Positions 1 to 64,000 of a stretch of DNA of 64,000 bases are shown in pieces. The translations under genes were made by a program, and so were the position numbers. Numbering within the stretch: the first letter of the stretch is position 1; every line of letters starts with the position of its first letter. Location: assembly GCF_003590145.2 (NCBI RefSeq), contig NZ_CP060436.1, forward strand, positions 1,832,001 to 1,896,000, written 5' to 3'. This stretch comes from Pseudooceanicola algae. GTDB taxonomy: Bacteria; Pseudomonadota; Alphaproteobacteria; Rhodobacterales; Rhodobacteraceae. The notes under the pieces are model-generated. The model saw only the letters and a program-made list of their open reading frames with translations, was not told the DNA's origin and made no database searches.

Positions 1-479
1 TAGGGGGCCTTCGAAAGCAGGAATTCCAGATCCGGGCGTGGCCACGGCATATTGGCGATATCCACGAGGTAGAGCCGCCCATCGGGCCGGACCCAGAACA
101 TGCCCGGTTCGGCAAAGATGTCCTGTTCGGTGTCCTTGAAGGCCTTGGAGATCCAAAGACCCCAGTCCTTGGCCATCTCGGTGGTCAGACCATAGCCGAT
201 CCGCAGCCCGCCTGTCTCCCATTCCTTCTGGGACAGGGTGGCAAGCTCTTCATCGTTCATCGAGACTGCCACGACGCTGAAACCGGCGTCTTCGAACTTG
301 TCGAGCATACCGGCCAGTTGACTGATGTAGGATTTGCAGACCGGGCAGTGATGGCCGCGATAGACCACGATCATGGTGAAGGCGTCGGGCTTTTCCTCGG
401 CCAGGTCAAAGCGTCCACCGCCGACAAGCGGCAGGGACAGGGACGGTGTTGGTTGGTCGGGTGCAAGTTTATGCGACAT
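1..479 (-). CDS. Peroxiredoxin-like (AhpC/TSA) protein, C-terminus outside window
   Basis: The reading frame starts at the ATG at 479 and is still open at the left edge, so about 159 N-terminal residues are visible. It has a thioredoxin-fold layout: a hydrophobic strand (TMIVVYRG) leads into HHCPVCKSY with Cys45 and Cys48. A resolving-type CxxC in this position is the hallmark of the peroxiredoxin-like/redoxin family that reduces peroxides or acts as a thiol oxidoreductase in the cytoplasm. No signal peptide is seen. The start lies only 3 bases downstream of the GST stop, so the two genes are very probably co-transcribed as a small redox/detoxification unit. Substrate and partner cannot be read from the sequence. 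The final codon at the window edge is incomplete, so the true C-terminus is unknown. Confidence 0.8.
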   Translation of the reverse strand, partial: MSHKLAPDQPTPSLSLPLVGGGRFDLAEEKPDAFTMIVVYRGHHCPVCKSYISQLAGMLDKFEDAGFSVVAVSMNDEELATLSQKEWETGGLRIGYGLTTEMAKDWGLWISKAFKDTEQDIFAEPGMFWVRPDGRLYLVDIANMPWPRPDLEFLLSKAP

Positions 480-482
480 TGT

Positions 483-1121
483 TCAGCTCTCCTTTGCCCG
501 CAGGCTTTCGTAGGACACCATGATCCCGTCCCCATAGGCCGGGCGCTGTTGCAGCCGGTCATAGTAGGCCTCGAGGGCCGGTAGGGAGGGGCGTTCGAAT
601 TCCATGGTGAAGTAACGATAGAGGCTAGCTCCGATTACGATATCGCCAAGGGTCAACTGATCGCCGACCAGGAAAGAGCGCCCTTGCAAATGACCATCGA
701 GCATTTCCCAGGCCACATTCAGGCGTTGCACGGCCGCGTCGCGGACCGCCGGATCCCGTTCGGCGCGGGGCAGACGCACCGTCTGGTAGAAGATGGTGAT
801 GATCTGCGGATAGGCCTGGCTCTGGAACCACTCCATCCACATGTCGGCCTGGGCGATTTCGGCCGCCGACCCACCTTCGAACCTGCCGCCGGCATAGTTC
901 CGCGCCAGGTAACGCAGGATCGCATTGGATTCCCACAGCACCAGGTCCCCATCCTTCAGGACCGGCACCAGCCGGTTGGGATTCATCGCGCCGAATTCCG
1001 CCGTGTCGAGCCCACCGAAGGCTCCACCCATTTCCTCCAGGTCATGGGCCGCGCCGAGCTCTCCCAGGAGCCAGCGCACCTTCTGAACGTTGATGGATGT
1101 CTTTCTGCCATAGAGCTTCAT
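483..1121 (-). CDS. Glutathione S-transferase family protein
   Basis: 212 residues, the usual GST length. The N-terminal thioredoxin-like domain (about 1-80) carries the expected elements: Ser9/Asn11 near the first helix, the cis-proline motif at Pro53 (LVPVL) and the glutathione-contacting Glu64-Ser65 (WESNAILRYLA). The all-helical C-terminal domain follows, with the N-capping/hydrophobic staple stretch TLGDIVIGASLYRYF near residue 160. It probably conjugates or reduces electrophiles with glutathione in the cytoplasm. The start is supported by AAGGA about 10 bases upstream. It lies 3 bases before the peroxiredoxin-like gene and 36 bases after the Gfo/Idh gene on the same strand. The exact class cannot be fixed; the first-helix residues suggest a serine- or beta-like type. 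Confidence 0.88.
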   Translation of the reverse strand: MKLYGRKTSINVQKVRWLLGELGAAHDLEEMGGAFGGLDTAEFGAMNPNRLVPVLKDGDLVLWESNAILRYLARNYAGGRFEGGSAAEIAQADMWMEWFQSQAYPQIITIFYQTVRLPRAERDPAVRDAAVQRLNVAWEMLDGHLQGRSFLVGDQLTLGDIVIGASLYRYFTMEFERPSLPALEAYYDRLQQRPAYGDGIMVSYESLRAKES

Positions 1122-1157
1122 TCGGTGGGTCCTTGATTGTCTTCGGTGGCGGACGGA

Positions 1158-2171
1158 TCAGATATCGCTCAGCGTCACGGCCTGGCCGGTTTCGGACGAT
1201 TGGGCGATGGCTTCCAGCACCTCGATGTTGTGCACCATCTCGCGCGAGGTGAAGGGATAGGGCGCCTCGCCCAGGGCCGCGAGGGCAAAGGCCTCGAGGT
1301 TGGCAGTCACGCTGTCTTCCCAGTCAAAGGTCTGCTGCTCCACGTCCTGCCCGCTGCGCGAGGTCAGGACCCGCACCTTGCCGTCTGGGGTATCGGGGTG
1401 GCTGTCGTTCAGCACCTCGGTCCACTGGTCGCTGCCGAAGACATGCATGCGGATGAAATGCGGTGTATGCAGCACGGCGCTGAAGGTCGCGGTCATGCCG
1501 GCCTCGAACTTCATCTGCACGGTGACCACATCGCCGGTCTCCCACCCCAGCGAGCGATCCGCCGTGAAGGCGTGCAGGGTCTCGACCGGCCCGAAGAACG
1601 AGATCATCAGATCCGACAGATGGATGCCCATCGCGGTCATGCCGGCGGCCGGGCAGACATCCTTGCGGGTGCGCCAGTCGTTGGCAGGAACGCCGATCAG
1701 CTTGTCGTGGCTGAAGGCCGCCTCGGCGTGCATGATCGTGCCAAGCGTGCCCTCTTCCAACTGCTTGCGCAGCAGCAGCATCGCCGGTTCAAAGCGGCGT
1801 TCATGGCCGATGCCCAGCTGCACGCCAGCCTCTTCGCAGGCCTTCACGGACCGGCGCGCACTTTGCGCCGTCAGGCCCAGGGGCTTTTCGCAGAACACGT
1901 GTTTGCCCGCGGCCGCCACCATGCAGATCTGTTCCTCGTGCAGGGTGTTGGGTGTGGTCAGGATAACCGCGTCGATGTCGTCACGGGCCAAGGCGGCGTC
2001 GAAATCGGACCAGACCTCAAGGCCCTTCGCCTTGATATCCCCGTGATTTCCCGTCGCCGGCTCGATGATTCCGGCGATGGTCAGCCAAGGATGGTCCTTC
2101 AGGCGGGTCGCGATATGCCTGCCCCACCAGCCAAACCCTGCCACGGCGACTTTGAAACCTCTGGATGCCAT
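1158..2171 (-). CDS. Gfo/Idh/MocA family NAD(P)-dependent oxidoreductase
   Basis: 337 residues. The N-terminal Rossmann fold starts with VAVAGFGWWG (glycine motif about 12-17). The family signature EKP is at 95-97, giving the lysine of the active site. The second domain supplies GIHLSD with a candidate catalytic His184 and Asp187. Enzymes of this family oxidise or reduce hydroxyl groups of sugars, inositols and related polyols. The start is supported by AAGGAAG just upstream. It reads in the same direction as the alcohol dehydrogenase/aldolase/cupin operon but is separated from it by 267 bases holding hairpins, so it probably has its own promoter. The substrate is not determinable from the sequence; a sugar or polyol is likely from the neighbours. 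Confidence 0.88.
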   Translation of the reverse strand: MASRGFKVAVAGFGWWGRHIATRLKDHPWLTIAGIIEPATGNHGDIKAKGLEVWSDFDAALARDDIDAVILTTPNTLHEEQICMVAAAGKHVFCEKPLGLTAQSARRSVKACEEAGVQLGIGHERRFEPAMLLLRKQLEEGTLGTIMHAEAAFSHDKLIGVPANDWRTRKDVCPAAGMTAMGIHLSDLMISFFGPVETLHAFTADRSLGWETGDVVTVQMKFEAGMTATFSAVLHTPHFIRMHVFGSDQWTEVLNDSHPDTPDGKVRVLTSRSGQDVEQQTFDWEDSVTANLEAFALAALGEAPYPFTSREMVHNIEVLEAIAQSSETGQAVTLSDI

Positions 2172-2195
2172 TGATCTTCCTTTTCCGCGTCTTGC

Positions 2196-2216
2196 GCGGC
2201 GCCAGCCAGGCGCCGC
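2196..2216. other. Perfect 8-bp inverted repeat in the Gfo/Idh 5' leader
   Basis: GCGGCGCC and GGCGCCGC flank a 5-base loop, about 25 bases upstream of the Gfo/Idh start codon. There is no T-run on either side. It may be an operator or a leader hairpin; it is not a convincing terminator. Confidence 0.4.
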
Positions 2217-2388
2217 TAACTGCTTTTCAAGAGGACCCTAACGTGTCGAAGTTCACCAAATCAATTGATCTAAAGCGATGAACTCCATCACGAAATCCGA
2301 TAGTCATGTCACTGGCCGAGCCGCAATTTTCCAGCCCGCGCCCGGACCGCATTCGGGTCGCGAGGGGCGGTGATCCGGTGGACTTTCC

Positions 2389-2426
2389 GGCAAGGGCCGG
2401 ACGCGTCGAGACGCCTGGCCCTTGCC
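2389..2426 (-). terminator. Candidate terminator or 3' hairpin after the cupin gene
   Basis: A 10-base perfect inverted repeat (GGCAAGGGCC / GGCCCTTGCC, loop 18 bases that can itself pair partly) lies 13-50 bases beyond the cupin stop codon on the minus strand. It lacks a U-tract, so it could equally be an RNA-stabilising 3' end. Confidence 0.4.
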
Positions 2427-2438
2427 CGTCTTCAGGTA

Positions 2439-2909
2439 TTAATGCGCAGTTTCCGGCGCATTCAGACGCATGCCATCCGGGATCGGCAGCGGCTTGTTCG
2501 GGCCGTCGATGAATTCGACCGTGGTAAAGATCAGCTCGCTGTCGCCGATGTTTTCCACCGCGTGCAGCATCTCGTCATCCTTGCCGTAATCGAAATGCCG
2601 GGTCTCGCCCTTGAAGTGCTCGACATCGCGGACCTCGCCGGACGAGAAATAGCCGCGGGCCTTGCCCGGCACCATCGCCGTCCAGAAGTAGCGGTTGACG
2701 TGGCGGTGGAATCCGCAGCGCTTGCCGGGGGCGATATGCAGGTGCCAGACGCGCATGGTCGGCGTCTCGGACACCAGGATCGACCCCACGCAGCCGTTGT
2801 CCCGGCTTTGCAGCATCTCTTCGTAAAGCCCCTTGGGCCAATGTGCGAAGGCTGTCGGATCGGGGTTCATTTCGACGTGATCGGGGCCGTGTGCCACAGT
2901 GTCGGTCAT
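2439..2909 (-). CDS. Cupin-domain protein
   Basis: 156 residues with one small beta-barrel. The metal-ligand motif appears as GFHRHVNRYFW (His68, His70) and the second motif contributes His116 (EMLHAVEN), so a metal-binding cupin fold is likely. No signal peptide. The start ATG has GGAGAG close upstream. It is 12 bases downstream of the DapA-like aldolase gene and is the last gene of the alcohol dehydrogenase/aldolase/cupin operon. In such catabolic operons a small cupin often acts as an isomerase, lactonase-like enzyme or accessory protein for the same substrate. That role is an inference from context, and no specific family function is recognised. Confidence 0.8.
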   Translation of the reverse strand: MTDTVAHGPDHVEMNPDPTAFAHWPKGLYEEMLQSRDNGCVGSILVSETPTMRVWHLHIAPGKRCGFHRHVNRYFWTAMVPGKARGYFSSGEVRDVEHFKGETRHFDYGKDDEMLHAVENIGDSELIFTTVEFIDGPNKPLPIPDGMRLNAPETAH

Positions 2910-2921
2910 TGTCGTCTCTCC

Positions 2922-3890
2922 TCAACTGACGGTTTCAGCGGCGGGTTCCAGCGCCGCAAGATCGGCGCGGAACGCCTTGGCGATTTCCGGGGCAAGCGGG
3001 CGCAGCGGCGGCGCCATGCGCAGCCAGGCGTCGTCCCCGCTGCGCCAGGCCTCGGCGGTCTTCATCGCGGCCATCATCGGATATTTCCCGGCCGTCGCAC
3101 GGGCCCGGCGGACCTGCTCCATCGCCGCATCGCGTTCGGCGCCGGCCGGGGCCTTGAGAGCCGCCTGCACGTAGTTTGCAAAGATGTTCGTCGAACCCGA
3201 GATGATCCCCGCCGAGCCGATATCGAGGCCCTGCCACAAGAACGCCTCGGAGGACGGATAGACGTCGAAATCCTCGGCCACACCGCCGGTTGCCTCGATA
3301 AAGGCGCGGGATTGTTCGAAATCGCCGCTGCTGTCCTTGAGGCCGGCAATCACCGGGCCGTAGGCGGCCCGCAGGCGGTTCACCAGATCGGTCGACAGCG
3401 GCACCTGCGACATTTGCGGGAAGTGGTAGAGATAGATCCGCAGATCATCGCGCCCGACCCGTTCGATCAGATCCGCGTAATAGGCGAACACCCCGTCGTC
3501 CGAGGGCGACTTGTAATAATAGGGCGGCAGCACCAGCACGTTGGTATAACCCGCCTCGACACAGGACAGTGTCAGCATCTGGCAGTCCCGCGCCGAAGGC
3601 GCGCCGGTGCCGAAGATCACCCGCTCTGGTGCGATCCCGGCGGCGGCGAAATGGCCCGGCAGCGCCAGCCGGTCATCCAGACCGACCGAGGTGCCCTCGC
3701 CCGTGGTGCCGGTGGGGGCCACGCCGTCGCAGCCGCCCTCGCTCATGAGATGCTGGCAGTAGCGCACAAGCCGCGCGTGGTCGAGACTGCCATCCGCATT
3801 GAACGGCGAAATGGCGGCGGCGTAGATGCCTCTGATGGCTTTGGTCATGTCTTTGTCCAATCTTGTCGGAATATCGGCAGTAGAAGTCAC
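2922..3890 (-). CDS. DapA/NanA-family class I aldolase (dihydrodipicolinate synthase-like)
   Basis: A (beta/alpha)8 Schiff-base aldolase. In the 322-residue reading the phosphate/carboxylate loop GTTGEG is at 61-66, the catalytic tyrosine region YLYHFP at 153-158 and the Schiff-base lysine at Lys185 (GLKDSSGD). Such enzymes split or form 2-keto-acid aldols with pyruvate; as a member of a catabolic operon it more likely degrades a 2-keto-3-deoxy acid than makes lysine. The longest frame begins at a GTG (3890) whose bases overlap the TGA of the dehydrogenase gene. The internal ATG at 3848 fits the family N-terminus better (MTKAIRGIYAA) and may be the real start. Substrate unknown. Confidence 0.85.
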   Translation of the reverse strand: MTSTADIPTRLDKDMTKAIRGIYAAAISPFNADGSLDHARLVRYCQHLMSEGGCDGVAPTGTTGEGTSVGLDDRLALPGHFAAAGIAPERVIFGTGAPSARDCQMLTLSCVEAGYTNVLVLPPYYYKSPSDDGVFAYYADLIERVGRDDLRIYLYHFPQMSQVPLSTDLVNRLRAAYGPVIAGLKDSSGDFEQSRAFIEATGGVAEDFDVYPSSEAFLWQGLDIGSAGIISGSTNIFANYVQAALKAPAGAERDAAMEQVRRARATAGKYPMMAAMKTAEAWRSGDDAWLRMAPPLRPLAPEIAKAFRADLAALEPAAETVS

Positions 3891-5062
3891 TTGTCGCCGC
3901 CGGTGGTGGTCTTGTGCATGGACACGACCACCTTGATCGCATCGTCAATGCGCTCGGCTGCGTATTTGATCGCGGTCGGCAGTTCATCCAACGGGAAGGT
4001 GTGGCTGTGCACAAGGCCCGCGTCAAAGCGGCGTGCCGCCATGAAGGCCATGGCGCGGTGCGTGGCCGACCGGCCTTCGCCCCGGATGCCGTAGAGGTAG
4101 ATGTTGTTCACCGCCAGCGCGCCGAGGTCGAAGTTGACCTTGTTCTTCGGGAAGGCTGCCAGGCAGATCCGGCCGCCCCGGTTGGTCATCTGCACGGATT
4201 GGTTCACGGTCGTCTCGTTGCCCGCGCAATCGATGACGTAATCCGCGCCCTTGCCGGTCAGTTCCTTCACCCGCGCCACCGCATCTTCTTCGCGGGGGTT
4301 GATGATGATGTCGGCGCCCAGCTTGCGGCCGATCTCGTTGCGGCTTTCACGGGTCCCGACCAGGATCACCGGCGACGCGCCGAGCGATTTGGCCACGGCA
4401 ACCGCCAGCAGGCCGATGGGACCGGGTCCGATGACCACGACGCTTTCGCCCGCCACCAGCCCGCCGAGTTCCGTCAGCCCGTACATCGAGGTCCCGGCCG
4501 TGACGACCAGTGTCGCCTCTTCGTCGGACATGTCGTCGGGGACGGGGATCATCGTGTTGACGTTGTTCACCACGTATTCGGCAAAGCCGCCGTTGGTGGT
4601 AAAGCCGTTGGCGCGGTGGCCCTTGTCATGATCGCCGTAGTTCTGACCGTAGTTGTGGCATGAGGTATACATCCCCATGCGGCAGCGTTTGCACTGGCCA
4701 CAGCCTGCGTGCACCTCGACCGTGATGCGGTCGCCGACAGCGAACTGGTCGACCCCCGGCCCAAGCGCGGCGACGGTGCCCATGTATTCATGGCCGGGGG
4801 TGAAATCCTTGTTGAAAGGCGCACCGCCCTCGACCATCGCCGGAGTGCCGTATTCGAGGATCTCGAGATCGGTCGCGCAGATCGCAACCGCATCGACGCG
4901 CACAAGCACCTCGGCGCGGCCGGGCGTCGGCACGGGCTTTTCGATCATCTTCAGTTCCTTCGGGTCACCAAGCACCCAGGCCCGCATGTGGGACGGCACT
5001 TCCGGCCCGATACCTTGGGATTTCTTCTGGACGTGCGGGGCTGTCGAAAGATCGTCGGGCAT
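3887..5062 (-). CDS. Zinc-dependent medium-chain alcohol/polyol dehydrogenase
   Basis: 391 residues. Catalytic zinc ligands are visible as Cys62 (ICATD) and His91-Glu92 (GHEYMG). The structural zinc lobe has Cys121, Cys124, Cys127 and Cys135. The NAD-binding Rossmann motif GPGPIG is at 212-217. It belongs with the sorbitol/threonine dehydrogenase-like group and probably oxidises a secondary alcohol of a sugar, polyol or hydroxy acid with NAD. The ATG at 5062 has CGGAGAAG upstream; an N-terminal tail of about 25 residues precedes the usual start of the fold (MRAWVLGD). It is the first gene of the operon with the aldolase and cupin. The upstream region carries two copies of TGGTTGACCA. Confidence 0.9.
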   Translation of the reverse strand: MPDDLSTAPHVQKKSQGIGPEVPSHMRAWVLGDPKELKMIEKPVPTPGRAEVLVRVDAVAICATDLEILEYGTPAMVEGGAPFNKDFTPGHEYMGTVAALGPGVDQFAVGDRITVEVHAGCGQCKRCRMGMYTSCHNYGQNYGDHDKGHRANGFTTNGGFAEYVVNNVNTMIPVPDDMSDEEATLVVTAGTSMYGLTELGGLVAGESVVVIGPGPIGLLAVAVAKSLGASPVILVGTRESRNEIGRKLGADIIINPREEDAVARVKELTGKGADYVIDCAGNETTVNQSVQMTNRGGRICLAAFPKNKVNFDLGALAVNNIYLYGIRGEGRSATHRAMAFMAARRFDAGLVHSHTFPLDELPTAIKYAAERIDDAIKVVVSMHKTTTGGDK

Positions 5063-5080
5063 TGTCTTCTCCGCGAAGTA

Positions 5081-5090
5081 TGGTTGACCA
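5081..5090. promoter_or_regulatory. Candidate operator, copy 1 (TGGT-TG-ACCA)
   Basis: The 10-base palindrome TGGTTGACCA lies 19-28 bases upstream of the alcohol dehydrogenase start codon, next to its ribosome binding site. An identical copy lies at 5203-5212. Repetition of a palindrome in one short upstream region suggests a repressor operator; the nearby IclR regulator is the natural candidate, which is inference. Confidence 0.5.
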
Positions 5091-5202
5091 ATAAGGTGCC
5101 GTTCAGGCGCAGGGGCATTAAGGATCAGACGCGGGGAAGTTCAAAATTCTTTCGCATAGCTGTGGATTTATGTGGGAAACCAGATGTATTTGACAGTGTG
5201 AT

Positions 5203-5212
5203 TGGTTGACCA
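5203..5212. promoter_or_regulatory. Candidate operator, copy 2 (TGGT-TG-ACCA)
   Basis: Exact second copy of TGGTTGACCA, 122 bases from the first, with similar AT-rich flanks (attggttgaccattaa). It lies between the dehydrogenase promoter region and the 3' end of the IclR gene. The pair could allow looping or two-site repression. Confidence 0.5.
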
Positions 5213-5295
5213 TTAACGGAATGCCAGCCGAATTTTCAACGCCCCCAAGCCAAGGTGACTCGCGCGCCTTTCCCGCGCCCTGCCCGACCTGCCGT

Positions 5296-6081
5296 TCAGC
5301 GACCGTTTCCGGCCAGGTCCGCCGTCAGGTCCGCGGCAGTCTTGCGCACCATATTCGCAATCGCGTCGATGCGGTTGACCGTCACCCGGCTTGCCACGCC
5401 CGAGGCCGAAACCGCCCCCACCGGATCGCCAGCGGGCGACCAGACGACTGCAGCCACACAGCGCATGCCGCGCACGTATTCCTCGTTGTCGACGGCATAG
5501 CCCCGGGCGCGGATTGTCCCGACCTCCGTCATGACCCCTTCCAGGCTGCGCAGGCTGGTCGGGGTCATGGGACGCAGACCCTGACGCGCGACAAGGGTCC
5601 GGATCGCGTCGTCGGGCCAGGTCGCGATGATCGCCTTGCCCATGCCAGAATGCAGGATCGGAACCCTGCCGCCCGGGGGGGCGATGGCACGGTTGATCTC
5701 GCGGCTTTCAGCCTGGGCGATGGTCACCGTGTCTTCCTTTTCGACGATGCCGAGGTTGGCCGTTTCCCGCGTCTGGTCGCGCAACTGACGCAGGAAGGGC
5801 CGCGCCTGAACGACGATATTGGCGTAGTGGGAAAAGCTCTCTCCGACCGAAAATGCGCGATGGCCAATGACCCAACGGCCCGATTGTGCCTCGTGGGTGA
5901 CGAAGCCGCGCAGTTGCAGCGTCGTCAGCAACCGATGCGCCGTCGAAGTCGCAAGGCCGACCGCGCGGGACACTTCCGACAGGCTGAGCCCGCCCGAGGC
6001 CTCTGCCAGCGCCTCGAGCAAGGCAAGGGCGCGATCCACCGATTGCACGATGCTGCCCCCGCCACTTTGTGAAATCCGCAT
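5296..6081 (-). CDS. IclR family transcriptional regulator
   Basis: 261 residues from the ATG at 6081, chosen because a strong purine-rich site (GGGGGAG) sits just upstream and because it leaves the typical short N-terminal tail before IVQSVDRALALLEAL. The winged helix-turn-helix (LSLSEVSRAVGLATSTAHRLLTTL) is at about 33-58, followed by the effector domain with the usual IPxGGRVPILHSGMGKAI pattern and a C-terminal VSASG segment. It is encoded upstream of, and in the same direction as, the dehydrogenase/aldolase/cupin operon, which it probably controls in response to a small acid or aromatic/sugar-acid effector. A 13-base palindrome about 30-42 bases upstream of its start may be an autoregulatory site. 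Confidence 0.9.
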   Translation of the reverse strand: MRISQSGGGSIVQSVDRALALLEALAEASGGLSLSEVSRAVGLATSTAHRLLTTLQLRGFVTHEAQSGRWVIGHRAFSVGESFSHYANIVVQARPFLRQLRDQTRETANLGIVEKEDTVTIAQAESREINRAIAPPGGRVPILHSGMGKAIIATWPDDAIRTLVARQGLRPMTPTSLRSLEGVMTEVGTIRARGYAVDNEEYVRGMRCVAAVVWSPAGDPVGAVSASGVASRVTVNRIDAIANMVRKTAADLTADLAGNGR

Positions 6082-6110
6082 CTCTCCCCCGCAGCTTTCC
6101 CGTATCGTGG

Positions 6111-6123
6111 GAAACTTAGTTTC
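6111..6123. promoter_or_regulatory. Candidate IclR-type operator (GAAAC-TTA-GTTTC)
   Basis: A perfect 13-base palindrome, GAAAC-TTA-GTTTC, about 30 bases upstream of the IclR start. Its size and GAAA/TTTC arms resemble operators known for IclR proteins, so autoregulation is a reasonable inference. Confidence 0.45.
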
Positions 6124-6324
6124 GGAAATTGATTGCCGCAACCCGCCGGAATTACCTCTGGCCGCAGAGGAGGAGGCTGGATGAGGTATCGCGAACACCA
6201 CGTGGTCAGGTCAGTGTTGGGAGGCAGGCCGTGATCGCCCCCGCAAGCAATCCGCTACGGGGGCAACGGCCCCTGTTCGCGCAACCGTTTGAATACCCGA
6301 AACATCCTCGGCCCGCGCGGCCGA

Positions 6325-6352
6325 CCCTGATGCCGGATCGCCGGCATCAGGG
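6325..6352. other. Perfect 12-bp stem-loop upstream of the GlcG-like gene
   Basis: CCCTGATGCCGG and its exact complement flank the loop ATCG, about 170 bases before the GlcG-like start. There is no T-run. It could be a leader-RNA structure or the end of an unrecognised short transcript. Confidence 0.5.
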
Positions 6353-6519
6353 GGCGTCCGGGCCGGGCACCCGAACCGCCGCCCCCCCCTTTACCCACAC
6401 CGCAGGGCGCAGGGCCATCCCGCCGCATGCCCTGCCCCCGGAAAGCAGCGTCCACCCATCCCTGCGTCGCTGCCGCAAAGCCAAGGCCGCAAGGCAAACC
6501 CCAGACCGGAGACCACCCC

Positions 6520-6942
6520 ATGATGACCATCAAACGGCTCGACATCGCAGATGCACAGAAGCTGATTGCAGGCGCCCGCGACAAGGCCGTCGAGATCGGC
6601 GTGCCCATGTGCATCGCGATCACCGACGAATCCGGCAACCTTGTTGCCTTCGAACGCATGGATGGCGGCAAGGTGACAAGCATCACCATCGCCATCGACA
6701 AGAGCTTTACCGCCTCGGGCGCCAAGAAGGCCACGCATGAATATGGGGATGCCAGCCAGCCCGGCGCCCCGGCCTACGGGATCGCCTCGGCGATCAACGG
6801 CCGCCTGATGGTGGTCGGCGGCGGCCTGCCCGTCATCGTGGACGGCGAAGTCGTCGGCGGCATCGGCATCAGCTCGGGCACCCCGGCGCAGGACGTCACC
6901 GTGGCACAGGGCGGCCTTGACGCCTTTCTTGCCAGCCTCTGA
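6520..6942 (+). CDS. GlcG/HbpS-like heme-degrading-domain protein
   Basis: 140 residues from ATG 6520 (or 6523), with CGGAGA 9-13 bases upstream. Sequence features match the GlcG/HbpS (DUF336) family: ITDESGNLVAFERMDG, a TASGAKKATHEYG segment, and a glycine-rich end GGGLPVIVDGEVVGGIGISSGTPAQD. The fold is a small alpha/beta protein that oligomerises. Family members are found with glycolate, heme or aldehyde/alcohol dehydrogenase genes, and their biochemical role is poorly defined. No signal peptide, so cytoplasmic. It faces the aldA gene across a strong bidirectional terminator, so it is a single-gene transcript. Confidence 0.85.
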   Translation: MMTIKRLDIADAQKLIAGARDKAVEIGVPMCIAITDESGNLVAFERMDGGKVTSITIAIDKSFTASGAKKATHEYGDASQPGAPAYGIASAINGRLMVVGGGLPVIVDGEVVGGIGISSGTPAQDVTVAQGGLDAFLASL

Positions 6943-6970
6943 AAACGGCCATTCGGAACCGTGAAAACGC

Positions 6971-7003
6971 GAAACGGCGCAGGAGACGATCCTGCGCCGT
7001 TTC
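6971..7003. terminator. Bidirectional intrinsic terminator between the GlcG-like gene and aldA
   Basis: A 14-bp perfect stem (GAAACGGCGCAGGA, loop GACGA, exact complement). A T-rich run (TTTCTTGTT) closes the plus side and an A-rich run opens it, so it can end both converging transcripts. Confidence 0.9.
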
Positions 7004-7022
7004 TTGTTCCCCAGGGGCTGCG

Positions 7023-8504
7023 TCAGCCCTGGATGTAGACGACATGGGTGGCGGTGAATTCATAGAGCCCATGCTTGCCGTCCGCGCCGCCGATCCCCGA
7101 TTTCCGGCGTCCCGCGTGGAAACCCTGCATCGCTTCAAAGTTCTCGCGGTTGATGTAGGTTTCCCCGAACTTCAATTCGCGCGCTGCACGCATCGCCGCG
7201 CTCAGGTCGCGGGTATAGACCGAGGAGGTCAGCCCGTAGTCGCTGTCATTGGCCAGCGCGATAGCCTCTTCCAGGCTCTCGACGATCTGCACCGGCAGGA
7301 CCGGGCCGAAGATCTCGTTACGCATGATGTCCATGTCGGCGCGGGCCTCGGTGATCAGCGTCGGTTCATAGTGGAAGCCCGCCCCAAGGTCGGCTTCCTT
7401 CCCGCCCGTGACCACGGTCGCGCCTTCCTTGCGCGCGCGCTCCACGGCTGTGGCGACCTTGGCCAGTCCCGCCGCGTTGATCAGCGGGCCCATGTGCAGG
7501 TCCTCGTCAGCGGAAGGATCGCCATAGCGGGTTGCCTCGAAATGCGCCTTCAGCTTGTCGACGAGGGCATCGTGCACCTCGCGCTCGACATAGACCCGTT
7601 CGGCGCAATTGCAGACCTGCCCGGTGTTGATGACCCTGGAATCGTAGATCGCCTTGGCCGCCAGATCGAGGTCGGCATCCTTCAACACGATGGCCGGGGC
7701 CTTGCCCCCAAGCTCCAGGTTGACCTTGGTCAGGTTCTTGCCCGCCGCCTGCATGATATGCGACCCCGTCGCCACGCTGCCGGTGAAGGTGATCAGGTCG
7801 ATCCCCGGATGCTGCACCAGGGCCTCGCCCGCAACGGCGCCGCGGCCGCCGACAAGGTTGAAGACACCCTGCGGCAGGCTGGTCTCGGCCACCAGTTCGG
7901 CAAAGAGATAGGCGTTCAGCGGGGTTTCCTCGCTCGGCTTGATGACGATGGTATTGCCGGTCAGCAACGCCGGAGCCATCTTGCGGGCGATCAGGAAGAA
8001 GGGGAAGTTCCAGGGCAGGATGCCCGCCACGACGCCTAGCGGCTTGCGCAACAGCAACATGGTTTCGTCCGGCCGGTCGCTGGTCAGGACCTCGCCTTCG
8101 ATCCGCCGGGCCCATTCGGCCATGTAGTCGATGTAATCGGCGGTGAAACCGACCTCGACCTCGGCCAGGCCGCGCACCTTGCCCTGTTCCTTGACGATGG
8201 TATCCGCCAGTTCGACCCGGTGCTTGCGCAGCTTGGCCGAGATTTCGCGCAGATAGCCGGCGCGTTCGATGGGTGGCAGTTTCTCCCACCCTGCCTGAGC
8301 CCGGCGCGCGGCCTGCACGGCGGTGTCCACATCCCCTTCCGAGGTTTCCGGGATGCGGCCCAGCAGGGTGCCGGTAGCGGGGTTCGTGACATCGATCATC
8401 TCGGCCGGGTTTTCGATGAAGGCCCCGTCGATATAGTTTCTGTAGTCGCGGGGCGCGTCCGAAAACGTCTCGGAAGGTGCGCGGTGGTGTGTCTGGGCAG
8501 TCAT
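7023..8504 (-). CDS. aldA: AldA-type lactaldehyde/aldehyde dehydrogenase
   Basis: 493 residues from ATG 8504, chosen for its AAGGAG site. The sequence closely follows remembered E. coli AldA, including the stretches FTADYIDYMAEWARR, ILPWNFPFFLIARKMAPA, GQVCNCAERVYV and the C-terminal FHAGRRKSGIGGADGKHG. Catalytic Cys298 (GQVC) and general-base Glu264 (LELGG) are present, with the NAD-binding GSVATG at 242-247. It oxidises lactaldehyde, glycolaldehyde or similar aldehydes to acids with NAD in the cytoplasm. It lies just downstream of a sugar ABC transporter and across from a FucA-like aldolase whose expected product is lactaldehyde, which supports the assignment. Confidence 0.88.
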   Translation of the reverse strand: MTAQTHHRAPSETFSDAPRDYRNYIDGAFIENPAEMIDVTNPATGTLLGRIPETSEGDVDTAVQAARRAQAGWEKLPPIERAGYLREISAKLRKHRVELADTIVKEQGKVRGLAEVEVGFTADYIDYMAEWARRIEGEVLTSDRPDETMLLLRKPLGVVAGILPWNFPFFLIARKMAPALLTGNTIVIKPSEETPLNAYLFAELVAETSLPQGVFNLVGGRGAVAGEALVQHPGIDLITFTGSVATGSHIMQAAGKNLTKVNLELGGKAPAIVLKDADLDLAAKAIYDSRVINTGQVCNCAERVYVEREVHDALVDKLKAHFEATRYGDPSADEDLHMGPLINAAGLAKVATAVERARKEGATVVTGGKEADLGAGFHYEPTLITEARADMDIMRNEIFGPVLPVQIVESLEEAIALANDSDYGLTSSVYTRDLSAAMRAARELKFGETYINRENFEAMQGFHAGRRKSGIGGADGKHGLYEFTATHVVYIQG

Positions 8505-8603
8505 TCTAGGCTCCTTCGGGGTTTGGGTTTGCCTGACGTGGCGCCGCAGGCAAGGACGGCTTCGCAAAGGCAGCGGGTCGTCGTCGGGGTCGGGGGCGCA
8601 TGG

Positions 8604-9617
8604 TCACCCCGGCCTCCCTGGTCGCAAGCGCCGCCAGAGGTGCCCGGTGACCATCACGGTCACCAGGATCGCCCCCCAGAGGGCCGTCGCCAGGTGTTGA
8701 TTGGTGCCAAGCAGGTTCAGCCCCGATCCGATCACCTGCAGGATCACCAGCGCTAGGACCACGGGCGCGACGCGCCCGAAGCCGCCGAACGGATCGACCC
8801 GGCCAAGGAAGCAGGCAAGGACGGTGATCAGCAGGTAGGCCTCTCCATGGCCGACCCGGACCGAATTGAACCGGCCCGCCATGACGATCCCCGCCACGGC
8901 GCACATCACCCCGGACAGGACATAGACCATGGTCAGCGCACGTTTCGTGTTCAGACCGGAATAACGGGCCGCCTCGCGGTTTGAACCGATCATGTAGATC
9001 GAGAACCCCAATCGGGTGCGGTTCAGGATCAACGCCCAAAGCCCGACACAGGCGAGGAAGATCAACAGCGGCACGGGCACCCCGAACAGCGCGCCCTGCC
9101 CCAGGCTGGCAAGGTCGGGGGGAAAGCCCGACAGGCTGCCTCCGCGGGTCAGGAATTCGCCCAGGCCACGCAGGAAGATCATCATCGCCAGCGAGGCAAG
9201 GATCGGGTGGGCATTGGTATAGGCAACGATCGCCCCCAGCAGCCCGCCGATCAGGGCGCCGCTCAGCAAGGCGGCGAGGATGCCGAGCAGGACAATACCC
9301 GTGCCCGCGTCGGCGCCGCCGCCCCACATGATGACCCAAGCCAGCACCAATCCCGAGATATTCGCCGAATAGGTTACAGCCAGGTTCAGCCCACCCGACA
9401 GCAGCGGGATCATCATGGCCAGCGTCAGCAGCCCCAGTTCGGGCAGCTGGTAGGCTACGGATGAAAAGGTCGCGAAGGTCAGAAAGCGATCCGAAAGCGT
9501 GGAAAACAGCAGGATCAGGGCCACGAGGACCCCCAGCAGGCCAAGGACCTCGGCATCGACGGGCATGGCTGCGCGCCGTTGATCGTCTTTTTTGGCACGG
9601 CGAAGGAACGGCATCAT
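8604..9617 (-). CDS. Sugar ABC transporter permease (RbsC family), second permease
   Basis: 337 residues, starting MMPFLRRAKK at 9617 with ATGA overlap of the preceding permease stop, so translation is coupled. A hydrophilic N-terminal tail of about 25 residues is followed by roughly eight to ten membrane helices typical of the BPD_transp_2 family, with the conserved glycine-rich cytoplasmic coupling region NRTRLGFSIYMIGSNREAARYSGLN. It forms, with the other permease, the membrane channel of a ribose/rhamnose-type importer. It is the last transporter gene; aldA follows after about 100 bases on the same strand. Longer readings upstream only overlap the first permease. Confidence 0.9.
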   Translation of the reverse strand: MMPFLRRAKKDDQRRAAMPVDAEVLGLLGVLVALILLFSTLSDRFLTFATFSSVAYQLPELGLLTLAMMIPLLSGGLNLAVTYSANISGLVLAWVIMWGGGADAGTGIVLLGILAALLSGALIGGLLGAIVAYTNAHPILASLAMMIFLRGLGEFLTRGGSLSGFPPDLASLGQGALFGVPVPLLIFLACVGLWALILNRTRLGFSIYMIGSNREAARYSGLNTKRALTMVYVLSGVMCAVAGIVMAGRFNSVRVGHGEAYLLITVLACFLGRVDPFGGFGRVAPVVLALVILQVIGSGLNLLGTNQHLATALWGAILVTVMVTGHLWRRLRPGRPG

Positions 9618-10630
9618 TGGGCAACTCCCTTCGATGGTCCTCCGGGGCGGCGCAGCAGCCTTGTCAGGTAAGCCGGTGCGCCACTGGGCATGCCGATGGC
9701 GATCAGGATGATGGCGCCGATGATCATGCGGAAGGCGTATGGCGAGGTCCCGAGCAGGTTCAGCCCGTTCTGCGCGATTGCGACCAGCGCCAGCCCCAGC
9801 ACCGCGCCTAGCAGGGTGCCGCGCCCGCCGCCCAGGCGCGCGCCGCCCAGCACGACCGCCGCCAGCACCTCCAACTCGCGGCCATAAAGGGCATTGGGCA
9901 CGATTTCCTGCGCGTAATGCGCCTGCATCAGGCCCGCGATCCCCGCGCAGGCCCCCATCCAGCCGAAGGCGAGGTAGTGCATCGCACCGATGTGGATGCC
10001 CAGGCGCCGGGCCGCTTCGGGGTTGTCGCCCATGGCGAACAGCTGTCGGCCAAGGTTGAGCCTGCGCAGCAGCAGCCATGTGGAGAACAGCACCGCTGCC
10101 ATGACGATCACCGGCAGGGTGATCTCGGCCCAGCCATAGGCCGTTTCACGTTCGAAAACGACGACGCGGGTGACCAGCCAGTCGGGCAGCATGTAGATCG
10201 ACCTGCCCCCGGTAAAGAACATCAGCAGGCCGAAGAACAGGTTGAAGGTGGCGATGGTCACGACGATGGAGATGATCTGGAAATGATAGATCAGCGCCGC
10301 GTTGATCGCGCCCAACATCGTGCCGAAGGCAATCGCCAGTACAAAACCCATGGCCCAGTTCCCGCCCCCGAGACCGGGCAGCGCGATGGCCACCAGGTAC
10401 TGCACGACCGAGGCCCCGACGGCGAAGGAGATATCGATCCCCCCGGCAATCAGCACGACCAGCAAGCCGGCGGCGAAGATCAGGTTCACGGCAGAGTAAT
10501 TCAGGATGTCGAACATGTTGACCAGGGTCAGGAAACTGTCGGTGGTCAGGGAAAGCCCGAGGCAGATCAGCGCGATGACACAGGTCAGCCAGGCCTCGGT
10601 CCCGGTGATGCGCGGCAGGAACTTAGGCAT
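9614..10630 (-). CDS. Sugar ABC transporter permease (RbsC family), first permease
   Basis: 338 residues from ATG 10630, which has a strong GGAGG site inside the end of the ATPase gene and overlaps that gene's stop by 8 bases. It is an integral membrane protein of the BPD_transp_2 family with about ten hydrophobic segments. The conserved EAARRLGIHIGAMHYLAFGWMGACAGIAG segment is the coupling region contacting the ATPase (split here for description). Next to the ATPase and second permease, it makes a heterodimeric sugar importer core. The shorter start avoids an unsupported 7-residue extension. Confidence 0.9.
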   Translation of the reverse strand: MPKFLPRITGTEAWLTCVIALICLGLSLTTDSFLTLVNMFDILNYSAVNLIFAAGLLVVLIAGGIDISFAVGASVVQYLVAIALPGLGGGNWAMGFVLAIAFGTMLGAINAALIYHFQIISIVVTIATFNLFFGLLMFFTGGRSIYMLPDWLVTRVVVFERETAYGWAEITLPVIVMAAVLFSTWLLLRRLNLGRQLFAMGDNPEAARRLGIHIGAMHYLAFGWMGACAGIAGLMQAHYAQEIVPNALYGRELEVLAAVVLGGARLGGGRGTLLGAVLGLALVAIAQNGLNLLGTSPYAFRMIIGAIILIAIGMPSGAPAYLTRLLRRPGGPSKGVAQ

Positions 10631-12146
10631 GAACCGCTTCCTCCAGATCATCGAGCGCGCATTCGGCAGGCACGAATGCCTCGATCAGACGACCGTCCCG
10701 CATGTGCATCACCCGATCGCAGTTGAAATAGACCTCCGGTGTCTCGTCCGAGATCAGCAGGATCGCCATGCCTTCGGCGGCCAGCGCCGCGACGATCTCG
10801 AAGATGCCCGCGCGGGCGCCGACGTCGACGCCCACGGTGGGGCTGTCGAGGATCAGCAGCTTCGGACCGGCGGCAAGCCATTTCGCCAGAACGATCCTTT
10901 GCTGATTGCCGCCCGAGAGGCTCGACACCGGGTCCTCGGAGCGTCCGATCTTGACCTTCAGCTTCGTGATCCAGCGATCTATCAGGTCACCCTGCTTGCG
11001 CGGCGACAGAAGGCCGCCTGGCCCCAGAAGCTGATCGAGGACCGTCACGGTCGTATTCTTGCCGATGCTTTGGGGCTGCACCAGACCCAGCGACAGCCGG
11101 TCTTCGGGCACATAGGCGATACCGGCTTCGATGGCGTCCCGGTTCGAAAGCATCTTCAATGGCTTGCCACCCAGCCGGATCTCGCCCGCGTCGGGGCGCG
11201 TCAGGCCAAACAGGCTTAGCGCCAGCTCGGTGCGCCCTGCCCCCAGACGCCCGGTCAACCCGAGGACCTCGCCCGGTCGGATGTCGAAACTGATGTCCTC
11301 GTAGTCCCCGTCGCGCGACAGGCCCCGCACCGAGATCACCGGGTCGCCGGCAAAGGCCGTCAGCGCCCGCGTTTCATAGTCGAGCTCGCGGCCCGTCATC
11401 AGTTCGGTCAGGCGACCCTGGGTCATCCCTTCTGTCGGATAGGTGCCGACGTAGCGCCCGTTGCGCAGAACGGTGACCCGCGAACAGATATCCAGCACCT
11501 CGGCCAGACGGTGGCTGACGAAGACCACGGCGATGTTCTGCGCCGACAGCCGCCGCACGATCTCGATCAGCGCATCGGTTTCGTGCCGCGAAAGGGAGGC
11601 CGTCGGTTCATCCATGAAGACCAGCCGCGCATCGGCCACCAGCGCCCGGCCAATCGCCACAAGCTGCCGGTTGGCAATCGACAGCGAGGCAACCCGCGCA
11701 TCAAGGTCGATCGAGACATTCAGCCGGGCAAGAATGGCGGCCGCCTCTTCGCGCATGGCGCTGTAGTCGACAAGCCTGGGGCGCGATCCCAGATTACGCT
11801 CGAAGGCGATGTTTTCGGCCACGGTCATTTCCGGAAACAGGGCCATGTCCTGCCAGATCACCTGGATGCCCAATTCGCGGGCCCGCGCGGGGTCCAGCCC
11901 CGTCATGTCCTGCCCGTCCCATTGCATGACCGCCCCCGGTTCGGGGCGATGAACACCGCTGACGGTCTTGATCAGCGTGGATTTCCCGCAGCCGTTTTCC
12001 CCCGCGAGGCACAGCACCTCGCCCGGGCGCACGTCGAAGGTGATCCGGTCCAGCGCCTGTACCCCGCCGAACCGCTTTGACAGGTTTTCCAGATGCAGCA
12101 ACGACGACTGCCGGGCCGTCCCGTCAGGTTCAAAATCGGTCGCCAT
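10623..12146 (-). CDS. Sugar ABC transporter ATP-binding protein (RbsA-like, two nucleotide-binding domains)
   Basis: 507 residues from ATG 12146 (GGGGG purine run upstream). The first domain has Walker A GENGCGKS at about 49-56, a Walker B VFMDEPTASLS and a signature region ANRQLVAIGRAL. The second domain has a degenerate Walker A (GRLGAGRT) but an intact LSGGNQQR signature and LLILDSPTVGVD, the normal asymmetry of RbsA/XylG-type fused ATPases. It energises sugar import at the cytoplasmic membrane face. It follows the binding-protein gene by about 65 bases containing a hairpin and overlaps the first permease, so SBP-ATPase-permease-permease-aldA reads as one operon. Confidence 0.92.
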   Translation of the reverse strand: MATDFEPDGTARQSSLLHLENLSKRFGGVQALDRITFDVRPGEVLCLAGENGCGKSTLIKTVSGVHRPEPGAVMQWDGQDMTGLDPARARELGIQVIWQDMALFPEMTVAENIAFERNLGSRPRLVDYSAMREEAAAILARLNVSIDLDARVASLSIANRQLVAIGRALVADARLVFMDEPTASLSRHETDALIEIVRRLSAQNIAVVFVSHRLAEVLDICSRVTVLRNGRYVGTYPTEGMTQGRLTELMTGRELDYETRALTAFAGDPVISVRGLSRDGDYEDISFDIRPGEVLGLTGRLGAGRTELALSLFGLTRPDAGEIRLGGKPLKMLSNRDAIEAGIAYVPEDRLSLGLVQPQSIGKNTTVTVLDQLLGPGGLLSPRKQGDLIDRWITKLKVKIGRSEDPVSSLSGGNQQRIVLAKWLAAGPKLLILDSPTVGVDVGARAGIFEIVAALAAEGMAILLISDETPEVYFNCDRVMHMRDGRLIEAFVPAECALDDLEEAVHA

Positions 12147-12181
12147 AAGCCCCCCAACCCCGTGAACAATGAATGCCGGGA

Positions 12182-12198
12182 CCGGCCCGTCGGACCGG
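12182..12198 (-). other. Intercistronic hairpin between the sugar-binding protein and its ATPase
   Basis: In the transcript CCGGUCC-GAC-GGGCCGG can fold (one G-U pair) 14 bases after the binding-protein stop. Such structures commonly raise binding-protein mRNA stability relative to downstream transporter genes. That role is an inference. Confidence 0.45.
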
Positions 12199-12211
12199 CC
12201 CCGATCACACC

Positions 12212-13213
12212 TCAGAGGCCGAGCGCGGCAAGGTCGTCGACAGTATCCTTGTTGATCGACACCAGCTGCTGGACGATGATGTCGCGACCTTCGAAATCGG
12301 GGGTCACGGTACCGAGGCCTTCGATGGTCATGCCGTCCTCGATGGTTTCCCCATTGGCCAGCATGTTGCCCAGGGTCACAAAGACCTCGCCCGCCTGCTT
12401 GGGGTTCCACATGTACCCACCGCTGAGGACCCCGTCATGGACCATCTTGCGGCCCTGACCGGGGGAAAAGACGCCCAGCACGGCAATCTCGCCGGACCGG
12501 CGGCGTTCTTCCACGGCGCGGGCGGCACCGATCGGCCCCTGACTGCCAAAGGCCAGAATGCCGCCAAGGTCTTCGTGGGCCCGCAGCAGATCCAGCGTGG
12601 TGCGGCGCGATGCATCCACATCTTCGGCCACGCCGTAGCGTTCGCTGACCTGCTCCATCTCCGGGTAGTTTTCATCAAGATAGGCCACCGCCGCATCCGC
12701 CCAGGCGTTATGCAGGGGCACCGTCAGGCCCCCGACGAAAACCGCGTATTTGCCCTGACCGCCAAGGTCCTCGGCCAACTGCTTGGCAAAGGCCTCGCCA
12801 AAGCCCTGCACCGAGGTCAGCTCGAAATCCCAGTCCACGTTTTCCTGGTCGGGGGATTCATGGGTCAGCACGATGATGCCCTGATCGCGGGCGCGCTTCA
12901 GCACCGGCTCCAGCACCTCGGCGTCATTCGGCACCACGCCGATCACGTCGACACCCTGGGCGATCATGTCCTCGATGGCGCGCACCTGCAGCGCGGGGTC
13001 CGCGCTGGTCGGGCCGACCATGAAGCCGTTGATACCAAGTGCGTCGGCGCGCTCCTCTATCCCCGCCTCCATCGCGTTGAACCAAGGAATGCCGCCGATC
13101 TTGGCGACCACGCCGATGGTCGTTGTGCCGTCCTGCGCCTGCAGCGCACCGGCCGCCATGAAGCTTGCGGTTACCGCCAGCAGCGCGCGCCGGGTGAAAG
13201 TCCTGATAGCCAT
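12212..13213 (-). CDS. Periplasmic sugar-binding protein of the ABC importer (RbsB/RhaS type)
   Basis: 333 residues. The N-terminus has a signal peptide with a twin-arginine-like TRRALLAV and a likely cleavage after ALQA. The mature part is a periplasmic-binding-protein type I fold: TTTIGVVAKIGGIPWFNAMEAG opens the first lobe (quoted up to 20 residues at a time), and DVIGVVPNDAEVL and GIIVLTHESPDQENVDWDF mark the ligand cleft. Overall character is closest to rhamnose/autoinducer-2-type binding proteins. It captures the sugar for the downstream ATPase and permeases. It is first in the transporter operon and is read divergently from the LacI-kinase fusion gene. The ligand is inferred to be a deoxy sugar only from the enzymes around it. 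Confidence 0.9.
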   Translation of the reverse strand: MAIRTFTRRALLAVTASFMAAGALQAQDGTTTIGVVAKIGGIPWFNAMEAGIEERADALGINGFMVGPTSADPALQVRAIEDMIAQGVDVIGVVPNDAEVLEPVLKRARDQGIIVLTHESPDQENVDWDFELTSVQGFGEAFAKQLAEDLGGQGKYAVFVGGLTVPLHNAWADAAVAYLDENYPEMEQVSERYGVAEDVDASRRTTLDLLRAHEDLGGILAFGSQGPIGAARAVEERRRSGEIAVLGVFSPGQGRKMVHDGVLSGGYMWNPKQAGEVFVTLGNMLANGETIEDGMTIEGLGTVTPDFEGRDIIVQQLVSINKDTVDDLAALGL

Positions 13214-13279
13214 CTTGATGTCCTCCCTCGGGTTGTCGGTCAGCAGAAATGGCCTCCTCCGCCTGTCTGCTAAACATTT

Positions 13280-13295
13280 GCTAAAACCTTTTAGC
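13280..13295. promoter_or_regulatory. LacI-family operator palindrome in the divergent promoter region
   Basis: GCTAAAA-CC-TTTTAGC is a 16-base palindrome with perfect 7-base arms, in the 157-base region between the binding protein and LacI-kinase genes. A further half-site GCTAAA lies at 13269-13274. Size and symmetry match LacI-family operators, so the LacI HTH encoded next door is the likely ligand. Confidence 0.75.
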
Positions 13296-13370
13296 TTGCT
13301 CGGTCAATATATTTTTGCCACTGTATCGCCAACAGCATTCCCAGTTTTGAGCGACCGAAACCCATCCCGC

Positions 13371-15506
13371 ATGAACAGCAACACACCCAAAAAGCGGATC
13401 ACGATCCGCGATGTGGCGCAGGCCGCAGGCACCTCTGTCTCGACCGTCAGCTTCGTTCTGAACAGCTCGTGGAAGCGGCATCGTGTGCATCCCGACACTG
13501 CCGCGCGGGTGCAGAAGGTCGCGGACGACCTGAACTATCGGCCCGACCAGCGGGCGCGGGCGCTGCGGCTCAAACGGTCGTCCTTTGCGGGGATGATCGT
13601 GCCTTATTTCCGGGACGGTTTCTTTGCCGACATGGCCGAAAGCTTTGAAACACAGGCGCGCCGCAGGTCCCTTGTCCCGATCATGTCCAGCACGCAGCGC
13701 AACCCGAAGATCGAACAGCAGGTGGCGGAAACCCTGATCGCGCAACAGGTCGAACTGCTTGTCCTGGCGGGCGTGGCCGAGCCATCCGCGATCGATGACC
13801 TTTGCCAGAAACGCGGCGTGCGCTGCGTCAGGATCGACGTGCCGGACAAGGATTCGCGCAGCAGCGCCATCGGTTTCGAGGCCAGGCTGCCGGTCGATGC
13901 CGTCATTCTGCGCCAGAAGGTCGATGCGGCGATGGGAGAATGTTTTGCCTGGTTCGATGCCACGGCAGACAAGGCGCTGGCCGCCGCCGAAGCCGCGCCA
14001 GAATTGATCCTGAACAGGACCACGGCACGGCGCGGCAAGGCTTCGGCGTCGCAGAAAGGCAATCCGAGGGAGGAGTACATGGCAGACGCAGGACGGGTCG
14101 TTTTCGATATCGGCAAGACGAACATGAAGCTGAGCGTCGTCTCATCGGGCGGAGAGACGATGGAATCGCTGTCGCGCCCCAACACGGTGCTGGAATGCGG
14201 CGCGCCGGGCCCCGCCACGGGGCCATGGCGGCGCCATGATCTGGCCGCTGCCGAGGCCTGGCTTCTGGCGTCGCTGGCGGACCTGGCCGGGCGGCACCGG
14301 TTGGGCACCTTCATCTGCACCGGCCACGGGGCCACAGGGTGCCTTGTGTCGCGCGCCGACCTCGACGAGACCGAACCCGCCCTGCCGATGATCGACTACG
14401 AACAGGACATGCCTGCCGAGGATGACGAGGCCTTCCTGGCCGAGGCAGGCCCCTTCGGCGACCGGGGCTCTGCCATCATGCACGGCGCGACCCATGCGGC
14501 GCGCCAGATCATGTGGGTAAAACGCGCCGCCCCCGACCGGTTTGCGCGGGCAGAGATGTGGCTGGGTCTGCCGCAATACTGGGCCTGGCGCCTTTCGGGG
14601 CATGGGGCGGCCGAGATCACCTATCTGGCCGCGCAATCGGAACTGTGGAACGTCGCCGAACAGCGCCCGTCAGAAATCGCGCAGCGACACGGCTGGGACG
14701 GGCTGTTGCCCAAGATCCGCCGCGCCGGTGACATCCTCGGCCCGATCCGCCCCGAGCTGGCACAGCGCCATGGGCTGCCGGGGAACCTTCAGATCCTGAC
14801 CGGCCTGCATGATTCCTCGTCCAATTTCCACGCCTATCGGGCCTCGGGGTTGCATCCGCTGACGGTGCTGTCGACCGGCACCTGGCTGGTCGCCCTGTCC
14901 GACGGCATGTCCATCGACCGCCTCGACCCCACCTACGGCATGACCCTGAACGCCGATATCGACGGGCGGCCGCTTGGCGGGGCGCTGGTCATGGGCGGAC
15001 GTGAATTCGACGCGGTGGCGCAGGGGGCGGACGGCCCGGCAGACCCCGACCGCATCGCCGGGCTGATCGCCCGCCAGACCATGGCCCTGCCCAGCTTCGA
15101 CGACGACCACGGGCAATTCCCCGGCAGCGGCGGGCGCGGCCGGATCGTGGGCCCCCCGCCCGGGGACGCCGCCGACAGGCGCGCGCTGGCGGTGCTTTAC
15201 GCCGCGCTGCTGGCACGCGAATGCCTGCTGTCCGTCGAGGCCCGCGGAGAGGTCGTCCTGGATGGCGCCTTTACCCGTGATCCGGTGTTCTGCGGCCTCG
15301 TCGCCGCGCTTTGCCCGGACCTGAGTTGCCGGGTCAACCACACCGCCGATGGTGTCGCGGTCGGCGCGGCCCAGATCGCCGCCCGCACGACGACGCGCCC
15401 GCCGATGCCCGAACGGGTCGCCTCCCTTAGCCTTCCCGGTCTTGCCGCCTATGCAGATGCCTGGCGGGCGCTGGAAAAGACAACAAACGAGACCTCTCTT
15501 TCGTGA
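13371..15506 (+). CDS. LacI-type DNA-binding/partial sensor domain fused in frame to an FGGY carbohydrate kinase
   Basis: One 711-residue frame from ATG 13371. Residues about 8-70 are a complete LacI HTH and hinge (TIRDVAQAAGTSVSTVSFVL, NYRPDQRARALRL). Residues about 70-165 match the first part of a LacI effector domain and then lose similarity. A linker of about 70 residues of unrecognised origin leads to VVFDIGKTNMK, the start of an FGGY sugar kinase that runs to the end, with GLHDSSSN and STGTW phosphate/sugar motifs. The kinase also has its own possible start at 14079 with GGAGG upstream, so a separate 475-residue kinase may be made. It phosphorylates the imported ketose; the HTH probably binds the palindrome upstream. 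The stop overlaps the aldolase region. Confidence 0.8.
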   Translation: MNSNTPKKRITIRDVAQAAGTSVSTVSFVLNSSWKRHRVHPDTAARVQKVADDLNYRPDQRARALRLKRSSFAGMIVPYFRDGFFADMAESFETQARRRSLVPIMSSTQRNPKIEQQVAETLIAQQVELLVLAGVAEPSAIDDLCQKRGVRCVRIDVPDKDSRSSAIGFEARLPVDAVILRQKVDAAMGECFAWFDATADKALAAAEAAPELILNRTTARRGKASASQKGNPREEYMADAGRVVFDIGKTNMKLSVVSSGGETMESLSRPNTVLECGAPGPATGPWRRHDLAAAEAWLLASLADLAGRHRLGTFICTGHGATGCLVSRADLDETEPALPMIDYEQDMPAEDDEAFLAEAGPFGDRGSAIMHGATHAARQIMWVKRAAPDRFARAEMWLGLPQYWAWRLSGHGAAEITYLAAQSELWNVAEQRPSEIAQRHGWDGLLPKIRRAGDILGPIRPELAQRHGLPGNLQILTGLHDSSSNFHAYRASGLHPLTVLSTGTWLVALSDGMSIDRLDPTYGMTLNADIDGRPLGGALVMGGREFDAVAQGADGPADPDRIAGLIARQTMALPSFDDDHGQFPGSGGRGRIVGPPPGDAADRRALAVLYAALLARECLLSVEARGEVVLDGAFTRDPVFCGLVAALCPDLSCRVNHTADGVAVGAAQIAARTTTRPPMPERVASLSLPGLAAYADAWRALEKTTNETSLS

Positions 15507-15517
15507 AAGGACGTTCC

Positions 15518-16192
15518 ATGACCGATACAGATACCCGCAGCGCGATGATCGAGACCTGCCTGAAGATGACCGCCGCCGGGATCAACCAGGGCACGGCCGG
15601 CAACGTGTCGGTCCGCACGGAGAGCGGGCTTCTGATTACCCCCTCCTCGATGCCCTACGATCAGATGTGCCCCGAGGATATCGTCGAGATGTCCCTGGAC
15701 GGGCAGTGGTCCGGCAACCGCCGCCCATCCTCGGAGTGGCGATTCCACCGCGACATCCTGGCCGCGCGCAAGGACGTCTCGGTGGTGCTGCATTGCCATT
15801 CGGTCCATGCCACGGCCCTGGCCTGCCTGCACCGCAGCATCCCCAGTTATCACTACATGGTCGGGGTGGCCGGCGGCACGGATATCCGCTGCGCGCCCTA
15901 TGCGACCTTCGGCACGCAGGCGCTGTCGGATGCCGCGATCACGGCGCTGGTGGACCGCAAGGCCTGCCTTCTGGGGCAGCACGGGCAGATCTCTCTGGGC
16001 AAGAACCTCGACGCCGCGCTCTGGATGGCCATCGAGGTGGAAACCCTGGCGGACATGTACCTTCGCGCGCTGTCGGTGGGCGAACCGCCGATCCTGCCGG
16101 ATGACGAAATGGCCCGTGTTCTGGACCAGATGCAGCGCATGGACTACGGGCTGGCCCCCAACGACGAACCCGCGCCCGTCGGCGCGGATTAG
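15518..16192 (+). CDS. Class II aldolase, L-fuculose-1-phosphate aldolase-like
   Basis: 224 residues from ATG 15518 (AAAGGA upstream), 11 bases after the kinase stop. Motifs of the family are intact: GTAGNVSVR, LLITPSSMPYDQM, and zinc/catalytic residues Glu73, His92, His94 and His155. Those numbers coincide exactly with the residues known for E. coli FucA (about 215 residues). It should cleave a ketose 1-phosphate to DHAP and, for a 6-deoxy ketose, L-lactaldehyde, which the neighbouring AldA-type enzyme can oxidise. It is cytoplasmic and co-transcribed with the kinase. The stereochemistry of its substrate cannot be read; rhamnulose, fuculose or an erythrulose-type substrate remain possible. 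Confidence 0.85.
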   Translation: MTDTDTRSAMIETCLKMTAAGINQGTAGNVSVRTESGLLITPSSMPYDQMCPEDIVEMSLDGQWSGNRRPSSEWRFHRDILAARKDVSVVLHCHSVHATALACLHRSIPSYHYMVGVAGGTDIRCAPYATFGTQALSDAAITALVDRKACLLGQHGQISLGKNLDAALWMAIEVETLADMYLRALSVGEPPILPDDEMARVLDQMQRMDYGLAPNDEPAPVGAD

Positions 16193-16231
16193 GCCGGTTT
16201 CACGCAGCTTGCCCGGCTTCGCGTCGCGCCC

Positions 16232-17536
16232 TCAGCTTTCGCGCAGGGCGCGGGCGAACTGGTCGGAAAGCGGCTTCAGCAGGTAGGCCATGGGCGATCT
16301 TTCCCCGGTGCGGATGAAGCAATCCACCGGCATTCCGGGCAGCAGAACCGCCCCTTCGGGCAGCTTGTCCATCTCGCCCGGATCCAGCCTGAGTTCGGCG
16401 CGGTAAAACCGGGGTCCTCCGGGCGTATCCTCGAAGGCATCGGCCGAGACCCGCGTCACGACTCCGGACAGCGCCGGGGTCTGGCGCTGGTCCAGCGCCG
16501 AAAAACGCAAGGTCGCGGCCTGACCGGCATGAACCTGATCGATGTCACGCGGTTCGATCTGGACCGAGATAACCAACGGGCGGTCCTGCGGCACGAGGAA
16601 GGTCAGCACCGCGCCCGGCTGCACGACGGCGCGCGCATTCTGGACCGTCAGATCATGGACAATCCCGGCCACCGGCGCCTCGACGGTCAGGCGACCGATG
16701 CGGGCCATCAGGCTGCGGCGTTCCTCTGCCGCGCCCCGCGCGGTATGGGTCAGGTCGCGCAACTGGGTGATTGCCTCTTCGCGCCGCTGTTCGCGCAGTT
16801 GCAGCACCTCGATGTCGATTTCGGTGCCCCGTTCCAGCGTCTCGGCGCGTGTCGCGATCAGCTCCCCGACCGAGCCGCGCAACTGTTCCTGTTCCCGGCG
16901 CAGGGCCAGCACGGTAGAATTCTGGGCAAGCCCACGGTTCAGCAGGCTTTGCTGGGACTCCAGCTCCTCTTCGATCAGCTCAAGCTGGGCGCGATGCGAT
17001 GCCAGTTGCGCATCGAGGCCGACGATCTGTTCGCGGATCTGCTGCTGGCGTCGGCCAAGCTGTTCGACCTCGCGTTCGATGGCCGCGGCACGGGACCTGA
17101 TCAGGCGTCTTTGCCCTTCCATCAGTTCATTGACCTCAGGGCGGCTGGGAGCGAGGTCCAGCAGTTCCTGATCAAAGGTGATCTCGATCTCGCCGTCGCG
17201 TTCCGCCTCGAAACGGCCGATGCGCGCCCTCGCCTCGAACAACTGGTTTTCCACCAAGGCCAGTTCGGACCGCAGGTCGCTGCCATCGAATTGCATCAGC
17301 GGCGCGCCGGCGGCGACCGTATCGCCTTCTTCGACAAGCACGGTTTCGACCGTGCCGCCGTCCCGGTGCTGCACGACCTGTCGGTTGCGGTCGACCTCGA
17401 TCCGGCCCCCGGCGACCACCGCGCCTGAAATCCGCGCCATGACCGCCCAGCTGCCAAAGCCGCCGACCAGCAGGAGCAGCGCGACCATCCCCAGCACAAG
17501 GGGCCCGCGCGCCGACCATTTCGATCCGTTGCTCAT
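16232..17536 (-). CDS. HlyD-family type I secretion membrane fusion protein
   Basis: 434 residues: a short cytoplasmic tail, one membrane helix at about 12-34 ([20 protein letters not shown]), a biotinyl-lipoyl half domain ([20 protein letters not shown]), a long heptad-rich coiled coil at about 90-290, the second lipoyl half ([15 protein letters not shown]) and a C-terminal beta domain. It bridges the inner-membrane ABC exporter and an outer-membrane TolC channel. Its ATG overlaps the stop of the exporter gene (ATGA), showing coupled translation. No TolC homologue lies in the window. The cargo is almost certainly the RTX protein encoded at the head of the same operon. Confidence 0.92.
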
Positions 17537-19269
17537 GTCGGTTTTCCGCCTTTGACGGCCCTGGGGGTCGCTTGCGCCGCCTGTCCGCCAGTGAATTTCT
17601 GCAGGATCTCGTCGCGTGGCCCAAAGGCGACCTGTGCGCCATTTTCAAGGAACAGCAGCAGATCGCATTCCCGGATCGCCGCCGGGCGATGCGCCATCAG
17701 GATTACGATGCGCCCGGCCTCTTTCAGGCTGCGGATCGCGGCGTTGAGGGCATTGTTGCCTTCGCTGTCGAGGTTGGAGTTCGGCTCGTCAAGGATCACA
17801 ACCACCGGATCGCCGTAAAGCGCGCGGGCCAGGGCGATCCGCTGCAACTGGCCACCCGACAGGCCTGCGCCATCGGGGCCGACGGCGGTATCATAGCCAT
17901 CGGGCAGGTTCACGATCAGCTCATGCGCTGCGGCCAGCTTGGCGGCGGCGACGATCTTTTCGGGGTCGGGACCGATTTCGAGCCGGGCGATGTTCTGCCC
18001 GATGGTGCCATCGAACAGACGCACCCGCTGCGGCAGGTATCCGACGTGCTGGCCAAGCGCATCCGGCCCGTATTGGCCCAGCGTCGGCCCGCCAAGACGC
18101 ACGGTTCCGGCCGCCGGGACCACCGCCCCGGTCAGCGCCAGAGCCAAAGTGGATTTCCCTGCACCGGAGGGACCGATCACCCCGACAGCCTGGCCGCCCG
18201 CGACGCTCAGGGACACACCACGCAAAAGCGACCGGTTCACGCCGGGAACGCGCAGGGCAAGGCCTTCGACCTCGAGCCGGGCATCGGGACGCGGCAAGGG
18301 CATCGGCTCTGCCTCGGGCGGCACGCGGGTCAGCAGATCGGCCAGCGAAACCCAGCCCCGCCGGGCCCGTTGCGCCAGAGACCATTGGCCCAGCCCGACC
18401 TCGATCGGGGCAAGGGCGCGACCCAGCAGGATCGACCCGGCGATCATCGCGCCCGGCGACAGCTCGCCCTTCAGGGCCAGCAGCGCGCCGAGACCGAGCA
18501 TCGCGGATTGCAGGAACATCCGCAAAGCCTTGGTCAGGGCAGAGAAACCGCTGCCCTTTTCGGTCGCATTCACGCCGCTTGCCAGGGCGGCGTCGCGCGC
18601 AACGACCCAGCGGGAAAAGGCGGCGCCCAGCATGCCCATGGACTGGATCATGCCCGCCTCGGTGCGGATCTCCTCGGCCAGCAGCGCCTCGCCATGGGCG
18701 GCGACGGCGGCTTCGCGGCGCGGGCGGCTGGTCAGCAACTGGTTCAGCAAGGCCACTACGACCAGCAACAGCCCCCCGGAGATCGCCAGGGTGCCGAGCC
18801 AGGGGTGGAACAGCGCGATGCCGAACAGGAAAACGGGCGTCCAGGGCAGGTCGAAGGCGGCAGAAGCCAAGGGCGAGCCGATCAGCTTCTGGATGGATTC
18901 AAGATCCGCGCGCCCGGTTTCCGCCGCCGGGTCCCGCGCCACGGCCGAACGCCGGATCATCGCGCGAAAGACGCGTTCATCAAGGGCGGCCTGGAACCGC
19001 GCCCCTGCGCGCGCCATCAAGCGGCTGCGGGCAAAATCCAGCGCCGCCATGATCGCGTACAGAAAGGCCGCCAGCAGCGTGAGCGCGACAAGGGTTTCAA
19101 CCGAGCCGCTGTTCAGCACGCGGTCGTAGACCTGCATCATGTAAAGCGGTCCCGTCAGCATCAGCAGGTTGACGAAACAGCTGAACAGCCCCGCCGCCCA
19201 GAACAACCCGCGCCCAAGACGCCGGGCGTCGCGCAATTCCGATCGGCCGTCGGCCTGGGATCTTGTCAT
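17533..19269 (-). CDS. Type I secretion ABC exporter, permease plus ATPase (PrtD family)
   Basis: 578 residues. The N-terminal half has about six membrane helices (for example [20 protein letters not shown] at the start). The C-terminal ATPase has Walker A GPSGAGKS, signature LSGGQLQR and Walker [13 protein letters not shown]; the PNSNLD variant is typical of the PrtD group. It lacks an N-terminal C39-like domain, so the substrate keeps its C-terminal signal uncleaved. It drives one-step export of RTX proteins across both membranes with the HlyD adaptor. The RTX gene lies 207 bases upstream on the same strand, separated by a hairpin that may lower exporter expression relative to cargo. Confidence 0.93.
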
Positions 19270-19411
19270 GGATGCCTCTCATTCCTCGCGCGGGCCGGGG
19301 GAACATCCGGCCGGCCAGCGGGTCGTGGAAGATTGGTAACATTCGCGCTTTGCGCGGCACAATCAAAGACTGAATTATCTGTCAGCCGGTTGGTGGCGCG
19401 CGCCGCAGGAA

Positions 19412-19441
19412 GGGGCGCCCGAGGTGATCCCCGGACGCCCC
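19412..19441 (-). terminator. Hairpin after the RTX gene, likely partial terminator
   Basis: Arms of 13 bases (GGGGCGCCCGAGG / CCCCGGACGCCCC, two mismatches) around TGAT, starting 36 bases beyond the RTX stop. There is no strong U-tract; readthrough into the exporter genes would be expected. Confidence 0.5.
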
Positions 19442-19476
19442 GCCCCTGCCCGTGCAGGCAGGACGTTCAAATCGGA

Positions 19477-21924
19477 TCAGACGAGGAAGGTGCTTTCGTC
19501 CAGATCGGCCATGGCGACCGACTTCAGGATGATCTTGTCTTCGGCTTCGGCGGTTTCAAAGGCGCCGAGGTTGATGATCGTGGCCCAACCCTGATCCTGG
19601 GTGGCGGCCATGACGGTGGCAAAGTCGACTTCCAGCGCGGTCAGGTCGATCAGGTCGATATCGGCTTCGAAGTCATGAACGAAGTCCTTGCCGGACCCGG
19701 CGGAGAAGACGAAGGTGTCGCTGGCTTCATCCGCGCTCCATTCGCCGCCCCAGAGGTGGTCGTCACCGGCACCGCCTTCGATCACGTCGCTGCCCAGACC
19801 ACCGACCAGCTTGTCGCTGCCCGCGCCGCCCAGCAGCTCGTCGGCCCCGGCGCCACCGCTGAGATAGTCGGTGCCTTCGCCGCCCGACAGCAGGTCATCG
19901 CCGGCTTCGCCGCGCAGGCTGTCGTTGCCCACACCGCCAAAGGCGCTGTCGTCGCCCGCCGCACCCGAAATATTGTCGTCGCCCTGGTCGCCGTAAAGCG
20001 TGTCGTTGCCGGTGCCGCCATTGATCTCGTCATCGCCTTCGTTGCCGTGGATCTCGTCGTTGCCTTCGCCACCGCGCAGGCTGTCGTTGCCGCCTTCGAC
20101 CTTGGTCAGGGTCGGCTCACGCAGCAGGACGGCCGCATCGGCGTCGATTTCGGCGAAGGGGTCGGAGGACCGGGGATCGGCCGCACCGTCGTTGGACCCG
20201 GTCGAGGGCGCCTCGGACATGAATTCGGAATAGGCTTCGCCTTCGGACCAGTCGACATTGACCTTGAAGATCGCGCCGCTTGCGTCGGTGCCCTTGTCAA
20301 GATCGTGGTCGCCCTTGTTCAGACCATAGTAAAGGTTGCCTTCGCCATCGAAGAAGACCGCGCCGTAGGCACCGCTGGACATGCCCTGCTCCATCGCGTC
20401 GCCGTACAACGTGCCGGTGATCGCAACTTCGGTGAAGGTCGGCTGGCCGCCATCATCGACTGCGCTGACGTCGATCTTGACGACCTTGCCGTTGCCGCCG
20501 TTCGAACCCGGCGATACGACCGCGTAGAAGGCTTCGGAGCTGGCGTCATAGGCCATGTCGAAGGTGCGATCCTTGAACATGCCCGCCGGGAAGTGGAAGT
20601 ACTGGATGGCGGGGTTGCCATCGGCATCGCGGTCCGACACGTCGACGACGCTTACCCGGTCCAGGGTGGTGTGGAAGGTCCAGAGGTTGCCGCTGTCGTC
20701 GAAATCACCGACGAAATCACCGTAGAAGCCTTCGCCGATACGGTAGGTGGCACCATTGGCGTCGATCGCCACGATGTCGGTGCTCCCGACGGCATTGCCG
20801 ACCGAGTCGGTGCCGGCGGATTTCGCCACGCCGTAGATCAGGTCGTCCTCGACGTTGAACCCGGTCGCGTTGATCAGGAAATCGGGCTGCTCGCCAACGG
20901 CGGTGTAGGTCTTGGTTTCGGTGTCGAAGACATTCAGCTGACCGCCGATGACCTGATACAGTTTCGCCTGACCGGCCGCAAAGGCCGCGACGTCGGTGGC
21001 AGCGCCGTCCACGACCAGCGTGCTGTCGTACGAGATGATCGGGCCGTCGAAGTTGTAGTCGACACCGCTGTCGGGCTCGACGGCACGGAAGCTCAGGTCA
21101 CCGGTTTCGCCGGTGCTTTCGACATCGACTTCGAAGGTCTGGTAGGCGCCCGAGGTGGTCTGGACTGTCTCGACGACTTCGCCGTTCCACAGGACTTCGA
21201 CCATGGCCGAGGACCGGCCGCCGGACAGGTTGGCCGCCAGGTCGAAGGCGATGGTGTAGGTTTCGCCGGCTTCGGTGCTGGCGGATTGCGCGATCACGTC
21301 CTGGCCATAGTCGTCCTGGAAGGTCCAGCCACCGGAAGCCGCGAGCGAGGAGAATGTGTTGGCTGCGGCAGTGGCGTCGACCAGCAGGTTGTCGCCCTTG
21401 AGATCGCCGTAGATCACGTCGTCTCCGGCACCGCCGTTGACGATATCGGCGCCAAGGCCGCCTTCGGCGTAATCGTTGCCGTCCTCCAGGTTCAGGATGT
21501 CTGCGCCGTCGCCACCGAAGACAACGTCGTCGCCACGGCCCGCATTCACGATGTCGTCGCCGGCACCCGACGACAGCATGTCGTTGCCACCGTTGCCCAG
21601 CAGCACGTCATTGCCTGCACCGGTTTCGATCGTATCGTCGAAGGAATGGGTCAGGTCGCGATCCGAGACCACCACCTTGGCCGCGTCATAGACCCAACGC
21701 ACGCCGTCGAAGCTCCATTCGTCGCCAACCATGTCGCCGGCCGCCAGATCATGGCCGAGGCCGGTGCTGATGACGTCGTCGCCTTCACGGCCGTTGACGA
21801 AGTCGATCTGATCGGTGTCTTCGTCCAGCAGGACACCGAGGTCGTTCTGGAAACCGTCCTGGATGGCATCGTCGAAGGAAGTTCCGAGGAAGGCGTTGAT
21901 TTGGGAAGTCTGGGTCATTTTCAT
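19477..21924 (-). CDS. Secreted RTX (hemolysin-type calcium-binding) protein with central DUF6923-like domain
   Basis: 815 residues, strongly acidic, no Sec signal. There are two separate blocks of nine-residue RTX repeats (GGxGxDxLx): about 95-175 (GNGGNDMLSSGAGDDIVNAG) and about 610-735. Between them are a carbohydrate-binding-like beta region at about 180-305 and a DUF6923-type propeller-like domain starting with LYQVIGGQLNVFDTETKTY and containing DFDDSGNLWTFH. The C-terminus ends LDESTFLV, an acidic-hydrophobic tail typical of type I secretion signals. Calcium should fold the repeats outside the cell. It heads the operon with the exporter and adaptor. Function of the central domain is unknown; an adhesive or surface role is possible. 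Confidence 0.9.
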   Translation of the reverse strand: MKMTQTSQINAFLGTSFDDAIQDGFQNDLGVLLDEDTDQIDFVNGREGDDVISTGLGHDLAAGDMVGDEWSFDGVRWVYDAAKVVVSDRDLTHSFDDTIETGAGNDVLLGNGGNDMLSSGAGDDIVNAGRGDDVVFGGDGADILNLEDGNDYAEGGLGADIVNGGAGDDVIYGDLKGDNLLVDATAAANTFSSLAASGGWTFQDDYGQDVIAQSASTEAGETYTIAFDLAANLSGGRSSAMVEVLWNGEVVETVQTTSGAYQTFEVDVESTGETGDLSFRAVEPDSGVDYNFDGPIISYDSTLVVDGAATDVAAFAAGQAKLYQVIGGQLNVFDTETKTYTAVGEQPDFLINATGFNVEDDLIYGVAKSAGTDSVGNAVGSTDIVAIDANGATYRIGEGFYGDFVGDFDDSGNLWTFHTTLDRVSVVDVSDRDADGNPAIQYFHFPAGMFKDRTFDMAYDASSEAFYAVVSPGSNGGNGKVVKIDVSAVDDGGQPTFTEVAITGTLYGDAMEQGMSSGAYGAVFFDGEGNLYYGLNKGDHDLDKGTDASGAIFKVNVDWSEGEAYSEFMSEAPSTGSNDGAADPRSSDPFAEIDADAAVLLREPTLTKVEGGNDSLRGGEGNDEIHGNEGDDEINGGTGNDTLYGDQGDDNISGAAGDDSAFGGVGNDSLRGEAGDDLLSGGEGTDYLSGGAGADELLGGAGSDKLVGGLGSDVIEGGAGDDHLWGGEWSADEASDTFVFSAGSGKDFVHDFEADIDLIDLTALEVDFATVMAATQDQGWATIINLGAFETAEAEDKIILKSVAMADLDESTFLV

Positions 21925-22387
21925 GGTCCTGGCGTTTTGCTGACGCTAAGCGCCAATTCGGAAAAGTCAGGCTGCATCTTGTTCAAGTCATTCGACCAGC
22001 CCGGCGTATCTTGTGGGGATCGTTATGACAGGCGGCGGGCGGATTTGCCTGCCAGCAAGGGGCTAGGGCGATATCTCAAAAGGATAGTCGGGATAGCCCG
22101 TCGGCCCACGTTCGCCCCTGAGGCGACCCGTTCGGGGGGCCTGATCGCGGATCGCGGCGCAATTCTTCGCGTCGGTCCCGTCCGGCGAATAAAGGCGAAA
22201 GGGGCGGAAACCCTTGTCCGACGGGAACCCATCCCTCCGCCCCGCCGCGCCCGCCTTTGCCCCGATGCCGCTGTCCTCTGTCCGCTGTCGCAAACGGAAA
22301 ACTTTGCGGCGCTGCAACGAAAGCACGAGGGCACCGTCAGGGTAGCCTGAGCGCAGTGCAAAGCCTCAGGTCGAAGAAGGTCGGTTG
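21925..22387. other. 463-base divergent intergenic region between RTX and MFS genes
   Basis: It should hold the promoters of both genes. Two short open frames here have no recognisable family character and atypical composition, so I do not call them. A GGGGCGG/CCGCCCC pair with a loop of about 35 bases near 22200-22250 is the only structure noticed. The MFS ribosome binding site GAAGAAGG is at 22373-22380. Confidence 0.55.
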
Positions 22388-23650
22388 ATGATAAAGGTGC
22401 TATCCGGGGTCTGGGCGCTTCTGCTTGGTGTCGTGTTGATCATGCTCGGCAACGGGATGCACTTTACCCTGATCGGCCTGCGTGGCGTGATCGAAGGCTT
22501 TTCCTCGTCCGAACTGGCGATCGTGACCTCGGGTTATTTCCTCGGGTTCCTTTCGGGCGCGCGCCTGACACCACTGATGATCCAGAACGTCGGCCATGTG
22601 CGGGTCTTCGCGGCGCTCGGCAGCTTCATGTCGGCGGCCTTGATCGCCCTGCCGATCCTGTCGGAGCCATGGGCCTGGATCCTGTTGCGGATGCTTGTGG
22701 GGTTCTGCATGTCCGGCATCTATGTCGCGGCGGAAAGCTGGCTGAACGCCGCCGCCACGAACGAGACCCGCGGCAAGGTCCTGTCGGCCTACATGATCGC
22801 CCAGACGCTGGGGATCATCGGCGCGCAGGGCCTGCTGACGCTTGGGGATGCGGGGACCTCGGTGCTGTTCATCTTCGCCTCGATCCTTGTCTCCGTCTCC
22901 TTTGCGCCGATCCTTCTGTCCGCCGCCCCTGTTCCGGTGGTCGAGGTCGCGCAGCCGATGCCCCTGCGCGTGCTGTTCAAGGGCGCACCGCTGGGGACCA
23001 TCGGAATTTTCCTGCTGGGCGGCGTCTATGCGACGCAATCGGGCATGGGGGCGGTCTTTGGCAGCCAGATCGGCCTGACCTCGTCGCAGATCTCGCTGTT
23101 CATCGCCATGCTCTTTGCCGGGGCACTGGTGCTGCAATATCCCATCGGCTGGCTGTCGGACCGGATGGACCGGCGTCTGCTGATCTTCGGCCTTGCCGTC
23201 CTCGGGGCGTCGTCCTGCATGCTGGGCTGGATGACCGGTGACGGCCTGCGCCCCCTGATGTCGGCGGCGTTTCTGGCCGGAGGTGTCACGACGCCGCTTT
23301 ATGCGCTGCTGCTGGCCTATACCAACGACTCCCTGCCTGCTGCGGATATGCCGGCGGCCTCCGGTGGGCTGGTCTTCACCTTCGGGCTGGGGGCGATCTC
23401 CGGACCGCTGGTCACCGGTTGGGCCATGCAGCACCTCGCCCCCCGTGCCTTCTGGCTGGTGCTGTCGATGCTGTTCCTCGCGATTGCGCTTTATGCCCTT
23501 TATCGCATGACGCAACGCGGCGTGATCCCGACGGAAGACACGGACAGCTATCTCAACGTCCTTCCCACGGCTTCGCATATTGCTGTCGAGGCGGCGGTCG
23601 AATGGGCGGTCGACAACGCCGAGGCCGAAAGCGAAGACAACGCCAGGTGA
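22388..23650 (+). CDS. MFS transporter (YcaD-like)
   Basis: 420 residues from ATG 22388 (GAAGAAGG 7 bases upstream; a TTG codon directly before it is less likely). About twelve membrane helices. The loop after helix 2 reads GFLSGARLTPLMIQNVGHVRV (family loop, shortened here to its core GARLTPLMIQNVGHVR), and helix 5 contains the YVAAESWLN motif that marks the YcaD/YfkF-like MFS group, with SDRMDRRLL in the central repeat. The C-terminus is a hydrophilic acidic tail of about 45 residues. The transported compound is unknown. It is a single-gene unit, followed by a nested hairpin. Confidence 0.9.
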   Translation: MIKVLSGVWALLLGVVLIMLGNGMHFTLIGLRGVIEGFSSSELAIVTSGYFLGFLSGARLTPLMIQNVGHVRVFAALGSFMSAALIALPILSEPWAWILLRMLVGFCMSGIYVAAESWLNAAATNETRGKVLSAYMIAQTLGIIGAQGLLTLGDAGTSVLFIFASILVSVSFAPILLSAAPVPVVEVAQPMPLRVLFKGAPLGTIGIFLLGGVYATQSGMGAVFGSQIGLTSSQISLFIAMLFAGALVLQYPIGWLSDRMDRRLLIFGLAVLGASSCMLGWMTGDGLRPLMSAAFLAGGVTTPLYALLLAYTNDSLPAADMPAASGGLVFTFGLGAISGPLVTGWAMQHLAPRAFWLVLSMLFLAIALYALYRMTQRGVIPTEDTDSYLNVLPTASHIAVEAAVEWAVDNAEAESEDNAR

Positions 23651-23950
23651 AGGCGCGCCTGCCCGTCACGACTTGCGGTCAGCGCAAGCTCGGCCGGCAG
23701 GCTTCCCTCAACCAAGAGAATACGTGATATTGCATATTCGCACTGGCGAATTTAATGGCGCGCCCATCGAAATCCGCAAACGGAATATAACGGGCGCGAC
23801 CGTCCAGAATCGAAACGGCATTGCAATTGGGATAAACCAATACCGTGCAACATGCCGCCATTGATATCGCATGCATTGAAATAGCACCTTGATTAAATAT
23901 CGGCTTTCCCTGAGCTTGCATCCAAGTGTCCGCTGGAAGGGGAGGAGAGT
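23651..23950. promoter_or_regulatory. 300-base upstream region of the autotransporter, unusually AT-rich
   Basis: A nested hairpin follows the MFS gene (23657-23702, GCCTGCC/GGCAGGC with inner CTTGCG/CGCAAG). From about 23720 the region is clearly AT-richer than its surroundings. It holds ATTCGC-ACTG-GCGAAT (23736-23751) and a nested repeat around 23821-23850 (TTGCA...TGCAA enclosing ATTGG-N6-CCAAT). These look like regulator sites for the autotransporter gene. A GGGAGGAG site ends at 23949. Confidence 0.5.
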
Positions 23951-26900
23951 TTGACCCGGCCGAGCGAGAGCCGTTTCAACAGAAAGCCCAGACCAGCCAT
24001 GAAGCCCAAGTCCCTTCTCGCCCAGCTCGCCCTGTCCACGGCCCTGACCTCTGCCCTTCTCGGAACCAACGCGCACGCAGACGGGCAGACCACGGTGGGG
24101 CAAACCTATGCCGGTCAGAACCAGCACCTGTCCTTCGATATATCGTCCTCCTCCTATCATTTCATCTGGAGCACGATTTCCCAATCTATCGACGGCTGGG
24201 ACCCGCGGAGCTTTTCGTTGACCGGTTCCACCGTCGGCCTTGCGCTGAACAGCGGAACCACGCTGCAATCCGGGCGCAGTTTCGGTTTCAATGCCATCGG
24301 GATCTACAATACCCAGCAATATTACGGCAACGTCGACATCCAGCCCGTGACCGTCGACCTGACGGACACGGATGTTGACGTGTCGGTTGCCAGCGGGGCC
24401 ACCGTGGATAACCCGGTGATCGGTCTCTACGTCGAAAGCCGGGCGCTGCACGGCGTCGACTCGGGCGGTGCGGCCTCCCCGTCTGGTGTGCATAACGTGA
24501 CCCTTTCCGGCGCGACCGTCACCGTCAGGGCCGACCCCAGCGCCAGCTACAAGGCCGGCGGCGCGGCGGTTTACCTTGACCAGCATCCTGAAGCCGGTGG
24601 TGCCGGCCATGACGACAAGAACACCAACGGTGGCTATGGCAGCCTTGCGCGCACCGTCAACGTTGCAATCGGGAACTCCGTCCTGACCACCGAAGGCCGG
24701 GATATCGCCGGCCTCTTCGTCAACCAAAGGGGCGGCATCGGTGGCCCCGGCCATGATGGCGATTCAAGCGTGAAAGGCGGCACCGGCGGCAGCACCGAAG
24801 GCGTCAACATCCGCTTCAGCGGCGGTGGCAACAGCATTTCGACCACGGGGGATGCCTCCGATGGGGTATCGGTGATCTCGTCTGCCGGGAACGGCGGCAA
24901 GGGATCGGACGATGGCGGCGCCTTCAGCTTCAGCCCGGATGGCGGCGACGGCGGCAATGGCGGCGATGCGGGCCTGTTGTCCTTCACCTCCGATGGGGTC
25001 CTGAACATCGCCACTGCCGGTGAAAACGCCGCCGGGATCGAAATGATCGGGCTGGGCGGCTCCGGCGGCCAGGGAGGCGACATCGAGGATATCTCCTTCG
25101 GCGACGCCGGACAGGCGGGGATCGGCGGCAAGGGGGCCAAGGTCCAGATCCAGCTTGGCGCGGACACCCGCGTGCAGACCGGCGGCCCCGAAGCCAACGG
25201 CATCCACGTGGAATCCATAGGCGGAGACGGCGGCGTCGGCGGCAAGGAACAGACCGACATCTCCGATGCCGAAACCCCGGATGGCGGGCGTGCCGGTGCC
25301 GGTGGCGATATGAACCTGAATGCCGCGCCCGACAGCAGCGTGACCACCCAAGGAGAGAATTCCCACGGCATCCTTGCACGCAGCATCGGCGGCACGGGCG
25401 GCGCATCCGGCCCGGCGGCAGGCGGTTTTGGCGAAGGCCATGCCGGGCGCGGCGGCGAAGGCGGGGCTGGCGGGGCGGTCACGATCACCTCCTCGGGTGA
25501 AATCCGGACCTATGGCCTTGATGCGCGCGGCATCCTCGCCCAGAGCCTCGGCGGCACGGGCGGCAGGGGCGCGGATGCGAACGGCGTGCTGGCCGCCGAA
25601 GGGGGCACCGGCTACAAGGGCGGGAACGCGGGCAACGTGGTCGTGACGCAGGGCGCAGGGTCCATCACCACCTCTGGGGACAATGCGCAGGGCATCCTTG
25701 CGCAATCCATCGCAGGCGGCGGCGGCGCGGGCGGCCGGGGCGACGGATCTCTTTTTTCGGCCAGTGGCGGCGACGGCGCAGAGCCAAGCAATGCCGGCAC
25801 CGTTGCCGTGACGAACAACGGCCTCATCACCACCGACGGCGAAACCTCCTTTGGCCTGGTCGCGCAGTCGATCGGCGGCGGTGGCGGTGTCGGCGGCACG
25901 GGCAGCGGTGTCTTCGTCTCGTCAGGGGGGGATGGCGGTGTCGGGGGCGATGGCAACACGGCGCGGGCCGACCTTGCCTACCAGATCACCACCAACGGGC
26001 AGATGGCCCATGGAGCGATCGTGCAATCGATCGGGGGCGGTGGCGGCGCAGGCGGCAATTCCCTTGCCGGCGGGGCCTTCACCGCACTTGCCATCGGCGG
26101 GACCGGCGGTGACGGCGGCAACGGCGCGCTGGCCGAAGCCCGGATGGACGACGGCAAGATCAGCACCCAGGGCGGCGGCGCCAATGGGCTGGTGGTGCAA
26201 TCCGTGGGTGGCGGTGGTGGCGCCGGCGGCACCGCCTATGCAACATCGGTCGGGATCATCGTCGCCGAGGCCGCGGCCATCGGCGGAAGCGGTGGCAACG
26301 GCGGCGACGGGCATACCGCGACGGCGACGCTGGACAACGGCAGCGTGATCCGGACCTCGGGCGCAGGCGTCAGCGACGTCGACAACCACGGGCTGCTGGT
26401 GCAATCCATCGGGGGCGGTGGCGGCGTCGGCGGCGGGGCAGATGCCTTTGCCATGGCCGTGGCCCTGCCCATCGGCAAGGAAGACGGCGCGGCCAGCACG
26501 CCGACCATCACCATCGATGCTGCCGTGGGCGGGTCGGGCGGCAATGGCGGCGATGCCCTGATCAGCGAGAACCAGAGCGCCAGCGCCTCGGCCCATGTCA
26601 GGGGCGGCAGTTCGGTCAGCACCTCGGGCGACGGCAGCCAGGGCGTCATGGTGCAATCCATCGGCGGCGGCGGCGGTTCGGGCGGGGATTCCTCGGCCGC
26701 CTATGCCTCGGTCGGAATGGGGGCCAGCCGCATTCCGGGTACTCCCTCCCCGGTCAACGTCAACCTGTCCCTCGCCGTCGGTGGCAAGTGCACCGAGTCA
26801 GCCAGCGACCCGAGCTGTTCCGGCGGTAGTGGCAGCAAGGCAGAATTCATCCTGGGCGACGACAACAGCCTGCCCAGCCTTGTCAGCACCACCGGGAACC

Positions 26901-29900
26901 TGTCCAACGGCGTCGTGATACAATCCATCGGCGGCGGTGGCGGCAATGCCGGTCTCGGCTCGACCGCATCCAGCAATTACTTCAGCGGCCCGAAGCAGCA
27001 GATCAAGATCACCCTGGGCAGCGTTGGCGGCGCGGGTGGCAACGGCGACGAGGCCACGGCGACGATCGCGGAAAACGGCATGGTCCAGACCTCGGGCAGC
27101 AATTCGCGCGGCCTGGTCGTGCAGTCCATCGGCGGCGGCGGCGGCATCGCCTCGGGCGGGGGCGTCACGCGGATCGGGGCCCTCGACAAGGATGTGTCGT
27201 TCAGCGTGCCCTCCGGCCAGTCCTTCGTGCACACGATCGACACGGAGATGTCCCTGAAGATCGGCTCGGACGGCGGCACGGGCGGCAATGCAGGCCTTGC
27301 GAAAGTGGTGCACATGGGCACCATCCAGACCCTTGGCGCCGGCTCTACCGGCATCCTGGTGCAGTCCATCGGGGGCGGCGGAGGGATCGGCGGGGCCGCC
27401 GGCGAACCCGCAGATCCCTCCGATGAGGTGATCGACGACTTCACGGATCTCTTCAACGAGATCTACGCCGAGACCGTACCGGCAGAGAGCTCCACGCTTC
27501 TGGTGTTGGCCGCAGAGGGCGACGGCGACGCGCCCGAGCCGATCAAGTCCGGCAAGCTGTCGATCAACGCGAGCGTCAACATCGGTGGCACCGGCGGCTC
27601 CGGCGGTCACGGCGGCCAAGTCGACGCGACCCAGTCGGGCGTCATCGTCACCTATGGCGACCTCTCCTTCGGCCTCAAGGCGCAATCCGTCGGCGGCGGC
27701 GGCGGCACCGGCGGCACCGCCGTGGCCGAAGCGACCCCGAACACCCTGCGGTCCTACTTCAAGAGCTACAACATCAAGACCAACCTGTCGCTCGGCTTCG
27801 AAGGAAACGGCGGGCCGGGCGCATCGGGCGGCGCGGTCAACGTCACGCTTGGCGAAGGGCTGATCAGTACCGGGCTGACAGATGGCAGCAGTGGTTTCGG
27901 CGCCATCGGCATCCTGGCGCAATCGGTCGGCGGTGGCGGCGGAACGGCCGGCGACAACACCGTGGCACCCGATGGGGTCCAGAGCGATGACGCAGACCCC
28001 GACGAGGACCTTTCTGTCGACCTGACCCCGCCCAGCCTGACGCTTGGCGCGAATGTGTCAGTGGCCGGCACCGACACATTCGCCGGAGCGGGCGGTGTGG
28101 TCACGCTGGCAAGCGCAGCGGGCGAAACCGGGACACAGACCGTCATCACCCAGGGCGAGCAGGCGCATGGTGTCGTGCTGCAATCGATCGGCGGCGGTGG
28201 CGGGATCATCACCCGCGGCGGGTCGGTCGACCTGGGCTATGACGACAGCGTCCTGAACCCCACGGCCTATGTCAGCTTGGGCAGCCGTTCCAGCAATGCG
28301 CAGATCGAGGGCGGCTTGATCGACACCGCGGGCCTGACTGCGGCCACGCCGCTGGAGATCCTGACCAATGGCACCGGCGCCTTCGGGATGCTGGCGCAAT
28401 CGGTGGGCGGCGGCGGCGGGATCCTGTCGGCCTCCCACGGCATGACGACGCAGTCCTTCCAGATGGGCACCTCCGGCTTCGGCAACGGCGGAGCCGTCAA
28501 CCTGGTCCTGCCCACCGGCAGCACCATCACCACCACGGGCAAGGCCGCGCATGGCATCGTGGCCCAGTCCATCGGGGGCGGCGGCGGGATCTTCACCACC
28601 TACCATGACAGCGCGCCCTCTGTTTCCAACATTACCACGCGCTTTGCCGACACCGGTGGCACGTCCATCGACAGCAGCGGCGCCGGCCAGGATGTGACCA
28701 TCGAGTCCGCTGCCGATATCCATGTCAGCGGCGAAGGCGCCATGGGCATCATCGCCCAATCCGTCGGTGGCGGCGGGGGCCTGGCCGCACTACGGGACGG
28801 TACGCTGTTCCTCGGCACTTCCAGCACGGCGTCCAACACCGACGGCTACGGCGGAAAGGTCACCCTGCGCCTGACCGGCGACGTAATTGCCTCGGGCAGC
28901 GGCGGGACCGGCATCATCGCCCAGAGCGCCGGGGTCACCGGCCGTCAGATCGTCTCGATCACCCTCGGCAGCGAGGACGGGACCGAGGTGTCCACCGTGT
29001 CGGGGGGAACCGGCGATGACGCCTGGGGCATTCGCCTGCTCGGCGGGATCGAGGACGCCCAATATCACAACCAGCTGACCATCCACGCCGGATCTCTCGT
29101 CTCGGCGGTCTCGGGGCAGGCGATCCTGCAAAGCGATGGCAACCTCGATGTCTTCAACAGCGGCGAGATCCGCGGCACGGTCCAGCTGGGCACGGGCGTG
29201 GTCAGCGGCACCCCTGCCGTGGCCTCCCCTGCTCCGACGCCCCTCGCCTTTGCGGCCAGCGTGCCCAGCTATGGCACGCTCTACAATTCCGGCACGCTCG
29301 GTTCCCTGCCGGGGACCGAAGCCGTGATCGGCGGGCACCTCGTGCAAGATGGCGATGGCGTCATGGCCCCCGTGGTGAACTTCGCAACCGGCGCGGTCGG
29401 CGGCTTCCGGGTGCTGGGCGATGCGCAGCTTGACGGGACGGTCGTTCCGCAGCTTGCCGGCATCATACCGGGCGTCTCGATTGGTTTCCTGACGGTCGAG
29501 GGCAGCACCAGCGGCGCGCTCGGCGGGGGGCGGTCGGCGCTGTTCGGCTATGATGTCGAGATCCGAAATGGCAGCCACATGCTGTCGGTCAGCGGCCGGG
29601 ATTTCGACGCCGCCGAGTTCGGGCTATCGACCGCCGCCGCCGAAACCGCGCGCGAGCTGGAATATGTCTTCGACAGCGGCCAGACCGAGCTTGCGGGCTA
29701 TTTCGCAACCCTCGATCAGGTCGCGACCATCGATCCCGCGGCCTTCGACACCGCACTGGGCCAGATCAGCCCGCATCCGGTCATGGGCCTGATGGCACAC
29801 CGGGCCAGCGAAGCCTCGCGCATCGCCGACGCGGCGATGAGCTGCCCCGTCTTCGAGCGCGGCGATGCCTTCCTCAGCGAAGACTCCTGCGTTTATGGAC

Positions 29901-30706
29901 GTCTCGGCGCCTCGCGCAGCGAACAGGACAGCGACGGCGACACCGACAGCCGCTATGGCGACACCACCTGGCTGATCGGGCAACAGACCGAGATCTCGCC
30001 CGACGTGTTCCTGGGCGGCACGCTGTCCTACAGCGACACCTGGATGAGCAACGACACCGGCGTTTCCGCCGATGGCTACGGCGTCGCGGCGGCGGTGACG
30101 CTGAAACATGAAACCGGCCCCTGGCTGCTCACCGGCGCGGTCTTCGGCAATCTTGGCCAGGACGATGTGGAACGGCGGGTCGACATGGGCACCTTCAGCG
30201 GCACCGGCACGGGATCGGTCACCAGCCGGTCGCTGGGACTGCGCGCCCGCGTCGCCTATACCATCGGCAGTGAACGCAGCTATCTGCGGCCCTCGATGAA
30301 CCTCGATGGGATCATCGCGCGCTCCGAAGCCTGGAAAGAGGACGGCATGGGGGCGATCGGGCTGGACTACGACGCCACCGAACACCGGACCGCGATCCTG
30401 ACCCCGGCGCTGGAATTCGGCGGGCGGACCGAGCTGCGCGAGGACCTGAGCCTGCGCAGCTTTGTCTCGGCCGGGGTGATCCTGCGCAGCAACGACACCT
30501 GGAACGCAACGGCCCATCTACGCGGCGCAGGGGGCAGCGACGGGATCGACGTCAGCCTGCCGCAGGACAGCACCGCGCTGCAACTGCGGGCCGGGGTTCA
30601 GCTTTACAACAAGGACGGGCTGGATCTGCGGGTCGAGTACACGGGCAGTTTCGGCGAGACCTCGACCAGCCATTCGGGGCTGCTGAACGTCTCCTACCGG
30701 TTCTGA
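23951..30706 (+). CDS. Giant glycine-rich repeat autotransporter (type Va-like surface protein)
   Basis: 2251 residues if translated from TTG 23951, which has a strong GGGAGGAG site; the ATG at 23999 (MKPKSLLAQLALSTALTSAL...) begins a normal signal peptide but lacks a good site, so an extended signal peptide is plausible. The passenger (to about residue 1970) contains at least fifteen units built on HGIxxQSIGGGGGxGG, some 50-110 residues apart. The C-terminal 270-290 residues form an autotransporter beta-barrel ending in SYRF, which would translocate the passenger through the outer membrane. Four cysteines only (two near residues 950, two just before the barrel). It is probably an adhesin or biofilm surface fibre. 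No protease or lipase motif is visible. Confidence 0.92.
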   Translation: MTRPSESRFNRKPRPAMKPKSLLAQLALSTALTSALLGTNAHADGQTTVGQTYAGQNQHLSFDISSSSYHFIWSTISQSIDGWDPRSFSLTGSTVGLALNSGTTLQSGRSFGFNAIGIYNTQQYYGNVDIQPVTVDLTDTDVDVSVASGATVDNPVIGLYVESRALHGVDSGGAASPSGVHNVTLSGATVTVRADPSASYKAGGAAVYLDQHPEAGGAGHDDKNTNGGYGSLARTVNVAIGNSVLTTEGRDIAGLFVNQRGGIGGPGHDGDSSVKGGTGGSTEGVNIRFSGGGNSISTTGDASDGVSVISSAGNGGKGSDDGGAFSFSPDGGDGGNGGDAGLLSFTSDGVLNIATAGENAAGIEMIGLGGSGGQGGDIEDISFGDAGQAGIGGKGAKVQIQLGADTRVQTGGPEANGIHVESIGGDGGVGGKEQTDISDAETPDGGRAGAGGDMNLNAAPDSSVTTQGENSHGILARSIGGTGGASGPAAGGFGEGHAGRGGEGGAGGAVTITSSGEIRTYGLDARGILAQSLGGTGGRGADANGVLAAEGGTGYKGGNAGNVVVTQGAGSITTSGDNAQGILAQSIAGGGGAGGRGDGSLFSASGGDGAEPSNAGTVAVTNNGLITTDGETSFGLVAQSIGGGGGVGGTGSGVFVSSGGDGGVGGDGNTARADLAYQITTNGQMAHGAIVQSIGGGGGAGGNSLAGGAFTALAIGGTGGDGGNGALAEARMDDGKISTQGGGANGLVVQSVGGGGGAGGTAYATSVGIIVAEAAAIGGSGGNGGDGHTATATLDNGSVIRTSGAGVSDVDNHGLLVQSIGGGGGVGGGADAFAMAVALPIGKEDGAASTPTITIDAAVGGSGGNGGDALISENQSASASAHVRGGSSVSTSGDGSQGVMVQSIGGGGGSGGDSSAAYASVGMGASRIPGTPSPVNVNLSLAVGGKCTESASDPSCSGGSGSKAEFILGDDNSLPSLVSTTGNLSNGVVIQSIGGGGGNAGLGSTASSNYFSGPKQQIKITLGSVGGAGGNGDEATATIAENGMVQTSGSNSRGLVVQSIGGGGGIASGGGVTRIGALDKDVSFSVPSGQSFVHTIDTEMSLKIGSDGGTGGNAGLAKVVHMGTIQTLGAGSTGILVQSIGGGGGIGGAAGEPADPSDEVIDDFTDLFNEIYAETVPAESSTLLVLAAEGDGDAPEPIKSGKLSINASVNIGGTGGSGGHGGQVDATQSGVIVTYGDLSFGLKAQSVGGGGGTGGTAVAEATPNTLRSYFKSYNIKTNLSLGFEGNGGPGASGGAVNVTLGEGLISTGLTDGSSGFGAIGILAQSVGGGGGTAGDNTVAPDGVQSDDADPDEDLSVDLTPPSLTLGANVSVAGTDTFAGAGGVVTLASAAGETGTQTVITQGEQAHGVVLQSIGGGGGIITRGGSVDLGYDDSVLNPTAYVSLGSRSSNAQIEGGLIDTAGLTAATPLEILTNGTGAFGMLAQSVGGGGGILSASHGMTTQSFQMGTSGFGNGGAVNLVLPTGSTITTTGKAAHGIVAQSIGGGGGIFTTYHDSAPSVSNITTRFADTGGTSIDSSGAGQDVTIESAADIHVSGEGAMGIIAQSVGGGGGLAALRDGTLFLGTSSTASNTDGYGGKVTLRLTGDVIASGSGGTGIIAQSAGVTGRQIVSITLGSEDGTEVSTVSGGTGDDAWGIRLLGGIEDAQYHNQLTIHAGSLVSAVSGQAILQSDGNLDVFNSGEIRGTVQLGTGVVSGTPAVASPAPTPLAFAASVPSYGTLYNSGTLGSLPGTEAVIGGHLVQDGDGVMAPVVNFATGAVGGFRVLGDAQLDGTVVPQLAGIIPGVSIGFLTVEGSTSGALGGGRSALFGYDVEIRNGSHMLSVSGRDFDAAEFGLSTAAAETARELEYVFDSGQTELAGYFATLDQVATIDPAAFDTALGQISPHPVMGLMAHRASEASRIADAAMSCPVFERGDAFLSEDSCVYGRLGASRSEQDSDGDTDSRYGDTTWLIGQQTEISPDVFLGGTLSYSDTWMSNDTGVSADGYGVAAAVTLKHETGPWLLTGAVFGNLGQDDVERRVDMGTFSGTGTGSVTSRSLGLRARVAYTIGSERSYLRPSMNLDGIIARSEAWKEDGMGAIGLDYDATEHRTAILTPALEFGGRTELREDLSLRSFVSAGVILRSNDTWNATAHLRGAGGSDGIDVSLPQDSTALQLRAGVQLYNKDGLDLRVEYTGSFGETSTSHSGLLNVSYRF

Positions 30707-30712
30707 AACCGA

Positions 30713-30738
30713 CCTGCGGGCCCTCTCCGGCCCGCAGG
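30713..30738. terminator. Hairpin between the converging autotransporter and response-regulator genes
   Basis: A perfect 10-bp stem (CCTGCGGGCC / GGCCCGCAGG, loop CTCTCC) starting 7 bases after the autotransporter stop and followed by a pyrimidine run (CTTCCCCTTC). Probably terminates the autotransporter mRNA. Confidence 0.7.
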
Positions 30739-30818
30739 CTTCCCCTTCAGGGGCGTCGAAACCGCCTCATCAATCCGGCCACGAGAACGCAGGCGCGCGG
30801 CCAGCCAACGCCGGGCCC

Positions 30819-31184
30819 CTAGGTCCGCAGGAAAAGCGCATTGCTGATCGACGCGAAATCGATCGGCTTTTCGCAGCGGGGGATCTCGGCGTAGCTGGGA
30901 TCGATGGACGCCGCATCATACCCCGTCAGGAACAGGAAGGGCACCTGCCGTTGCCGAAGCACATCGGCAACCGGGTAGACATAGCTGCCCCGGATATTCA
31001 CATCCAGCAGCGCCGCGTCCAGATGCGCCCGGCTTTCGATTTCCCGAATGGCATCTTCGACGGTCGCAACGGGCCCGCAAACCACGGCCCCGGCTTCGGT
31101 CAGCCCTTCGGCCATGTCGAGGGCGACAAGGTAATCGTCCTCCACGATCAGGATCGTCCGTCCCTTGAATTTAGACATCGGCAT
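30819..31184 (-). CDS. Single-domain response regulator
   Basis: 121 residues, only a receiver domain: acidic pair in VEDDYLV, phospho-acceptor Asp in AALLDVNI (about residue 61), conserved Thr in FLFLTGYD and Lys in CEKP. There is no output domain, so it probably acts by protein contact or as a phosphate sink for the neighbouring kinase. The ATG is adjacent to the kinase stop, and its AGGAG site lies inside the kinase gene, so the two are co-translated. Receivers paired with HWE-type kinases, often with the CEKP ending, are frequent in alphaproteobacteria. Confidence 0.9.
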   Translation of the reverse strand: MPMSKFKGRTILIVEDDYLVALDMAEGLTEAGAVVCGPVATVEDAIREIESRAHLDAALLDVNIRGSYVYPVADVLRQRQVPFLFLTGYDAASIDPSYAEIPRCEKPIDFASISNALFLRT

Positions 31185-34100
31185 TCAATTCTCCTGCTCG
31201 TTATTCAGAGGCACTTCGATCACGCAGCGCAGCTCTGTCTCATTCAACTCGTAGGATGTCCGCGCCCCGAGGGAATGCGGAAGGGCCTGTTCGATCAGGG
31301 TCCGGCCATAGCCGCTATCTGCGACCTTGATCCGATCATCCGTCGTATCGATGCCGGTTTCCAGCCATTCGATCCGCATCCAGACATGGTCTTCCCCGTC
31401 CGAAATCTCTTGCCAGGAGACCTTTAGCCGCCCGGCCTCGTTGCCGAGGGCGCCGTATTTCAGCGCGTTCGTGGCCAGTTCGTGCAAGGCCAGCGACAGC
31501 GTCTGGACGACCGAGCTGCGCACCAGGATGCGCGGGCCCGCGAATTCGATCCGGTCGCCGTCGATCTCGTGCCCGATGGCCTTGACCTCAAGCCGCAGGA
31601 TATCCCCGATGTTGATCGGCTCGACATCGGCGCGCGACAACAGCCCCTGGACCCGCGACAGCGCGGCCAGCCGGTTGCGGAAATGCGACTGGAATTCCTG
31701 CATGGAGCCGGTGGTGCGCTGCGTCTGGCTGGCGACGGCCTGTACCACGGCAATCAGGTTGCGGGTGCGGTGCTGAAGTTCCGCGATCAGCACCTGTTGC
31801 TGGGCGGTCAGGCTGCGCGCTTCGGTGACATCCCGGCCAAGGCCCGCGATGCGGGTCACGCGGCCATCGTCGGCCTTCAGCGGGAAATCCGTTTCCTGCA
31901 CCCAGCGGACCTGCCCATCTGTGCGCCGGATCACGCGGAATTCATGGGTCACATGGGCACCCGTCCGAACCCGGTCAATCGCCGTCTGGAAGGACGCGCG
32001 GTCGTCGGGGTGAATCACCCCCTGCCACTGATCCAGCCCGGCCGAGATCACCTCGTCACGTGAAATGCCATAGATCGTCTCGAACGCGGGGCTGACATAT
32101 TCAAAGGCAGCGCGCTCCGCATCGCAGACCCAGACCACGTCCGAGGACGCCTCGCCGATCTGGCGGAACCGCTCTTCGCTTTCGCGCAGTTTGGCATCGG
32201 CGCGGGCACGTTCGACGGCGGCCCAGGTCCGGTCAGCGGTTTCCCGGATCAGCGCCACGTCGATATCCGTCCAATGGCGCGGCTTTCGGTCCTGCACGGT
32301 CAGGACCGCTTCCAGCCGGCCGCCCTTGATCAGGGGCATCGACAGGAACGAGCCGCGCGATTCAGCGGCCAGCAGGCTTGCGCCCCGCTTGGCACGCGGG
32401 TCGGGATCACCCGACAGGTTGACCATTTCGACGGGTTCCCCCCGGCGGAACCGGGCCAGCAGCGGCTTCCCGAAATCGGCCAGCCGATAGCGCATCTGCT
32501 GGCTGGGGCTGATGCCATCGGTCCAGTCGACCAGCACACTGGCCTCGCCCCCGGCCTCGTCAATCTCGGCATAGGCCACGCGGCCGACACCCAGATGCTG
32601 CCCCAGCACGGTACTGGCCGCATGCATCAGGTCGGAAGGGTCCGAGACGGTCAGCAGGGCATCGTTCAGTTCTCCGACAAAGCGTTGCCGCGCTGCGCCT
32701 TCCTTGATCGCATCCATGGCTTCGCGGCGCACACGGCCCAGATCAAGGTTGGAATGCACGCGCGCCAACAGATCCATCGCCTGGAAGGGCTTGACAAGGT
32801 AGTCGTCTGCCCCGGCCCGCAGCCCGTCGGCCTGCGCCTCCTCGCCCGCACGGGCGGAAAGCAGGATAAAGGGGATATCGCGGGTTTCAGGCGCGCTGCG
32901 CACGGCCTTGAGCAGTTCGAAGCCATCCATCTTCGGCAGCATCACATCGGACAGCACCAGGTCGGCGCGCTGCGCCTGCAACAGCGCCAGGGCCTGCACA
33001 CCATCCGCCGCGCTGCGCACCCGGTAGCGCGGGGTCAGCAGCTTCTCGATATAGCCGCGCATATCGGCGTTGTCGTCCACCAGCAGCACCTCGGCCGTCC
33101 CTTCGCCCCCCTGATCGGCGGCTTGCGGGGACTGCGTCGCGGCGGCGGCCGGTGCCTCGGGCAGCCAGCGTATGGCCTCTTCGACATAGGCCTCGGCGCG
33201 GATCGCGGTGTCGGTGTCGGTATCGGACCGGTCGGTCAGACCGCTGCCTGCAGGCAGATGGTCGGTGCCGAAGGGCAGCCGCACGGTGACTTCGGTCCCG
33301 CAGCCAAGGGTGCTTTCGACATCGACCGACCCGGCGTGCAGAGCGACAAGATCGTGCACCAGCGCCAACCCGATGCCGGACCCTTCGTGCGACCGGCCAC
33401 GGGCGTTCTCGACCTGGTGGAAACGCTCGAAGATCCGGGGCAGTTCGTCCTGCGGGATGCCCGTACCGGTGTCGCGCACCCGCAGCACCGCCATGTCGCC
33501 CTCGGCCGCGACAGAGATCGCGATGCCGCCCTCGAACGTGAACTTGAAGGCATTGGACATAAGGTTGAGGACGATCTTTTCCCACATGTCGCGGTCCACA
33601 TGGACCGGCTCCTGCAAGGGCGGCACATCAAGGGTCAGCGACAGCCCGGCAGCGTCGCAGGCAGAGCGGAAGTTGCTGGAAAGCTGGGCGGTCAGCCCGG
33701 CAAGATCGACAGGTTCATAGCGCGCCTGCATACGCCCGGCTTCGGCGCGGCTGAAGTCGAGCAGCGTATTGACCAGTTTCAGCAACCGCAGCCCGTTGCG
33801 CTGTATCAGCGCGATCTGGTCACGGTCGTCCCCTTCGATGGAATCCCGCGTCAAGAGGTCATCCAGCGGCCCCAGCATCAGGGTCAGCGGTGTGCGGAAT
33901 TCGTGGCTGACATTGGAAAAGAAGGTGGTCTTGGCGCGGTCGATCTCGGCCAGGGCTTCGGCGCGCTGGCGTTCTTCGTCATGGGCGCGGGCGTTGCCGA
34001 TGGCCGCAGCGACCTGGCGCTGCAACAGGGTCATGAAGGTCTTGTAGCCCTCGTCCCAGACCAGCCGCGGGCTGAGCCCGGCGACAAGGAAACCTTCGGC

Positions 34101-34976
34101 CGTGTTCTGTTCGCCCCGCGCCAGGGGCAGCAGGATCGCGTCCAGTGTGGGATCAGGCCAGAAACCGGCCGAAGCATCCCCCATCCGGTCCGCGATGTTT
34201 TTCACCAGAACCGGCTGGTTGGTCTGCATCCCCTCATCAAAGGGCCAGGCCGCTGCGGCGGACGCAAGCCGCACCTGTTCGGGGCAGCAGGCATGGCCCG
34301 GCTCCACCCCGGTGCGCCCCGCCAGGGTGATGCCCGCCCCATCCGGGTCAAGCCGGTACAGCAGCGCGAAAGGCAGATCCCGTTGCGCCCCCGCAAGGGT
34401 GTCGACGATGGCGGCACAGGTCTGTTCCATACCGGCGGCATTCGTCGTCCGGTGGCCCAACTCCTGCAAGATCGCCATGCGCCGGTCGCTGAGCACCCGC
34501 TGGGTTTCCTCTGTACAGGCGCAGAACAAACCTCCGATGCTGCCGTCCTCGTTGGGGATCGGGCTGTAGGCGAAGGTGAAATAGACCTCTTCGAGGTAGC
34601 CGTTGCGGGTCATCGCCATCTCGAGGTCTTCGCTCCAGGTCGACAGCCCCTCCTGCATGACCGCCTCTGCCAGCGAGCCGACCAGGGGCCAGGCATCCGA
34701 CCAGACCTCGGGCGCGGGTTTGCCAAGGCCCCAGGGGTGCCGCTTGCCCATGACCGGCGTATAGGCATCGTTGTAAAGCTGGATCAGGTCCGGCCCCCAC
34801 CAGATGAACATTGGATAACGGGAGGCCAGCATGATCTCCACGGAGGTCCGCAGGTTCTGCGGCCAGGCGCTGCGGGGGCCAAGGGCGGTGTCCGCCCAGT
34901 CTTCCCCCTCGATCAGCTGCCGCATCTCGCCCCCGTGAAGAAGGTCAGCCCTTGGCTCGATCTGCTGTTGGCTCAC
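31185..34976 (-). CDS. Hybrid sensor kinase with two kinase cores (HisKA and HWE) flanking a receiver domain
   Basis: About 1263 residues from GTG 34976 (GGGAG upstream; an ATG at 35042 is possible but has no site). Order: PAS-like sensor (YPMFIWWGPDLIQLYNDAY), GAF-like domain, HisKA with NVSHEFRTPL (His near residue 355), HATPase with NLMSNAFKFT and GSGIGLALVHDLV, receiver domain with LVLSDVMLPKMDG (Asp near 677) and LVKPF, a second GAF, a PAS (EYVSPAFETIYGISRDEV) and a C-terminal HWE kinase (AELQHRTRNLIAVVQAVASQ, His near 1067; ELATNALKYGAL). No membrane segment, so a cytoplasmic sensor. The partner is probably the receiver protein encoded directly downstream. Its signal is unknown. Confidence 0.9.
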   Translation of the reverse strand: MSQQQIEPRADLLHGGEMRQLIEGEDWADTALGPRSAWPQNLRTSVEIMLASRYPMFIWWGPDLIQLYNDAYTPVMGKRHPWGLGKPAPEVWSDAWPLVGSLAEAVMQEGLSTWSEDLEMAMTRNGYLEEVYFTFAYSPIPNEDGSIGGLFCACTEETQRVLSDRRMAILQELGHRTTNAAGMEQTCAAIVDTLAGAQRDLPFALLYRLDPDGAGITLAGRTGVEPGHACCPEQVRLASAAAAWPFDEGMQTNQPVLVKNIADRMGDASAGFWPDPTLDAILLPLARGEQNTAEGFLVAGLSPRLVWDEGYKTFMTLLQRQVAAAIGNARAHDEERQRAEALAEIDRAKTTFFSNVSHEFRTPLTLMLGPLDDLLTRDSIEGDDRDQIALIQRNGLRLLKLVNTLLDFSRAEAGRMQARYEPVDLAGLTAQLSSNFRSACDAAGLSLTLDVPPLQEPVHVDRDMWEKIVLNLMSNAFKFTFEGGIAISVAAEGDMAVLRVRDTGTGIPQDELPRIFERFHQVENARGRSHEGSGIGLALVHDLVALHAGSVDVESTLGCGTEVTVRLPFGTDHLPAGSGLTDRSDTDTDTAIRAEAYVEEAIRWLPEAPAAAATQSPQAADQGGEGTAEVLLVDDNADMRGYIEKLLTPRYRVRSAADGVQALALLQAQRADLVLSDVMLPKMDGFELLKAVRSAPETRDIPFILLSARAGEEAQADGLRAGADDYLVKPFQAMDLLARVHSNLDLGRVRREAMDAIKEGAARQRFVGELNDALLTVSDPSDLMHAASTVLGQHLGVGRVAYAEIDEAGGEASVLVDWTDGISPSQQMRYRLADFGKPLLARFRRGEPVEMVNLSGDPDPRAKRGASLLAAESRGSFLSMPLIKGGRLEAVLTVQDRKPRHWTDIDVALIRETADRTWAAVERARADAKLRESEERFRQIGEASSDVVWVCDAERAAFEYVSPAFETIYGISRDEVISAGLDQWQGVIHPDDRASFQTAIDRVRTGAHVTHEFRVIRRTDGQVRWVQETDFPLKADDGRVTRIAGLGRDVTEARSLTAQQQVLIAELQHRTRNLIAVVQAVASQTQRTTGSMQEFQSHFRNRLAALSRVQGLLSRADVEPINIGDILRLEVKAIGHEIDGDRIEFAGPRILVRSSVVQTLSLALHELATNALKYGALGNEAGRLKVSWQEISDGEDHVWMRIEWLETGIDTTDDRIKVADSGYGRTLIEQALPHSLGARTSYELNETELRCVIEVPLNNEQEN

Positions 34977-35347
34977 GCGCTGTCTCCCATCCCTTTGCCC
35001 GGCCCGACACCCCTGTGGGCGCATCGCAAATGCGCCAACCATGTAACCCGGCGTTCACCGCCGGGTCCTGCATCCAAATGACACGGCGACAACTGCCTCG
35101 GTCTCATCAGTTTCCCTGGGGGCGCAGCCGTGACCGGGCCGCCTTCACAGAGCTAATGGTCCGGCCCCCGAAGTCGAGGCTTTTCTTCATGTCCGACGGC
35201 GGAAAAATGGCGCCGTCCGTCCGGCGGTTTCCCGGACCCTGCAAGGACCTGCGCCGGTGGGACGGGCAGATAGGGACCCCAGCAGGTGTTGGACCTGGCT
35301 TGGGCCCCGAGGGGACGAAAGGGAAATCCGTGCCCCCCGCTCCGACC
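34977..35347. other. 371-base non-coding region upstream of the hybrid kinase
   Basis: Contains a perfect 8-bp hairpin ACCCGGCG-TTCAC-CGCCGGGT (35046-35066) and a 7-bp GACGGCG/CGCCGTC hairpin with an A-rich loop (35195-35217). No coding sequence supported. It separates the end of the OxyR-like gene from the kinase gene on the same strand. Confidence 0.5.
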
Positions 35348-36259
35348 TCATGTGGAAAGGGCGCCTGTATCCGCCACCAGATCCTGCCCGACCTGCCGAA
35401 GGATCGCGCCCAGCGCCCGGAAGACCTCCTCCCGCGCCGTGCCGGGACGCCAGGCGATGGCGACTTGCCGGGGGTAGGCGTCGGGCAAGGGGGAAAGCCG
35501 GACATTGGCGTGATCGGCCACACCAGCGGCCACCGCAAGGTTCGGCAACAGCGTGACGCCAAGCCCCTGCGCCACCATCGACACCAACGTGGTCAGGCTG
35601 GTGGCGGCAAAGCTGTCATCGGCAGAAAGAAGGCGCTCGGGATAGGCCGCCAGGGCGTGACGCTGAAGGCAATGCCCCTTCTCCAGCAGCATGAGCTGGC
35701 CACTTTGCGTCAGCGGCGCCTCTTCATCGGGGGCGGGCCAGTCCGAGGGTGCGGCGAACTGATAGCCGTCCTCCAGCAGCGGCATGATCTGCAAGGCGCC
35801 GGTGTCGAACGGCAATGCGATCAGGACCAGATCAAGGCGTCCATCGGTGAGGCCCTCGATCAATGCTTCGGTCATCTCCTCGCGCAGGTAGAGGCGCAGA
35901 AGAGGAAACGCCCGGCGGATTTCCGGCAAGGCGTGGGGCAGCAGGTAGGGCCCGATGGTGGGGATCGAGCCAAGCTTCAGGTCGCCCTTGAACGGATCCT
36001 TGTGGGCCTGCGCCAAGGTCTCGATCTCGGCGGCATCCAGCAGCAGACGCCGGGCCCGCGCGGCGATCTGCGCGCCCACCGGGGTCAGGATGACGCTGCG
36101 CCGCGTGCGCTCGATCAGCCGCACGCCAAGGCGTTCTTCCAGCTCCTTGATGCCCGCGCTCAGCGTCGGCTGGGTCACGAAACAGATCTCGGCCGCGCGC
36201 GAAAAGTTCAGGCAATCAGCAACGGCAGTCAGGAACCGCAGTTGGCGCAATGTCATCAT
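35348..36259 (-). CDS. oxyR: OxyR-like LysR regulator lacking the second redox cysteine
   Basis: 303 residues. N-terminal LysR winged HTH (FSRAAEICFVTQPTLSAGIK), then an OxyR-type effector domain with GSIPTIGPYLLP and LLEKGHCLQRHALAAY. Cys197 matches the peroxide-sensing Cys199 of E. coli OxyR, but the position nine residues on, where Cys208 would form the disulfide, is Tyr206. It is divergent from dps, a classic OxyR target, which supports a peroxide-response role. The start (MMTL) has GAGGAAG upstream, inside a palindrome. Without Cys208 it may sense through sulfenic acid or mixed disulfide at one cysteine, or respond to another cue. Confidence 0.85.
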   Translation of the reverse strand: MMTLRQLRFLTAVADCLNFSRAAEICFVTQPTLSAGIKELEERLGVRLIERTRRSVILTPVGAQIAARARRLLLDAAEIETLAQAHKDPFKGDLKLGSIPTIGPYLLPHALPEIRRAFPLLRLYLREEMTEALIEGLTDGRLDLVLIALPFDTGALQIMPLLEDGYQFAAPSDWPAPDEEAPLTQSGQLMLLEKGHCLQRHALAAYPERLLSADDSFAATSLTTLVSMVAQGLGVTLLPNLAVAAGVADHANVRLSPLPDAYPRQVAIAWRPGTAREEVFRALGAILRQVGQDLVADTGALST

Positions 36260-36261
36260 TG

Positions 36262-36276
36262 ATAGGCTTCCTCTAT
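36262..36276. promoter_or_regulatory. ATAG-N7-CTAT palindrome at the oxyR-like gene start
   Basis: ATAG-GCTTCCT-CTAT has the outer frame of the OxyR half-site consensus and lies 2 bases from the oxyR-like start codon. On the minus strand it contains the ribosome binding site, so it may act as an operator, as an RNA hairpin hiding the site, or both. Confidence 0.45.
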
Positions 36277-36508
36277 TACAGACGTAAATTTATTCAATTT
36301 CCCCTATATACCGCAAGGGGCTATCTTTGGGTCAACGCAACGAACCAGAGGAAGAAAGCCGCGAAGGAACGAACGCCCACCCCATGCCCGCGCGTGCAGA
36401 GGACCCCGGCCGGTCGGCCTGTCCCGATGTGCGGCGCCCGCACCGGGTGGCGCGCCAGTCCTGGCCCCCTACCTTCTACAGACATCGATACCTTCAGGAG
36501 ACAGAACA

Positions 36509-36952
36509 ATGACCACCCAGACCCAAACCCATATCGACGCCCTGAATGCCGTTCTGGGCCAGACCTTCCGGCTGTACGTGCAGACGCACGGCTATCACTG
36601 GAACGTCGAAGGCCCGATGTTCCGCCAGCTGCACAACCTGTTCGAGGCACAGTACCAGAACCTCTGGGCCGCACTGGACGAGATCGCGGAACGTATCCGG
36701 ACCCAGGGCGCCTATGCCCCCGCCAGCGTGGCCGACCTGATGGCCCTTGCCGCGCCCGAAGCCGCCCCGGCCCAGTCCGCCAAGGACATGGTTGCCAAGC
36801 TGGTCGAGGAACACGAGGCCATTGCCGAAACCCTGCGCGGCGCCATCAGTGCGGCGGGCGAGGCCGGCGACGAAGCCTCCGCAGATCTGCTGACCGGTCG
36901 GCTGGCTTGGCATGAAAAGGAACTCTGGATGATGAAGGCAAGTCTGCGCTGA
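36509..36952 (+). CDS. dps: Dps family DNA-binding/ferritin-like protein
   Basis: 147 residues, typical compact Dps. Ferroxidase ligands are all visible in the family pattern: His30 (HGYHWNVEG), His42 (QLHNLFE), Asp57 and Glu61 (LDEIAERI), equal in spacing to known Dps proteins. The dodecamer oxidises Fe(II) with hydrogen peroxide and stores iron, protecting DNA. The N-terminal tail is short and lacks lysines, so DNA binding may be weak. ATG 36509 has AGGAG upstream. It is read divergently from the OxyR-like regulator across 249 bases, which suggests peroxide control. A GC-rich hairpin follows the stop. Confidence 0.93.
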   Translation: MTTQTQTHIDALNAVLGQTFRLYVQTHGYHWNVEGPMFRQLHNLFEAQYQNLWAALDEIAERIRTQGAYAPASVADLMALAAPEAAPAQSAKDMVAKLVEEHEAIAETLRGAISAAGEAGDEASADLLTGRLAWHEKELWMMKASLR

Positions 36953-36958
36953 ACCGAT

Positions 36959-36979
36959 GGGTGGGCCGCCGGCCCACCC
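36959..36979 (+). terminator. Hairpin after dps
   Basis: GGGTGGGCC-GCC-GGCCCACCC, a perfect 9-bp stem starting 7 bases after the dps stop. No U-tract, so termination may be partial and the MBL gene may be co-transcribed. Confidence 0.5.
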
Positions 36980-37006
36980 CATTCCACACTGCCAGGAACC
37001 ACGAAA

Positions 37007-37876
37007 ATGACCAACCCCATCGTCAAATCCTTCTGGGACAAGGCCACCGGAAGCTGGCAATATGTGTTCCACGACCCCCGGACCATGAAGGGCGCGATCG
37101 TCGACCCGGTTCTGGATTTCGACCCCCTGGCCGGTGCGACATCCACCGCGAATGCCGAGCGGCTGCTGAACTATGTGCGGCACACCGGGATCGACCTGAT
37201 CTGGATCCTCGACACGCATCCCCATGCCGATCACTTTTCGGCCGCGCCCTGGCTGAAGGCGCAGACGGGGGCCGCCACGGCCATCGGAGAAAAGGTCACC
37301 GGGGTGCAGAAGCTCTGGCAGGATATCTACAACCTGCCCGATGATTTCCCGACCGACGGCAGCCAGTGGGACCGCCTGTTCGCCGATGCCGAGACCTTCA
37401 TGGTCGGAGAGGTCCCGGTCAGGGTGATGTTCTCGCCCGGCCACACGCTGGCCTCGGTCACCTATATCGCGGGCGATGCGGCCTTCGTGCATGATACGCT
37501 GATGATGCCCGACAGCGGATCATCCCGCGCGGATTTCCCCGGCGGCAGTTCCAAGGCGCTGTATGACAGTATCGCGGCGATCCTTGCCCTGCCGGAGGAA
37601 ACAAGGATTTTCGTCGGCCACGATTACGCTCCGGACCGGGAGGCGCGCTGCGAAGCGACCGTGGCGCAGCACCGCGCGGCGAACATTCACTGGAAAGATG
37701 CGCCGACAGAGGCCGAATACCGCGCCCTGCGCGACGCCCGCGACGCGACCTTGCCGCTGCCGAAACTGATGCTGGCAGCGCTGCAAATCAACATCCGGGG
37801 CGGCAGAAAACCCGCGCCCGAGGATAACGGTCGGTCCTATCTGAAACTGCCCCTCGACTATTTCGAAAGCCGCTGA
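37007..37876 (+). CDS. MBL-fold hydrolase, persulfide dioxygenase/Blh-like
   Basis: 289 residues. Metallo-beta-lactamase motifs: THPHADH (His71, His73, Asp75, His76), GHT (His146), Asp163 and a late GHDY histidine. The pattern ILDTHPHADHFSAAPWLK and the final NIRGGRKPAPEDNGRSYLKLP are those of the ETHE1/Blh group, which oxidises glutathione persulfide with a mononuclear iron. It probably detoxifies sulfane sulfur in the cytoplasm. AGGAA precedes the ATG. It is 54 bases after dps; linkage of a persulfide dioxygenase with peroxide-defence genes makes functional sense, but no BigR-type regulator is present here. Confidence 0.85.
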   Translation: MTNPIVKSFWDKATGSWQYVFHDPRTMKGAIVDPVLDFDPLAGATSTANAERLLNYVRHTGIDLIWILDTHPHADHFSAAPWLKAQTGAATAIGEKVTGVQKLWQDIYNLPDDFPTDGSQWDRLFADAETFMVGEVPVRVMFSPGHTLASVTYIAGDAAFVHDTLMMPDSGSSRADFPGGSSKALYDSIAAILALPEETRIFVGHDYAPDREARCEATVAQHRAANIHWKDAPTEAEYRALRDARDATLPLPKLMLAALQINIRGGRKPAPEDNGRSYLKLPLDYFESR

Positions 37877-38076
37877 GGCGCGGCTCTTTCGACGATCCCG
37901 CACCTGGTCCCACGCCCGCGCCCGCAATTGCGGACAAGGCAGGCCGGGCTCGGCCGGGATCGATCGACGCCAGAGGCTGACATCAATTCGGCATGGCCCG
38001 ACAAGATGTCGCTATCGTACATTCTCCCGTCATCCGCTACCTCATGGACCAGGTCCAAATGCTGAAGGAGGCCGGG

Positions 38077-39453
38077 ATGGCCCGTTTCAAGGAAATCACG
38101 GTCGCACTGGTGTTGGTGCTGGCGGTGTGGTGTGGCGTCACCATGCCCCTCGGCATGGCAGGCGACCAGGCGGCGATCTTCGGGATCGTGCTCGTCACGC
38201 TCAGCCTCTGGGCCACCGGACTGGTGCCGGGTTACGTCGCTTCGATGTTTTTCTTCACCGCGCTGCTGCTGGGCGGGTTGAGCACACCGGATGTCGTCTT
38301 TTCCGGCTTCACCTCTTCGGCGATGTGGCTGATCATCGCGGGCTTCATCATCGGGGCGGCGATCACGATATCCGGCCTCGGTGCGCGGATCGGCGGGCTG
38401 ACCCGGCGCTACCTGTCCCGCAGCTATCCCGTGTTGATCGGCGGGCTGATGCTGGTCTCCATGGCGCTTGGCTTCGTCATGCCGTCCTCGGTGGGTCGCG
38501 CGGCGGTGATGGTGCCGATCGGCATGGCGCTGGCCGAGGTACTGGGCCTGACAAAGGGCACCACCGGGCGTACAGGCGTCGCCGCGGTGATCGCCATCGG
38601 GACCAACATGCCGAGCTTTGCGATCCTGCCATCGAACATCCCCAACGTGGTCATGGCGGGGCTGGCCGACCAGCTTTTCGACGTGCATTTCGGCTATACC
38701 GAATACCTGTTGCTGCACTACCCGGTACTGGGTCTCTTCAAATCGGCGGTGATCGTCGGGCTGGTGCTGGTGTTCTTCCCCGCCCGGCTGACCGCCCCGC
38801 AGGACCAGCCGCCCGCCCCGGAGCCCCCCGTTGGCGGCAAACAGGGGCTGTTGCTGGTCATCCTGCTGGTCACGCTGGTCTTCTGGTCCACCGACCAGAT
38901 TCACGGGATCAACCCGGCCTGGATCGGGGCGGCCACGGCCCTTGTGCTGATGGTGCCGCAGTTCGGTTTCGTTCCACAGCCTGCCTTCAAGTCCGCGATC
39001 GACGTGGGCACGCTGTTCTTCATCGCCGGGGCCCTTGCGCTTGGCGTCGTGGTCAACAAGAGCGGCCTTGGCGACATCATCGCGCGCGAGGCCTTTGCCT
39101 GGCTGCCCATGCAACCCGGCGCGGATTTCCGCAACTTCATGTCGCTGGCGCTGATCGGCGCGGGGACTTCGATCTTTACCACGATGCCGGGCGTTCCGGC
39201 GGTTCTGACACCGCTGGCGCCCGACCTGGCCGCCGCCACGGGTTTCTCCCTTGAGGCCGTTCTGATGACCCAGGTCATCGGGTTCTCGACCGTCCTCTTC
39301 CCCTACCAGATCGGGCCGTTCATCGTCGCCATGGGCCTTGCCGGCGAAGCCCCGCGCCGGCTGCTGAAGGTGACGCTTTCGCTCTTTCTGCTGACGGTCC
39401 TCTTTCTGATACCGCTCGATTTCCTGTGGTGGAAACTGCTGGCTGTGATCTGA
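38077..39453 (+). CDS. SLC13/DASS family anion (dicarboxylate or sulfate) transporter
   Basis: 458 residues from ATG 38077, preceded by AAGGAGG; a longer reading adds 28 unsupported residues. About eleven to twelve membrane helices. The two family hairpin motifs are PSSVGRAAVMVPI and, in the first half, SFAILPSNIPNVVMAG, with a matching TTMPGVPAVLTPLAPDLA in the second half. DASS proteins carry di- and tricarboxylates, sulfate or related organic anions, often with sodium. The neighbouring gene downstream is a PreA-like flavoprotein, 266 bases away on the same strand, so a shared substrate is possible but unproved. Confidence 0.88.
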   Translation: MARFKEITVALVLVLAVWCGVTMPLGMAGDQAAIFGIVLVTLSLWATGLVPGYVASMFFFTALLLGGLSTPDVVFSGFTSSAMWLIIAGFIIGAAITISGLGARIGGLTRRYLSRSYPVLIGGLMLVSMALGFVMPSSVGRAAVMVPIGMALAEVLGLTKGTTGRTGVAAVIAIGTNMPSFAILPSNIPNVVMAGLADQLFDVHFGYTEYLLLHYPVLGLFKSAVIVGLVLVFFPARLTAPQDQPPAPEPPVGGKQGLLLVILLVTLVFWSTDQIHGINPAWIGAATALVLMVPQFGFVPQPAFKSAIDVGTLFFIAGALALGVVVNKSGLGDIIAREAFAWLPMQPGADFRNFMSLALIGAGTSIFTTMPGVPAVLTPLAPDLAAATGFSLEAVLMTQVIGFSTVLFPYQIGPFIVAMGLAGEAPRRLLKVTLSLFLLTVLFLIPLDFLWWKLLAVI

Positions 39454-39719
39454 GCAGGCTGTCGTGGAGGCCACCTCAAGGCAGCCTTCAAGGCAGATTT
39501 CCACCGCGGGCAACAGAAAGACATCTGCGTCCGCCGTCAAAAGCGCTGCATCCCGACGGTGGACGCAGCCAAGGCAAGATGAAGCCACTGCACATGTTTT
39601 CACCATCAGGCGCCCAATTTCGACCGGCTTCCCCTGCTTTTGTTGATTGCTTCCGGAATTTATTGACCTTTTGATAAAAAATCCGGTCATAGTCCTCAAA
39701 ACAGCAGGAGGGATGCGCC

Positions 39720-40817
39720 ATGACGATTGATCTGACAACACACTTTACCGGTCTCAAATTCGTAAACCCGTTCGTTCTGGCCTCTGCGCCGCCGACGGAA
39801 AGCAAACGCAAGATCATGAAGGCCTTCGACGCCGGCTGGGGCGGGGTCGTCACCAAGACCATCGGCCTGCACCCGGTGGAAAACGTGGCCGGGCCGAAAA
39901 CGATCTACCAGCGCACCGGGGAAACGAAACCTTACGTGTCGCGCGAAAAGCGGCCCGATACCGTGTCGCATTCCTCCTGGAACTGGGAGTTGATCTCTGA
40001 TCAACCGCTGGACCAGTGGTTGCCCGACCTGAAAGAGATCAAGACCGCCTATCCGGACCGCATGGTCATCGCCTCGATCATGGCCGGGGCCGGCAATGAC
40101 GAAGAGATGGCGAACTGGCAAAAGCTCGCCCGGGCCTGCGTTGACGTCGGCTGTGATGCGCTGGAGCTCAACCTGTCCTGCCCGCACATGGACCGCAAGG
40201 ACATGGGCGCCCATATCGCCAATGACGAAGACATCATCCGCTGGGTACTGAAGGCCGTCACCGATGCCGTCGACGTGCCGATCTGGGTCAAGCTGACGCC
40301 CTCGTCCTCGTCCCTCGTCAGCGGCGCCGCAGCGGCCTATGCGGCCGGGGCCTCGTCCATTTCGCTGTGCAACACCTTCCCGTCCCTGCCGCTGATGGAC
40401 CCCGAGACCCTGAAATTCGAGGTCGAGGTAGACGGGCTGGTCACCTCCGGTGGGCAGGCTGGTCTGGCGATCCTGAACCAGGCGCTGGAGCGTGTCTCGT
40501 CGATTTCGCGGGCTCACCCGGATCAGGCGATTTCCGGCATCGGCGGGATCAAGGGCTTCCGCGAGGCCTTCAACTTCATCGTCCATGGTGCCGGCAACCT
40601 GCAGATCTGCACCGCCGCGATGGAGGAAAAGGGCAGCGGTGGCGTTGGTGTGAAGCTGATCCAGGAACTGACGGGCGATCTGTCCGACTACCTCGAACGC
40701 AAGGGCTATGCCTCGATCGAAGACTTCCGGGGTATCGCCCGCGCACGGATCGTCGAGCATTCGCAGATCCGTCGGAAAAGCGAAGACTACAACGGCGGCT
40801 ATGCGGAATCGGCCTGA
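39720..40817 (+). CDS. PreA-like dihydropyrimidine/dihydroorotate dehydrogenase-type flavoprotein without ferredoxin domain
   Basis: 365 residues, FMN-binding TIM barrel: FVNPFVLASAPPT at the start, LELNLSCPH with Cys154 as the likely catalytic acid, WVKLTP (Lys191), and GIGGIKG for the phosphate loop. It resembles PreA, the catalytic half of bacterial NAD-dependent dihydropyrimidine dehydrogenase. PreA is normally about 410-440 residues with a C-terminal two-[4Fe-4S] ferredoxin module; here the chain stops after RRKSEDYNGGYAESA with no CxxCxxC motif, and no PreT partner is adjacent. The start has AGGAGGG. It may use another electron donor or act on a different ring compound. Confidence 0.82.
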   Translation: MTIDLTTHFTGLKFVNPFVLASAPPTESKRKIMKAFDAGWGGVVTKTIGLHPVENVAGPKTIYQRTGETKPYVSREKRPDTVSHSSWNWELISDQPLDQWLPDLKEIKTAYPDRMVIASIMAGAGNDEEMANWQKLARACVDVGCDALELNLSCPHMDRKDMGAHIANDEDIIRWVLKAVTDAVDVPIWVKLTPSSSSLVSGAAAAYAAGASSISLCNTFPSLPLMDPETLKFEVEVDGLVTSGGQAGLAILNQALERVSSISRAHPDQAISGIGGIKGFREAFNFIVHGAGNLQICTAAMEEKGSGGVGVKLIQELTGDLSDYLERKGYASIEDFRGIARARIVEHSQIRRKSEDYNGGYAESA

Positions 40818-41173
40818 TCCAAAGGCCTGTCTGCCGCAGCGAAATATCGAGGGCGGGCGGGTCTTTCCGGCCGCCTTCGCGTTCTTCCCCAAGCATGCAG
40901 GTTGGAAACCAGGGCCGCACTTGCCATAGGGGGACCGGCCCTGAAACCACCGCAACCCGCAGGATGAATTGTTCAGGCAGGGCAGAAGGCCCCGCCTGAA
41001 CCCTGTTGCCCGTCCGACTGCCAGGCCGGGGGTCAGGGGCCCTTGCCCCGCCGCGACGGATGGCTCATGACGGGCCTCTGGCTCGGCCGCGCGCCACGCG
41101 CTGGCCGCCGCTTTCGCCGAAAACGGCGGCAGCGCGCCGGGTCAATGGCAAACCAAAGACGGGACAAATCGGT
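40818..41173. other. 356-base GC-rich non-coding region
   Basis: No supported gene. Small hairpins such as GGGG-cccttg-CCCC (about 41036-41049) and CGCCG-AAAA-CGGCG (about 41116-41129) are present. It probably contains the 3' end of the PreA-like transcript and the promoter of the Bcr/CflA-type gene. Confidence 0.5.
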
Positions 41174-42379
41174 ATGAACGTCGAGCAGCCCGGACTGGGC
41201 AAACGCGGAACCCTGTTTCTGCTGATCATCCTGGGCGCCTTTCCCCCGCTGACCATGGATCTGTACCTTCCGGCGCTTCCGACGATGGCGGATATCTTCT
41301 CTACCAGCCACGCGATGATCAACCTGACGCTTGGCGCCTACATGGTCGCCTTTGCCATCGGGATGCTGTTCTGGGGTCCGCTGAGCGAACGGACGGGGCG
41401 CAAGCCGATCCTCTACATCACGCTCGCGATCTATGTTGCCGCCAGCCTGCTGTGCGCCATCGCCTTCAACGTCGAAAGCCTGATTGCCTTCCGCGTCCTT
41501 CAGGGGCTTGCAGGCGGCGGGATCACGGTCATCGGCACCTCGATCGTGAAGGATCTGTTTGACGGGCGGGACCGCGAAAAGGTCATGGCCACGGTCATGT
41601 CCCTGGTCATCATCGCGCCGATGATCGCGCCTGTCCTCGGGGCCTTCCTGCTGAAAATCGCGTCCTGGCGGGTGATCTTCCTGGTTCTGGCCGTCTTCGC
41701 CTGCATCGCGGCGGGGCTGGTCGCGCTGTCCCGGGAAACCATGGTGGACCGATCCACCGCCCCGATCCTGAAATCCTGGAACCGGCTGAGCGTGGTCCTG
41801 CGGAACCCGCACTTTGCCACGTTGCTGCTGCTGTTCTCGCCGGTGCGCATGTGCATGATGGCCTTCATCGGCATCGCGGCCTACGTCTATATCGACGGCT
41901 TCGGCATGTCCGAGCAGGAATTCAGCTACATCTTCTCGTTCAACGCGGTTTGCGCCACGCTGGGGCCGGTTCTGTACCTGCGGCTTTCCCGCGTCGTGCC
42001 GGTGCGGGCGATCATCCTGGGCTGTTTCGTCGTGATCGTTTCGGGCGGTGTCGTGATGTTGTTCTTCGGGGCGCAATCGCCCTGGATCTTCGCGGCGGTC
42101 GCGGCCGTGACGACCATCGCCGTCATCGCCATGCGGGTGCCCGGCGCCAATCTGATGCTGGATCAGCAGACCCGGGACACCGGATCGGCCGCCGCCCTGA
42201 TTCAGTTCAGCGGCACCCTGATGGGGGCCGCTGGCGTGCAGATCGTTTCCGCCAATTCCCATGATCTGATCCGGAACTACGGCATCATGCTGATCGCCAT
42301 CGGCACCGCCTGCGCCGTGCTCTGGCTGATGGTCCAGAACCGGCCCTTCGTCACGGAAAACCTGTCCGCGCCATCCTGA
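41174..42379 (+). CDS. Bcr/CflA family MFS multidrug efflux transporter
   Basis: 401 residues from ATG 41174. Twelve membrane helices. The first helix carries the Bcr/CflA signature FPPLTMDLYLPALPTM, the loop after helix 2 has GPLSERTGRKPIL, and helix 5 has the drug:H+ antiporter-type segment LVIIAPMIAPVLGAFL. It should export drugs or metabolites such as bicyclomycin-, chloramphenicol- or amino-acid-like compounds by proton antiport at the inner membrane. The ribosome site is weak (GGGACA). A small HTH reading frame converges on it from the other strand. Confidence 0.9.
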   Translation: MNVEQPGLGKRGTLFLLIILGAFPPLTMDLYLPALPTMADIFSTSHAMINLTLGAYMVAFAIGMLFWGPLSERTGRKPILYITLAIYVAASLLCAIAFNVESLIAFRVLQGLAGGGITVIGTSIVKDLFDGRDREKVMATVMSLVIIAPMIAPVLGAFLLKIASWRVIFLVLAVFACIAAGLVALSRETMVDRSTAPILKSWNRLSVVLRNPHFATLLLLFSPVRMCMMAFIGIAAYVYIDGFGMSEQEFSYIFSFNAVCATLGPVLYLRLSRVVPVRAIILGCFVVIVSGGVVMLFFGAQSPWIFAAVAAVTTIAVIAMRVPGANLMLDQQTRDTGSAAALIQFSGTLMGAAGVQIVSANSHDLIRNYGIMLIAIGTACAVLWLMVQNRPFVTENLSAPS

Positions 42380-42676
42380 AGCACGACGGCCGGGACCATC
42401 GTTTTGCCGCCAGCAGAAGCCGCAGGTCTTCTTCGGAGCGACCTCAGGGTCGGCTTCGGTCAAAGGGTGAACCCCGGCCAGGGCAGCGGGTTGCAGGCTC
42501 AAAGCCTGGGCAAGGCGCATGAACATGGCTTCGGTCGGCGCGACCATCATCGGCAAGGCCCCTTCAAGGCGCGACACCTGCCGTTCGGAAAGCCCGGACA
42601 ATTTCGTCAGCTTCGGACGGCCAATGCTGCGCAGCTTGCGGATTTCACCAAGATGTTCGGGGGCAATCGCCGGCAT
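42380..42676 (-). CDS. XRE-like helix-turn-helix protein, 3' end unresolved
   Basis: From ATG 42676 the first 85-95 residues look genuine: a helix-turn-helix (PKLTKLSGLSERQVSRLEGA) and the tail SLQPAALAGVHPLTEADPEV, followed by a Cys pair KKTCGFCW. Similar small alphaproteobacterial regulators stop shortly after such a cysteine-bearing end. Here no stop occurs in this frame, which runs on antisense through the whole neighbouring MFS gene to 41033, certainly not as real protein sequence by character. The end given is where the opposing gene begins. A lost stop, a frameshift or a very long overlap are possible. No clear ribosome site was seen. Confidence 0.45.
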
Positions 42677-42802
42677 GTCGCCTTTTTGCCGGTCAGGGAC
42701 AGCGCCACATGCGTCTGCCCCCTGTGACCCCCACCCATAGCGGAAGTGGCTCGCACCGCGCGAGTCGGCGCCCTGACGAGCAAGGGCCGGGGGCGCCCGC
42801 GC

Positions 42803-43051
42803 CTACTGACTGGCCATGCCGGCCAGCATGGCGCCCAGAGCGACCAGGTGCACAAGCATGATCGCCCTGTCCTTCCACAGCACCCCGACCATCAACCATC
42901 CCAGAACACCCACCAGGAACAGGTAAAGGTTCCACGGGGACCAGCCGAAACCGGTGGCCGCGTAGCCCATGATCTGAATGATCGAGGCGCCCCATTTCAC
43001 CAGAAAGGCCATCTGCCCGTGGTCACTGGCTCTGCTAATTTCAGTGGCCAT
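42803..43051 (-). CDS. DUF6552 family small membrane protein
   Basis: 82 residues from ATG 43051 with a GGAGG site. After a 15-residue polar start, three hydrophobic segments are visible: LVKWGASIIQIMGYAATGF, NLYLFLVGVLGWLMVGVLW and AIMLVHLVALGAMLAGM. The motif WSPWNLY and WKDRAIMLVH mark a small integral membrane family seen in Rhodobacterales. Function unknown. The start lies within the last codons of a 48-residue upstream frame, so the two may be translationally coupled. The pair is divergent from a GcvA-like LysR regulator, which may control it. Confidence 0.8.
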   Translation of the reverse strand: MATEISRASDHGQMAFLVKWGASIIQIMGYAATGFGWSPWNLYLFLVGVLGWLMVGVLWKDRAIMLVHLVALGAMLAGMASQ

Positions 43052-43187
43052 GGGGCAACCCTCCGTCGATGCGCCGGTTCCGGCCAGCGACTTGGGCGCC
43101 ATTCTGCGTCATGAGCCAGGAGATGAGAGAGGCGACGCCCCTCCCCCTGCCACCCAGCGCGCTTGGCAATATTTTTTCTGCCGACAT
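43041..43187 (-). CDS. Small 48-residue protein upstream of the DUF6552 gene
   Basis: ATG 43187 is preceded by AAGGAGG at ideal spacing, the best ribosome site in this area. The product (MSAEKILPSALGGRGRGVAS..., ending GGLPHGH) is basic and glycine/arginine-rich with one mildly hydrophobic stretch (ASLISWLMTQ). Its stop lies 10 bases past the DUF6552 start, giving an 11-base overlap. No family is recognised. It may be a real small protein or a leader that couples translation of DUF6552. Confidence 0.45.
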   Translation of the reverse strand: MSAEKILPSALGGRGRGVASLISWLMTQNGAQVAGRNRRIDGGLPHGH

Positions 43188-43231
43188 GATCACTGCCTCC
43201 TTGCGGCCTGAATAGGCTCGACTGACGTAAC

Positions 43232-43252
43232 AAATCAGATAATAATTGATTT
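43232..43252. promoter_or_regulatory. Inverted repeat in the divergent LysR/DUF6552 promoter region
   Basis: AAATCA-N9-TGATTT, a perfect 6-base repeat in an AT-rich stretch, midway between the small-ORF start (43187) and the LysR start (43306). LysR regulators commonly bind such imperfect T-N11-A-type repeats in divergent promoters, so this is a candidate site. Confidence 0.5.
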
Positions 43253-43305
43253 CCGTATCCTTCATCCAGTCAGAAGCCCTGCTGAGAGCATGTAGAAAAT
43301 CTATC

Positions 43306-44211
43306 GTGGTGACCAAAACCGACCTGCCCCCTCTGAACGGACTGCGCGCCTTTGCGGCGGCGGGCCGTCACCTGAACTTTCGCGCGGCAGCCGGGGAACT
43401 TGGGGTGACTCAGGGCGCCGTGGCACAACAGGTGCGCGGGTTGGAAGACCACCTTGGCCTGCGCCTGTTCCTGCGCGAACCGCGCGGCCTGGTGTTTACC
43501 GACGAAGGCCGGGTCTACCACGCGGCCGTGTCCCGCGCCTTTTCCCAACTTGTCGAGGCGACCGGCGCGCTACGGTCCAGCCCGGCCCGGGTCACGATCA
43601 GCGTCACCCCGACATTCGCGTCGAAATGGCTGATCCCGCGCCTTGCGGACTTCACGCAGGCGTATCCCGACATCGACCTGCGCATCACCGCGACAGACCG
43701 TGTGTCCAGCTTTCATGCAGACGGCATCGATCTGGCGGTCCGGCAGGGTCAGCCCCCGTTCGGGGCCAGCCTGCATGCGGATCTCCTGTTCCCTCAGGAG
43801 GTCATCGCGATCTGCTCCCCCAACCTCGTGGCAGAGGATGATCTCCCCCTCGACGCCGCGGCCCTGTCGCGCAGGACATTGCTGAACGATACCCATGATC
43901 TGTGGCCGAAGTTCAGCGCAGCCGCCTTCGGGCAGGTGGTCGAAAGCCGCCGCGAACTGCGGTTCAACCAGACGACGCTCAGCCTTGATGCTGCGCTTGC
44001 CGGTCAGGGGGTCGCCCTTGCGAGCCGGTTTCTGGTGCAGCGGGACATCGAGGCCGGGCGTCTTGTGCAACCGATCGGCACCGCCCTTGATGGTGGTCTC
44101 GACTTCTTTCTGCTTGTGCCCCGTCAGGGTGCTTCCAGCGCCTCGACCCATGTGCGCAGCTGGCTGCTGGAGGTCGCAGCGGGGCAAGGCCGCAGTCAGC
44201 CGCAGACCTAG
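43306..44211 (+). CDS. LysR family regulator (GcvA-like)
   Basis: About 301 residues from tandem GTG codons (43306/43309), the most family-like start (VTKTDLPPLNGLRAFAAAGR). Winged HTH at about 10-65 (LNFRAAAGELGVTQGAVAQQV), then the two-lobe effector domain with ISVTPTFASKWLIPRLADF and DGIDLAVRQG, a pattern typical of GcvA/AmpR-type members. It should regulate the divergent small-protein/DUF6552 pair, and possibly itself, by binding the AT-rich palindrome upstream. The ribosome site is weak. Its effector is unknown. Confidence 0.88.
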   Translation: MVTKTDLPPLNGLRAFAAAGRHLNFRAAAGELGVTQGAVAQQVRGLEDHLGLRLFLREPRGLVFTDEGRVYHAAVSRAFSQLVEATGALRSSPARVTISVTPTFASKWLIPRLADFTQAYPDIDLRITATDRVSSFHADGIDLAVRQGQPPFGASLHADLLFPQEVIAICSPNLVAEDDLPLDAAALSRRTLLNDTHDLWPKFSAAAFGQVVESRRELRFNQTTLSLDAALAGQGVALASRFLVQRDIEAGRLVQPIGTALDGGLDFFLLVPRQGASSASTHVRSWLLEVAAGQGRSQPQT

Positions 44212-44251
44212 GCGAGGTCAGCTTGCAGCAGGCTGCGCGGGCTGTCGCGGC

Positions 44252-44779
44252 CTATGCTGAACCTTCGGGCGTCCGCAGGCTATGCCCCAACCGCTTCGCC
44301 CCCCGCACCGCGTCGCCTTGCAGGGACCAGGTCTGAGTGAGGCCTTCCAAGATGATCAGCAGCTCGGTCTCCTGCCCGGCAAGACCGGTCGCGACGGCGG
44401 CCCGTTGTGCCACCTCCTCCTTGTGTCGCCTCAGCATCTCGCGAAGCGGGCTGCTGCCCGGATCGGCGGCCACGGCACCGTGGAAAAGGCAGCCATGTGC
44501 GGTTTCGGTCCGCATCCAGTCCCCGACCCGATCAATCAGCGTCTCCAGAGCCGCTTCGGGCGCCTCCGGCAACCCGTCAAACAAATGCGCCAGGTAGCGC
44601 GCATGGCGGCTTTCCAATGCCGCCAGCACCATGTCGGCGCGCGAAGGCATATACTTGTAAAGCGTGCGCAGGCTGACCCCCGCTGCGTCGCGCAGGTCCT
44701 CGACGCTGGGATCGGCAAAGCCCCCGGCGGCAAAGGCGCGCTCAAGCCCGGCGGCAATTCTGGTTCTGGTATCCATCAT
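44252..44779 (-). CDS. TetR family regulator
   Basis: 175 residues. N-terminal HTH: VEDLRDAAGVSLRTLYKYMPSRADMVLAAL (helices 2-4 in the first 55 residues; quoted regions abbreviated), followed by an alpha-helical ligand domain with GCLFHGAVAADPGSSPLREML. Two adjacent ATG codons (44779, 44776). It is divergent from the zinc-binding oxidoreductase gene, and the 69-base space between them holds two matching 18-base palindromes. That layout is classic for a TetR repressor controlling itself and its neighbour, with a substrate of the oxidoreductase (an aldehyde, quinone or enone) as possible inducer. Confidence 0.9.
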   Translation of the reverse strand: MMDTRTRIAAGLERAFAAGGFADPSVEDLRDAAGVSLRTLYKYMPSRADMVLAALESRHARYLAHLFDGLPEAPEAALETLIDRVGDWMRTETAHGCLFHGAVAADPGSSPLREMLRRHKEEVAQRAAVATGLAGQETELLIILEGLTQTWSLQGDAVRGAKRLGHSLRTPEGSA

Positions 44780-44789
44780 GCTTGACGAT

Positions 44790-44807
44790 GTAGAGAGATC
44801 CCTCTAC
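44790..44807. promoter_or_regulatory. TetR operator candidate 1
   Basis: GTAGAG-AGATCC-CTCTAC, perfect 6-base arms, 11 bases from the TetR start codon. Confidence 0.8.
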
Positions 44808-44815
44808 CTACGCAA

Positions 44816-44833
44816 GTAGAGTAATCATTCTAC
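44816..44833. promoter_or_regulatory. TetR operator candidate 2
   Basis: GTAGAG-TAATCA-TTCTAC, same architecture as the first site with one arm mismatch. The centres are 26 bases apart, and it lies 15 bases before the oxidoreductase start. Confidence 0.8.
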
Positions 44834-44848
44834 ATGCAGGAGCGGACC

Positions 44849-45919
44849 ATGACATATCCCGAAACGATGAAGGCGATGGTGCTGACGGGCCATGGCGGGC
44901 TGGACAAGCTCGAGTGGCGCGAAGATGTGCCCGTGCCCCGGCCCGCGGCGGGCGAGGTGCTGATCCGCGTTGGCGCCGCGGCGGTCAACAATACCGACGT
45001 GAACACCCGCACCGGCTGGTATTCCAAGGCGGTGCGCGGCGATACCAATGCCGCCGCCGCCACGGGCTATGACGGTGCTTCGGATGCCGATGGCGGCTGG
45101 TCCGGCGCGCTCAGCTTTCCGCGCATCCAGGGGGCCGATTGCTGCGGCCGGATCGTTGGGGTCGGCGACGGGGTCGACGCGGCGCGGATCGGAGAGCGCG
45201 TGCTTGTGCGCCCAATGCACCGCCCGGCCGGCGGGGACGAAGACACCCTCGTGACCGTCGGATCGGAACGTGACGGCGGTTTCGCGCAATTCACCACGAT
45301 GGAAAGCCGCTACGCCCTGCGCATCGATAGCCCCCTGTCGGACCTCGAACTGGCCTCCTTTCCCTGTGCCTTCTCGACCGCCGAAGGCATGATCCAGCGG
45401 TCCGGCCTCGGGGCGGAACGGGTGCTGATCACCGGTGCTTCGGGTGGGGTCGGTTCGGCGGCAGTGCAGCTTGCAAAGCGGCGCGGGGCCCATGTCACGG
45501 CGATGACCAGCCCGGCCAAGGCCGGGGACCTGAAGGCCCTTGGAGTCGACGTGATCCTGAACCGCGATGACGCCCTGCCCGGGGGCGCGTTTGACGTGGT
45601 GCTGGACCTTGTCGGCGGTCCCCGCTGGCCCGCACTGCTGGACGCGCTGGCGGTTCGCGGCCGCTATGTGACCTCGGGGGCCATCGCCGGGCCGATCGTC
45701 GAGTTGGACCTGCGCACGCTCTACCTCAGGGACCTGACCCTGATCGGCAGCACTCGCCAGACGCCGGAGGTCTTTGCCGATCTCGTGGGCTATATCGAGC
45801 GCGGGGAAATCCGGCCCGTGGTGGCCGCGTCTTACCCGTTGGAAGCGCTGCGCGAGGCCCAGGAAGCCTTCCTTGGCAAGGCACATATGGGCAAGATCGG
45901 GATCGAGATCCCGGACTGA
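44849..45919 (+). CDS. Zinc-binding/quinone oxidoreductase-type medium-chain dehydrogenase
   Basis: 356 residues from ATG 44849 (AGGAG upstream). GroES-like domain in the first 150 residues (PAAGEVLIRVGAAAVNNTDV; FPRIQGADCCGRIVGVGDGV), then a nucleotide-binding domain with ITGASGGVGSAAVQLAK. The catalytic-zinc cysteine of classical alcohol dehydrogenases is replaced by NNTD, as in quinone oxidoreductases, which use NADPH and need no zinc. It probably reduces enones, quinones or aldehydes. Control by the divergent TetR protein is likely through the tandem operators. The gene is followed by a long inverted repeat. Confidence 0.88.
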   Translation: MTYPETMKAMVLTGHGGLDKLEWREDVPVPRPAAGEVLIRVGAAAVNNTDVNTRTGWYSKAVRGDTNAAAATGYDGASDADGGWSGALSFPRIQGADCCGRIVGVGDGVDAARIGERVLVRPMHRPAGGDEDTLVTVGSERDGGFAQFTTMESRYALRIDSPLSDLELASFPCAFSTAEGMIQRSGLGAERVLITGASGGVGSAAVQLAKRRGAHVTAMTSPAKAGDLKALGVDVILNRDDALPGGAFDVVLDLVGGPRWPALLDALAVRGRYVTSGAIAGPIVELDLRTLYLRDLTLIGSTRQTPEVFADLVGYIERGEIRPVVAASYPLEALREAQEAFLGKAHMGKIGIEIPD

Positions 45920-46233
45920 AGCGACCCGCCCGGCTTGCCGGGGGGGGTGAAGCGGATCATACCGAAAAGCGGTCGCTTCACCGCCTCTGCGCGCCGCTTT
46001 TCGGCAAGGCGCGCAGGGCAGACACCGCCTGCCCTGCCCGCTCCCATCGGCCCGAACCTGTGGCAGTGGCGCGGCGAACGCCTCCGAAAGCGCTTCGGCG
46101 GCCGGACCGGGCGGCGCAGTGCCGCCTGATCACCCATCCTGTCGGCGGTGATACGGACGGCCCCGCCCAAGGTCTGGTATATAGCGCGCAAACTGCCTAG
46201 ATACCTCGGGATTTCCCAGGAGCCGGGCCGAAG
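45920..46233. other. 314-base intergenic region with a large inverted repeat
   Basis: No gene supported. A tight CCCGGC-TT-GCCGGG hairpin (about 45929-45942) lies soon after the oxidoreductase stop. An exact 11-base inverted repeat CCGAAAAGCGG / CCGCTTTTCGG spans 45962-46004. The sodium channel ribosome site AGGAG is near 46219. Confidence 0.6.
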
Positions 46234-47001
46234 ATGCGTCAGTACCTTTCAGATTTTCTCGACCGTCCCACGACGCGTTACACGATCATGGGGGTGATCC
46301 TGTTCAACGCGATCATTCTCGGCCTCGAAACTTCGGGAACGGTCATGAACAGGGCCGGCGGGCTGATCGTCGCGCTGGACACCGCCTGCCTCGCGATCTT
46401 CGTGGCAGAGCTTCTGGCAAAGCTCTACGCACGCGGTCTGCGCTTTTTCCGCAATGCCTGGAACATCTTCGATTTCCTCGTGGTCGGCATCGCCCTAGTG
46501 CCGGCCGCCGGCGGGCTGTCGGTCCTTCGGGCGCTGCGTATCCTGCGGCTGATGCGGGTGATCTCGGTCGCGCCGACGCTGCGCCGCGTGGTCGAAGGCT
46601 TCATCTCGGCGCTGCCGGGGATGGCCTCGGTCTTTCTGCTCATGGGGGTGATCTTCTACATCGCCGCCGTGATCGCGACCAAGCTTTTCGCCACGACCTT
46701 CCCCGACTGGTTCGGCTCCCTCGGCGGGTCGCTTTACACGCTGTTCCAGGTGATGACGCTGGAAAGCTGGTCGATGGGCATCGTCCGCCCGGTGATGGAG
46801 GCCCATCCCGCCGCCTGGATGTTCTTTGTACCCTTCATCCTGATCACCACCTTCGCGGTCGTGAACCTGCTGGTCGGCCTGATCGTCAATTCGATGCAGG
46901 ATGCCCATGCCGCGGAAACCAACGCCGCGACGGATACCTACCGCGACGAGGTCATCCGCCGCCTCGCCGCGATCGAAGAACGGCTGAAAGACGACCCGTA
47001 A
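46234..47001 (+). CDS. Voltage-gated sodium channel, bacterial NaChBac/NavAb type
   Basis: 255 residues, six membrane helices plus pore, the one-domain design that assembles as a homotetramer. The S4 voltage sensor has Arg99, Arg102, Arg105 and Arg108 at three-residue steps (LRALRILRLMRV). The pore loop contains TLESWS at 175-180, the same selectivity filter as well-studied bacterial sodium channels, with Glu177 as the field-site glutamate. S6 ends in VVNLLVGLIVNSMQDAH and continues into a C-terminal coiled coil (YRDEVIRRLAAIEERL). It should conduct sodium on depolarisation, relevant to pH homeostasis, motility or chemotaxis in marine bacteria. It is a single-gene unit. Confidence 0.95.
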   Translation: MRQYLSDFLDRPTTRYTIMGVILFNAIILGLETSGTVMNRAGGLIVALDTACLAIFVAELLAKLYARGLRFFRNAWNIFDFLVVGIALVPAAGGLSVLRALRILRLMRVISVAPTLRRVVEGFISALPGMASVFLLMGVIFYIAAVIATKLFATTFPDWFGSLGGSLYTLFQVMTLESWSMGIVRPVMEAHPAAWMFFVPFILITTFAVVNLLVGLIVNSMQDAHAAETNAATDTYRDEVIRRLAAIEERLKDDP

Positions 47002-47022
47002 GCCTGCGCTGCCGCGTCCCGG

Positions 47023-47667
47023 TCAGTGCAGGATTGGAACCCCGTCGCCCGAAACAGGCTGCCGCAACTCGGCGCGGGCCTGGCGGATGATCGTCACCGC
47101 CCCCTGAAGCGCCAGCAGCGCCATGATGCCGGCCACGATGATGTCGGGCCACCCGCTGCCGGTGCCGAAGACACCAAGCGCCGCCCCCATGACCGCCAGG
47201 TTCGCCACCACGTCGTTGCGCGAACAAATCCAGACCGAGCGCATGTTCGCATCCCCGTCACGCCAGGCATAAAGCAGCGCCAGGCAGGCCGCGTTCGCGA
47301 TCAGGGCGGCAATGCCGACGGCCCCCATGGTGCCCCAGGCAGGCACCGTGCCGGCGAGCGCGTGCCAGATGACAGTGCCGATCACCCAAAGACCGAACAG
47401 CCCCATCGAGGCCCCCTTGACCATGGCGGCGCGGGCGCGCCAGTGCAGCCCCAGACCCAACACGAACAGACTGATCCCGTAATTCGCCGCGTCCGCGAAG
47501 AAATCGAGCGCATCCGCCTGAAGCGCGGCCGATCCGGCGGCAACCCCGGCCACGATCTCGACAAGGAACATCGTGGCATTGATCGCCAGCACGATCCACA
47601 GGACCGCGCGGTAGCGCCCGGTCGCAGCGGTGTTGGACGAACATGTATCGGTGGAACAGCAGGGCAT
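47023..47667 (-). CDS. CDF-like cation transporter lacking the C-terminal domain
   Basis: 214 residues from ATG 47667, with a cysteine-rich start (MPCCSTDTC) that could bind soft metals. Six membrane segments; the metal-site helices contain ADALDFFADAANY (Asp52, Asp55, Asp59) and SRNDVVANL. Ordinary CDF transporters are near 300 residues with a cytoplasmic metallochaperone-like domain, missing here. It probably effluxes Zn, Cd, Co or Pb by proton antiport. It is transcribed divergently from a MerR regulator across a perfect MerR operator, so metal induction is very likely. Confidence 0.88.
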   Translation of the reverse strand: MPCCSTDTCSSNTAATGRYRAVLWIVLAINATMFLVEIVAGVAAGSAALQADALDFFADAANYGISLFVLGLGLHWRARAAMVKGASMGLFGLWVIGTVIWHALAGTVPAWGTMGAVGIAALIANAACLALLYAWRDGDANMRSVWICSRNDVVANLAVMGAALGVFGTGSGWPDIIVAGIMALLALQGAVTIIRQARAELRQPVSGDGVPILH

Positions 47668-47707
47668 GGGATCTGGACTCGCTTTTTGACTTACGCATCT
47701 TAAGTTG

Positions 47708-47732
47708 GGGTCTATAGCCACTATAGGGTCAA
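47708..47732 (-). promoter_or_regulatory. MerR-type promoter/operator of the CDF gene
   Basis: CTATAG-CCA-CTATAG (47712-47726) sits between a -35-like TTGACC (minus strand, 47732-47727) and an AT-rich -10 region with an overlong spacer of about 19-20 bases. That is the usual MerR-family design, with the operator sequence typical of CadR/PbrR/ZntR-type sites. Confidence 0.85.
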
Positions 47733-47741
47733 GGGGGCGCC

Positions 47742-48167
47742 ATGACGGACCACGCATTGAAGATCGGCGATCTGGCCCGGAAAACCGGGACCAAGGTCGT
47801 TACCATCCGCTATTACGAGAAGATCGGCCTGCTGCCGGAGCCGCAGCGCAGTGCGGGCAATTACCGTGCCTATACGGGCGACGACCTGGACCGGTTGCAC
47901 TTCATCCGGCGCTGCCGGGCGCTCGGCTTTCCGCTGGACCAGATCCGCGCCCTGCTGGACCTGTCTTCGGAGGGCGCGCAGCCCTGCGACGATGTCGACC
48001 GGATGGCCGCTGCTCACCTGGCCCGGATCGAGCAGAAGATCGCGGATCTGACACGACTGGCGCAGCAGTTGCGCAGTATCTCCGCCTCTTGCCAGGGCGG
48101 CGGAACGATTTCGAATTGCTGTATCGTCGATGCGCTGTCGCCCCATCAGGATGCGGACGCGGCCTGA
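47742..48167 (+). CDS. MerR family heavy-metal regulator (CadR/PbrR-like)
   Basis: 141 residues. MerR HTH and wing: KIGDLARKTGTKVVTIRYYE, GNYRAYTGDDLDRLHFI. Dimerisation helix then a metal-binding tail. Cys82, Cys117 and Cys126 (PCDDVD, SCQGGG, NCCIVD) correspond in order and spacing to the three metal-binding cysteines of CadR/PbrR-type sensors; Cys127 is extra. It should untwist the operator between the -35 and -10 of the CDF gene on binding Cd, Pb or Zn. A GGGGG site precedes the ATG. It ends before a strong bidirectional terminator. Confidence 0.93.
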   Translation: MTDHALKIGDLARKTGTKVVTIRYYEKIGLLPEPQRSAGNYRAYTGDDLDRLHFIRRCRALGFPLDQIRALLDLSSEGAQPCDDVDRMAAAHLARIEQKIADLTRLAQQLRSISASCQGGGTISNCCIVDALSPHQDADAA

Positions 48168-48184
48168 GGCAGCTGTTCAGCGGT

Positions 48185-48222
48185 GATCCGACCCGCCGGG
48201 TGCATGCCCGCCGGGTCGGATC
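48185..48222. terminator. Bidirectional terminator between the merR-like gene and metQ
   Basis: Sixteen-base arms beginning GATCCGACCCG and ending CGGGTCGGATC around TGCATG, with a single mismatch, then TGTTTC on the plus side. Located between two converging genes. Confidence 0.8.
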
Positions 48223-48238
48223 TGTTTCAGGGCGGCCC

Positions 48239-49012
48239 TTACCAGGAGGTCAGGACGGTGCCCTTGTATTTTTCATCGATGAAGGCCTTCACCTCGTCCG
48301 AATGGTAGGCCTTGACCAGCGGTTCCACCCAGGGTTCGTTTTCGTCACCGGCGCGCACCACGATGATGTTCACATAGGGGCTGTCGGTTTCCGTGGCGAT
48401 GGCGTCATTGACCGGGTCAAGACCCGAGGCGATGGCGTAGTTGGTGTTTATCATCGCCGCGTCCAGATCCTGAAGCGAACGCGGCAGTTGCGCGGCATCC
48501 AGCTCCTGGATGCGGATGTCGCGCGGGTTCTCGGCAATGTCGAGAACGCTGGGGACAAGCCCCACGCCTTCGGCCAGGGTCAGAAGACCCTTCTGTTGCA
48601 GCACCAGCAGCGCGCGCCCCCCATTGGTGGGATCGTTCGGAATGCCGATGGTCGCGCCGTCGGGGATCTCCTCGGGCGAGGCGAAGTCTTCGGAATACAG
48701 GCTCATCGGCGTGTTGATGGTTGTGCCCACCTCGACCAGGTCAAAGCCGCGATCCTCCATCTGACGTTCCAGATAGGGGCGGTGCTGAAAGCTGTTGGCT
48801 TCGATGTCGCCATCGGCCAGCGCCTGGTTCGGCACGACATAGTCGGAAAATTCGACGATATCGATGTTCAGCCCGTCCTTGGCCGCGATCTTGGCGACCT
48901 GTTCCATGATCTCGCCATGCTGGCCGGGCGACACGCCGACAGAGATGTCCTGGGCTGCAGCGGCTCCGGCGGTCAGGGCCAGCACGGAGGCAAGCGTCAT
49001 CAGTTTCTTCAT
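48239..49012 (-). CDS. metQ: Methionine ABC transporter substrate-binding protein
   Basis: 257 residues from ATG 49012 (AAGGAG upstream). The signal peptide MKKLMTLASVLALTAGAAAA has no lipobox cysteine, so the protein is probably soluble and periplasmic rather than a lipoprotein as in E. coli. NlpA/MetQ family motifs: EFSDYVVPNQALADGDIEAN, NSFQHRPYLE and TIGIPNDPTNGGRAL. It binds methionine, D-methionine or related compounds and delivers them to MetI/MetN. It is the last of three genes in the order metN-metI-metQ. A longer upstream reading only overlaps metI. Confidence 0.92.
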   Translation of the reverse strand: MKKLMTLASVLALTAGAAAAQDISVGVSPGQHGEIMEQVAKIAAKDGLNIDIVEFSDYVVPNQALADGDIEANSFQHRPYLERQMEDRGFDLVEVGTTINTPMSLYSEDFASPEEIPDGATIGIPNDPTNGGRALLVLQQKGLLTLAEGVGLVPSVLDIAENPRDIRIQELDAAQLPRSLQDLDAAMINTNYAIASGLDPVNDAIATETDSPYVNIIVVRAGDENEPWVEPLVKAYHSDEVKAFIDEKYKGTVLTSW

Positions 49013-49040
49013 ATCGGGTACTCCTTCTTGAGGGGGCGGG

Positions 49041-49715
49041 TCAGGCGCCGCGGTTGCTGGGCGCCCGCTTGTCCACGCGTCGGGCGATCCATTCACCGAT
49101 GGTCTGCACCAGTTGCACGAGGACAATGAGAATAAGAACCACGAGGCCCATGACCTCGGGCATGAAGCGTTGATAGCCGTAGCGGATACCGAGATCGCCC
49201 AGGCCTTCGCCGCCCACGGCCCCAACCATGGCCGAATAGCCAAGCAGGCTGACCACGGCAAGCGTCAGGCCCAGCGTGATGCCCGACAGCGCTTCGGGGA
49301 TCAGCACCTTGCGGATGATCTGCATCGGCGTGGCGCCCATGGACCGGGCGGCCTCGATCAGGCCGCTGTCGACCTCGCGGATCGCGTTTTCGATCAGCCG
49401 CGCGATGAAGGGGACCGCGGCGATGGTCAGCGGTACGATGGCCGCCGTGGTGCCGATCGACGTGCCGGCGACGATCCGCGTGAAGGGGATGATCGCCACG
49501 ACAAGGATGATGAAGGGCACCGACCGCGTCGCGTTCACGATGATGCCCAGCACCTTGTTCACCCAAGGCGCCGAGAGCAGTTCGCCCTTCTGGGAACAGG
49601 CCAGGAAGACACCGATCGGCAGCCCGCCAAGCGTGCCCAGCATCGCGGAAACGACGACCATGTAGATGGTCTGCCAGGTTGCCTCCATCAGCATGTTGAT
49701 CAGGTTAGCGGACAT
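49041..49715 (-). CDS. metI: Methionine ABC transporter permease
   Basis: 224 residues from ATG 49715 (GGAGG site inside metN; 11-base overlap with the metN stop). Five membrane helices of the BPD_transp_1 family with the coupling motif EAARSMGATPMQIIRKVLIPEA and the typical TRSVPFIILVVAIIPF segment (quoted pieces kept short). It dimerises to form the methionine channel driven by MetN. It is followed 28 bases later by metQ. Confidence 0.93.
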   Translation of the reverse strand: MSANLINMLMEATWQTIYMVVVSAMLGTLGGLPIGVFLACSQKGELLSAPWVNKVLGIIVNATRSVPFIILVVAIIPFTRIVAGTSIGTTAAIVPLTIAAVPFIARLIENAIREVDSGLIEAARSMGATPMQIIRKVLIPEALSGITLGLTLAVVSLLGYSAMVGAVGGEGLGDLGIRYGYQRFMPEVMGLVVLILIVLVQLVQTIGEWIARRVDKRAPSNRGA

Positions 49716-50766
49716 AGCCAAGGACCTCCGTGCGTTGTTCGTGCTGGCCAAGGAAGGCGCGGGCGGCGTCGGCGCGGTCCGCATCGACCGAAATCAGCAG
49801 ATTGCCGAAGGGGCGCGGACCGATCTCTTCGACGGCGCCGGCCAGGATATTGACGTGAATGCCCATTTCGGTGCCCATCCGCGCCAGCAGCGGCTCGGTG
49901 GCCTTTTCCCCGACGAAGGTGATGCGCAGCACTTCCTGCGCGGGGCCTTCGGGCCGGGTCTCAACCAGTTGGCGGGCGATGAAATTGGGCATCGTCACGC
50001 CGGTCACGCTGGACAGGAAGCTTTTCGTCGTGGGGTGGCGCGGCGCGGTGAAGACGTCGTAGGTCGCACCCTCTTCGACGATCCGGCCGCCTTCGATCAC
50101 CGCCACGTGGCTGGCGATATCGCGCACGACGGCCATTTCGTGGGTGATCAGAAGGATCGTCAGGCCGAGGTCGCGGTTGATGTCCGCCAGCAGCTTCAGC
50201 ACCGTCTGCGTCGTCTCGGGATCAAGCGCGGATGTCGCTTCGTCCGACAACAGCACCTTGGGCCGCGTGGCCAGCGCCCGCGCGACGCCGACGCGCTGTT
50301 TCTGCCCGCCCGACAATTCGGAAGGATAGCGGTTGCGAAACGCCTCCAGTCCGACGCGGGCGATCAGATCGTCCACACGGGCCCTGATCTCTGGCGTGGG
50401 CGTGCCGGCGATTTCCAGCGGCAGGGCCACGTTTTCGGCCACCGTGCGCGATGACAGCAGGTTGAAGTGCTGGAAGATCATGCCGACTTCGCGGCGGATA
50501 TCGCGCAGCCCTGCGGCGCCGGCGGCGCCGACGTCCCGGCCCGCAACGACGACCTGGCCCGAGGTCGGCTTTTCCAGACCGTTGACCATGCGCAGCAAGG
50601 TGGACTTGCCCGCCCCCGATCGCCCGATGATGCCGGTGATGGTGCCCGGCTCGACGCTCAGCGAGATGCCTTCCAGCGCCATGACATTGCCACCGCCCTT
50701 CTTGGGGAATGTCTTCCCGACCGCGTCGAAGGTAATGGCCGCTCCTGTCGTGGTATCAGTCTGCAT
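49705..50766 (-). CDS. metN: Methionine ABC transporter ATP-binding protein
   Basis: 353 residues from ATG 50766. Walker A GRSGAGKS, signature LSGGQKQR, Walker B VLLSDEATSALDPETT, then a C-terminal NIL/ACT-like regulatory domain (VLRITFVGEKATEPLLARM) that in this family binds methionine and causes trans-inhibition. First gene of the metNIQ operon. The leader upstream contains an intrinsic terminator and further hairpins, so expression is probably attenuated. A longer reading from ATG 50874 would overlap the leader structures and is less likely. Confidence 0.93.
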   Translation of the reverse strand: MQTDTTTGAAITFDAVGKTFPKKGGGNVMALEGISLSVEPGTITGIIGRSGAGKSTLLRMVNGLEKPTSGQVVVAGRDVGAAGAAGLRDIRREVGMIFQHFNLLSSRTVAENVALPLEIAGTPTPEIRARVDDLIARVGLEAFRNRYPSELSGGQKQRVGVARALATRPKVLLSDEATSALDPETTQTVLKLLADINRDLGLTILLITHEMAVVRDIASHVAVIEGGRIVEEGATYDVFTAPRHPTTKSFLSSVTGVTMPNFIARQLVETRPEGPAQEVLRITFVGEKATEPLLARMGTEMGIHVNILAGAVEEIGPRPFGNLLISVDADRADAARAFLGQHEQRTEVLGYVR

Positions 50767-51289
50767 TCCGCTTCGGGTGCCTCCGGCTGTTGCTGTTGGC
50801 GGCGGTAGACCGGAACCGCCGGCGAGGGGCAACCCCCCCTCGTGGAACTCTGGGAAAAGGTCCCGAAAGCCCATGAAACTGCGAATAAAACAGGCTTCCG
50901 TGATGAAAGCCCCGGCCTGTGGGAAACCTCCCCGCCCCTATGTCAGACGCTGCTTTCCCGGTTGCAGGGGGCAGCGATTTCGCCGTTTGGCGGCCATGGC
51001 GGACCCTGGAACATTGTCCGCCCCGGCCGAACGGCAAGAGCCTGGTTGCGCAAATTCTTCCTACCTCATCCACCAGAAAGCAGCCCGGGGCGCCTTCTGC
51101 AACGCTGCCCTATTGCCATCAGTTGACGGACTTCACCAGCCCGAACCCTAAGGTACCCCATCAGATTTCCGAGGCGTCTGTGCGCGTTTCCACGACTGGA
51201 GCCGTCGCAGCCCACCCCCCGACATCCGGCAAGCGAGAGATTGGCGGCAGGTGCAGACCATCGCCGGGCTGCCACAAGGGCGGCGCGGC
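50767..51289 (-). promoter_or_regulatory. 523-base metN upstream region with structured leader
   Basis: On the minus strand, before metN: a CGCTGC...GCAGCG stem (50947-50974 area), a terminator-like hairpin (50884-50911), then CGAGGGG-N6-CCCCTCG and GGCGGT-N8-ACCGCC hairpins close to the start. A 19-codon frame (MAAKRRNRCPLQPGKQRLT) lies ahead of the terminator and contains only its initiating methionine. The part beyond 51000, next to the M19 gene end, shows nothing I can name. Confidence 0.6.
50884..50911 (-). terminator. Intrinsic terminator in the metN leader (attenuator candidate)
   Basis: GGCTTTC-ATCAC-GGAAGCC (one G-U pair) followed by TGTTTTATT on the minus strand, 118 bases before the metN start codon. 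A terminator between promoter and first gene implies regulated readthrough. Confidence 0.75.
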
Positions 51290-52321
51290 CTACTGCCCCC
51301 AGGTGCGCTCCAGCGTCGCGACCCAGTTGCGATGCGCGATCTTGGCAATGTCCTCATCGGAGTAGCCCGCACGCGCCAGGGCGCCAAGCAGGTGCTGCAC
51401 GTCCGAGACGTCGCGCATCTGGCGGGCCATGAAGGTCCCGTCGAAATCCGAGCCGAGCGCCACGTGGTCGATGCCCACCCGCTCGACCAGGTAGTCGATA
51501 TGGCGCAGCATGACATCCAGACCCATCTCGGGATCGCGGATGCCTTCCGGATGCAGGAAGCGCACGCCGAAGTTCAGCCCGACCAGCCCGCCCGTGTCGC
51601 GGATCGCGTCCAGCTGGCGGTCGGTGGCGTTGCGGCTGTGCGGGCAGATCGCGAAGGCGTTGGAATGCGAGGCGACCAGCGGCGCATCCGAGATCGCGGC
51701 GATGTCCCGGAACCCGGCATCGTTCATGTGCGACAGGTCGACCATGATCTTCAGCTCGTTGCAAAGCCGGATCAGGTCCTTGCCTGCCGCGCTCAGCCCG
51801 CCGCCCAAGTCCGGGTCGTGGCCCATCACGAAGGGCACGCCATGGGCAAAGATGTTCGGGCGGCTCCAGACCGGGCCAAGCGTGCGCAGACCGGCGGCAT
51901 GCAGCACGTGGATCAGGTCCAGGTCCGGCGTCGCGGCCTCGATCCCTTCGATATGGAAGACGGCGGCGAAACTGCCGGCGGCCATGGCGGCGCGGATCTC
52001 GGCGGCGCTGCGGCACAGGGTGACTGCGCCGTTGGACTGGCGGGTGATGCGGTGCAGCAGCGCCGCCTGCGCGAGGGTCTGTTGCAGCGCGGCAGGCTGG
52101 GGCACCGGGGGCAGGTCGCCATTGGCGTCCAGCGTCTGGTCATCCGTGCTGACCCAGACGGCGCAAAGCCCGCCCGCAAACCCCGATGCCTGGGCGCGCG
52201 GCAGATCCACCTGCATGTCGGGCGCGCCTTCCAGGAACCGGGTCTCGGCCCCTGCGGGGCCGCGCAGCAGCTTGGACAAGACGTCGTTGTGACCGTCGAA
52301 GACGGGGATTGGGGCGGTCAT
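51290..52321 (-). CDS. Membrane-dipeptidase-like metallopeptidase (peptidase M19)
   Basis: 343 residues. Renal-dipeptidase fold with all zinc ligands: His11 and Asp13 (DGHND), bridging Glu125 (FHIEGIEA), His198 (DLSHMND) and His219 (ASHSNA), plus GSDFDG near 290. No signal peptide, so a cytoplasmic dipeptidase. Its ATG overlaps the stop of the isoaspartyl peptidase gene (ATGA), and it ends the ten-gene operon. M19 enzymes cleave a wide range of L-D and L-L dipeptides; here it probably finishes hydrolysis of the imported compound. The exact substrate is open. Confidence 0.92.
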   Translation of the reverse strand: MTAPIPVFDGHNDVLSKLLRGPAGAETRFLEGAPDMQVDLPRAQASGFAGGLCAVWVSTDDQTLDANGDLPPVPQPAALQQTLAQAALLHRITRQSNGAVTLCRSAAEIRAAMAAGSFAAVFHIEGIEAATPDLDLIHVLHAAGLRTLGPVWSRPNIFAHGVPFVMGHDPDLGGGLSAAGKDLIRLCNELKIMVDLSHMNDAGFRDIAAISDAPLVASHSNAFAICPHSRNATDRQLDAIRDTGGLVGLNFGVRFLHPEGIRDPEMGLDVMLRHIDYLVERVGIDHVALGSDFDGTFMARQMRDVSDVQHLLGALARAGYSDEDIAKIAHRNWVATLERTWGQ

Positions 52322-53277
52322 GGCTGCACCTCGTGGATCTCGTCATGGGTGGCGACGAAGGCGCGGCCCTCGGGGGTGACCCAGCCCCGGAACATGCCGG
52401 CGGTGTTGTAGGGGGCGCTGACCGCGCCGTTGCCGTCCAGCGCCACCAGCCCGGCGCCGACGATCCCCGTGGTCTGCGACGAGCCCGACAGATCCACGTG
52501 GACCACGTGTTCGGCGGCCTGCGACAGGCTTTCCCCCAGGTAGGAGACCCGCGCGGCGATCTCGTGGCCCACCACGTGGCGGATGAAGAATTCGCCCTTG
52601 CCGGTGCCCGAAACGGCGCAGACGCCGTCCCTTGCATAGGTGCCCGCGCCGATCACCGGGGTATCCCCGACCCGACCCGCCGGTTTGTTGGTATAGCCCC
52701 CGGTCGAGGTCGCGGCCGCCAGGTGCCCGGCCGCGTCCAGCGCGACCGCGCCGACCGTGCCGTGCTTCTCGTTCTCGCTGGCCTCTGTCCCGGCGGCGGC
52801 ATGGGCCTTCATCGCGGCCAGCGCCTCGATCCGCTTCGGCGTGGTGAAGTAGTCCTGCGGCATCACCTGCAGGCCCGTTTGGGCCGCGAAATCATCCGCG
52901 GCAGCACCGGTCAGGAAGACCGCGCGACCGTCCTTCATCAGGGCACGGGCGGCCCGCACCGGGTTGCGGATGCCGCGCGCCGCGCTGAGCGCGCCGGCTT
53001 CCAGCGTGGCCCCGTCCATGATCGAGGCGTCCAGCTCGTGAATCCCGTCCTCGTTCAGCGCGGCGCCGTGGCCGGCGTTGAAATGGGGGCTGTCCTCCAT
53101 CACCACGACCGCGGCTTCGACCGCCTCCACCGAGGTGCCGCCGCCCTTCAGCACCGACCAGCCGGCGGACAGGGCGCGGCCAAGATCCTGCCGCGCCTCG
53201 GCCCAGTCCGCGTCGCTCATGCTGTCGAGCGGCAGCACGCCGCAGCCTCCGTGGATCGCAAGTGCAGTGGTCGTCAT
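52318..53277 (-). CDS. Isoaspartyl peptidase/L-asparaginase (Ntn hydrolase)
   Basis: 319 residues. Starts with ALAIHGGCG and FNAGHGAALNEDG, both typical of the family, and has the autocleavage/nucleophile site HGTVGAVALD with Thr174. Maturation should split the chain before Thr174 into alpha and beta subunits. It hydrolyses beta-aspartyl dipeptides or asparagine. GMFRGW and GTGKGEFFIRH follow in the beta chain. It lies between the first HyuA-like gene (51 bases) and the M19 gene (overlap), indicating a role in the same degradation route, perhaps releasing an amino acid after ring opening. Confidence 0.92.
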   Translation of the reverse strand: MTTTALAIHGGCGVLPLDSMSDADWAEARQDLGRALSAGWSVLKGGGTSVEAVEAAVVVMEDSPHFNAGHGAALNEDGIHELDASIMDGATLEAGALSAARGIRNPVRAARALMKDGRAVFLTGAAADDFAAQTGLQVMPQDYFTTPKRIEALAAMKAHAAAGTEASENEKHGTVGAVALDAAGHLAAATSTGGYTNKPAGRVGDTPVIGAGTYARDGVCAVSGTGKGEFFIRHVVGHEIAARVSYLGESLSQAAEHVVHVDLSGSSQTTGIVGAGLVALDGNGAVSAPYNTAGMFRGWVTPEGRAFVATHDEIHEVQP

Positions 53278-53328
53278 GTCGCGTGTCCTGTTCTGATGCG
53301 GGACCGCCCGGGCCGGGCGGCCCGTTGG

Positions 53329-54867
53329 TCAGCCAAAGCTGATATCACCGATGACCCGCACGCGCACCCGCCGGGCGCCGCCGGGCAGGTAGGCGATGGG
53401 GATGTCCTCGACCTCGAGGACCTGCAGGCTGGCCTCATCTGCCCCGGCATCGATGGCGGCCCTGCGCGCAGCGGCCTCGGCCTCTGCCAGGGCCTGTTCG
53501 CGGGTCATGTCGGAAAAGACCTGGTCGACCTCGCCCGACACCTGCGCCATGGCCGCGCCCAGGGCATTGGCGACCCCCGCATTCTCGACCCGGATCACGG
53601 CGCTGGCACCCGGAACCTCGTCCGGGATCAGGAAGGCCCCGCCCCCCACCGCGATCAGCGGAACGTCTTCGGCCGAGGTCTTCATCTGGTCGAAGTTCTC
53701 GGCCACCATGGCACGGATCCGCGCCAGCGCGGTCTGCACGAAATCGGGGTCCAGATCGGCCACAAGCGCCGGGTCGCCCATCTCGATCAACCCCGCCGCC
53801 ACGGCGATGTCCGAGGTGGTCAGCGTCGCGCCGCCAAAGACGCGGGCGTCCTGCAGGATGCGGTAGCCGACCGATTTCGGCCCGATGGCGCCGGTTTCGG
53901 GATCGACGATCGTGCCGCCGCCAAGCGCGACCGGCAGCAGGTCGGGCATGCGGAACAGGGTGCGCACCCCGCCGATATGGACGATGTTGTTCGCCTCGCG
54001 CGGGAAGCCCCCGACAAGGCAGCCGATATCCGAGGTGGTCCCGCCGACATCCACCACCATCGCGTCGCTCAACCCCGTCAGGAAGGCCGCGCCACGCATG
54101 GAATTCGTCGGCCCGGAGGCAAAGCTGAACACCGGATTGGCCGCGGCCACATCCGCCAGCGCCACGGTGCCGTCGTTCTGGGTCAGGAAGAAGGGCGCCT
54201 GCAGCCCGATGTCGTCCAGCGCGGTCTTGAAGGCCTGCACCGTGGTCTTGCCAAGCGACTGCAGGGCGGCATTCAGCAGCGCGACGTTTTCGCGCTCCAG
54301 CAGGCCGATCCGGCCCAGGCTGTTGGACAGGGTGATGCGCGCCTCGGGGATGACCGAGCGGACGATCTCGGCAGCGCGGTCCTCGCATTCGGTGGTCAGG
54401 GGCGAAAAGGTCGCCGAAATCGCCACCGAGGTCACCCCGGCATCGCGGATCTTCAGCGCCGCATCGCGCACCTCGTCCTCGCGCATCGGGACCAGCGGGC
54501 TGCCGTCGTATTCATGTCCGCCATGCACCATGAAGATCATCGGATCGACGGCGCGGTAGAGGTCCTCGGGCCAGTCGCACATCGGCGGCAGGGAGGCCCC
54601 GGTGGGCAATGCGACGCGGATGGCCGCCACCCGTTCCAGCCGGGACCTTTCGACCACGGCATTGGTGAAATGCGTCGTGCCGATCATCACCGCGTCCAGC
54701 GGGCGGGGCGTGTCGTTGATATGCGCCGCCACATGGGCCAGCGCGGCCTTGACGCCGGACATCACATCCTGCGTCGTGGGAACCTTGATCGAGGCGATGA
54801 TGCTGTCACCGTCGATCAGCACGGCGTCCGTATTGGTGCCGCCGACATCAATGCCGATACGTTTCAT
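53329..54867 (-). CDS. HyuA-like hydantoinase/oxoprolinase family protein, copy 1
   Basis: 512 residues, shorter than the roughly 680-700 residues of ordinary HyuA. ATP-binding actin-like motifs: IGIDVGGTNTDAVLID at the start, SFASGPTNSMRGAAFL and VVDVGGTTSDIG in the middle, and VALGGGTIVDPETG later. It is clearly paralogous to the HyuA-like gene at 58764-60353 (about half of positions look identical by eye). The family opens cyclic amides with ATP. Its start overlaps the DUF917 stop (ATGA). No HyuB partner is present; DUF917 takes that place in both pairs. Confidence 0.88.
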   Translation of the reverse strand: MKRIGIDVGGTNTDAVLIDGDSIIASIKVPTTQDVMSGVKAALAHVAAHINDTPRPLDAVMIGTTHFTNAVVERSRLERVAAIRVALPTGASLPPMCDWPEDLYRAVDPMIFMVHGGHEYDGSPLVPMREDEVRDAALKIRDAGVTSVAISATFSPLTTECEDRAAEIVRSVIPEARITLSNSLGRIGLLERENVALLNAALQSLGKTTVQAFKTALDDIGLQAPFFLTQNDGTVALADVAAANPVFSFASGPTNSMRGAAFLTGLSDAMVVDVGGTTSDIGCLVGGFPREANNIVHIGGVRTLFRMPDLLPVALGGGTIVDPETGAIGPKSVGYRILQDARVFGGATLTTSDIAVAAGLIEMGDPALVADLDPDFVQTALARIRAMVAENFDQMKTSAEDVPLIAVGGGAFLIPDEVPGASAVIRVENAGVANALGAAMAQVSGEVDQVFSDMTREQALAEAEAAARRAAIDAGADEASLQVLEVEDIPIAYLPGGARRVRVRVIGDISFG

Positions 54868-55940
54868 TGGAATACCGATTCAAAGTCAATGTCATAGCCG
54901 AAGGCACGGGGACCGACAGCCGCCACGCCCGCGGGCGTCGTCAGGATCTTGGGCGCCGGCAGGGCCACCACGCTGACGCGCTGGCCATAGCGCACGGCCT
55001 CGGTGCCGATGGCGCCGCCCGACAGGCTGTCCAGCAGGCACAGCAGATCCGGGGTCATCGCCACCGGCACGCCGTCGCGGATGGCCACGGCCCATTCGTT
55101 CTGGAACGCCAGTTCAAGCGTCGCGCCGCGATCCGCGTCAATCCCCTCGATCACGGTCTTGCCGCGCAGGAAGCCGCCCGTGGTCGTGCGGTCCACATCG
55201 ACCACCTTGCCGCGAAACACCTGCTTGCCCTGCGCATGGTCAAGCACGGCCGCCACCGGGTCATCGTGGCGCGCGCGCGCGTCCAGCACCACGCGGCCAA
55301 GCGCGGTCGCCTGGGTGATCGTGTGGTGGATGCCCCAGTCCTTCACCTCGCGCCCCGTGCGGGGGGCCTTGCAGGTCGCGGCAGTCGAGCCGACGGCGGT
55401 ACAGGCCGCACGAGAGATCTTCTCCATCCATTTCCAGCTTTCGGCGCGGGCGACGATCACCTCGTTGTCGCGCACGTCCACCATCGACAGCGGGAACATC
55501 GACAGCCCGCCGATCGCGAAGGAGGTCATCTGCGCCTCGGGATAGGCGCGGCCCATGCAATCGGCATTCACCACCGGACGCCCCAGCAGCGCGGCCGCCA
55601 GGAAGGGCGACAGCGCATTGGCCCCGCCGATTTCCAGCGCCATGATGGCGCGGAAAGGGCGGCCCAGGTAATCCTCCATCAGCTCGACCGCGCGGGCCAT
55701 GTGGCGCGGATCCTTCAGGCGCTCCTGCCCGACCAGCGGTGCGCCCATGCCCGAGACCACGGCGACCATGTCGTCATCGGCCAGGTCCTCGGGCTGGATC
55801 ACCTGCACCCGCGCGCCATCGGCATAAAGGCGGCGCAGGTTCAGCGTCGAAAGATAGGGGTTGCCGCCGCCACCCGTACCCAGAATCCACGCGCCGGTGG
55901 CGAGGGATTCGATATTCTCTTCGGGAAATTCCTGGAGCAT
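54864..55940 (-). CDS. DUF917 (S-methyl-thiohydantoin-desulfurase-like) protein, copy 1
   Basis: 358 residues from ATG 55940. Glycine-rich ILGTGGGGNPYLSTLNLRRL near the start, GGANALSPFLAAALLGRPVV and CMGRAYPEAQM in the middle are diagnostic of PF06032, a family first called DUF917 and later named for S-methyl thiohydantoin desulfurase. It overlaps the HyuA-like gene downstream, so the two products probably form a complex or act in series. A strong hairpin lies between it and the binding-protein gene upstream. The reaction here is not proved; ring desulfuration or hydrolysis of a hydantoin-like substrate is the best guess. Confidence 0.85.
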   Translation of the reverse strand: MLQEFPEENIESLATGAWILGTGGGGNPYLSTLNLRRLYADGARVQVIQPEDLADDDMVAVVSGMGAPLVGQERLKDPRHMARAVELMEDYLGRPFRAIMALEIGGANALSPFLAAALLGRPVVNADCMGRAYPEAQMTSFAIGGLSMFPLSMVDVRDNEVIVARAESWKWMEKISRAACTAVGSTAATCKAPRTGREVKDWGIHHTITQATALGRVVLDARARHDDPVAAVLDHAQGKQVFRGKVVDVDRTTTGGFLRGKTVIEGIDADRGATLELAFQNEWAVAIRDGVPVAMTPDLLCLLDSLSGGAIGTEAVRYGQRVSVVALPAPKILTTPAGVAAVGPRAFGYDIDFESVFQ

Positions 55941-55963
55941 GTGTCTGCCTTGGCCTTGTGTCT

Positions 55964-55990
55964 GCCGGCCCCGCAAAAGGCGGGACCGGC
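55964..55990 (-). other. Strong intercistronic stem-loop after the peptide-binding-protein gene
   Basis: An 11-bp stem (GCCGGTCCCGC / GCGGGGCCGGC, one G-U) with loop CTTTT, 27 bases after the binding-protein stop, with no U-tract. Probably protects binding-protein mRNA and reduces downstream expression. Confidence 0.6.
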
Positions 55991-56017
55991 GTTGTCCATC
56001 GGGTCTGCTCGGGCCGA

Positions 56018-57610
56018 TCAGTCGACCGGGCATTCCCAGGTCATGGTCCAGAAGTTCAGACCCCAGCTTTGCATCGGGCGGAACTCATAGCCCTGCAGGC
56101 AGGCGTTGGCAGCGTAGCGGCGCATCGGGGCCACGGCCCAGACGGCCGGCTGCAGGTCGTAGATCTCCTGCTGCAGTTCCTTGTAGGTGGCGTTGATCTC
56201 TGCCGGGTCGGTCTGGTCACGCGACGTGTCGATCAGGGCGTCGATCTCGGGGTTCTGCAGCCATTCCATGGACCACCAGGTGCCTGCGGCCTTGGAATGG
56301 TACTGGTTGAAGAACATCGAATCCGGCGAAGGGTAGCTGGGGCTGACGTTGACCTGGGTCGAAGCCGGAGTCGTTTCCGGGCTGGAGGCCAGTTCGACGA
56401 TGCGGTTCCAGGGCTCGGGCCGGATATCGAGGGTGATTCCGATCTGGGCAAGGTTGGCCTGCATCAGCAGCGCGATTTCCTGTTCGAAGGCCAGCGAGGC
56501 GACGTAGCTGTTGACCAGCGTGATGTCTTCCCCGGCGTATTTCGACAGGGCCAGTTCTTCACGCGCCTTGTCGAGGTCATATTCCCCGGCCGGGAGATCA
56601 CCCTTGAAGGCTTCCTCGAAACGATCCGACAGGGGGCCGTGCATCGGCACACCGGGATAGATGATCTCCTGGATGGTCTCGTAATCCGTCGCATAGGCGA
56701 TGGCCCGGCGCACGTGAACGTCATCGGTCGGGTAAGTCTGGGTGTTCAGTTTGATCTGGAAGCCCCCGGCGGTGCGGGACTCGAGCAGCTTGTAACCCGA
56801 CATGCTGCCGATGGCCTCGAAGGTGTCGTTGCCGAGCCCGTGCGAGGACAGGCCAAGCTGGCCCTGTTCGGCCAGCGCGCGCACCGTCGCGTCGTCAGAC
56901 GTCTGCACGAAGCGGACCTCGTCGATGGGCGTGCCCTTGTCCCAGCCCAGGAAGTAATCCGGGTTGCGTTCGATCACCATGTCGGCCGAGCGGTTGTAGC
57001 TGGTCAGCGCATAGGGGCCCGAACCTGCCGAGTTGTCGCCGACGAAGGCTTCGCCATAGGGATCTTCGTCGGTCGCGTTGGCCTCGATCAGCGACTGGTT
57101 CAGGACCAGCAGCACCGGGGACGAAGCCAGGAAGGGCGAGAACGGACGGTTCAGCGTGATTTCGACGGTGGTGTCATCGGGGGCGGTGACGTTTTCGGGG
57201 TCGATCAGGTCGATCAGCAGGTTCGACGGACCCTTGTTGATCTTCAGCAGGCGCTGGATGGACCAGACCGCGTCAGAGGCGCCGAGCGCGCTGCCGTCCT
57301 GGAAGGTCACGTCGTCGCGCAGGTGGAAGGTATAGGTCAGACCGTCTTCGGAGATGTCCCAGGAGTTCGCCAGGTGCGGCACGATCTCGCCCGCGGGGGT
57401 GACCGTGGTCAGACCGTCGTACATGTTCACGGCCGCCATGTAGCCGGTGTAATCCGAGATCTTCGCCGGATCGAGCGAGCTGAAGATCTGCATCGTGTTG
57501 ACCACGGTCGAGATACGCTCCTGCGCAGTCGCCAGCGGCGCGGCACCAAGGCCAAGCGCCACCGAAAGGGCAAGGGCGGACAGCCCTGATTTGCTGAATT
57601 TTGCAGTCAT
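56018..57610 (-). CDS. Dpp/Opp-type periplasmic substrate-binding protein (SBP_bac_5)
   Basis: 530 residues with a signal peptide (MTAKFSKSGLSALALSVALG, cleavage likely after ATAQ/LATA). Mature part shows the family pattern MQIFSSLDPAKISDYTGYMA, VPHLANSWDISEDGLTYTFH and FQDGSALGASDAVWS. It binds peptides or peptide-like solutes in the periplasm for the two permeases and ATPase of the same operon. AGGAG precedes the ATG. It sits in the middle of the operon between the two DUF917 genes, which is unusual; such genes normally lie first, next to the permeases. Confidence 0.93.
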   Translation of the reverse strand: MTAKFSKSGLSALALSVALGLGAAPLATAQERISTVVNTMQIFSSLDPAKISDYTGYMAAVNMYDGLTTVTPAGEIVPHLANSWDISEDGLTYTFHLRDDVTFQDGSALGASDAVWSIQRLLKINKGPSNLLIDLIDPENVTAPDDTTVEITLNRPFSPFLASSPVLLVLNQSLIEANATDEDPYGEAFVGDNSAGSGPYALTSYNRSADMVIERNPDYFLGWDKGTPIDEVRFVQTSDDATVRALAEQGQLGLSSHGLGNDTFEAIGSMSGYKLLESRTAGGFQIKLNTQTYPTDDVHVRRAIAYATDYETIQEIIYPGVPMHGPLSDRFEEAFKGDLPAGEYDLDKAREELALSKYAGEDITLVNSYVASLAFEQEIALLMQANLAQIGITLDIRPEPWNRIVELASSPETTPASTQVNVSPSYPSPDSMFFNQYHSKAAGTWWSMEWLQNPEIDALIDTSRDQTDPAEINATYKELQQEIYDLQPAVWAVAPMRRYAANACLQGYEFRPMQSWGLNFWTMTWECPVD

Positions 57611-57640
57611 TTTTTTACTCCTGTTGGGTCGTTTATCGGT

Positions 57641-58771
57641 TCAGGCCGTCTGCGTATGTGCGGCAAGCGGCGCGAAGGGGATCTCGGGATAGCCGAAGGC
57701 AGCGGGGCCGACGACTTCCAGCGCCTTGCGGGTGCGCAGCAGGTCGTGACAGGGCACCGCAAGCACGGCAACCCGCTGGCCGTAGCGCAGCATTTCGGTG
57801 GTGATCGGGTAGCCGGTGTCGACGTCCAGCACGATGATCAGGTCGGGCACCGTGACCTCGACCTCACCTTCGCGGCGGAAGATCAGGAACTCGTTCTGGA
57901 TCGCGATGCTAGCCGTTTCGCCCTGGAAGGCATCAAAGCCGCCCAGTTCCAGGTCGCCCACCGCAAAGCCGCCCTTGAGGTGCCGCTTGAGGTCGGTGAT
58001 CTTGCCGGTGAAGACATGCCGCCCGCCTTCCAGCGCGCAGACCGTCGCCACCGGGTCGTCGCCGGTGCGCCGCGCATCCAGAACCGCCCGGCCCAGCCGG
58101 ATCGCCTTGGTGTAGCTGCGCGGGATCGCGTTGGCATGGACGAAGCTGGCCTGCATCGGGGCCGTGGCCAGCATTGCCGCGCCGCCCTGTGACACGACAC
58201 AGGCGCGCGCCATGCGCTCGTGAAAGACCTCGGTCACGGCGTTCTGGAAGACCACGCTGTTGCCATGCAAATCGCACATCACCGACGGGGTCGAGCTGTG
58301 CCCGTAGATCGAAAAGGTCGTCATCTGCATTTCCGGAAACGCGCGGCCCATGCCGTCGCAATCCAGCACCGGCAATCCGCCAAGCGCCGCCGTCACCAGC
58401 GGGTTCATCGCGTTCGCGCCGCCGATCTCCTCGCAGACGATCGCGTCGATCTTGCGGCCGGTCAGCTGCTCCATGCCCTGCAGGCAGCGCAGGCCCTCGC
58501 GGCCCTCGCGGATGCGTTCGGTGCCCACCACCGGCGCGCCGATGCCGCCGATGGACATGCAAAGCGCGTCCCCGGCGATCTTGTCGGTGGCCAGGATGGA
58601 CATCTTGTGTCCGGCCTTCATCGCCTCGCGCGTCAGCAGCTTGCCCTGATAGGGATTGCCGCCGCCGCCCGTCCCGAGGATCCCCGCGCCGACTTCCAGC
58701 GCGTCCAGATCCTCGAATGTCAGCTCCCACAGGTCGGCGGGATCATAGGTCAGTTCCGGGGTCTCAGACAT
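57641..58771 (-). CDS. DUF917 (S-methyl-thiohydantoin-desulfurase-like) protein, copy 2
   Basis: 376 residues from ATG 58771 (GGAAG upstream), overlapping the stop of the HyuA-like gene by 8 bases. Shares GILGTGGGGNPYQGKLLTRE, GGANAMNPLVTAALGGLPVL and CDGMGRAFPEMQM with copy 1. Differences include a longer N-terminus and a distinct middle (SQGGAAMLATAPMQASF), so the two copies may have different substrates or form a hetero-oligomer. Cytoplasmic. It is followed 30 bases later by the binding-protein gene. Confidence 0.85.
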   Translation of the reverse strand: MSETPELTYDPADLWELTFEDLDALEVGAGILGTGGGGNPYQGKLLTREAMKAGHKMSILATDKIAGDALCMSIGGIGAPVVGTERIREGREGLRCLQGMEQLTGRKIDAIVCEEIGGANAMNPLVTAALGGLPVLDCDGMGRAFPEMQMTTFSIYGHSSTPSVMCDLHGNSVVFQNAVTEVFHERMARACVVSQGGAAMLATAPMQASFVHANAIPRSYTKAIRLGRAVLDARRTGDDPVATVCALEGGRHVFTGKITDLKRHLKGGFAVGDLELGGFDAFQGETASIAIQNEFLIFRREGEVEVTVPDLIIVLDVDTGYPITTEMLRYGQRVAVLAVPCHDLLRTRKALEVVGPAAFGYPEIPFAPLAAHTQTA

Positions 58772-60353
58772 TTTCGGCTTCCATTTCTGCAAGGGCACCC
58801 ATCTCTCCCACGACCTTGACGTGGATGCGGGTGGCGTTTCCGGGCAGGTACGCGAGCGGCATGTCCTCGCGTTCGATGACCTCGAGGGTCTCGGCCAGCG
58901 CCCCGGCGGCGATGGCCTGGGTGCGGGCCTCGGCCTCGGCTTCGGCCAGGGCGCTGTCGCGGGTCACGCCGTCGGTCAGGCTGAAGATGCGGTCCGTCTC
59001 GCCCGAGATCTGCGCGATGGCGGCCCCCACGGCATTGGCCACGGCGAAGTTTTCCGGGCGGGTCACCTGCAGGTCCCCGATCCGGTCGGGCATCAGGACG
59101 GACCCGCCGCCGACCGCGATGACCGGCACAGGATCTGCGGAAATCCGGGCGCGTTCGACGCAGGTCTCGAACATCTCGGTCACCCGCGCGGCGGCCGCCG
59201 CGACCAGTGCGGGGTCAAGATCGGCCAGCAGGCCCGCATCGCCGATCTCGGCCTTGCCGGAGGCGACGGCGATATCGGTGGCCGTCAGGATCTGCCCCCC
59301 GAAGACCCGCGCATCCTGGCGCACGCGGTAGCCCACGGATTGCGGCCCGATCGCGACGTTTTCGGCAGAGCCCGTGACCCGCGACCCGCCGCCCAGCCCG
59401 ATGGAAAAGACGTCGGGCATGCGGAAGTTCGTGCGCACCCCGCCGATATCGACCGAGGTCGAGGCCTGGCGCGGGAACCCGTGCGACAGCGCGCCGACGT
59501 CCGACGTGGTGCCGCCCACGTCGACCACGATCGCCTCTTTCAGCCCGGTCAGGAAAGCCGCCCCGCGCATCGAATTCGTTGGGCCCGAGGCAAAGGTCAG
59601 CACCGGGAAGGCGCGCACCGTGTCGGCGGCCATCAGCGTGCCGTCGTTCTGGGTGATGAAGAAGGGCGCATCGACCCCGGCCTGCTCCAGCGCCTGGCCG
59701 AAGGCCCGCACCGTCTTGTCCGCCAGCCGCAGAAGCGAGGCGTTCATGATCGCTGCACTTTCCCGCGCCAGCAGCCCGTGGCGTCCGATGTCGCGCGACA
59801 GCACCACGCTCAGATCCGGGCATTCCTCTTGCAGGATCTCTCGCGCGCGCAGCTCCATCGCGTCGTTCACGCCCGAGAAGATGCAGGTGACGGAGGCGGC
59901 GCGGATGTCCTTTTCGCGGATCTCGCCGGCGATCCGGCGGATCTCGTCCTCGTCCAGCGGCGACAGCACGCGGCCGTCGAATTCATAGCCGCCCCGCACC
60001 TGGTAGCCGTGATCGCCGACGATGGCGCGGATATCCTCGGGCCAGTCGACCATCGGCGGCAGGCCCGCCCCGGCCGGCAGGCCCAGCCGGATCGCGGCCA
60101 CCGGGTCAAGGTGGCGCCGTTCGATCACGGCATTGGTGAAATGGGTCGTGCCGATCATCACCGCGCCGATCCGGGCCCGGTCGATACCGGCGGCCCCGAT
60201 CACCTGTTCCAGCGCCTCGAGCACGCCCGAAGTCACGTCCTCGGTCGTCGGAGCCTTGATCCCGGCCAGGACGGTTTTGCCCTGCAGCACGACGGCATCG
60301 GTATTCGTGCCGCCTACGTCAATTCCTACGCGATACACCTGGGGCTCCTTCAT
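58764..60353 (-). CDS. HyuA-like hydantoinase/oxoprolinase family protein, copy 2
   Basis: 529 residues from ATG 60353, whose first base is shared with the ATPase stop (TGATG). Actin-like ATPase motifs: VGIDVGGTNTDAVVLQG, TFASGPTNSMRGAAFL, VVDVGGTTSDVG and GLGGGSRV. IGTTHFTNAVIERR is shared almost unchanged with copy 1. Like copy 1 it is shorter than classical HyuA and has no HyuB partner; DUF917 follows immediately. Likely ATP-dependent opening of a cyclic amide such as a hydantoin. Which copy acts on which substrate cannot be told. Confidence 0.88.
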   Translation of the reverse strand: MKEPQVYRVGIDVGGTNTDAVVLQGKTVLAGIKAPTTEDVTSGVLEALEQVIGAAGIDRARIGAVMIGTTHFTNAVIERRHLDPVAAIRLGLPAGAGLPPMVDWPEDIRAIVGDHGYQVRGGYEFDGRVLSPLDEDEIRRIAGEIREKDIRAASVTCIFSGVNDAMELRAREILQEECPDLSVVLSRDIGRHGLLARESAAIMNASLLRLADKTVRAFGQALEQAGVDAPFFITQNDGTLMAADTVRAFPVLTFASGPTNSMRGAAFLTGLKEAIVVDVGGTTSDVGALSHGFPRQASTSVDIGGVRTNFRMPDVFSIGLGGGSRVTGSAENVAIGPQSVGYRVRQDARVFGGQILTATDIAVASGKAEIGDAGLLADLDPALVAAAAARVTEMFETCVERARISADPVPVIAVGGGSVLMPDRIGDLQVTRPENFAVANAVGAAIAQISGETDRIFSLTDGVTRDSALAEAEAEARTQAIAAGALAETLEVIEREDMPLAYLPGNATRIHVKVVGEMGALAEMEAENV

Positions 60354-61999
60354 CAATCGGTTGTTTGCACCAGGAAAGCGGCGCGCTCTTCCTGGCTGAC
60401 TGCGGGCTTCAGGCGGTCCTCGTCGTCGGTAACGACCGGGATCGCCGAGATCAGCGCGCGGGTATAGGGATGTTGCGGATCGGCAAAGACGTCCGGCGTG
60501 GCGCCTTCCTCGACAATCTCGCCGCGCAGCATGATCGCCAGCCGCGAGCAGAAATTGCGCATCAGCGACAGGTCGTGCGAGATCATGAAATAGGTCAGGC
60601 CAAGGTCGCGGCGCAGCTGCAGCAGAAGGTCGATCACCGTCTTCTGCACCGAGACGTCCAGCGCCGCCGTCGGCTCGTCCAGGATCAGCACCTTCGGATC
60701 CGCGGCCAACGCGCGGGCAATGGCGACACGCTGCTTCTGACCGCCCGAAAGCTCGTGCGGATACTTCGCAAGGTAGGATTCTGGCAGGCGTACCAGACCC
60801 ATCAGCTCTGCCATCCGCGCCGCGCGGGCGTCACCTGTCAGCCCGGCGTGTTTCAGCGGCAGCGACAGGGTCTGCTTGACCGTCCGCTTGGGGTTCAGCG
60901 AGGTGCCCGGGTTCTGGTAGACGATCTGTGCCAGCGGCCGCCCGGCAATGGGGGTCCCGTCCTGCGTGACGGTGCCGGCGGTGGGTTGCGACAGCCCCAT
61001 CATCATCCGCGCCACGGTGGTCTTGCCGGACCCGGATTCACCCGCCAGGCCAAAGATCTCGCCCTCGCGCAGGGTGATCGAGACATCGCGCACCGCGGCA
61101 AAGCGCTTGCCCCGGCGGCCGAACGACTTGTCCAGCCCGCTGGCGGTGACGATGGGCGCCGCGGCGCTGACCTGCTGCGTCTGAACGCGCGGGCCGTAAA
61201 GCGGCGGCACCGCCTCCAGCAGGCCCTTGGTATAGGCGTGCTCGGGCGCCTTCAGGATCGTGTCCACGGGCCCGGTTTCGACGATATCGCCATGGCGCAT
61301 CACCACCACCCGGTCCGACACCTTGCGCACCACCCCGAGGTTATGGGTGATCATCAGCAGCGCCATGCCCTCTTCCGCGACAAGGGTGTTGATCAGGTTC
61401 AGGATCTCGTCCTGGGTGGTCACGTCCAGCGCGGTGCCCGGTTCGTCCGCGATCAGCAGCTTGGGCTGGTGCAGCAGCGCGAGGCCGATCAGCACGCGCT
61501 GGCGCATGCCGCCCGACAGTTCGGACGGATAGGCGTTCATCACCCGCTCGGGGTCGGCCAGCTGGACCCGCCGCAACACGGCGGCGATCCGGTCGTGGCG
61601 CCGCGACCGGCTGTCGTTCACACCGTTGCGGCGGTCCGCGAAACGCAGCACGTCGTCAAGGTGCGTGCCGATCTTGAACACCGGATTGAAGGACGACAGG
61701 GGGTCCTGCATGATCAGCGAAAAGGCCGTGCCCTTCAGCGCGTCGCGCGCTCCGCGCGACATTTGCAGCACATCGCGGCCCTCGACCTCGACCCGCCCGG
61801 CGCTGACCGTGGCATTGCGCGGCAGCGTGCCCAGAATGGCCTTGGCGGTGACGGACTTGCCCGACCCGGTTTCCCCGATCAGCGAGACCCGTTCGCCGGC
61901 ACCGACCGTGAAGGAGATGTCGCGCAGCACCTGGTTGGTGCGCCCGTAAGCGGTGAACAGAACATCCAGCCCTGCGACTTTCAGAAGCGGAGTATTCAT
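60353..61999 (-). CDS. Dipeptide/oligopeptide-type ABC transporter ATPase, two fused nucleotide-binding domains
   Basis: 548 residues from ATG 61999 (GGAGGG within the end of the permease gene). DppD-like first half with Walker A GETGSGKS, signature LSGGMRQR and Walker B LLIADEPGTALD; DppF-like second half with GESGSGKT, LSGGQKQR and VLILDEPTAALD. Both sites look intact. The fused DppD-DppF arrangement resembles GsiA/YejF. It powers uptake through the two adjacent permeases. The stop shares one base with the HyuA-like start, so enzymes and transporter are tightly co-expressed. Confidence 0.93.
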   Translation of the reverse strand: MNTPLLKVAGLDVLFTAYGRTNQVLRDISFTVGAGERVSLIGETGSGKSVTAKAILGTLPRNATVSAGRVEVEGRDVLQMSRGARDALKGTAFSLIMQDPLSSFNPVFKIGTHLDDVLRFADRRNGVNDSRSRRHDRIAAVLRRVQLADPERVMNAYPSELSGGMRQRVLIGLALLHQPKLLIADEPGTALDVTTQDEILNLINTLVAEEGMALLMITHNLGVVRKVSDRVVVMRHGDIVETGPVDTILKAPEHAYTKGLLEAVPPLYGPRVQTQQVSAAAPIVTASGLDKSFGRRGKRFAAVRDVSITLREGEIFGLAGESGSGKTTVARMMMGLSQPTAGTVTQDGTPIAGRPLAQIVYQNPGTSLNPKRTVKQTLSLPLKHAGLTGDARAARMAELMGLVRLPESYLAKYPHELSGGQKQRVAIARALAADPKVLILDEPTAALDVSVQKTVIDLLLQLRRDLGLTYFMISHDLSLMRNFCSRLAIMLRGEIVEEGATPDVFADPQHPYTRALISAIPVVTDDEDRLKPAVSQEERAAFLVQTTD

Positions 62000-62000
62000 C

Positions 62001-62885
62001 TCAGCCCTCCATATCGAAGACGTCGCGCAGACCGTCGCCCAGCAGGTTGAACCCAAGCGTCACGTAGAAGATCACGCCCCCGGGGCAGAGCACCTCCCAC
62101 CAGAAATCCGGCATGAACTGGCGCCCGTCGGCCACCATCGAACCAAGGTCCGGCGTCGGCGGCTTGACCCCGAAACCAAGGAAGCTGAGCGTCGCGCCGA
62201 ACAGGATCACGAAGGCAGCGTCCAGCGTCGTCTTGACGGAAATCACCGAAACGCAATTGGGCAGGATCTCGCGGAACAGGATGTGCATCGGTCCGGCGCC
62301 CGCGATGCGGGCCGCTTCGATGTAGTCTTCCGAGGCGATGGATTTCGACACCGCGTAGATCAGCCGGGCGTGCCAGGTCCACCACAGCAGGGTGATGGCG
62401 ATCATCGCGTTGGCCAGCGTCGGCTCCAGCAGGTTGGAGACGGCCAGCGCCATGACCAGCGGCGGCATGGCCAGCATCACGTTGGTCAGCCCGGTGATCA
62501 GCCGCTCGGTCCAGCCGCCGAAATAGCCCGCGATCAGGCCCAGCACCGTCCCCACGGGCACCGAGATGCCCAGCACCCCGAGGACCAGCAAAAGAGAGAC
62601 CCGCAGCCCGAAGACCGCCCGGGAAAAGATGTCGCGGCCGACCTTGTCGGTGCCGAACCAATGGGTCGCATCGGGCGGCAGGTGGCGGGCGCGAAAGTTG
62701 ACCACGGCGCCGACATCCTGCGGGTGCGGGGTGACAAAGGGGGCAAGGATCGCGAAAAGGATCGCGGACAGGACGATCAGGCTGCCGATCACCGCCGCCG
62801 GGTTGCGGCTGAAGCGGTACCAGGTCATGTAGCCGGCGCTCAGCTCCTTGTTGGCTCCGTCCAGAGCCATGTTAATCTCGGACAT
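62001..62885 (-). CDS. DppC-type ABC transporter permease
   Basis: 294 residues, six membrane helices. N-terminal OppC/DppC-type helix and loop FSRNPAAVIGSLIVLSAIL, then HWFGTDKVGRDIFSRAVFG, the family landmark, and coupling loop YIEAARIAGAGPMHILFREI. One-base overlap with the DppB-type gene upstream and a one-base gap to the ATPase downstream. Forms the heterodimeric membrane pore for the peptide-like substrate. Confidence 0.93.
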   Translation of the reverse strand: MSEINMALDGANKELSAGYMTWYRFSRNPAAVIGSLIVLSAILFAILAPFVTPHPQDVGAVVNFRARHLPPDATHWFGTDKVGRDIFSRAVFGLRVSLLLVLGVLGISVPVGTVLGLIAGYFGGWTERLITGLTNVMLAMPPLVMALAVSNLLEPTLANAMIAITLLWWTWHARLIYAVSKSIASEDYIEAARIAGAGPMHILFREILPNCVSVISVKTTLDAAFVILFGATLSFLGFGVKPPTPDLGSMVADGRQFMPDFWWEVLCPGGVIFYVTLGFNLLGDGLRDVFDMEG

Positions 62886-63913
62886 CAGCTGGCCTCCTTT
62901 CGGCGCATGCGGGGATCAAGGATCGAGATCAGGATGTCGACCACCAGGTTGGCGGCGATGAAGAACAGGCCGGAAACCAGCACCACGGCCGTGACCGCGT
63001 TCAGGTCCTTCTGCAGGATCGCGTTCAGCCCGTAAGAGGCGAACCCACCCCAGGAAAAGACCATCTCGATCACGAAGGCATTGCCGATCAGCGAGGCGAA
63101 CTCGAGCCCCATGATCGTCAGCGGCGCGATCGACGACAGCTTCAGCAGGTAGCGGAAGATGATCACCCGTTCGGGCACGCCGAAGCTTTGCAGGGTCAGG
63201 ACGTGGTCCTTGCGGCGGTTCTCCAGCATGGCAGAGCGTGTGATGCGGGTGATCTGCCCGATCCCGGCCATCGCCAAAGCAATGGCAGGCAGCGCCAGGT
63301 GCTGAAGCGCACTGACAAAGACGTCGAACCGCCCGGCCAGCAGCGAATCCACCAGCATCAGCCCCGTCGGCCCGCCCGAAAACTGCAAGGCGTGGTCCAT
63401 CCGCCCGATGATCGGCCAGTCGCCGAAGTGACGCGCGGCCACCAGTTGCAGCGAGATGGCAAAGAGGAAGCTGGGGATCGTCACGCCGATCAGCGACACC
63501 AGCCGCCCGACGTGATCGACCCAGCCATCACGGAAATGCGCCGTCATGACCCCCAGCGGGATGGCCACGGCGAACATGATGATCACCGCCACCAGCACCA
63601 GCTCGACCGTGGCGGGGACCGTCTGGCCCAGGTCCGCCGTCACCGGGCGCTGCGACATCAGGGACATGCCGAGGTCGCCGCGGATGGCACCGCTCATGTA
63701 GGACAGGTACTGCACCCCCAGGGACTGATCGAGGCCCATCTGGGTGCGCAGGGCGCCCACCTGTTCCGGCGTCGCAGTCGGCCCCAGGGCCATACGCGCC
63801 GGATCGCCCGGAACCACGCGTGCCAGCACGAAGATCATGATCGACAGCACGATCATGACCAGCAGGAACGTGCCAAGCCGCGTCAGGATTGCAAGAAACG
63901 GATTTTGCTGCAT
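62885..63913 (-). CDS. DppB-type ABC transporter permease
   Basis: 342 residues. First helix LGTFLLVMIVLSIMIFVLAR and the DppB-type periplasmic segment VVPGDPARMALGPTATPEQV, then membrane helices with the coupling loop MLENRRKDHVLTLQSFGVPE. It is the first gene of the ten-gene operon visible in the window. Only 87 bases of upstream sequence remain to the right edge, so its promoter, or further genes of the operon, may lie outside. Confidence 0.93.
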   Translation of the reverse strand: MQQNPFLAILTRLGTFLLVMIVLSIMIFVLARVVPGDPARMALGPTATPEQVGALRTQMGLDQSLGVQYLSYMSGAIRGDLGMSLMSQRPVTADLGQTVPATVELVLVAVIIMFAVAIPLGVMTAHFRDGWVDHVGRLVSLIGVTIPSFLFAISLQLVAARHFGDWPIIGRMDHALQFSGGPTGLMLVDSLLAGRFDVFVSALQHLALPAIALAMAGIGQITRITRSAMLENRRKDHVLTLQSFGVPERVIIFRYLLKLSSIAPLTIMGLEFASLIGNAFVIEMVFSWGGFASYGLNAILQKDLNAVTAVVLVSGLFFIAANLVVDILISILDPRMRRKEAS

Positions 63914-64000
63914 TGGCTGGAAACCCTTCGAGGTTGGTCGCTTTGCAACAGATTAATCCGCATCCCCGGGGGCTCGACAATTTGGGTATGGGATAGGTTT

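Follow-up and report, generated by a model that had tools for sequence, protein, structure and literature searches.

The closest described relatives of the locus reported here are the N-methylhydantoinases, 5-oxoprolinases and caprolactamases, which are built from HyuA–HyuB or CapA–CapB subunits. The HyuA-like proteins of our locus share the HyuA fold and the two-subunit logic of these enzymes; however, they comprise 512 and 530 residues, compared to 691 or more in solved HyuA relatives, and a DUF917 protein without a HyuB-like fold match occupies the HyuB/CapB position. The DUF917 family also includes the thiohydantoin and S-methyl thiohydantoin desulfurases (NF058529 and NF058532), whose models match most of the length of both DUF917 proteins at our locus, but with scores that reach at most about a quarter of the cut-off; our two proteins also stand with HyuA and differ from the desulfurases at two invariant positions. 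A third comparison is provided by cyclodipeptide oxidase clusters (PMC11055893), which have DUF917, AroM (found near relatives of our second DUF917), Dpp transporters and peptidases in common with the loci studied here; in the accessible part of that paper DUF917 is interpreted as a hydantoinase by itself, whereas the DUF917s of our operon stand with HyuA. Searching the host genome with PF19585 (cyclodipeptide oxidase) gave no match, and the positive control was equally silent. In the accessible text of PMC6061476, some genes annotated as 5-oxoprolinases are suggested to be cyclic dipeptide hydrolases, and that of PMC3852281 reports that Rhizobium sp. NA04-01 cleaves cyclo(Asp-Phe), cyclo(Asp-Asp) and cyclo(Gly-Phe), without naming the enzymes there.

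The window, the whole 64,000-nucleotide stretch of Pseudooceanicola algae DNA that was analysed, contains ten ORFs at 51290–63913, all on the minus strand and free of internal stops. Their coordinates and Pfam content bear out the ten-gene operon of the initial annotation, with two HyuA/DUF917 pairs around a binding protein gene. In the order of transcription, the genes are:

62885–63913, minus strand: DppB/NikB-type ABC permease, operon gene 1 (Pfam PF00528 and PF19300), which leads 56/56 composite loci (defined below)
62001–62885, minus strand: DppC-type ABC permease (PF00528 and PF12911)
60353–61999, minus strand: fused double ABC ATPase, YejF/GsiA-like (two ABC_tran stretches and oligo_HPY)
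58764–60353, minus strand: HyuA1, short hydantoinase/oxoprolinase-A-type ATPase subunit (PF05378 and PF01968; Hydant_A_N and Hydantoinase_A)
57641–58771, minus strand: DUF917_1 (D1), partner of HyuA1 (PF06032 and PF20906; S-Me-THD_N and C), D1 clade
56018–57610, minus strand: peptide-type solute-binding protein, SBP_bac_5 (PF00496)
54864–55940, minus strand: DUF917_2 (D2), partner of HyuA2 (PF06032 and PF20906), D2 clade of 44 rows (SH-aLRT 100)
53329–54867, minus strand: HyuA2, short HyuA (PF05378 and PF01968), HyuA2 clade of 38 rows (SH-aLRT 100)
52318–53277, minus strand: IaaA, isoaspartyl (beta-aspartyl) peptidase/asparaginase-2 type (PF01112, Asparaginase_2)
51290–52321, minus strand: M19 membrane-dipeptidase-type metallopeptidase (PF01244, Peptidase_M19, 320 bits)

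Spacing between neighbouring genes ranges from overlaps up to 77 nt, and HyuA2 and D2 overlap by 4 nt. Reading the translations placed the likely start of the ATPase at ATG 61999, one codon downstream of the position at which the Pfam run began (62002), and that of HyuA1 at ATG 60353, with TTG 60356 as a possible alternative. The likely start of D1, ATG 58771 (GTG 58798 is possible), makes D1 and HyuA1 overlap by 8 nt, which is also the annotated arrangement in Alloyangia pacifica. A divergent LuxR-type regulator gene lies directly outside the window (L003:1003-3447). An Rfam search of the window returned no match, and promoter- and terminator-like sites within it showed no excess over shuffled sequence.

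The eight-gene core from DppB to HyuA2, hereafter the composite, was found in identical order in 56 of 79 named loci; these are near relatives, many of them from Rhizobium or Agrobacterium, and not independent cases, because they derive from a single scan with HyuA2 as the query (90 confirmed, the best 80 kept and 79 distinct). The composite was common among the Rhizobium/Agrobacterium loci found. The A. pacifica plasmid NZ_CP022191.1, annotated with generic names only, reproduces the full ten-gene order together with the divergent LuxR gene. Because the core order is kept in these loci and the plasmid carries all ten genes, the arrangement is not a product of chance.

Both HyuA-like and both DUF917 products had been described as paralogues, and pairwise alignment agreed (HyuA1 and HyuA2 are 55 % identical, D1 and D2 42 %). 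The reversed order of the pairs on one strand was likewise seen, but its meaning needed correction. In the phylogenies, HyuA1–D1 and D2–HyuA2 formed separate deep clades: they are subfamilies of long standing, each of which keeps a gene order of its own where it occurs singly, and the two were joined in this operon. Inversion of a duplicated pair was rejected, as the D2 type on its own already places DUF917 before HyuA and the D1 type places it after; among the 44 rows of the D2 clade, 37 had DUF917 first, 4 stood alone and 3 were the first of two DUF917s. A recent tandem duplication was rejected on the identities and the two deep clades. DUF917-first order is not a mark of the D2 type alone, as it was also found in pairs from Bacillota and Sodalis, in Haloferax (L221, one of three DUF917s) and in Paenarthrobacter (L223), the deep placement of the last two being unsure in trees made by 'quick' searches with some long branches.

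Membership of the HyuA superfamily was clear for both copies. Hydant_A_N and Hydantoinase_A scored 143.1 and 88.5 bits in HyuA2 and 152.2 and 107.5 bits in HyuA1 (cut-offs 25.2 and 22.9), with the Hydantoinase_A match spanning only the first 174–176 of 291 model positions in each. The columns G11, D13-A21, D279, G281-T283 and D286, which we take to be the phosphate-binding motifs, were invariant across 33 sequences and intact in both copies. HyuA1 is predicted to keep the HyuA ATPase fold: its AlphaFold model (pLDDT 90) had N-methylhydantoinase 9h03 as the best Foldseek match and also matched caprolactamase 6yra, each with a query-normalized TM-score of 0.75. For DUF917, PF06032 and PF20906 scored 184 and 224 bits in D2 and 184 and 211 bits in D1 against a cut-off of 27. 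The D1 model (pLDDT 93) was nearest to 2o3i, the sole PDB match below an E-value of 0.001 among the best 50 listed. This comparison gave no HyuB-like fold match, so a hidden HyuB homologue is unsupported, an absence of match and not a proof. Across 39 DUF917s of D1, D1b and D2 types, 33 columns were invariant, of which 12 were Asp, Glu, Arg or Asn.

The earlier proposal that DUF917 stands in HyuB's place gained support from genome evidence, to which the lack of a HyuB-like fold match adds. Short HyuA and this type of DUF917 co-occurred in the same 31 of 394 genomes of the family, when the best three to five candidates per genome were scored and bit thresholds were set at gaps in the lists (227 to 157 bits for DUF917 and 446 to 128 bits for HyuA). 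Tree distances of adjacent partners were correlated (r=0.86 for 88 pairs; the highest of 500 permutations gave 0.08). Adjacency was not strict, with 5 of 119 DUF917 genes scored alone: D2 types in L117, L119 and L122, one with a HyuA about 770 nt away (L208) and a divergent gene in L222. For these three D2 types, which come from class-level genomes, a HyuA2-type gene was found elsewhere in each genome, in one of them (G727) only as two contig-end fragments. Pfam detected no HyuB among the ten operon genes, which thus lack the classical arrangement of HyuB encoded beside HyuA. HyuB was near 4/80 pair loci (one being the reference's own locus) compared to 2/40 control regions; in this and the other neighbourhood counts, several reference proteins come from pair loci, and those loci are counted by construction. 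A literature search covering few subscription papers found no published activity for any short-HyuA/DUF917 pair.

The transporter is of the peptide type. Solved relatives of the binding protein include YliB (1uqw), DppA (1dpp) and AgaA (6hlx), and DppB was near 50/80 pair loci, compared to 3/40 controls. IaaA matched Asparaginase_2 with 296.9 bits (cut-off 27) and aligned with 2zak over residues 5–300 (218 bits); its residue 174, presumably the catalytic Thr, falls opposite the first residue of beta subunits of known structure (for example 1jn9_B). It scored 242.5 bits against the 567 of the NCBIfam equivalog PRK10226, so the specificity of Escherichia coli IaaA is not assured for this protein. 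The M19 protein (319.9 bits, cut-off 26) had 3ly0 and 3fdg as its closest solved relatives (346 bits), and the alignment with 3ly0 over residues 4–343 paired what we assume to be the metal-ligand motifs. A peptidase tail recurs in the composite: a dipeptidase gene lies downstream in 44/56 (IaaA in 42 and M19 in 15), with neither directly downstream in 12. Outside the composite, dipeptidases did not clearly exceed background: M19 was found in 3/80 pair loci (one being the reference's own) against 2/40 controls and IaaA in 2/80 against 0/40, and the idea that dipeptidases generally accompany the family is unsupported there. In Paenarthrobacter, a membrane dipeptidase is annotated two genes beyond the DUF917–HyuA pair, and in L123 the D2–HyuA2 pair overlaps an above-cut-off PepE dipeptidase gene; both are in keeping with the cyclic dipeptide reading below.

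From these observations we infer a substrate class, a reaction, a division of labour and a mode of regulation. The operon may serve to import and digest small cyclic amides. The likeliest of these are cyclic dipeptides (2,5-diketopiperazines), which perhaps contain aspartyl residues; we hold this reading at even weight. Rings would be taken up by the binding protein and the DppBC–ATPase transporter. Each short HyuA would act as an ASKHA-type ATPase that phosphorylates the ring amide carbonyl and so activates the ring, and its cognate DUF917, with no visible kinship to HyuB, would contribute the remaining half of the active site and carry hydrolysis through to the linear dipeptide. The two diverged complexes may differ in the ring, ring position or stereoisomer that they accept. 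The resulting dipeptides would then be split by IaaA (beta-aspartyl) and M19 (others), and the LuxR-type regulator probably senses the substrate. Genome evidence, as opposed to activity, supports the import, ATP-dependent ring opening and dipeptide cleavage of the initial annotation, but not its desulfuration step. Counting against the reading are the near-background level of dipeptidases outside the composite and the 12 composites in which neither one is directly downstream. None of the Pfam or NCBIfam matches of the ten proteins is to a family named as a cyclic dipeptide hydrolase. Somewhat more tentatively, ATP-dependent cyclic-amide hydrolases could comprise a second class, assembled separately from short HyuA and DUF917, with HyuB replaced by a subunit whose fold is unrelated, and the operon could encode a complete ATP-driven cyclic-dipeptide pathway whose two paralogous complexes of different specificity were brought together by module joining. 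The bacterial enzymes that open cyclic dipeptides are left unclear in the accessible text of PMC3852281, and the operon offers candidate gene pairs for them from rhizobia and roseobacters that can be cultured.

The strongest rival, which we regard as unlikely but live, is catabolism of hydantoins or cyclic ureides, in which the pairs would open rings to N-carbamoyl compounds, a carbamoylase encoded elsewhere would finish the route, and IaaA and M19 would act on side products. N-methylhydantoinase is among the HyuA homologues whose function is known, and hydantoin permeases belong to the cytosine permease class. DUF917–HyuA pairs of Parageobacillus, Lactiplantibacillus, Limosilactobacillus and Sodalis adjoin annotated cytosine permeases, as does a streptomycete HyuA–DUF917 pair, which suggests hydantoin- or ureide-like rings at those distant loci and keeps this rival alive; no dipeptidase was seen in their gene runs, although one has an M15 metallopeptidase farther along. 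Racemase-like AroM was near 25/80 pair loci and 0/40 controls, and two above-cut-off TIGR01879 (carbamoylase-family) genes elsewhere in the host genome make an unlinked route possible. The hydantoinase interpretation of DUF917 in the accessible part of PMC11055893 points the same way. However, neither a carbamoylase nor a hydantoin racemase turned up in the Pfam search of the ten genes, the importer is peptide-type and 44/56 composites continue into a dipeptidase gene; a cyclic dipeptide fits the Dpp-type transporter and the dipeptidases better than a hydantoin does.

Salvage of isoaspartyl or aspartimide compounds is more doubtful still. Here HyuA–DUF917 would open small beta-aspartyl or succinimide peptides, also cyanophycin-like ones, for IaaA to split. 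The frequency of IaaA downstream of the composite is consistent with this, as are an above-cut-off PepE dipeptidase gene overlapping D2–HyuA2 in L123 (PepE is an aspartyl dipeptidase) and a Shinella HyuA–DUF917–Dpp cluster that adjoins a cyanophycin synthetase. However, that neighbour is on the opposite strand, at the one Shinella locus read, IaaA is scarce at the other pair loci (2/80) and M19 is not an aspartyl-specific family. Use of glutathione or 5-oxoproline, as in the E. coli cluster whose gene order we take to be iaaA–gsiABCD, is improbable. IaaA is present, M19 renal dipeptidases cleave Cys-Gly, and the GsiA and GsiB models match the ATPase and binding protein, but at 414.5 and 115.7 bits, far below the cut-offs of 1077 and 594, which does not assign them to the Gsi importer equivalogs. 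Furthermore, Pfam found no gamma-glutamyl transferase among the ten genes, and 5-oxoprolinases use HyuB-type partners according to the accessible text of PMC6061476.

Desulfuration of thiohydantoins or S-methyl-thiohydantoins, as initially proposed and as the name of PF06032 and PF20906 would have it, is scarcely credible, since NF058532 and NF058529 scored 119.2 and 89.6 bits in D2 and 119.1 and 111.2 bits in D1 against cut-offs of 450 and 440. Two family proteins, in L075 and L076, do pass the desulfurase models (551.6 and 582.5 bits), and neither their loci nor the matches scored in the genomes that carry them (G101 and G114) include a short HyuA. D1 has E124 and D148 at two positions that do not vary across 39 rows, whereas these two proteins have H/Q and A/V there; both residues also occur in the DUF917 of L071, which has no short HyuA, so the positions do not mark pairing with HyuA as such. 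If our reading is correct, many DUF917 proteins, named after a desulfurase, would acquire a function, that of partnering a short HyuA. DUF917 proteins were found from Lactobacillus plasmids to a haloarchaeon.

The two HyuA/DUF917 pairs were found within a ten-gene operon, in which adjacent genes overlap or lie no more than 77 nt apart. The operon and its divergent regulator are arranged as follows:

63913-51290, minus strand: in order of transcription, DppB and DppC permeases, a fused double ATPase, HyuA1, D1, a peptide-type solute-binding protein (SBP), D2, HyuA2, an isoaspartyl-peptidase-type gene (IaaA) and a membrane-dipeptidase-type gene (M19)
L003:1003-3447 (G000:C1:1896002-1898446), divergent from the operon and just outside the window: 814-codon LuxR-type regulator gene, its product ending in a GerE domain

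HyuA1 and HyuA2 share 55 % identity, and their respective DUF917 partners, D1 and D2, share 42 %. The two short HyuAs measure 512 and 530 residues, compared to 649-732 in single-subunit relatives. A genome search found two DUF917 genes, both in the operon, and five Hydant_A_N genes, two in the operon and three elsewhere. Scanning of named genomes with HyuA2 as the query returned 79 loci, 56 of which carried both pairs on one strand; every one of these 56 composites contained the core in the order DppB-DppC-ATPase-HyuA1-D1-SBP-D2-HyuA2, although in three of the loci a single gene of the core is duplicated or broken up. Carriers included Alloyangia, Salipiger, Pseudooceanicola, Acidimangrovimonas and numerous Rhizobium, Agrobacterium and Neorhizobium, and a plasmid of Alloyangia pacifica holds the same ten genes and the same regulator under generic annotation. 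The ten-gene operon with two pairs in mirror order, as described in the initial annotation, is confirmed by gene content, identities and these conserved loci. From our own reading of its sequence, the divergent regulator may be LAL-type, with a P-loop-like stretch. Past M19, after a gap of 415 nt, the same strand carries MetN-, MetI- and MetQ-like genes, read from translations (window 48239-50874), and a terminator-like stem is located at window 50912-50892, although such sites were no more numerous than in shuffles.

Gene order was surveyed for the DUF917 and short-HyuA genes of 80 sampled loci, 11 of which were composites. Among 119 DUF917 genes, 49 were directly behind a HyuA and 38 directly ahead of one, the remainder being second (23) or first (4) in a tandem, or alone (5). 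The DUF917 tree (121 rows, the window's two included) placed D2 in a clade of 44 rows (SH-aLRT 100), with 37 ahead of a HyuA, 4 alone and 3 first of two DUF917s, and D1 in a clade of 36 rows (SH-aLRT 89; 98 for 34 rows), of which 35 were behind a HyuA. In the HyuA tree (89 rows), HyuA2 belonged to a clade of 38 rows (SH-aLRT 100), 37 with DUF917 first and one alone, and the HyuA1 side comprised 37 rows (SH-aLRT 90), all with HyuA first. In both trees, the pairs fall into two order-keeping subfamilies. The window and the 11 composites formed a single 12-row group in each of HyuA1, D1, HyuA2 and D2 (support 99-100). The closest relatives of the composite HyuA1-D1 were loci L039-L044, which run LuxR, DppBC, ATPase, HyuA1, D1, D1b, SBP; D1b is a third kind of DUF917, of which the composite has none at this place. 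No HyuA2, D2 or M19 was seen in the L039-L044 operons, and an IaaA-like gene was present upstream in L040, with a weak one more distant in L044. D2-HyuA2 also occurs on its own elsewhere, often beside another Dpp transporter. Because HyuA1-D1 and D2-HyuA2 keep their own order in separate loci, the composite is best read, on sequence comparison, as a fusion of two modules that retained their separate gene orders, accompanied by loss of D1b. The sister operons L039-L058 have one HyuA and two tandem DUF917s, the second of which (D1b) form a separate tree group and retain the invariant DUF917 residues in the rows aligned; these tandems hint at a hetero-oligomer.

DUF917 matches above 200 bits and short-HyuA matches above 440 bits occurred in the identical 31 of 394 genomes of the family, with thresholds placed at score gaps (next best 157 and 128) and few candidates scored per genome. 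A further six genomes held DUF917s of other types (60-157 bits). Tree distances of adjacent partners were correlated across 88 pairs (r = 0.86; highest of 500 permutations 0.08), as well as within HyuA-first (0.86; permutation highest 0.39) and DUF917-first pairs (0.93; permutation highest 0.64), a correlation partly due to the common descent of neighbours. In each of three class-level genomes where D2 is isolated, a HyuA2-type gene was located elsewhere; two of these genes showed identities of 61 % and 59 %, and the third consisted of two contig-end fragments. In the archaeon Haloferax mediterranei, plasmid pHME132 carries one HyuA and three DUF917s behind a Dpp-like ABC transporter (L221:5309-10137).

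The initial annotation had proposed a route of import, ring desulfuration or opening, and dipeptide cleavage, of which import, opening and cleavage are supported by the genome evidence and desulfuration is not. Against the two curated NCBIfam desulfurase models (cut-offs 450 and 440), D1 scored 119.1 and 111.2 and D2 119.2 and 89.6. The following genes from the same taxonomic family exceeded the cut-offs, with scores of 551.6 (L075) and 582.5 (L076):

L075:8851-9918 and L076:7649-8749: S-methyl thiohydantoin and thiohydantoin desulfurases

No short HyuA was seen in these two loci or among the scored matches of both genomes. With model scores far under the cut-offs, and no short HyuA seen at the two passing loci or among those scored matches, D1 and D2 were rejected as desulfurases. 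Residues E124 and D148 of D1, which do not vary across 39 rows, are H/Q and A/V in the two desulfurases; they are not a mark of HyuA pairing, since L071, a third-type DUF917 without HyuA, retains both. The predicted D1 model (pLDDT 93, pTM 0.91) had a sole match below E 0.001 among the best 50, the structural-genomics protein 2o3i (TM 0.73-0.75). For the HyuA1 model (pLDDT 90, pTM 0.88), matches with a query-normalised TM of up to 0.75 were N-methylhydantoinase, acetone and acetophenone carboxylases and caprolactamase alpha. For caprolactamase, ATP dependence has been demonstrated, and the alpha subunit is expected to phosphorylate the lactim (PMC6061476).

Neighbourhoods were compared between 80 composite-free pair loci, which were picked for their pairs, are interrelated and were partly the source of the reference sequences, and 40 control stretches at fixed places in 20 of the same genomes. 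AroM was near 25/80 pair loci vs 0/40 controls, DppB near 50/80 vs 3/40 and relatives of the divergent LuxR-type regulator near 18/80 vs 0/40. There was no enrichment of M19 (3/80 vs 2/40, two reference sequences combined), IaaA (2/80 vs 0/40) or HyuB, the classical HyuA partner (4/80 vs 2/40), and the dipeptidase link is consequently firm only in the composite. Directly downstream of the composite core (≤4 kb), IaaA was found in 42 of 56 loci, M19 in 15, both in 13 and neither in 12. IaaA aligns over nearly its full length with 2zak from E. coli, and M19 likewise with 3ly0/3fdg from Rhodobacter. Two single cases back the dipeptidase link. In L123, a PepE gene (299.7 bits; cut-off 156) overlaps D2-HyuA2. 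In the actinobacterium Paenarthrobacter sp. YJN-5, the pair belongs to a DUF917-HyuA-NTF2-membrane dipeptidase cluster on pYJN5-3 (L223:557-10594), in which the annotated dipeptidase is the second gene past the pair. The latter strain is an iprodione degrader, and iprodione is a hydantoin. For the operon, a cyclic dipeptide route is the most likely reading, one held with about even confidence, and hydantoins are the main but less likely rival. Distant pairs adjoin annotated cytosine permeases in Parageobacillus, Lactiplantibacillus, Limosilactobacillus (HyuA incomplete at the record edge), Sodalis and a streptomycete. In our reading of these neighbours, the pair opens cyclic amides in general, and it is the transporter that indicates the substrate class, which here is peptide-like.

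One study describes cyclodipeptide oxidases whose neighbourhood includes DUF917, AroM, Dpp transporters and peptidases, and notes that DUF917 proteins are experimentally uncharacterised (PMC11055893). Rhizobium sp. NA04-01 cleaves cyclic dipeptides, with the responsible enzymes called unclear in that report (PMC3852281). Our literature searches, with coverage mostly outside subscription journals, found no publication that treats a short HyuA together with DUF917.

Further gene sets were observed around the pairs. L123:1370-5743 is an overlapping DUF1177-PepE-D2-HyuA2 set, making a role for DUF1177 in the same pathway possible, and an Asp/Glu racemase family gene lies farther along the Paenarthrobacter cluster. 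An AroM domain is fused to a LuxR-type GerE domain beside D2-HyuA2 in three loci (L109:7905-8999, L121:8313-9314 and L061:8217-9137), where the racemase-like domain perhaps serves as a sensor. Shinella zoogloeoides has a HyuA-DUF917-Dpp cluster (L226:7454-19062) whose neighbours on the opposite strand are genes for a cyanophycin synthetase and a member of the Mur ligase family.
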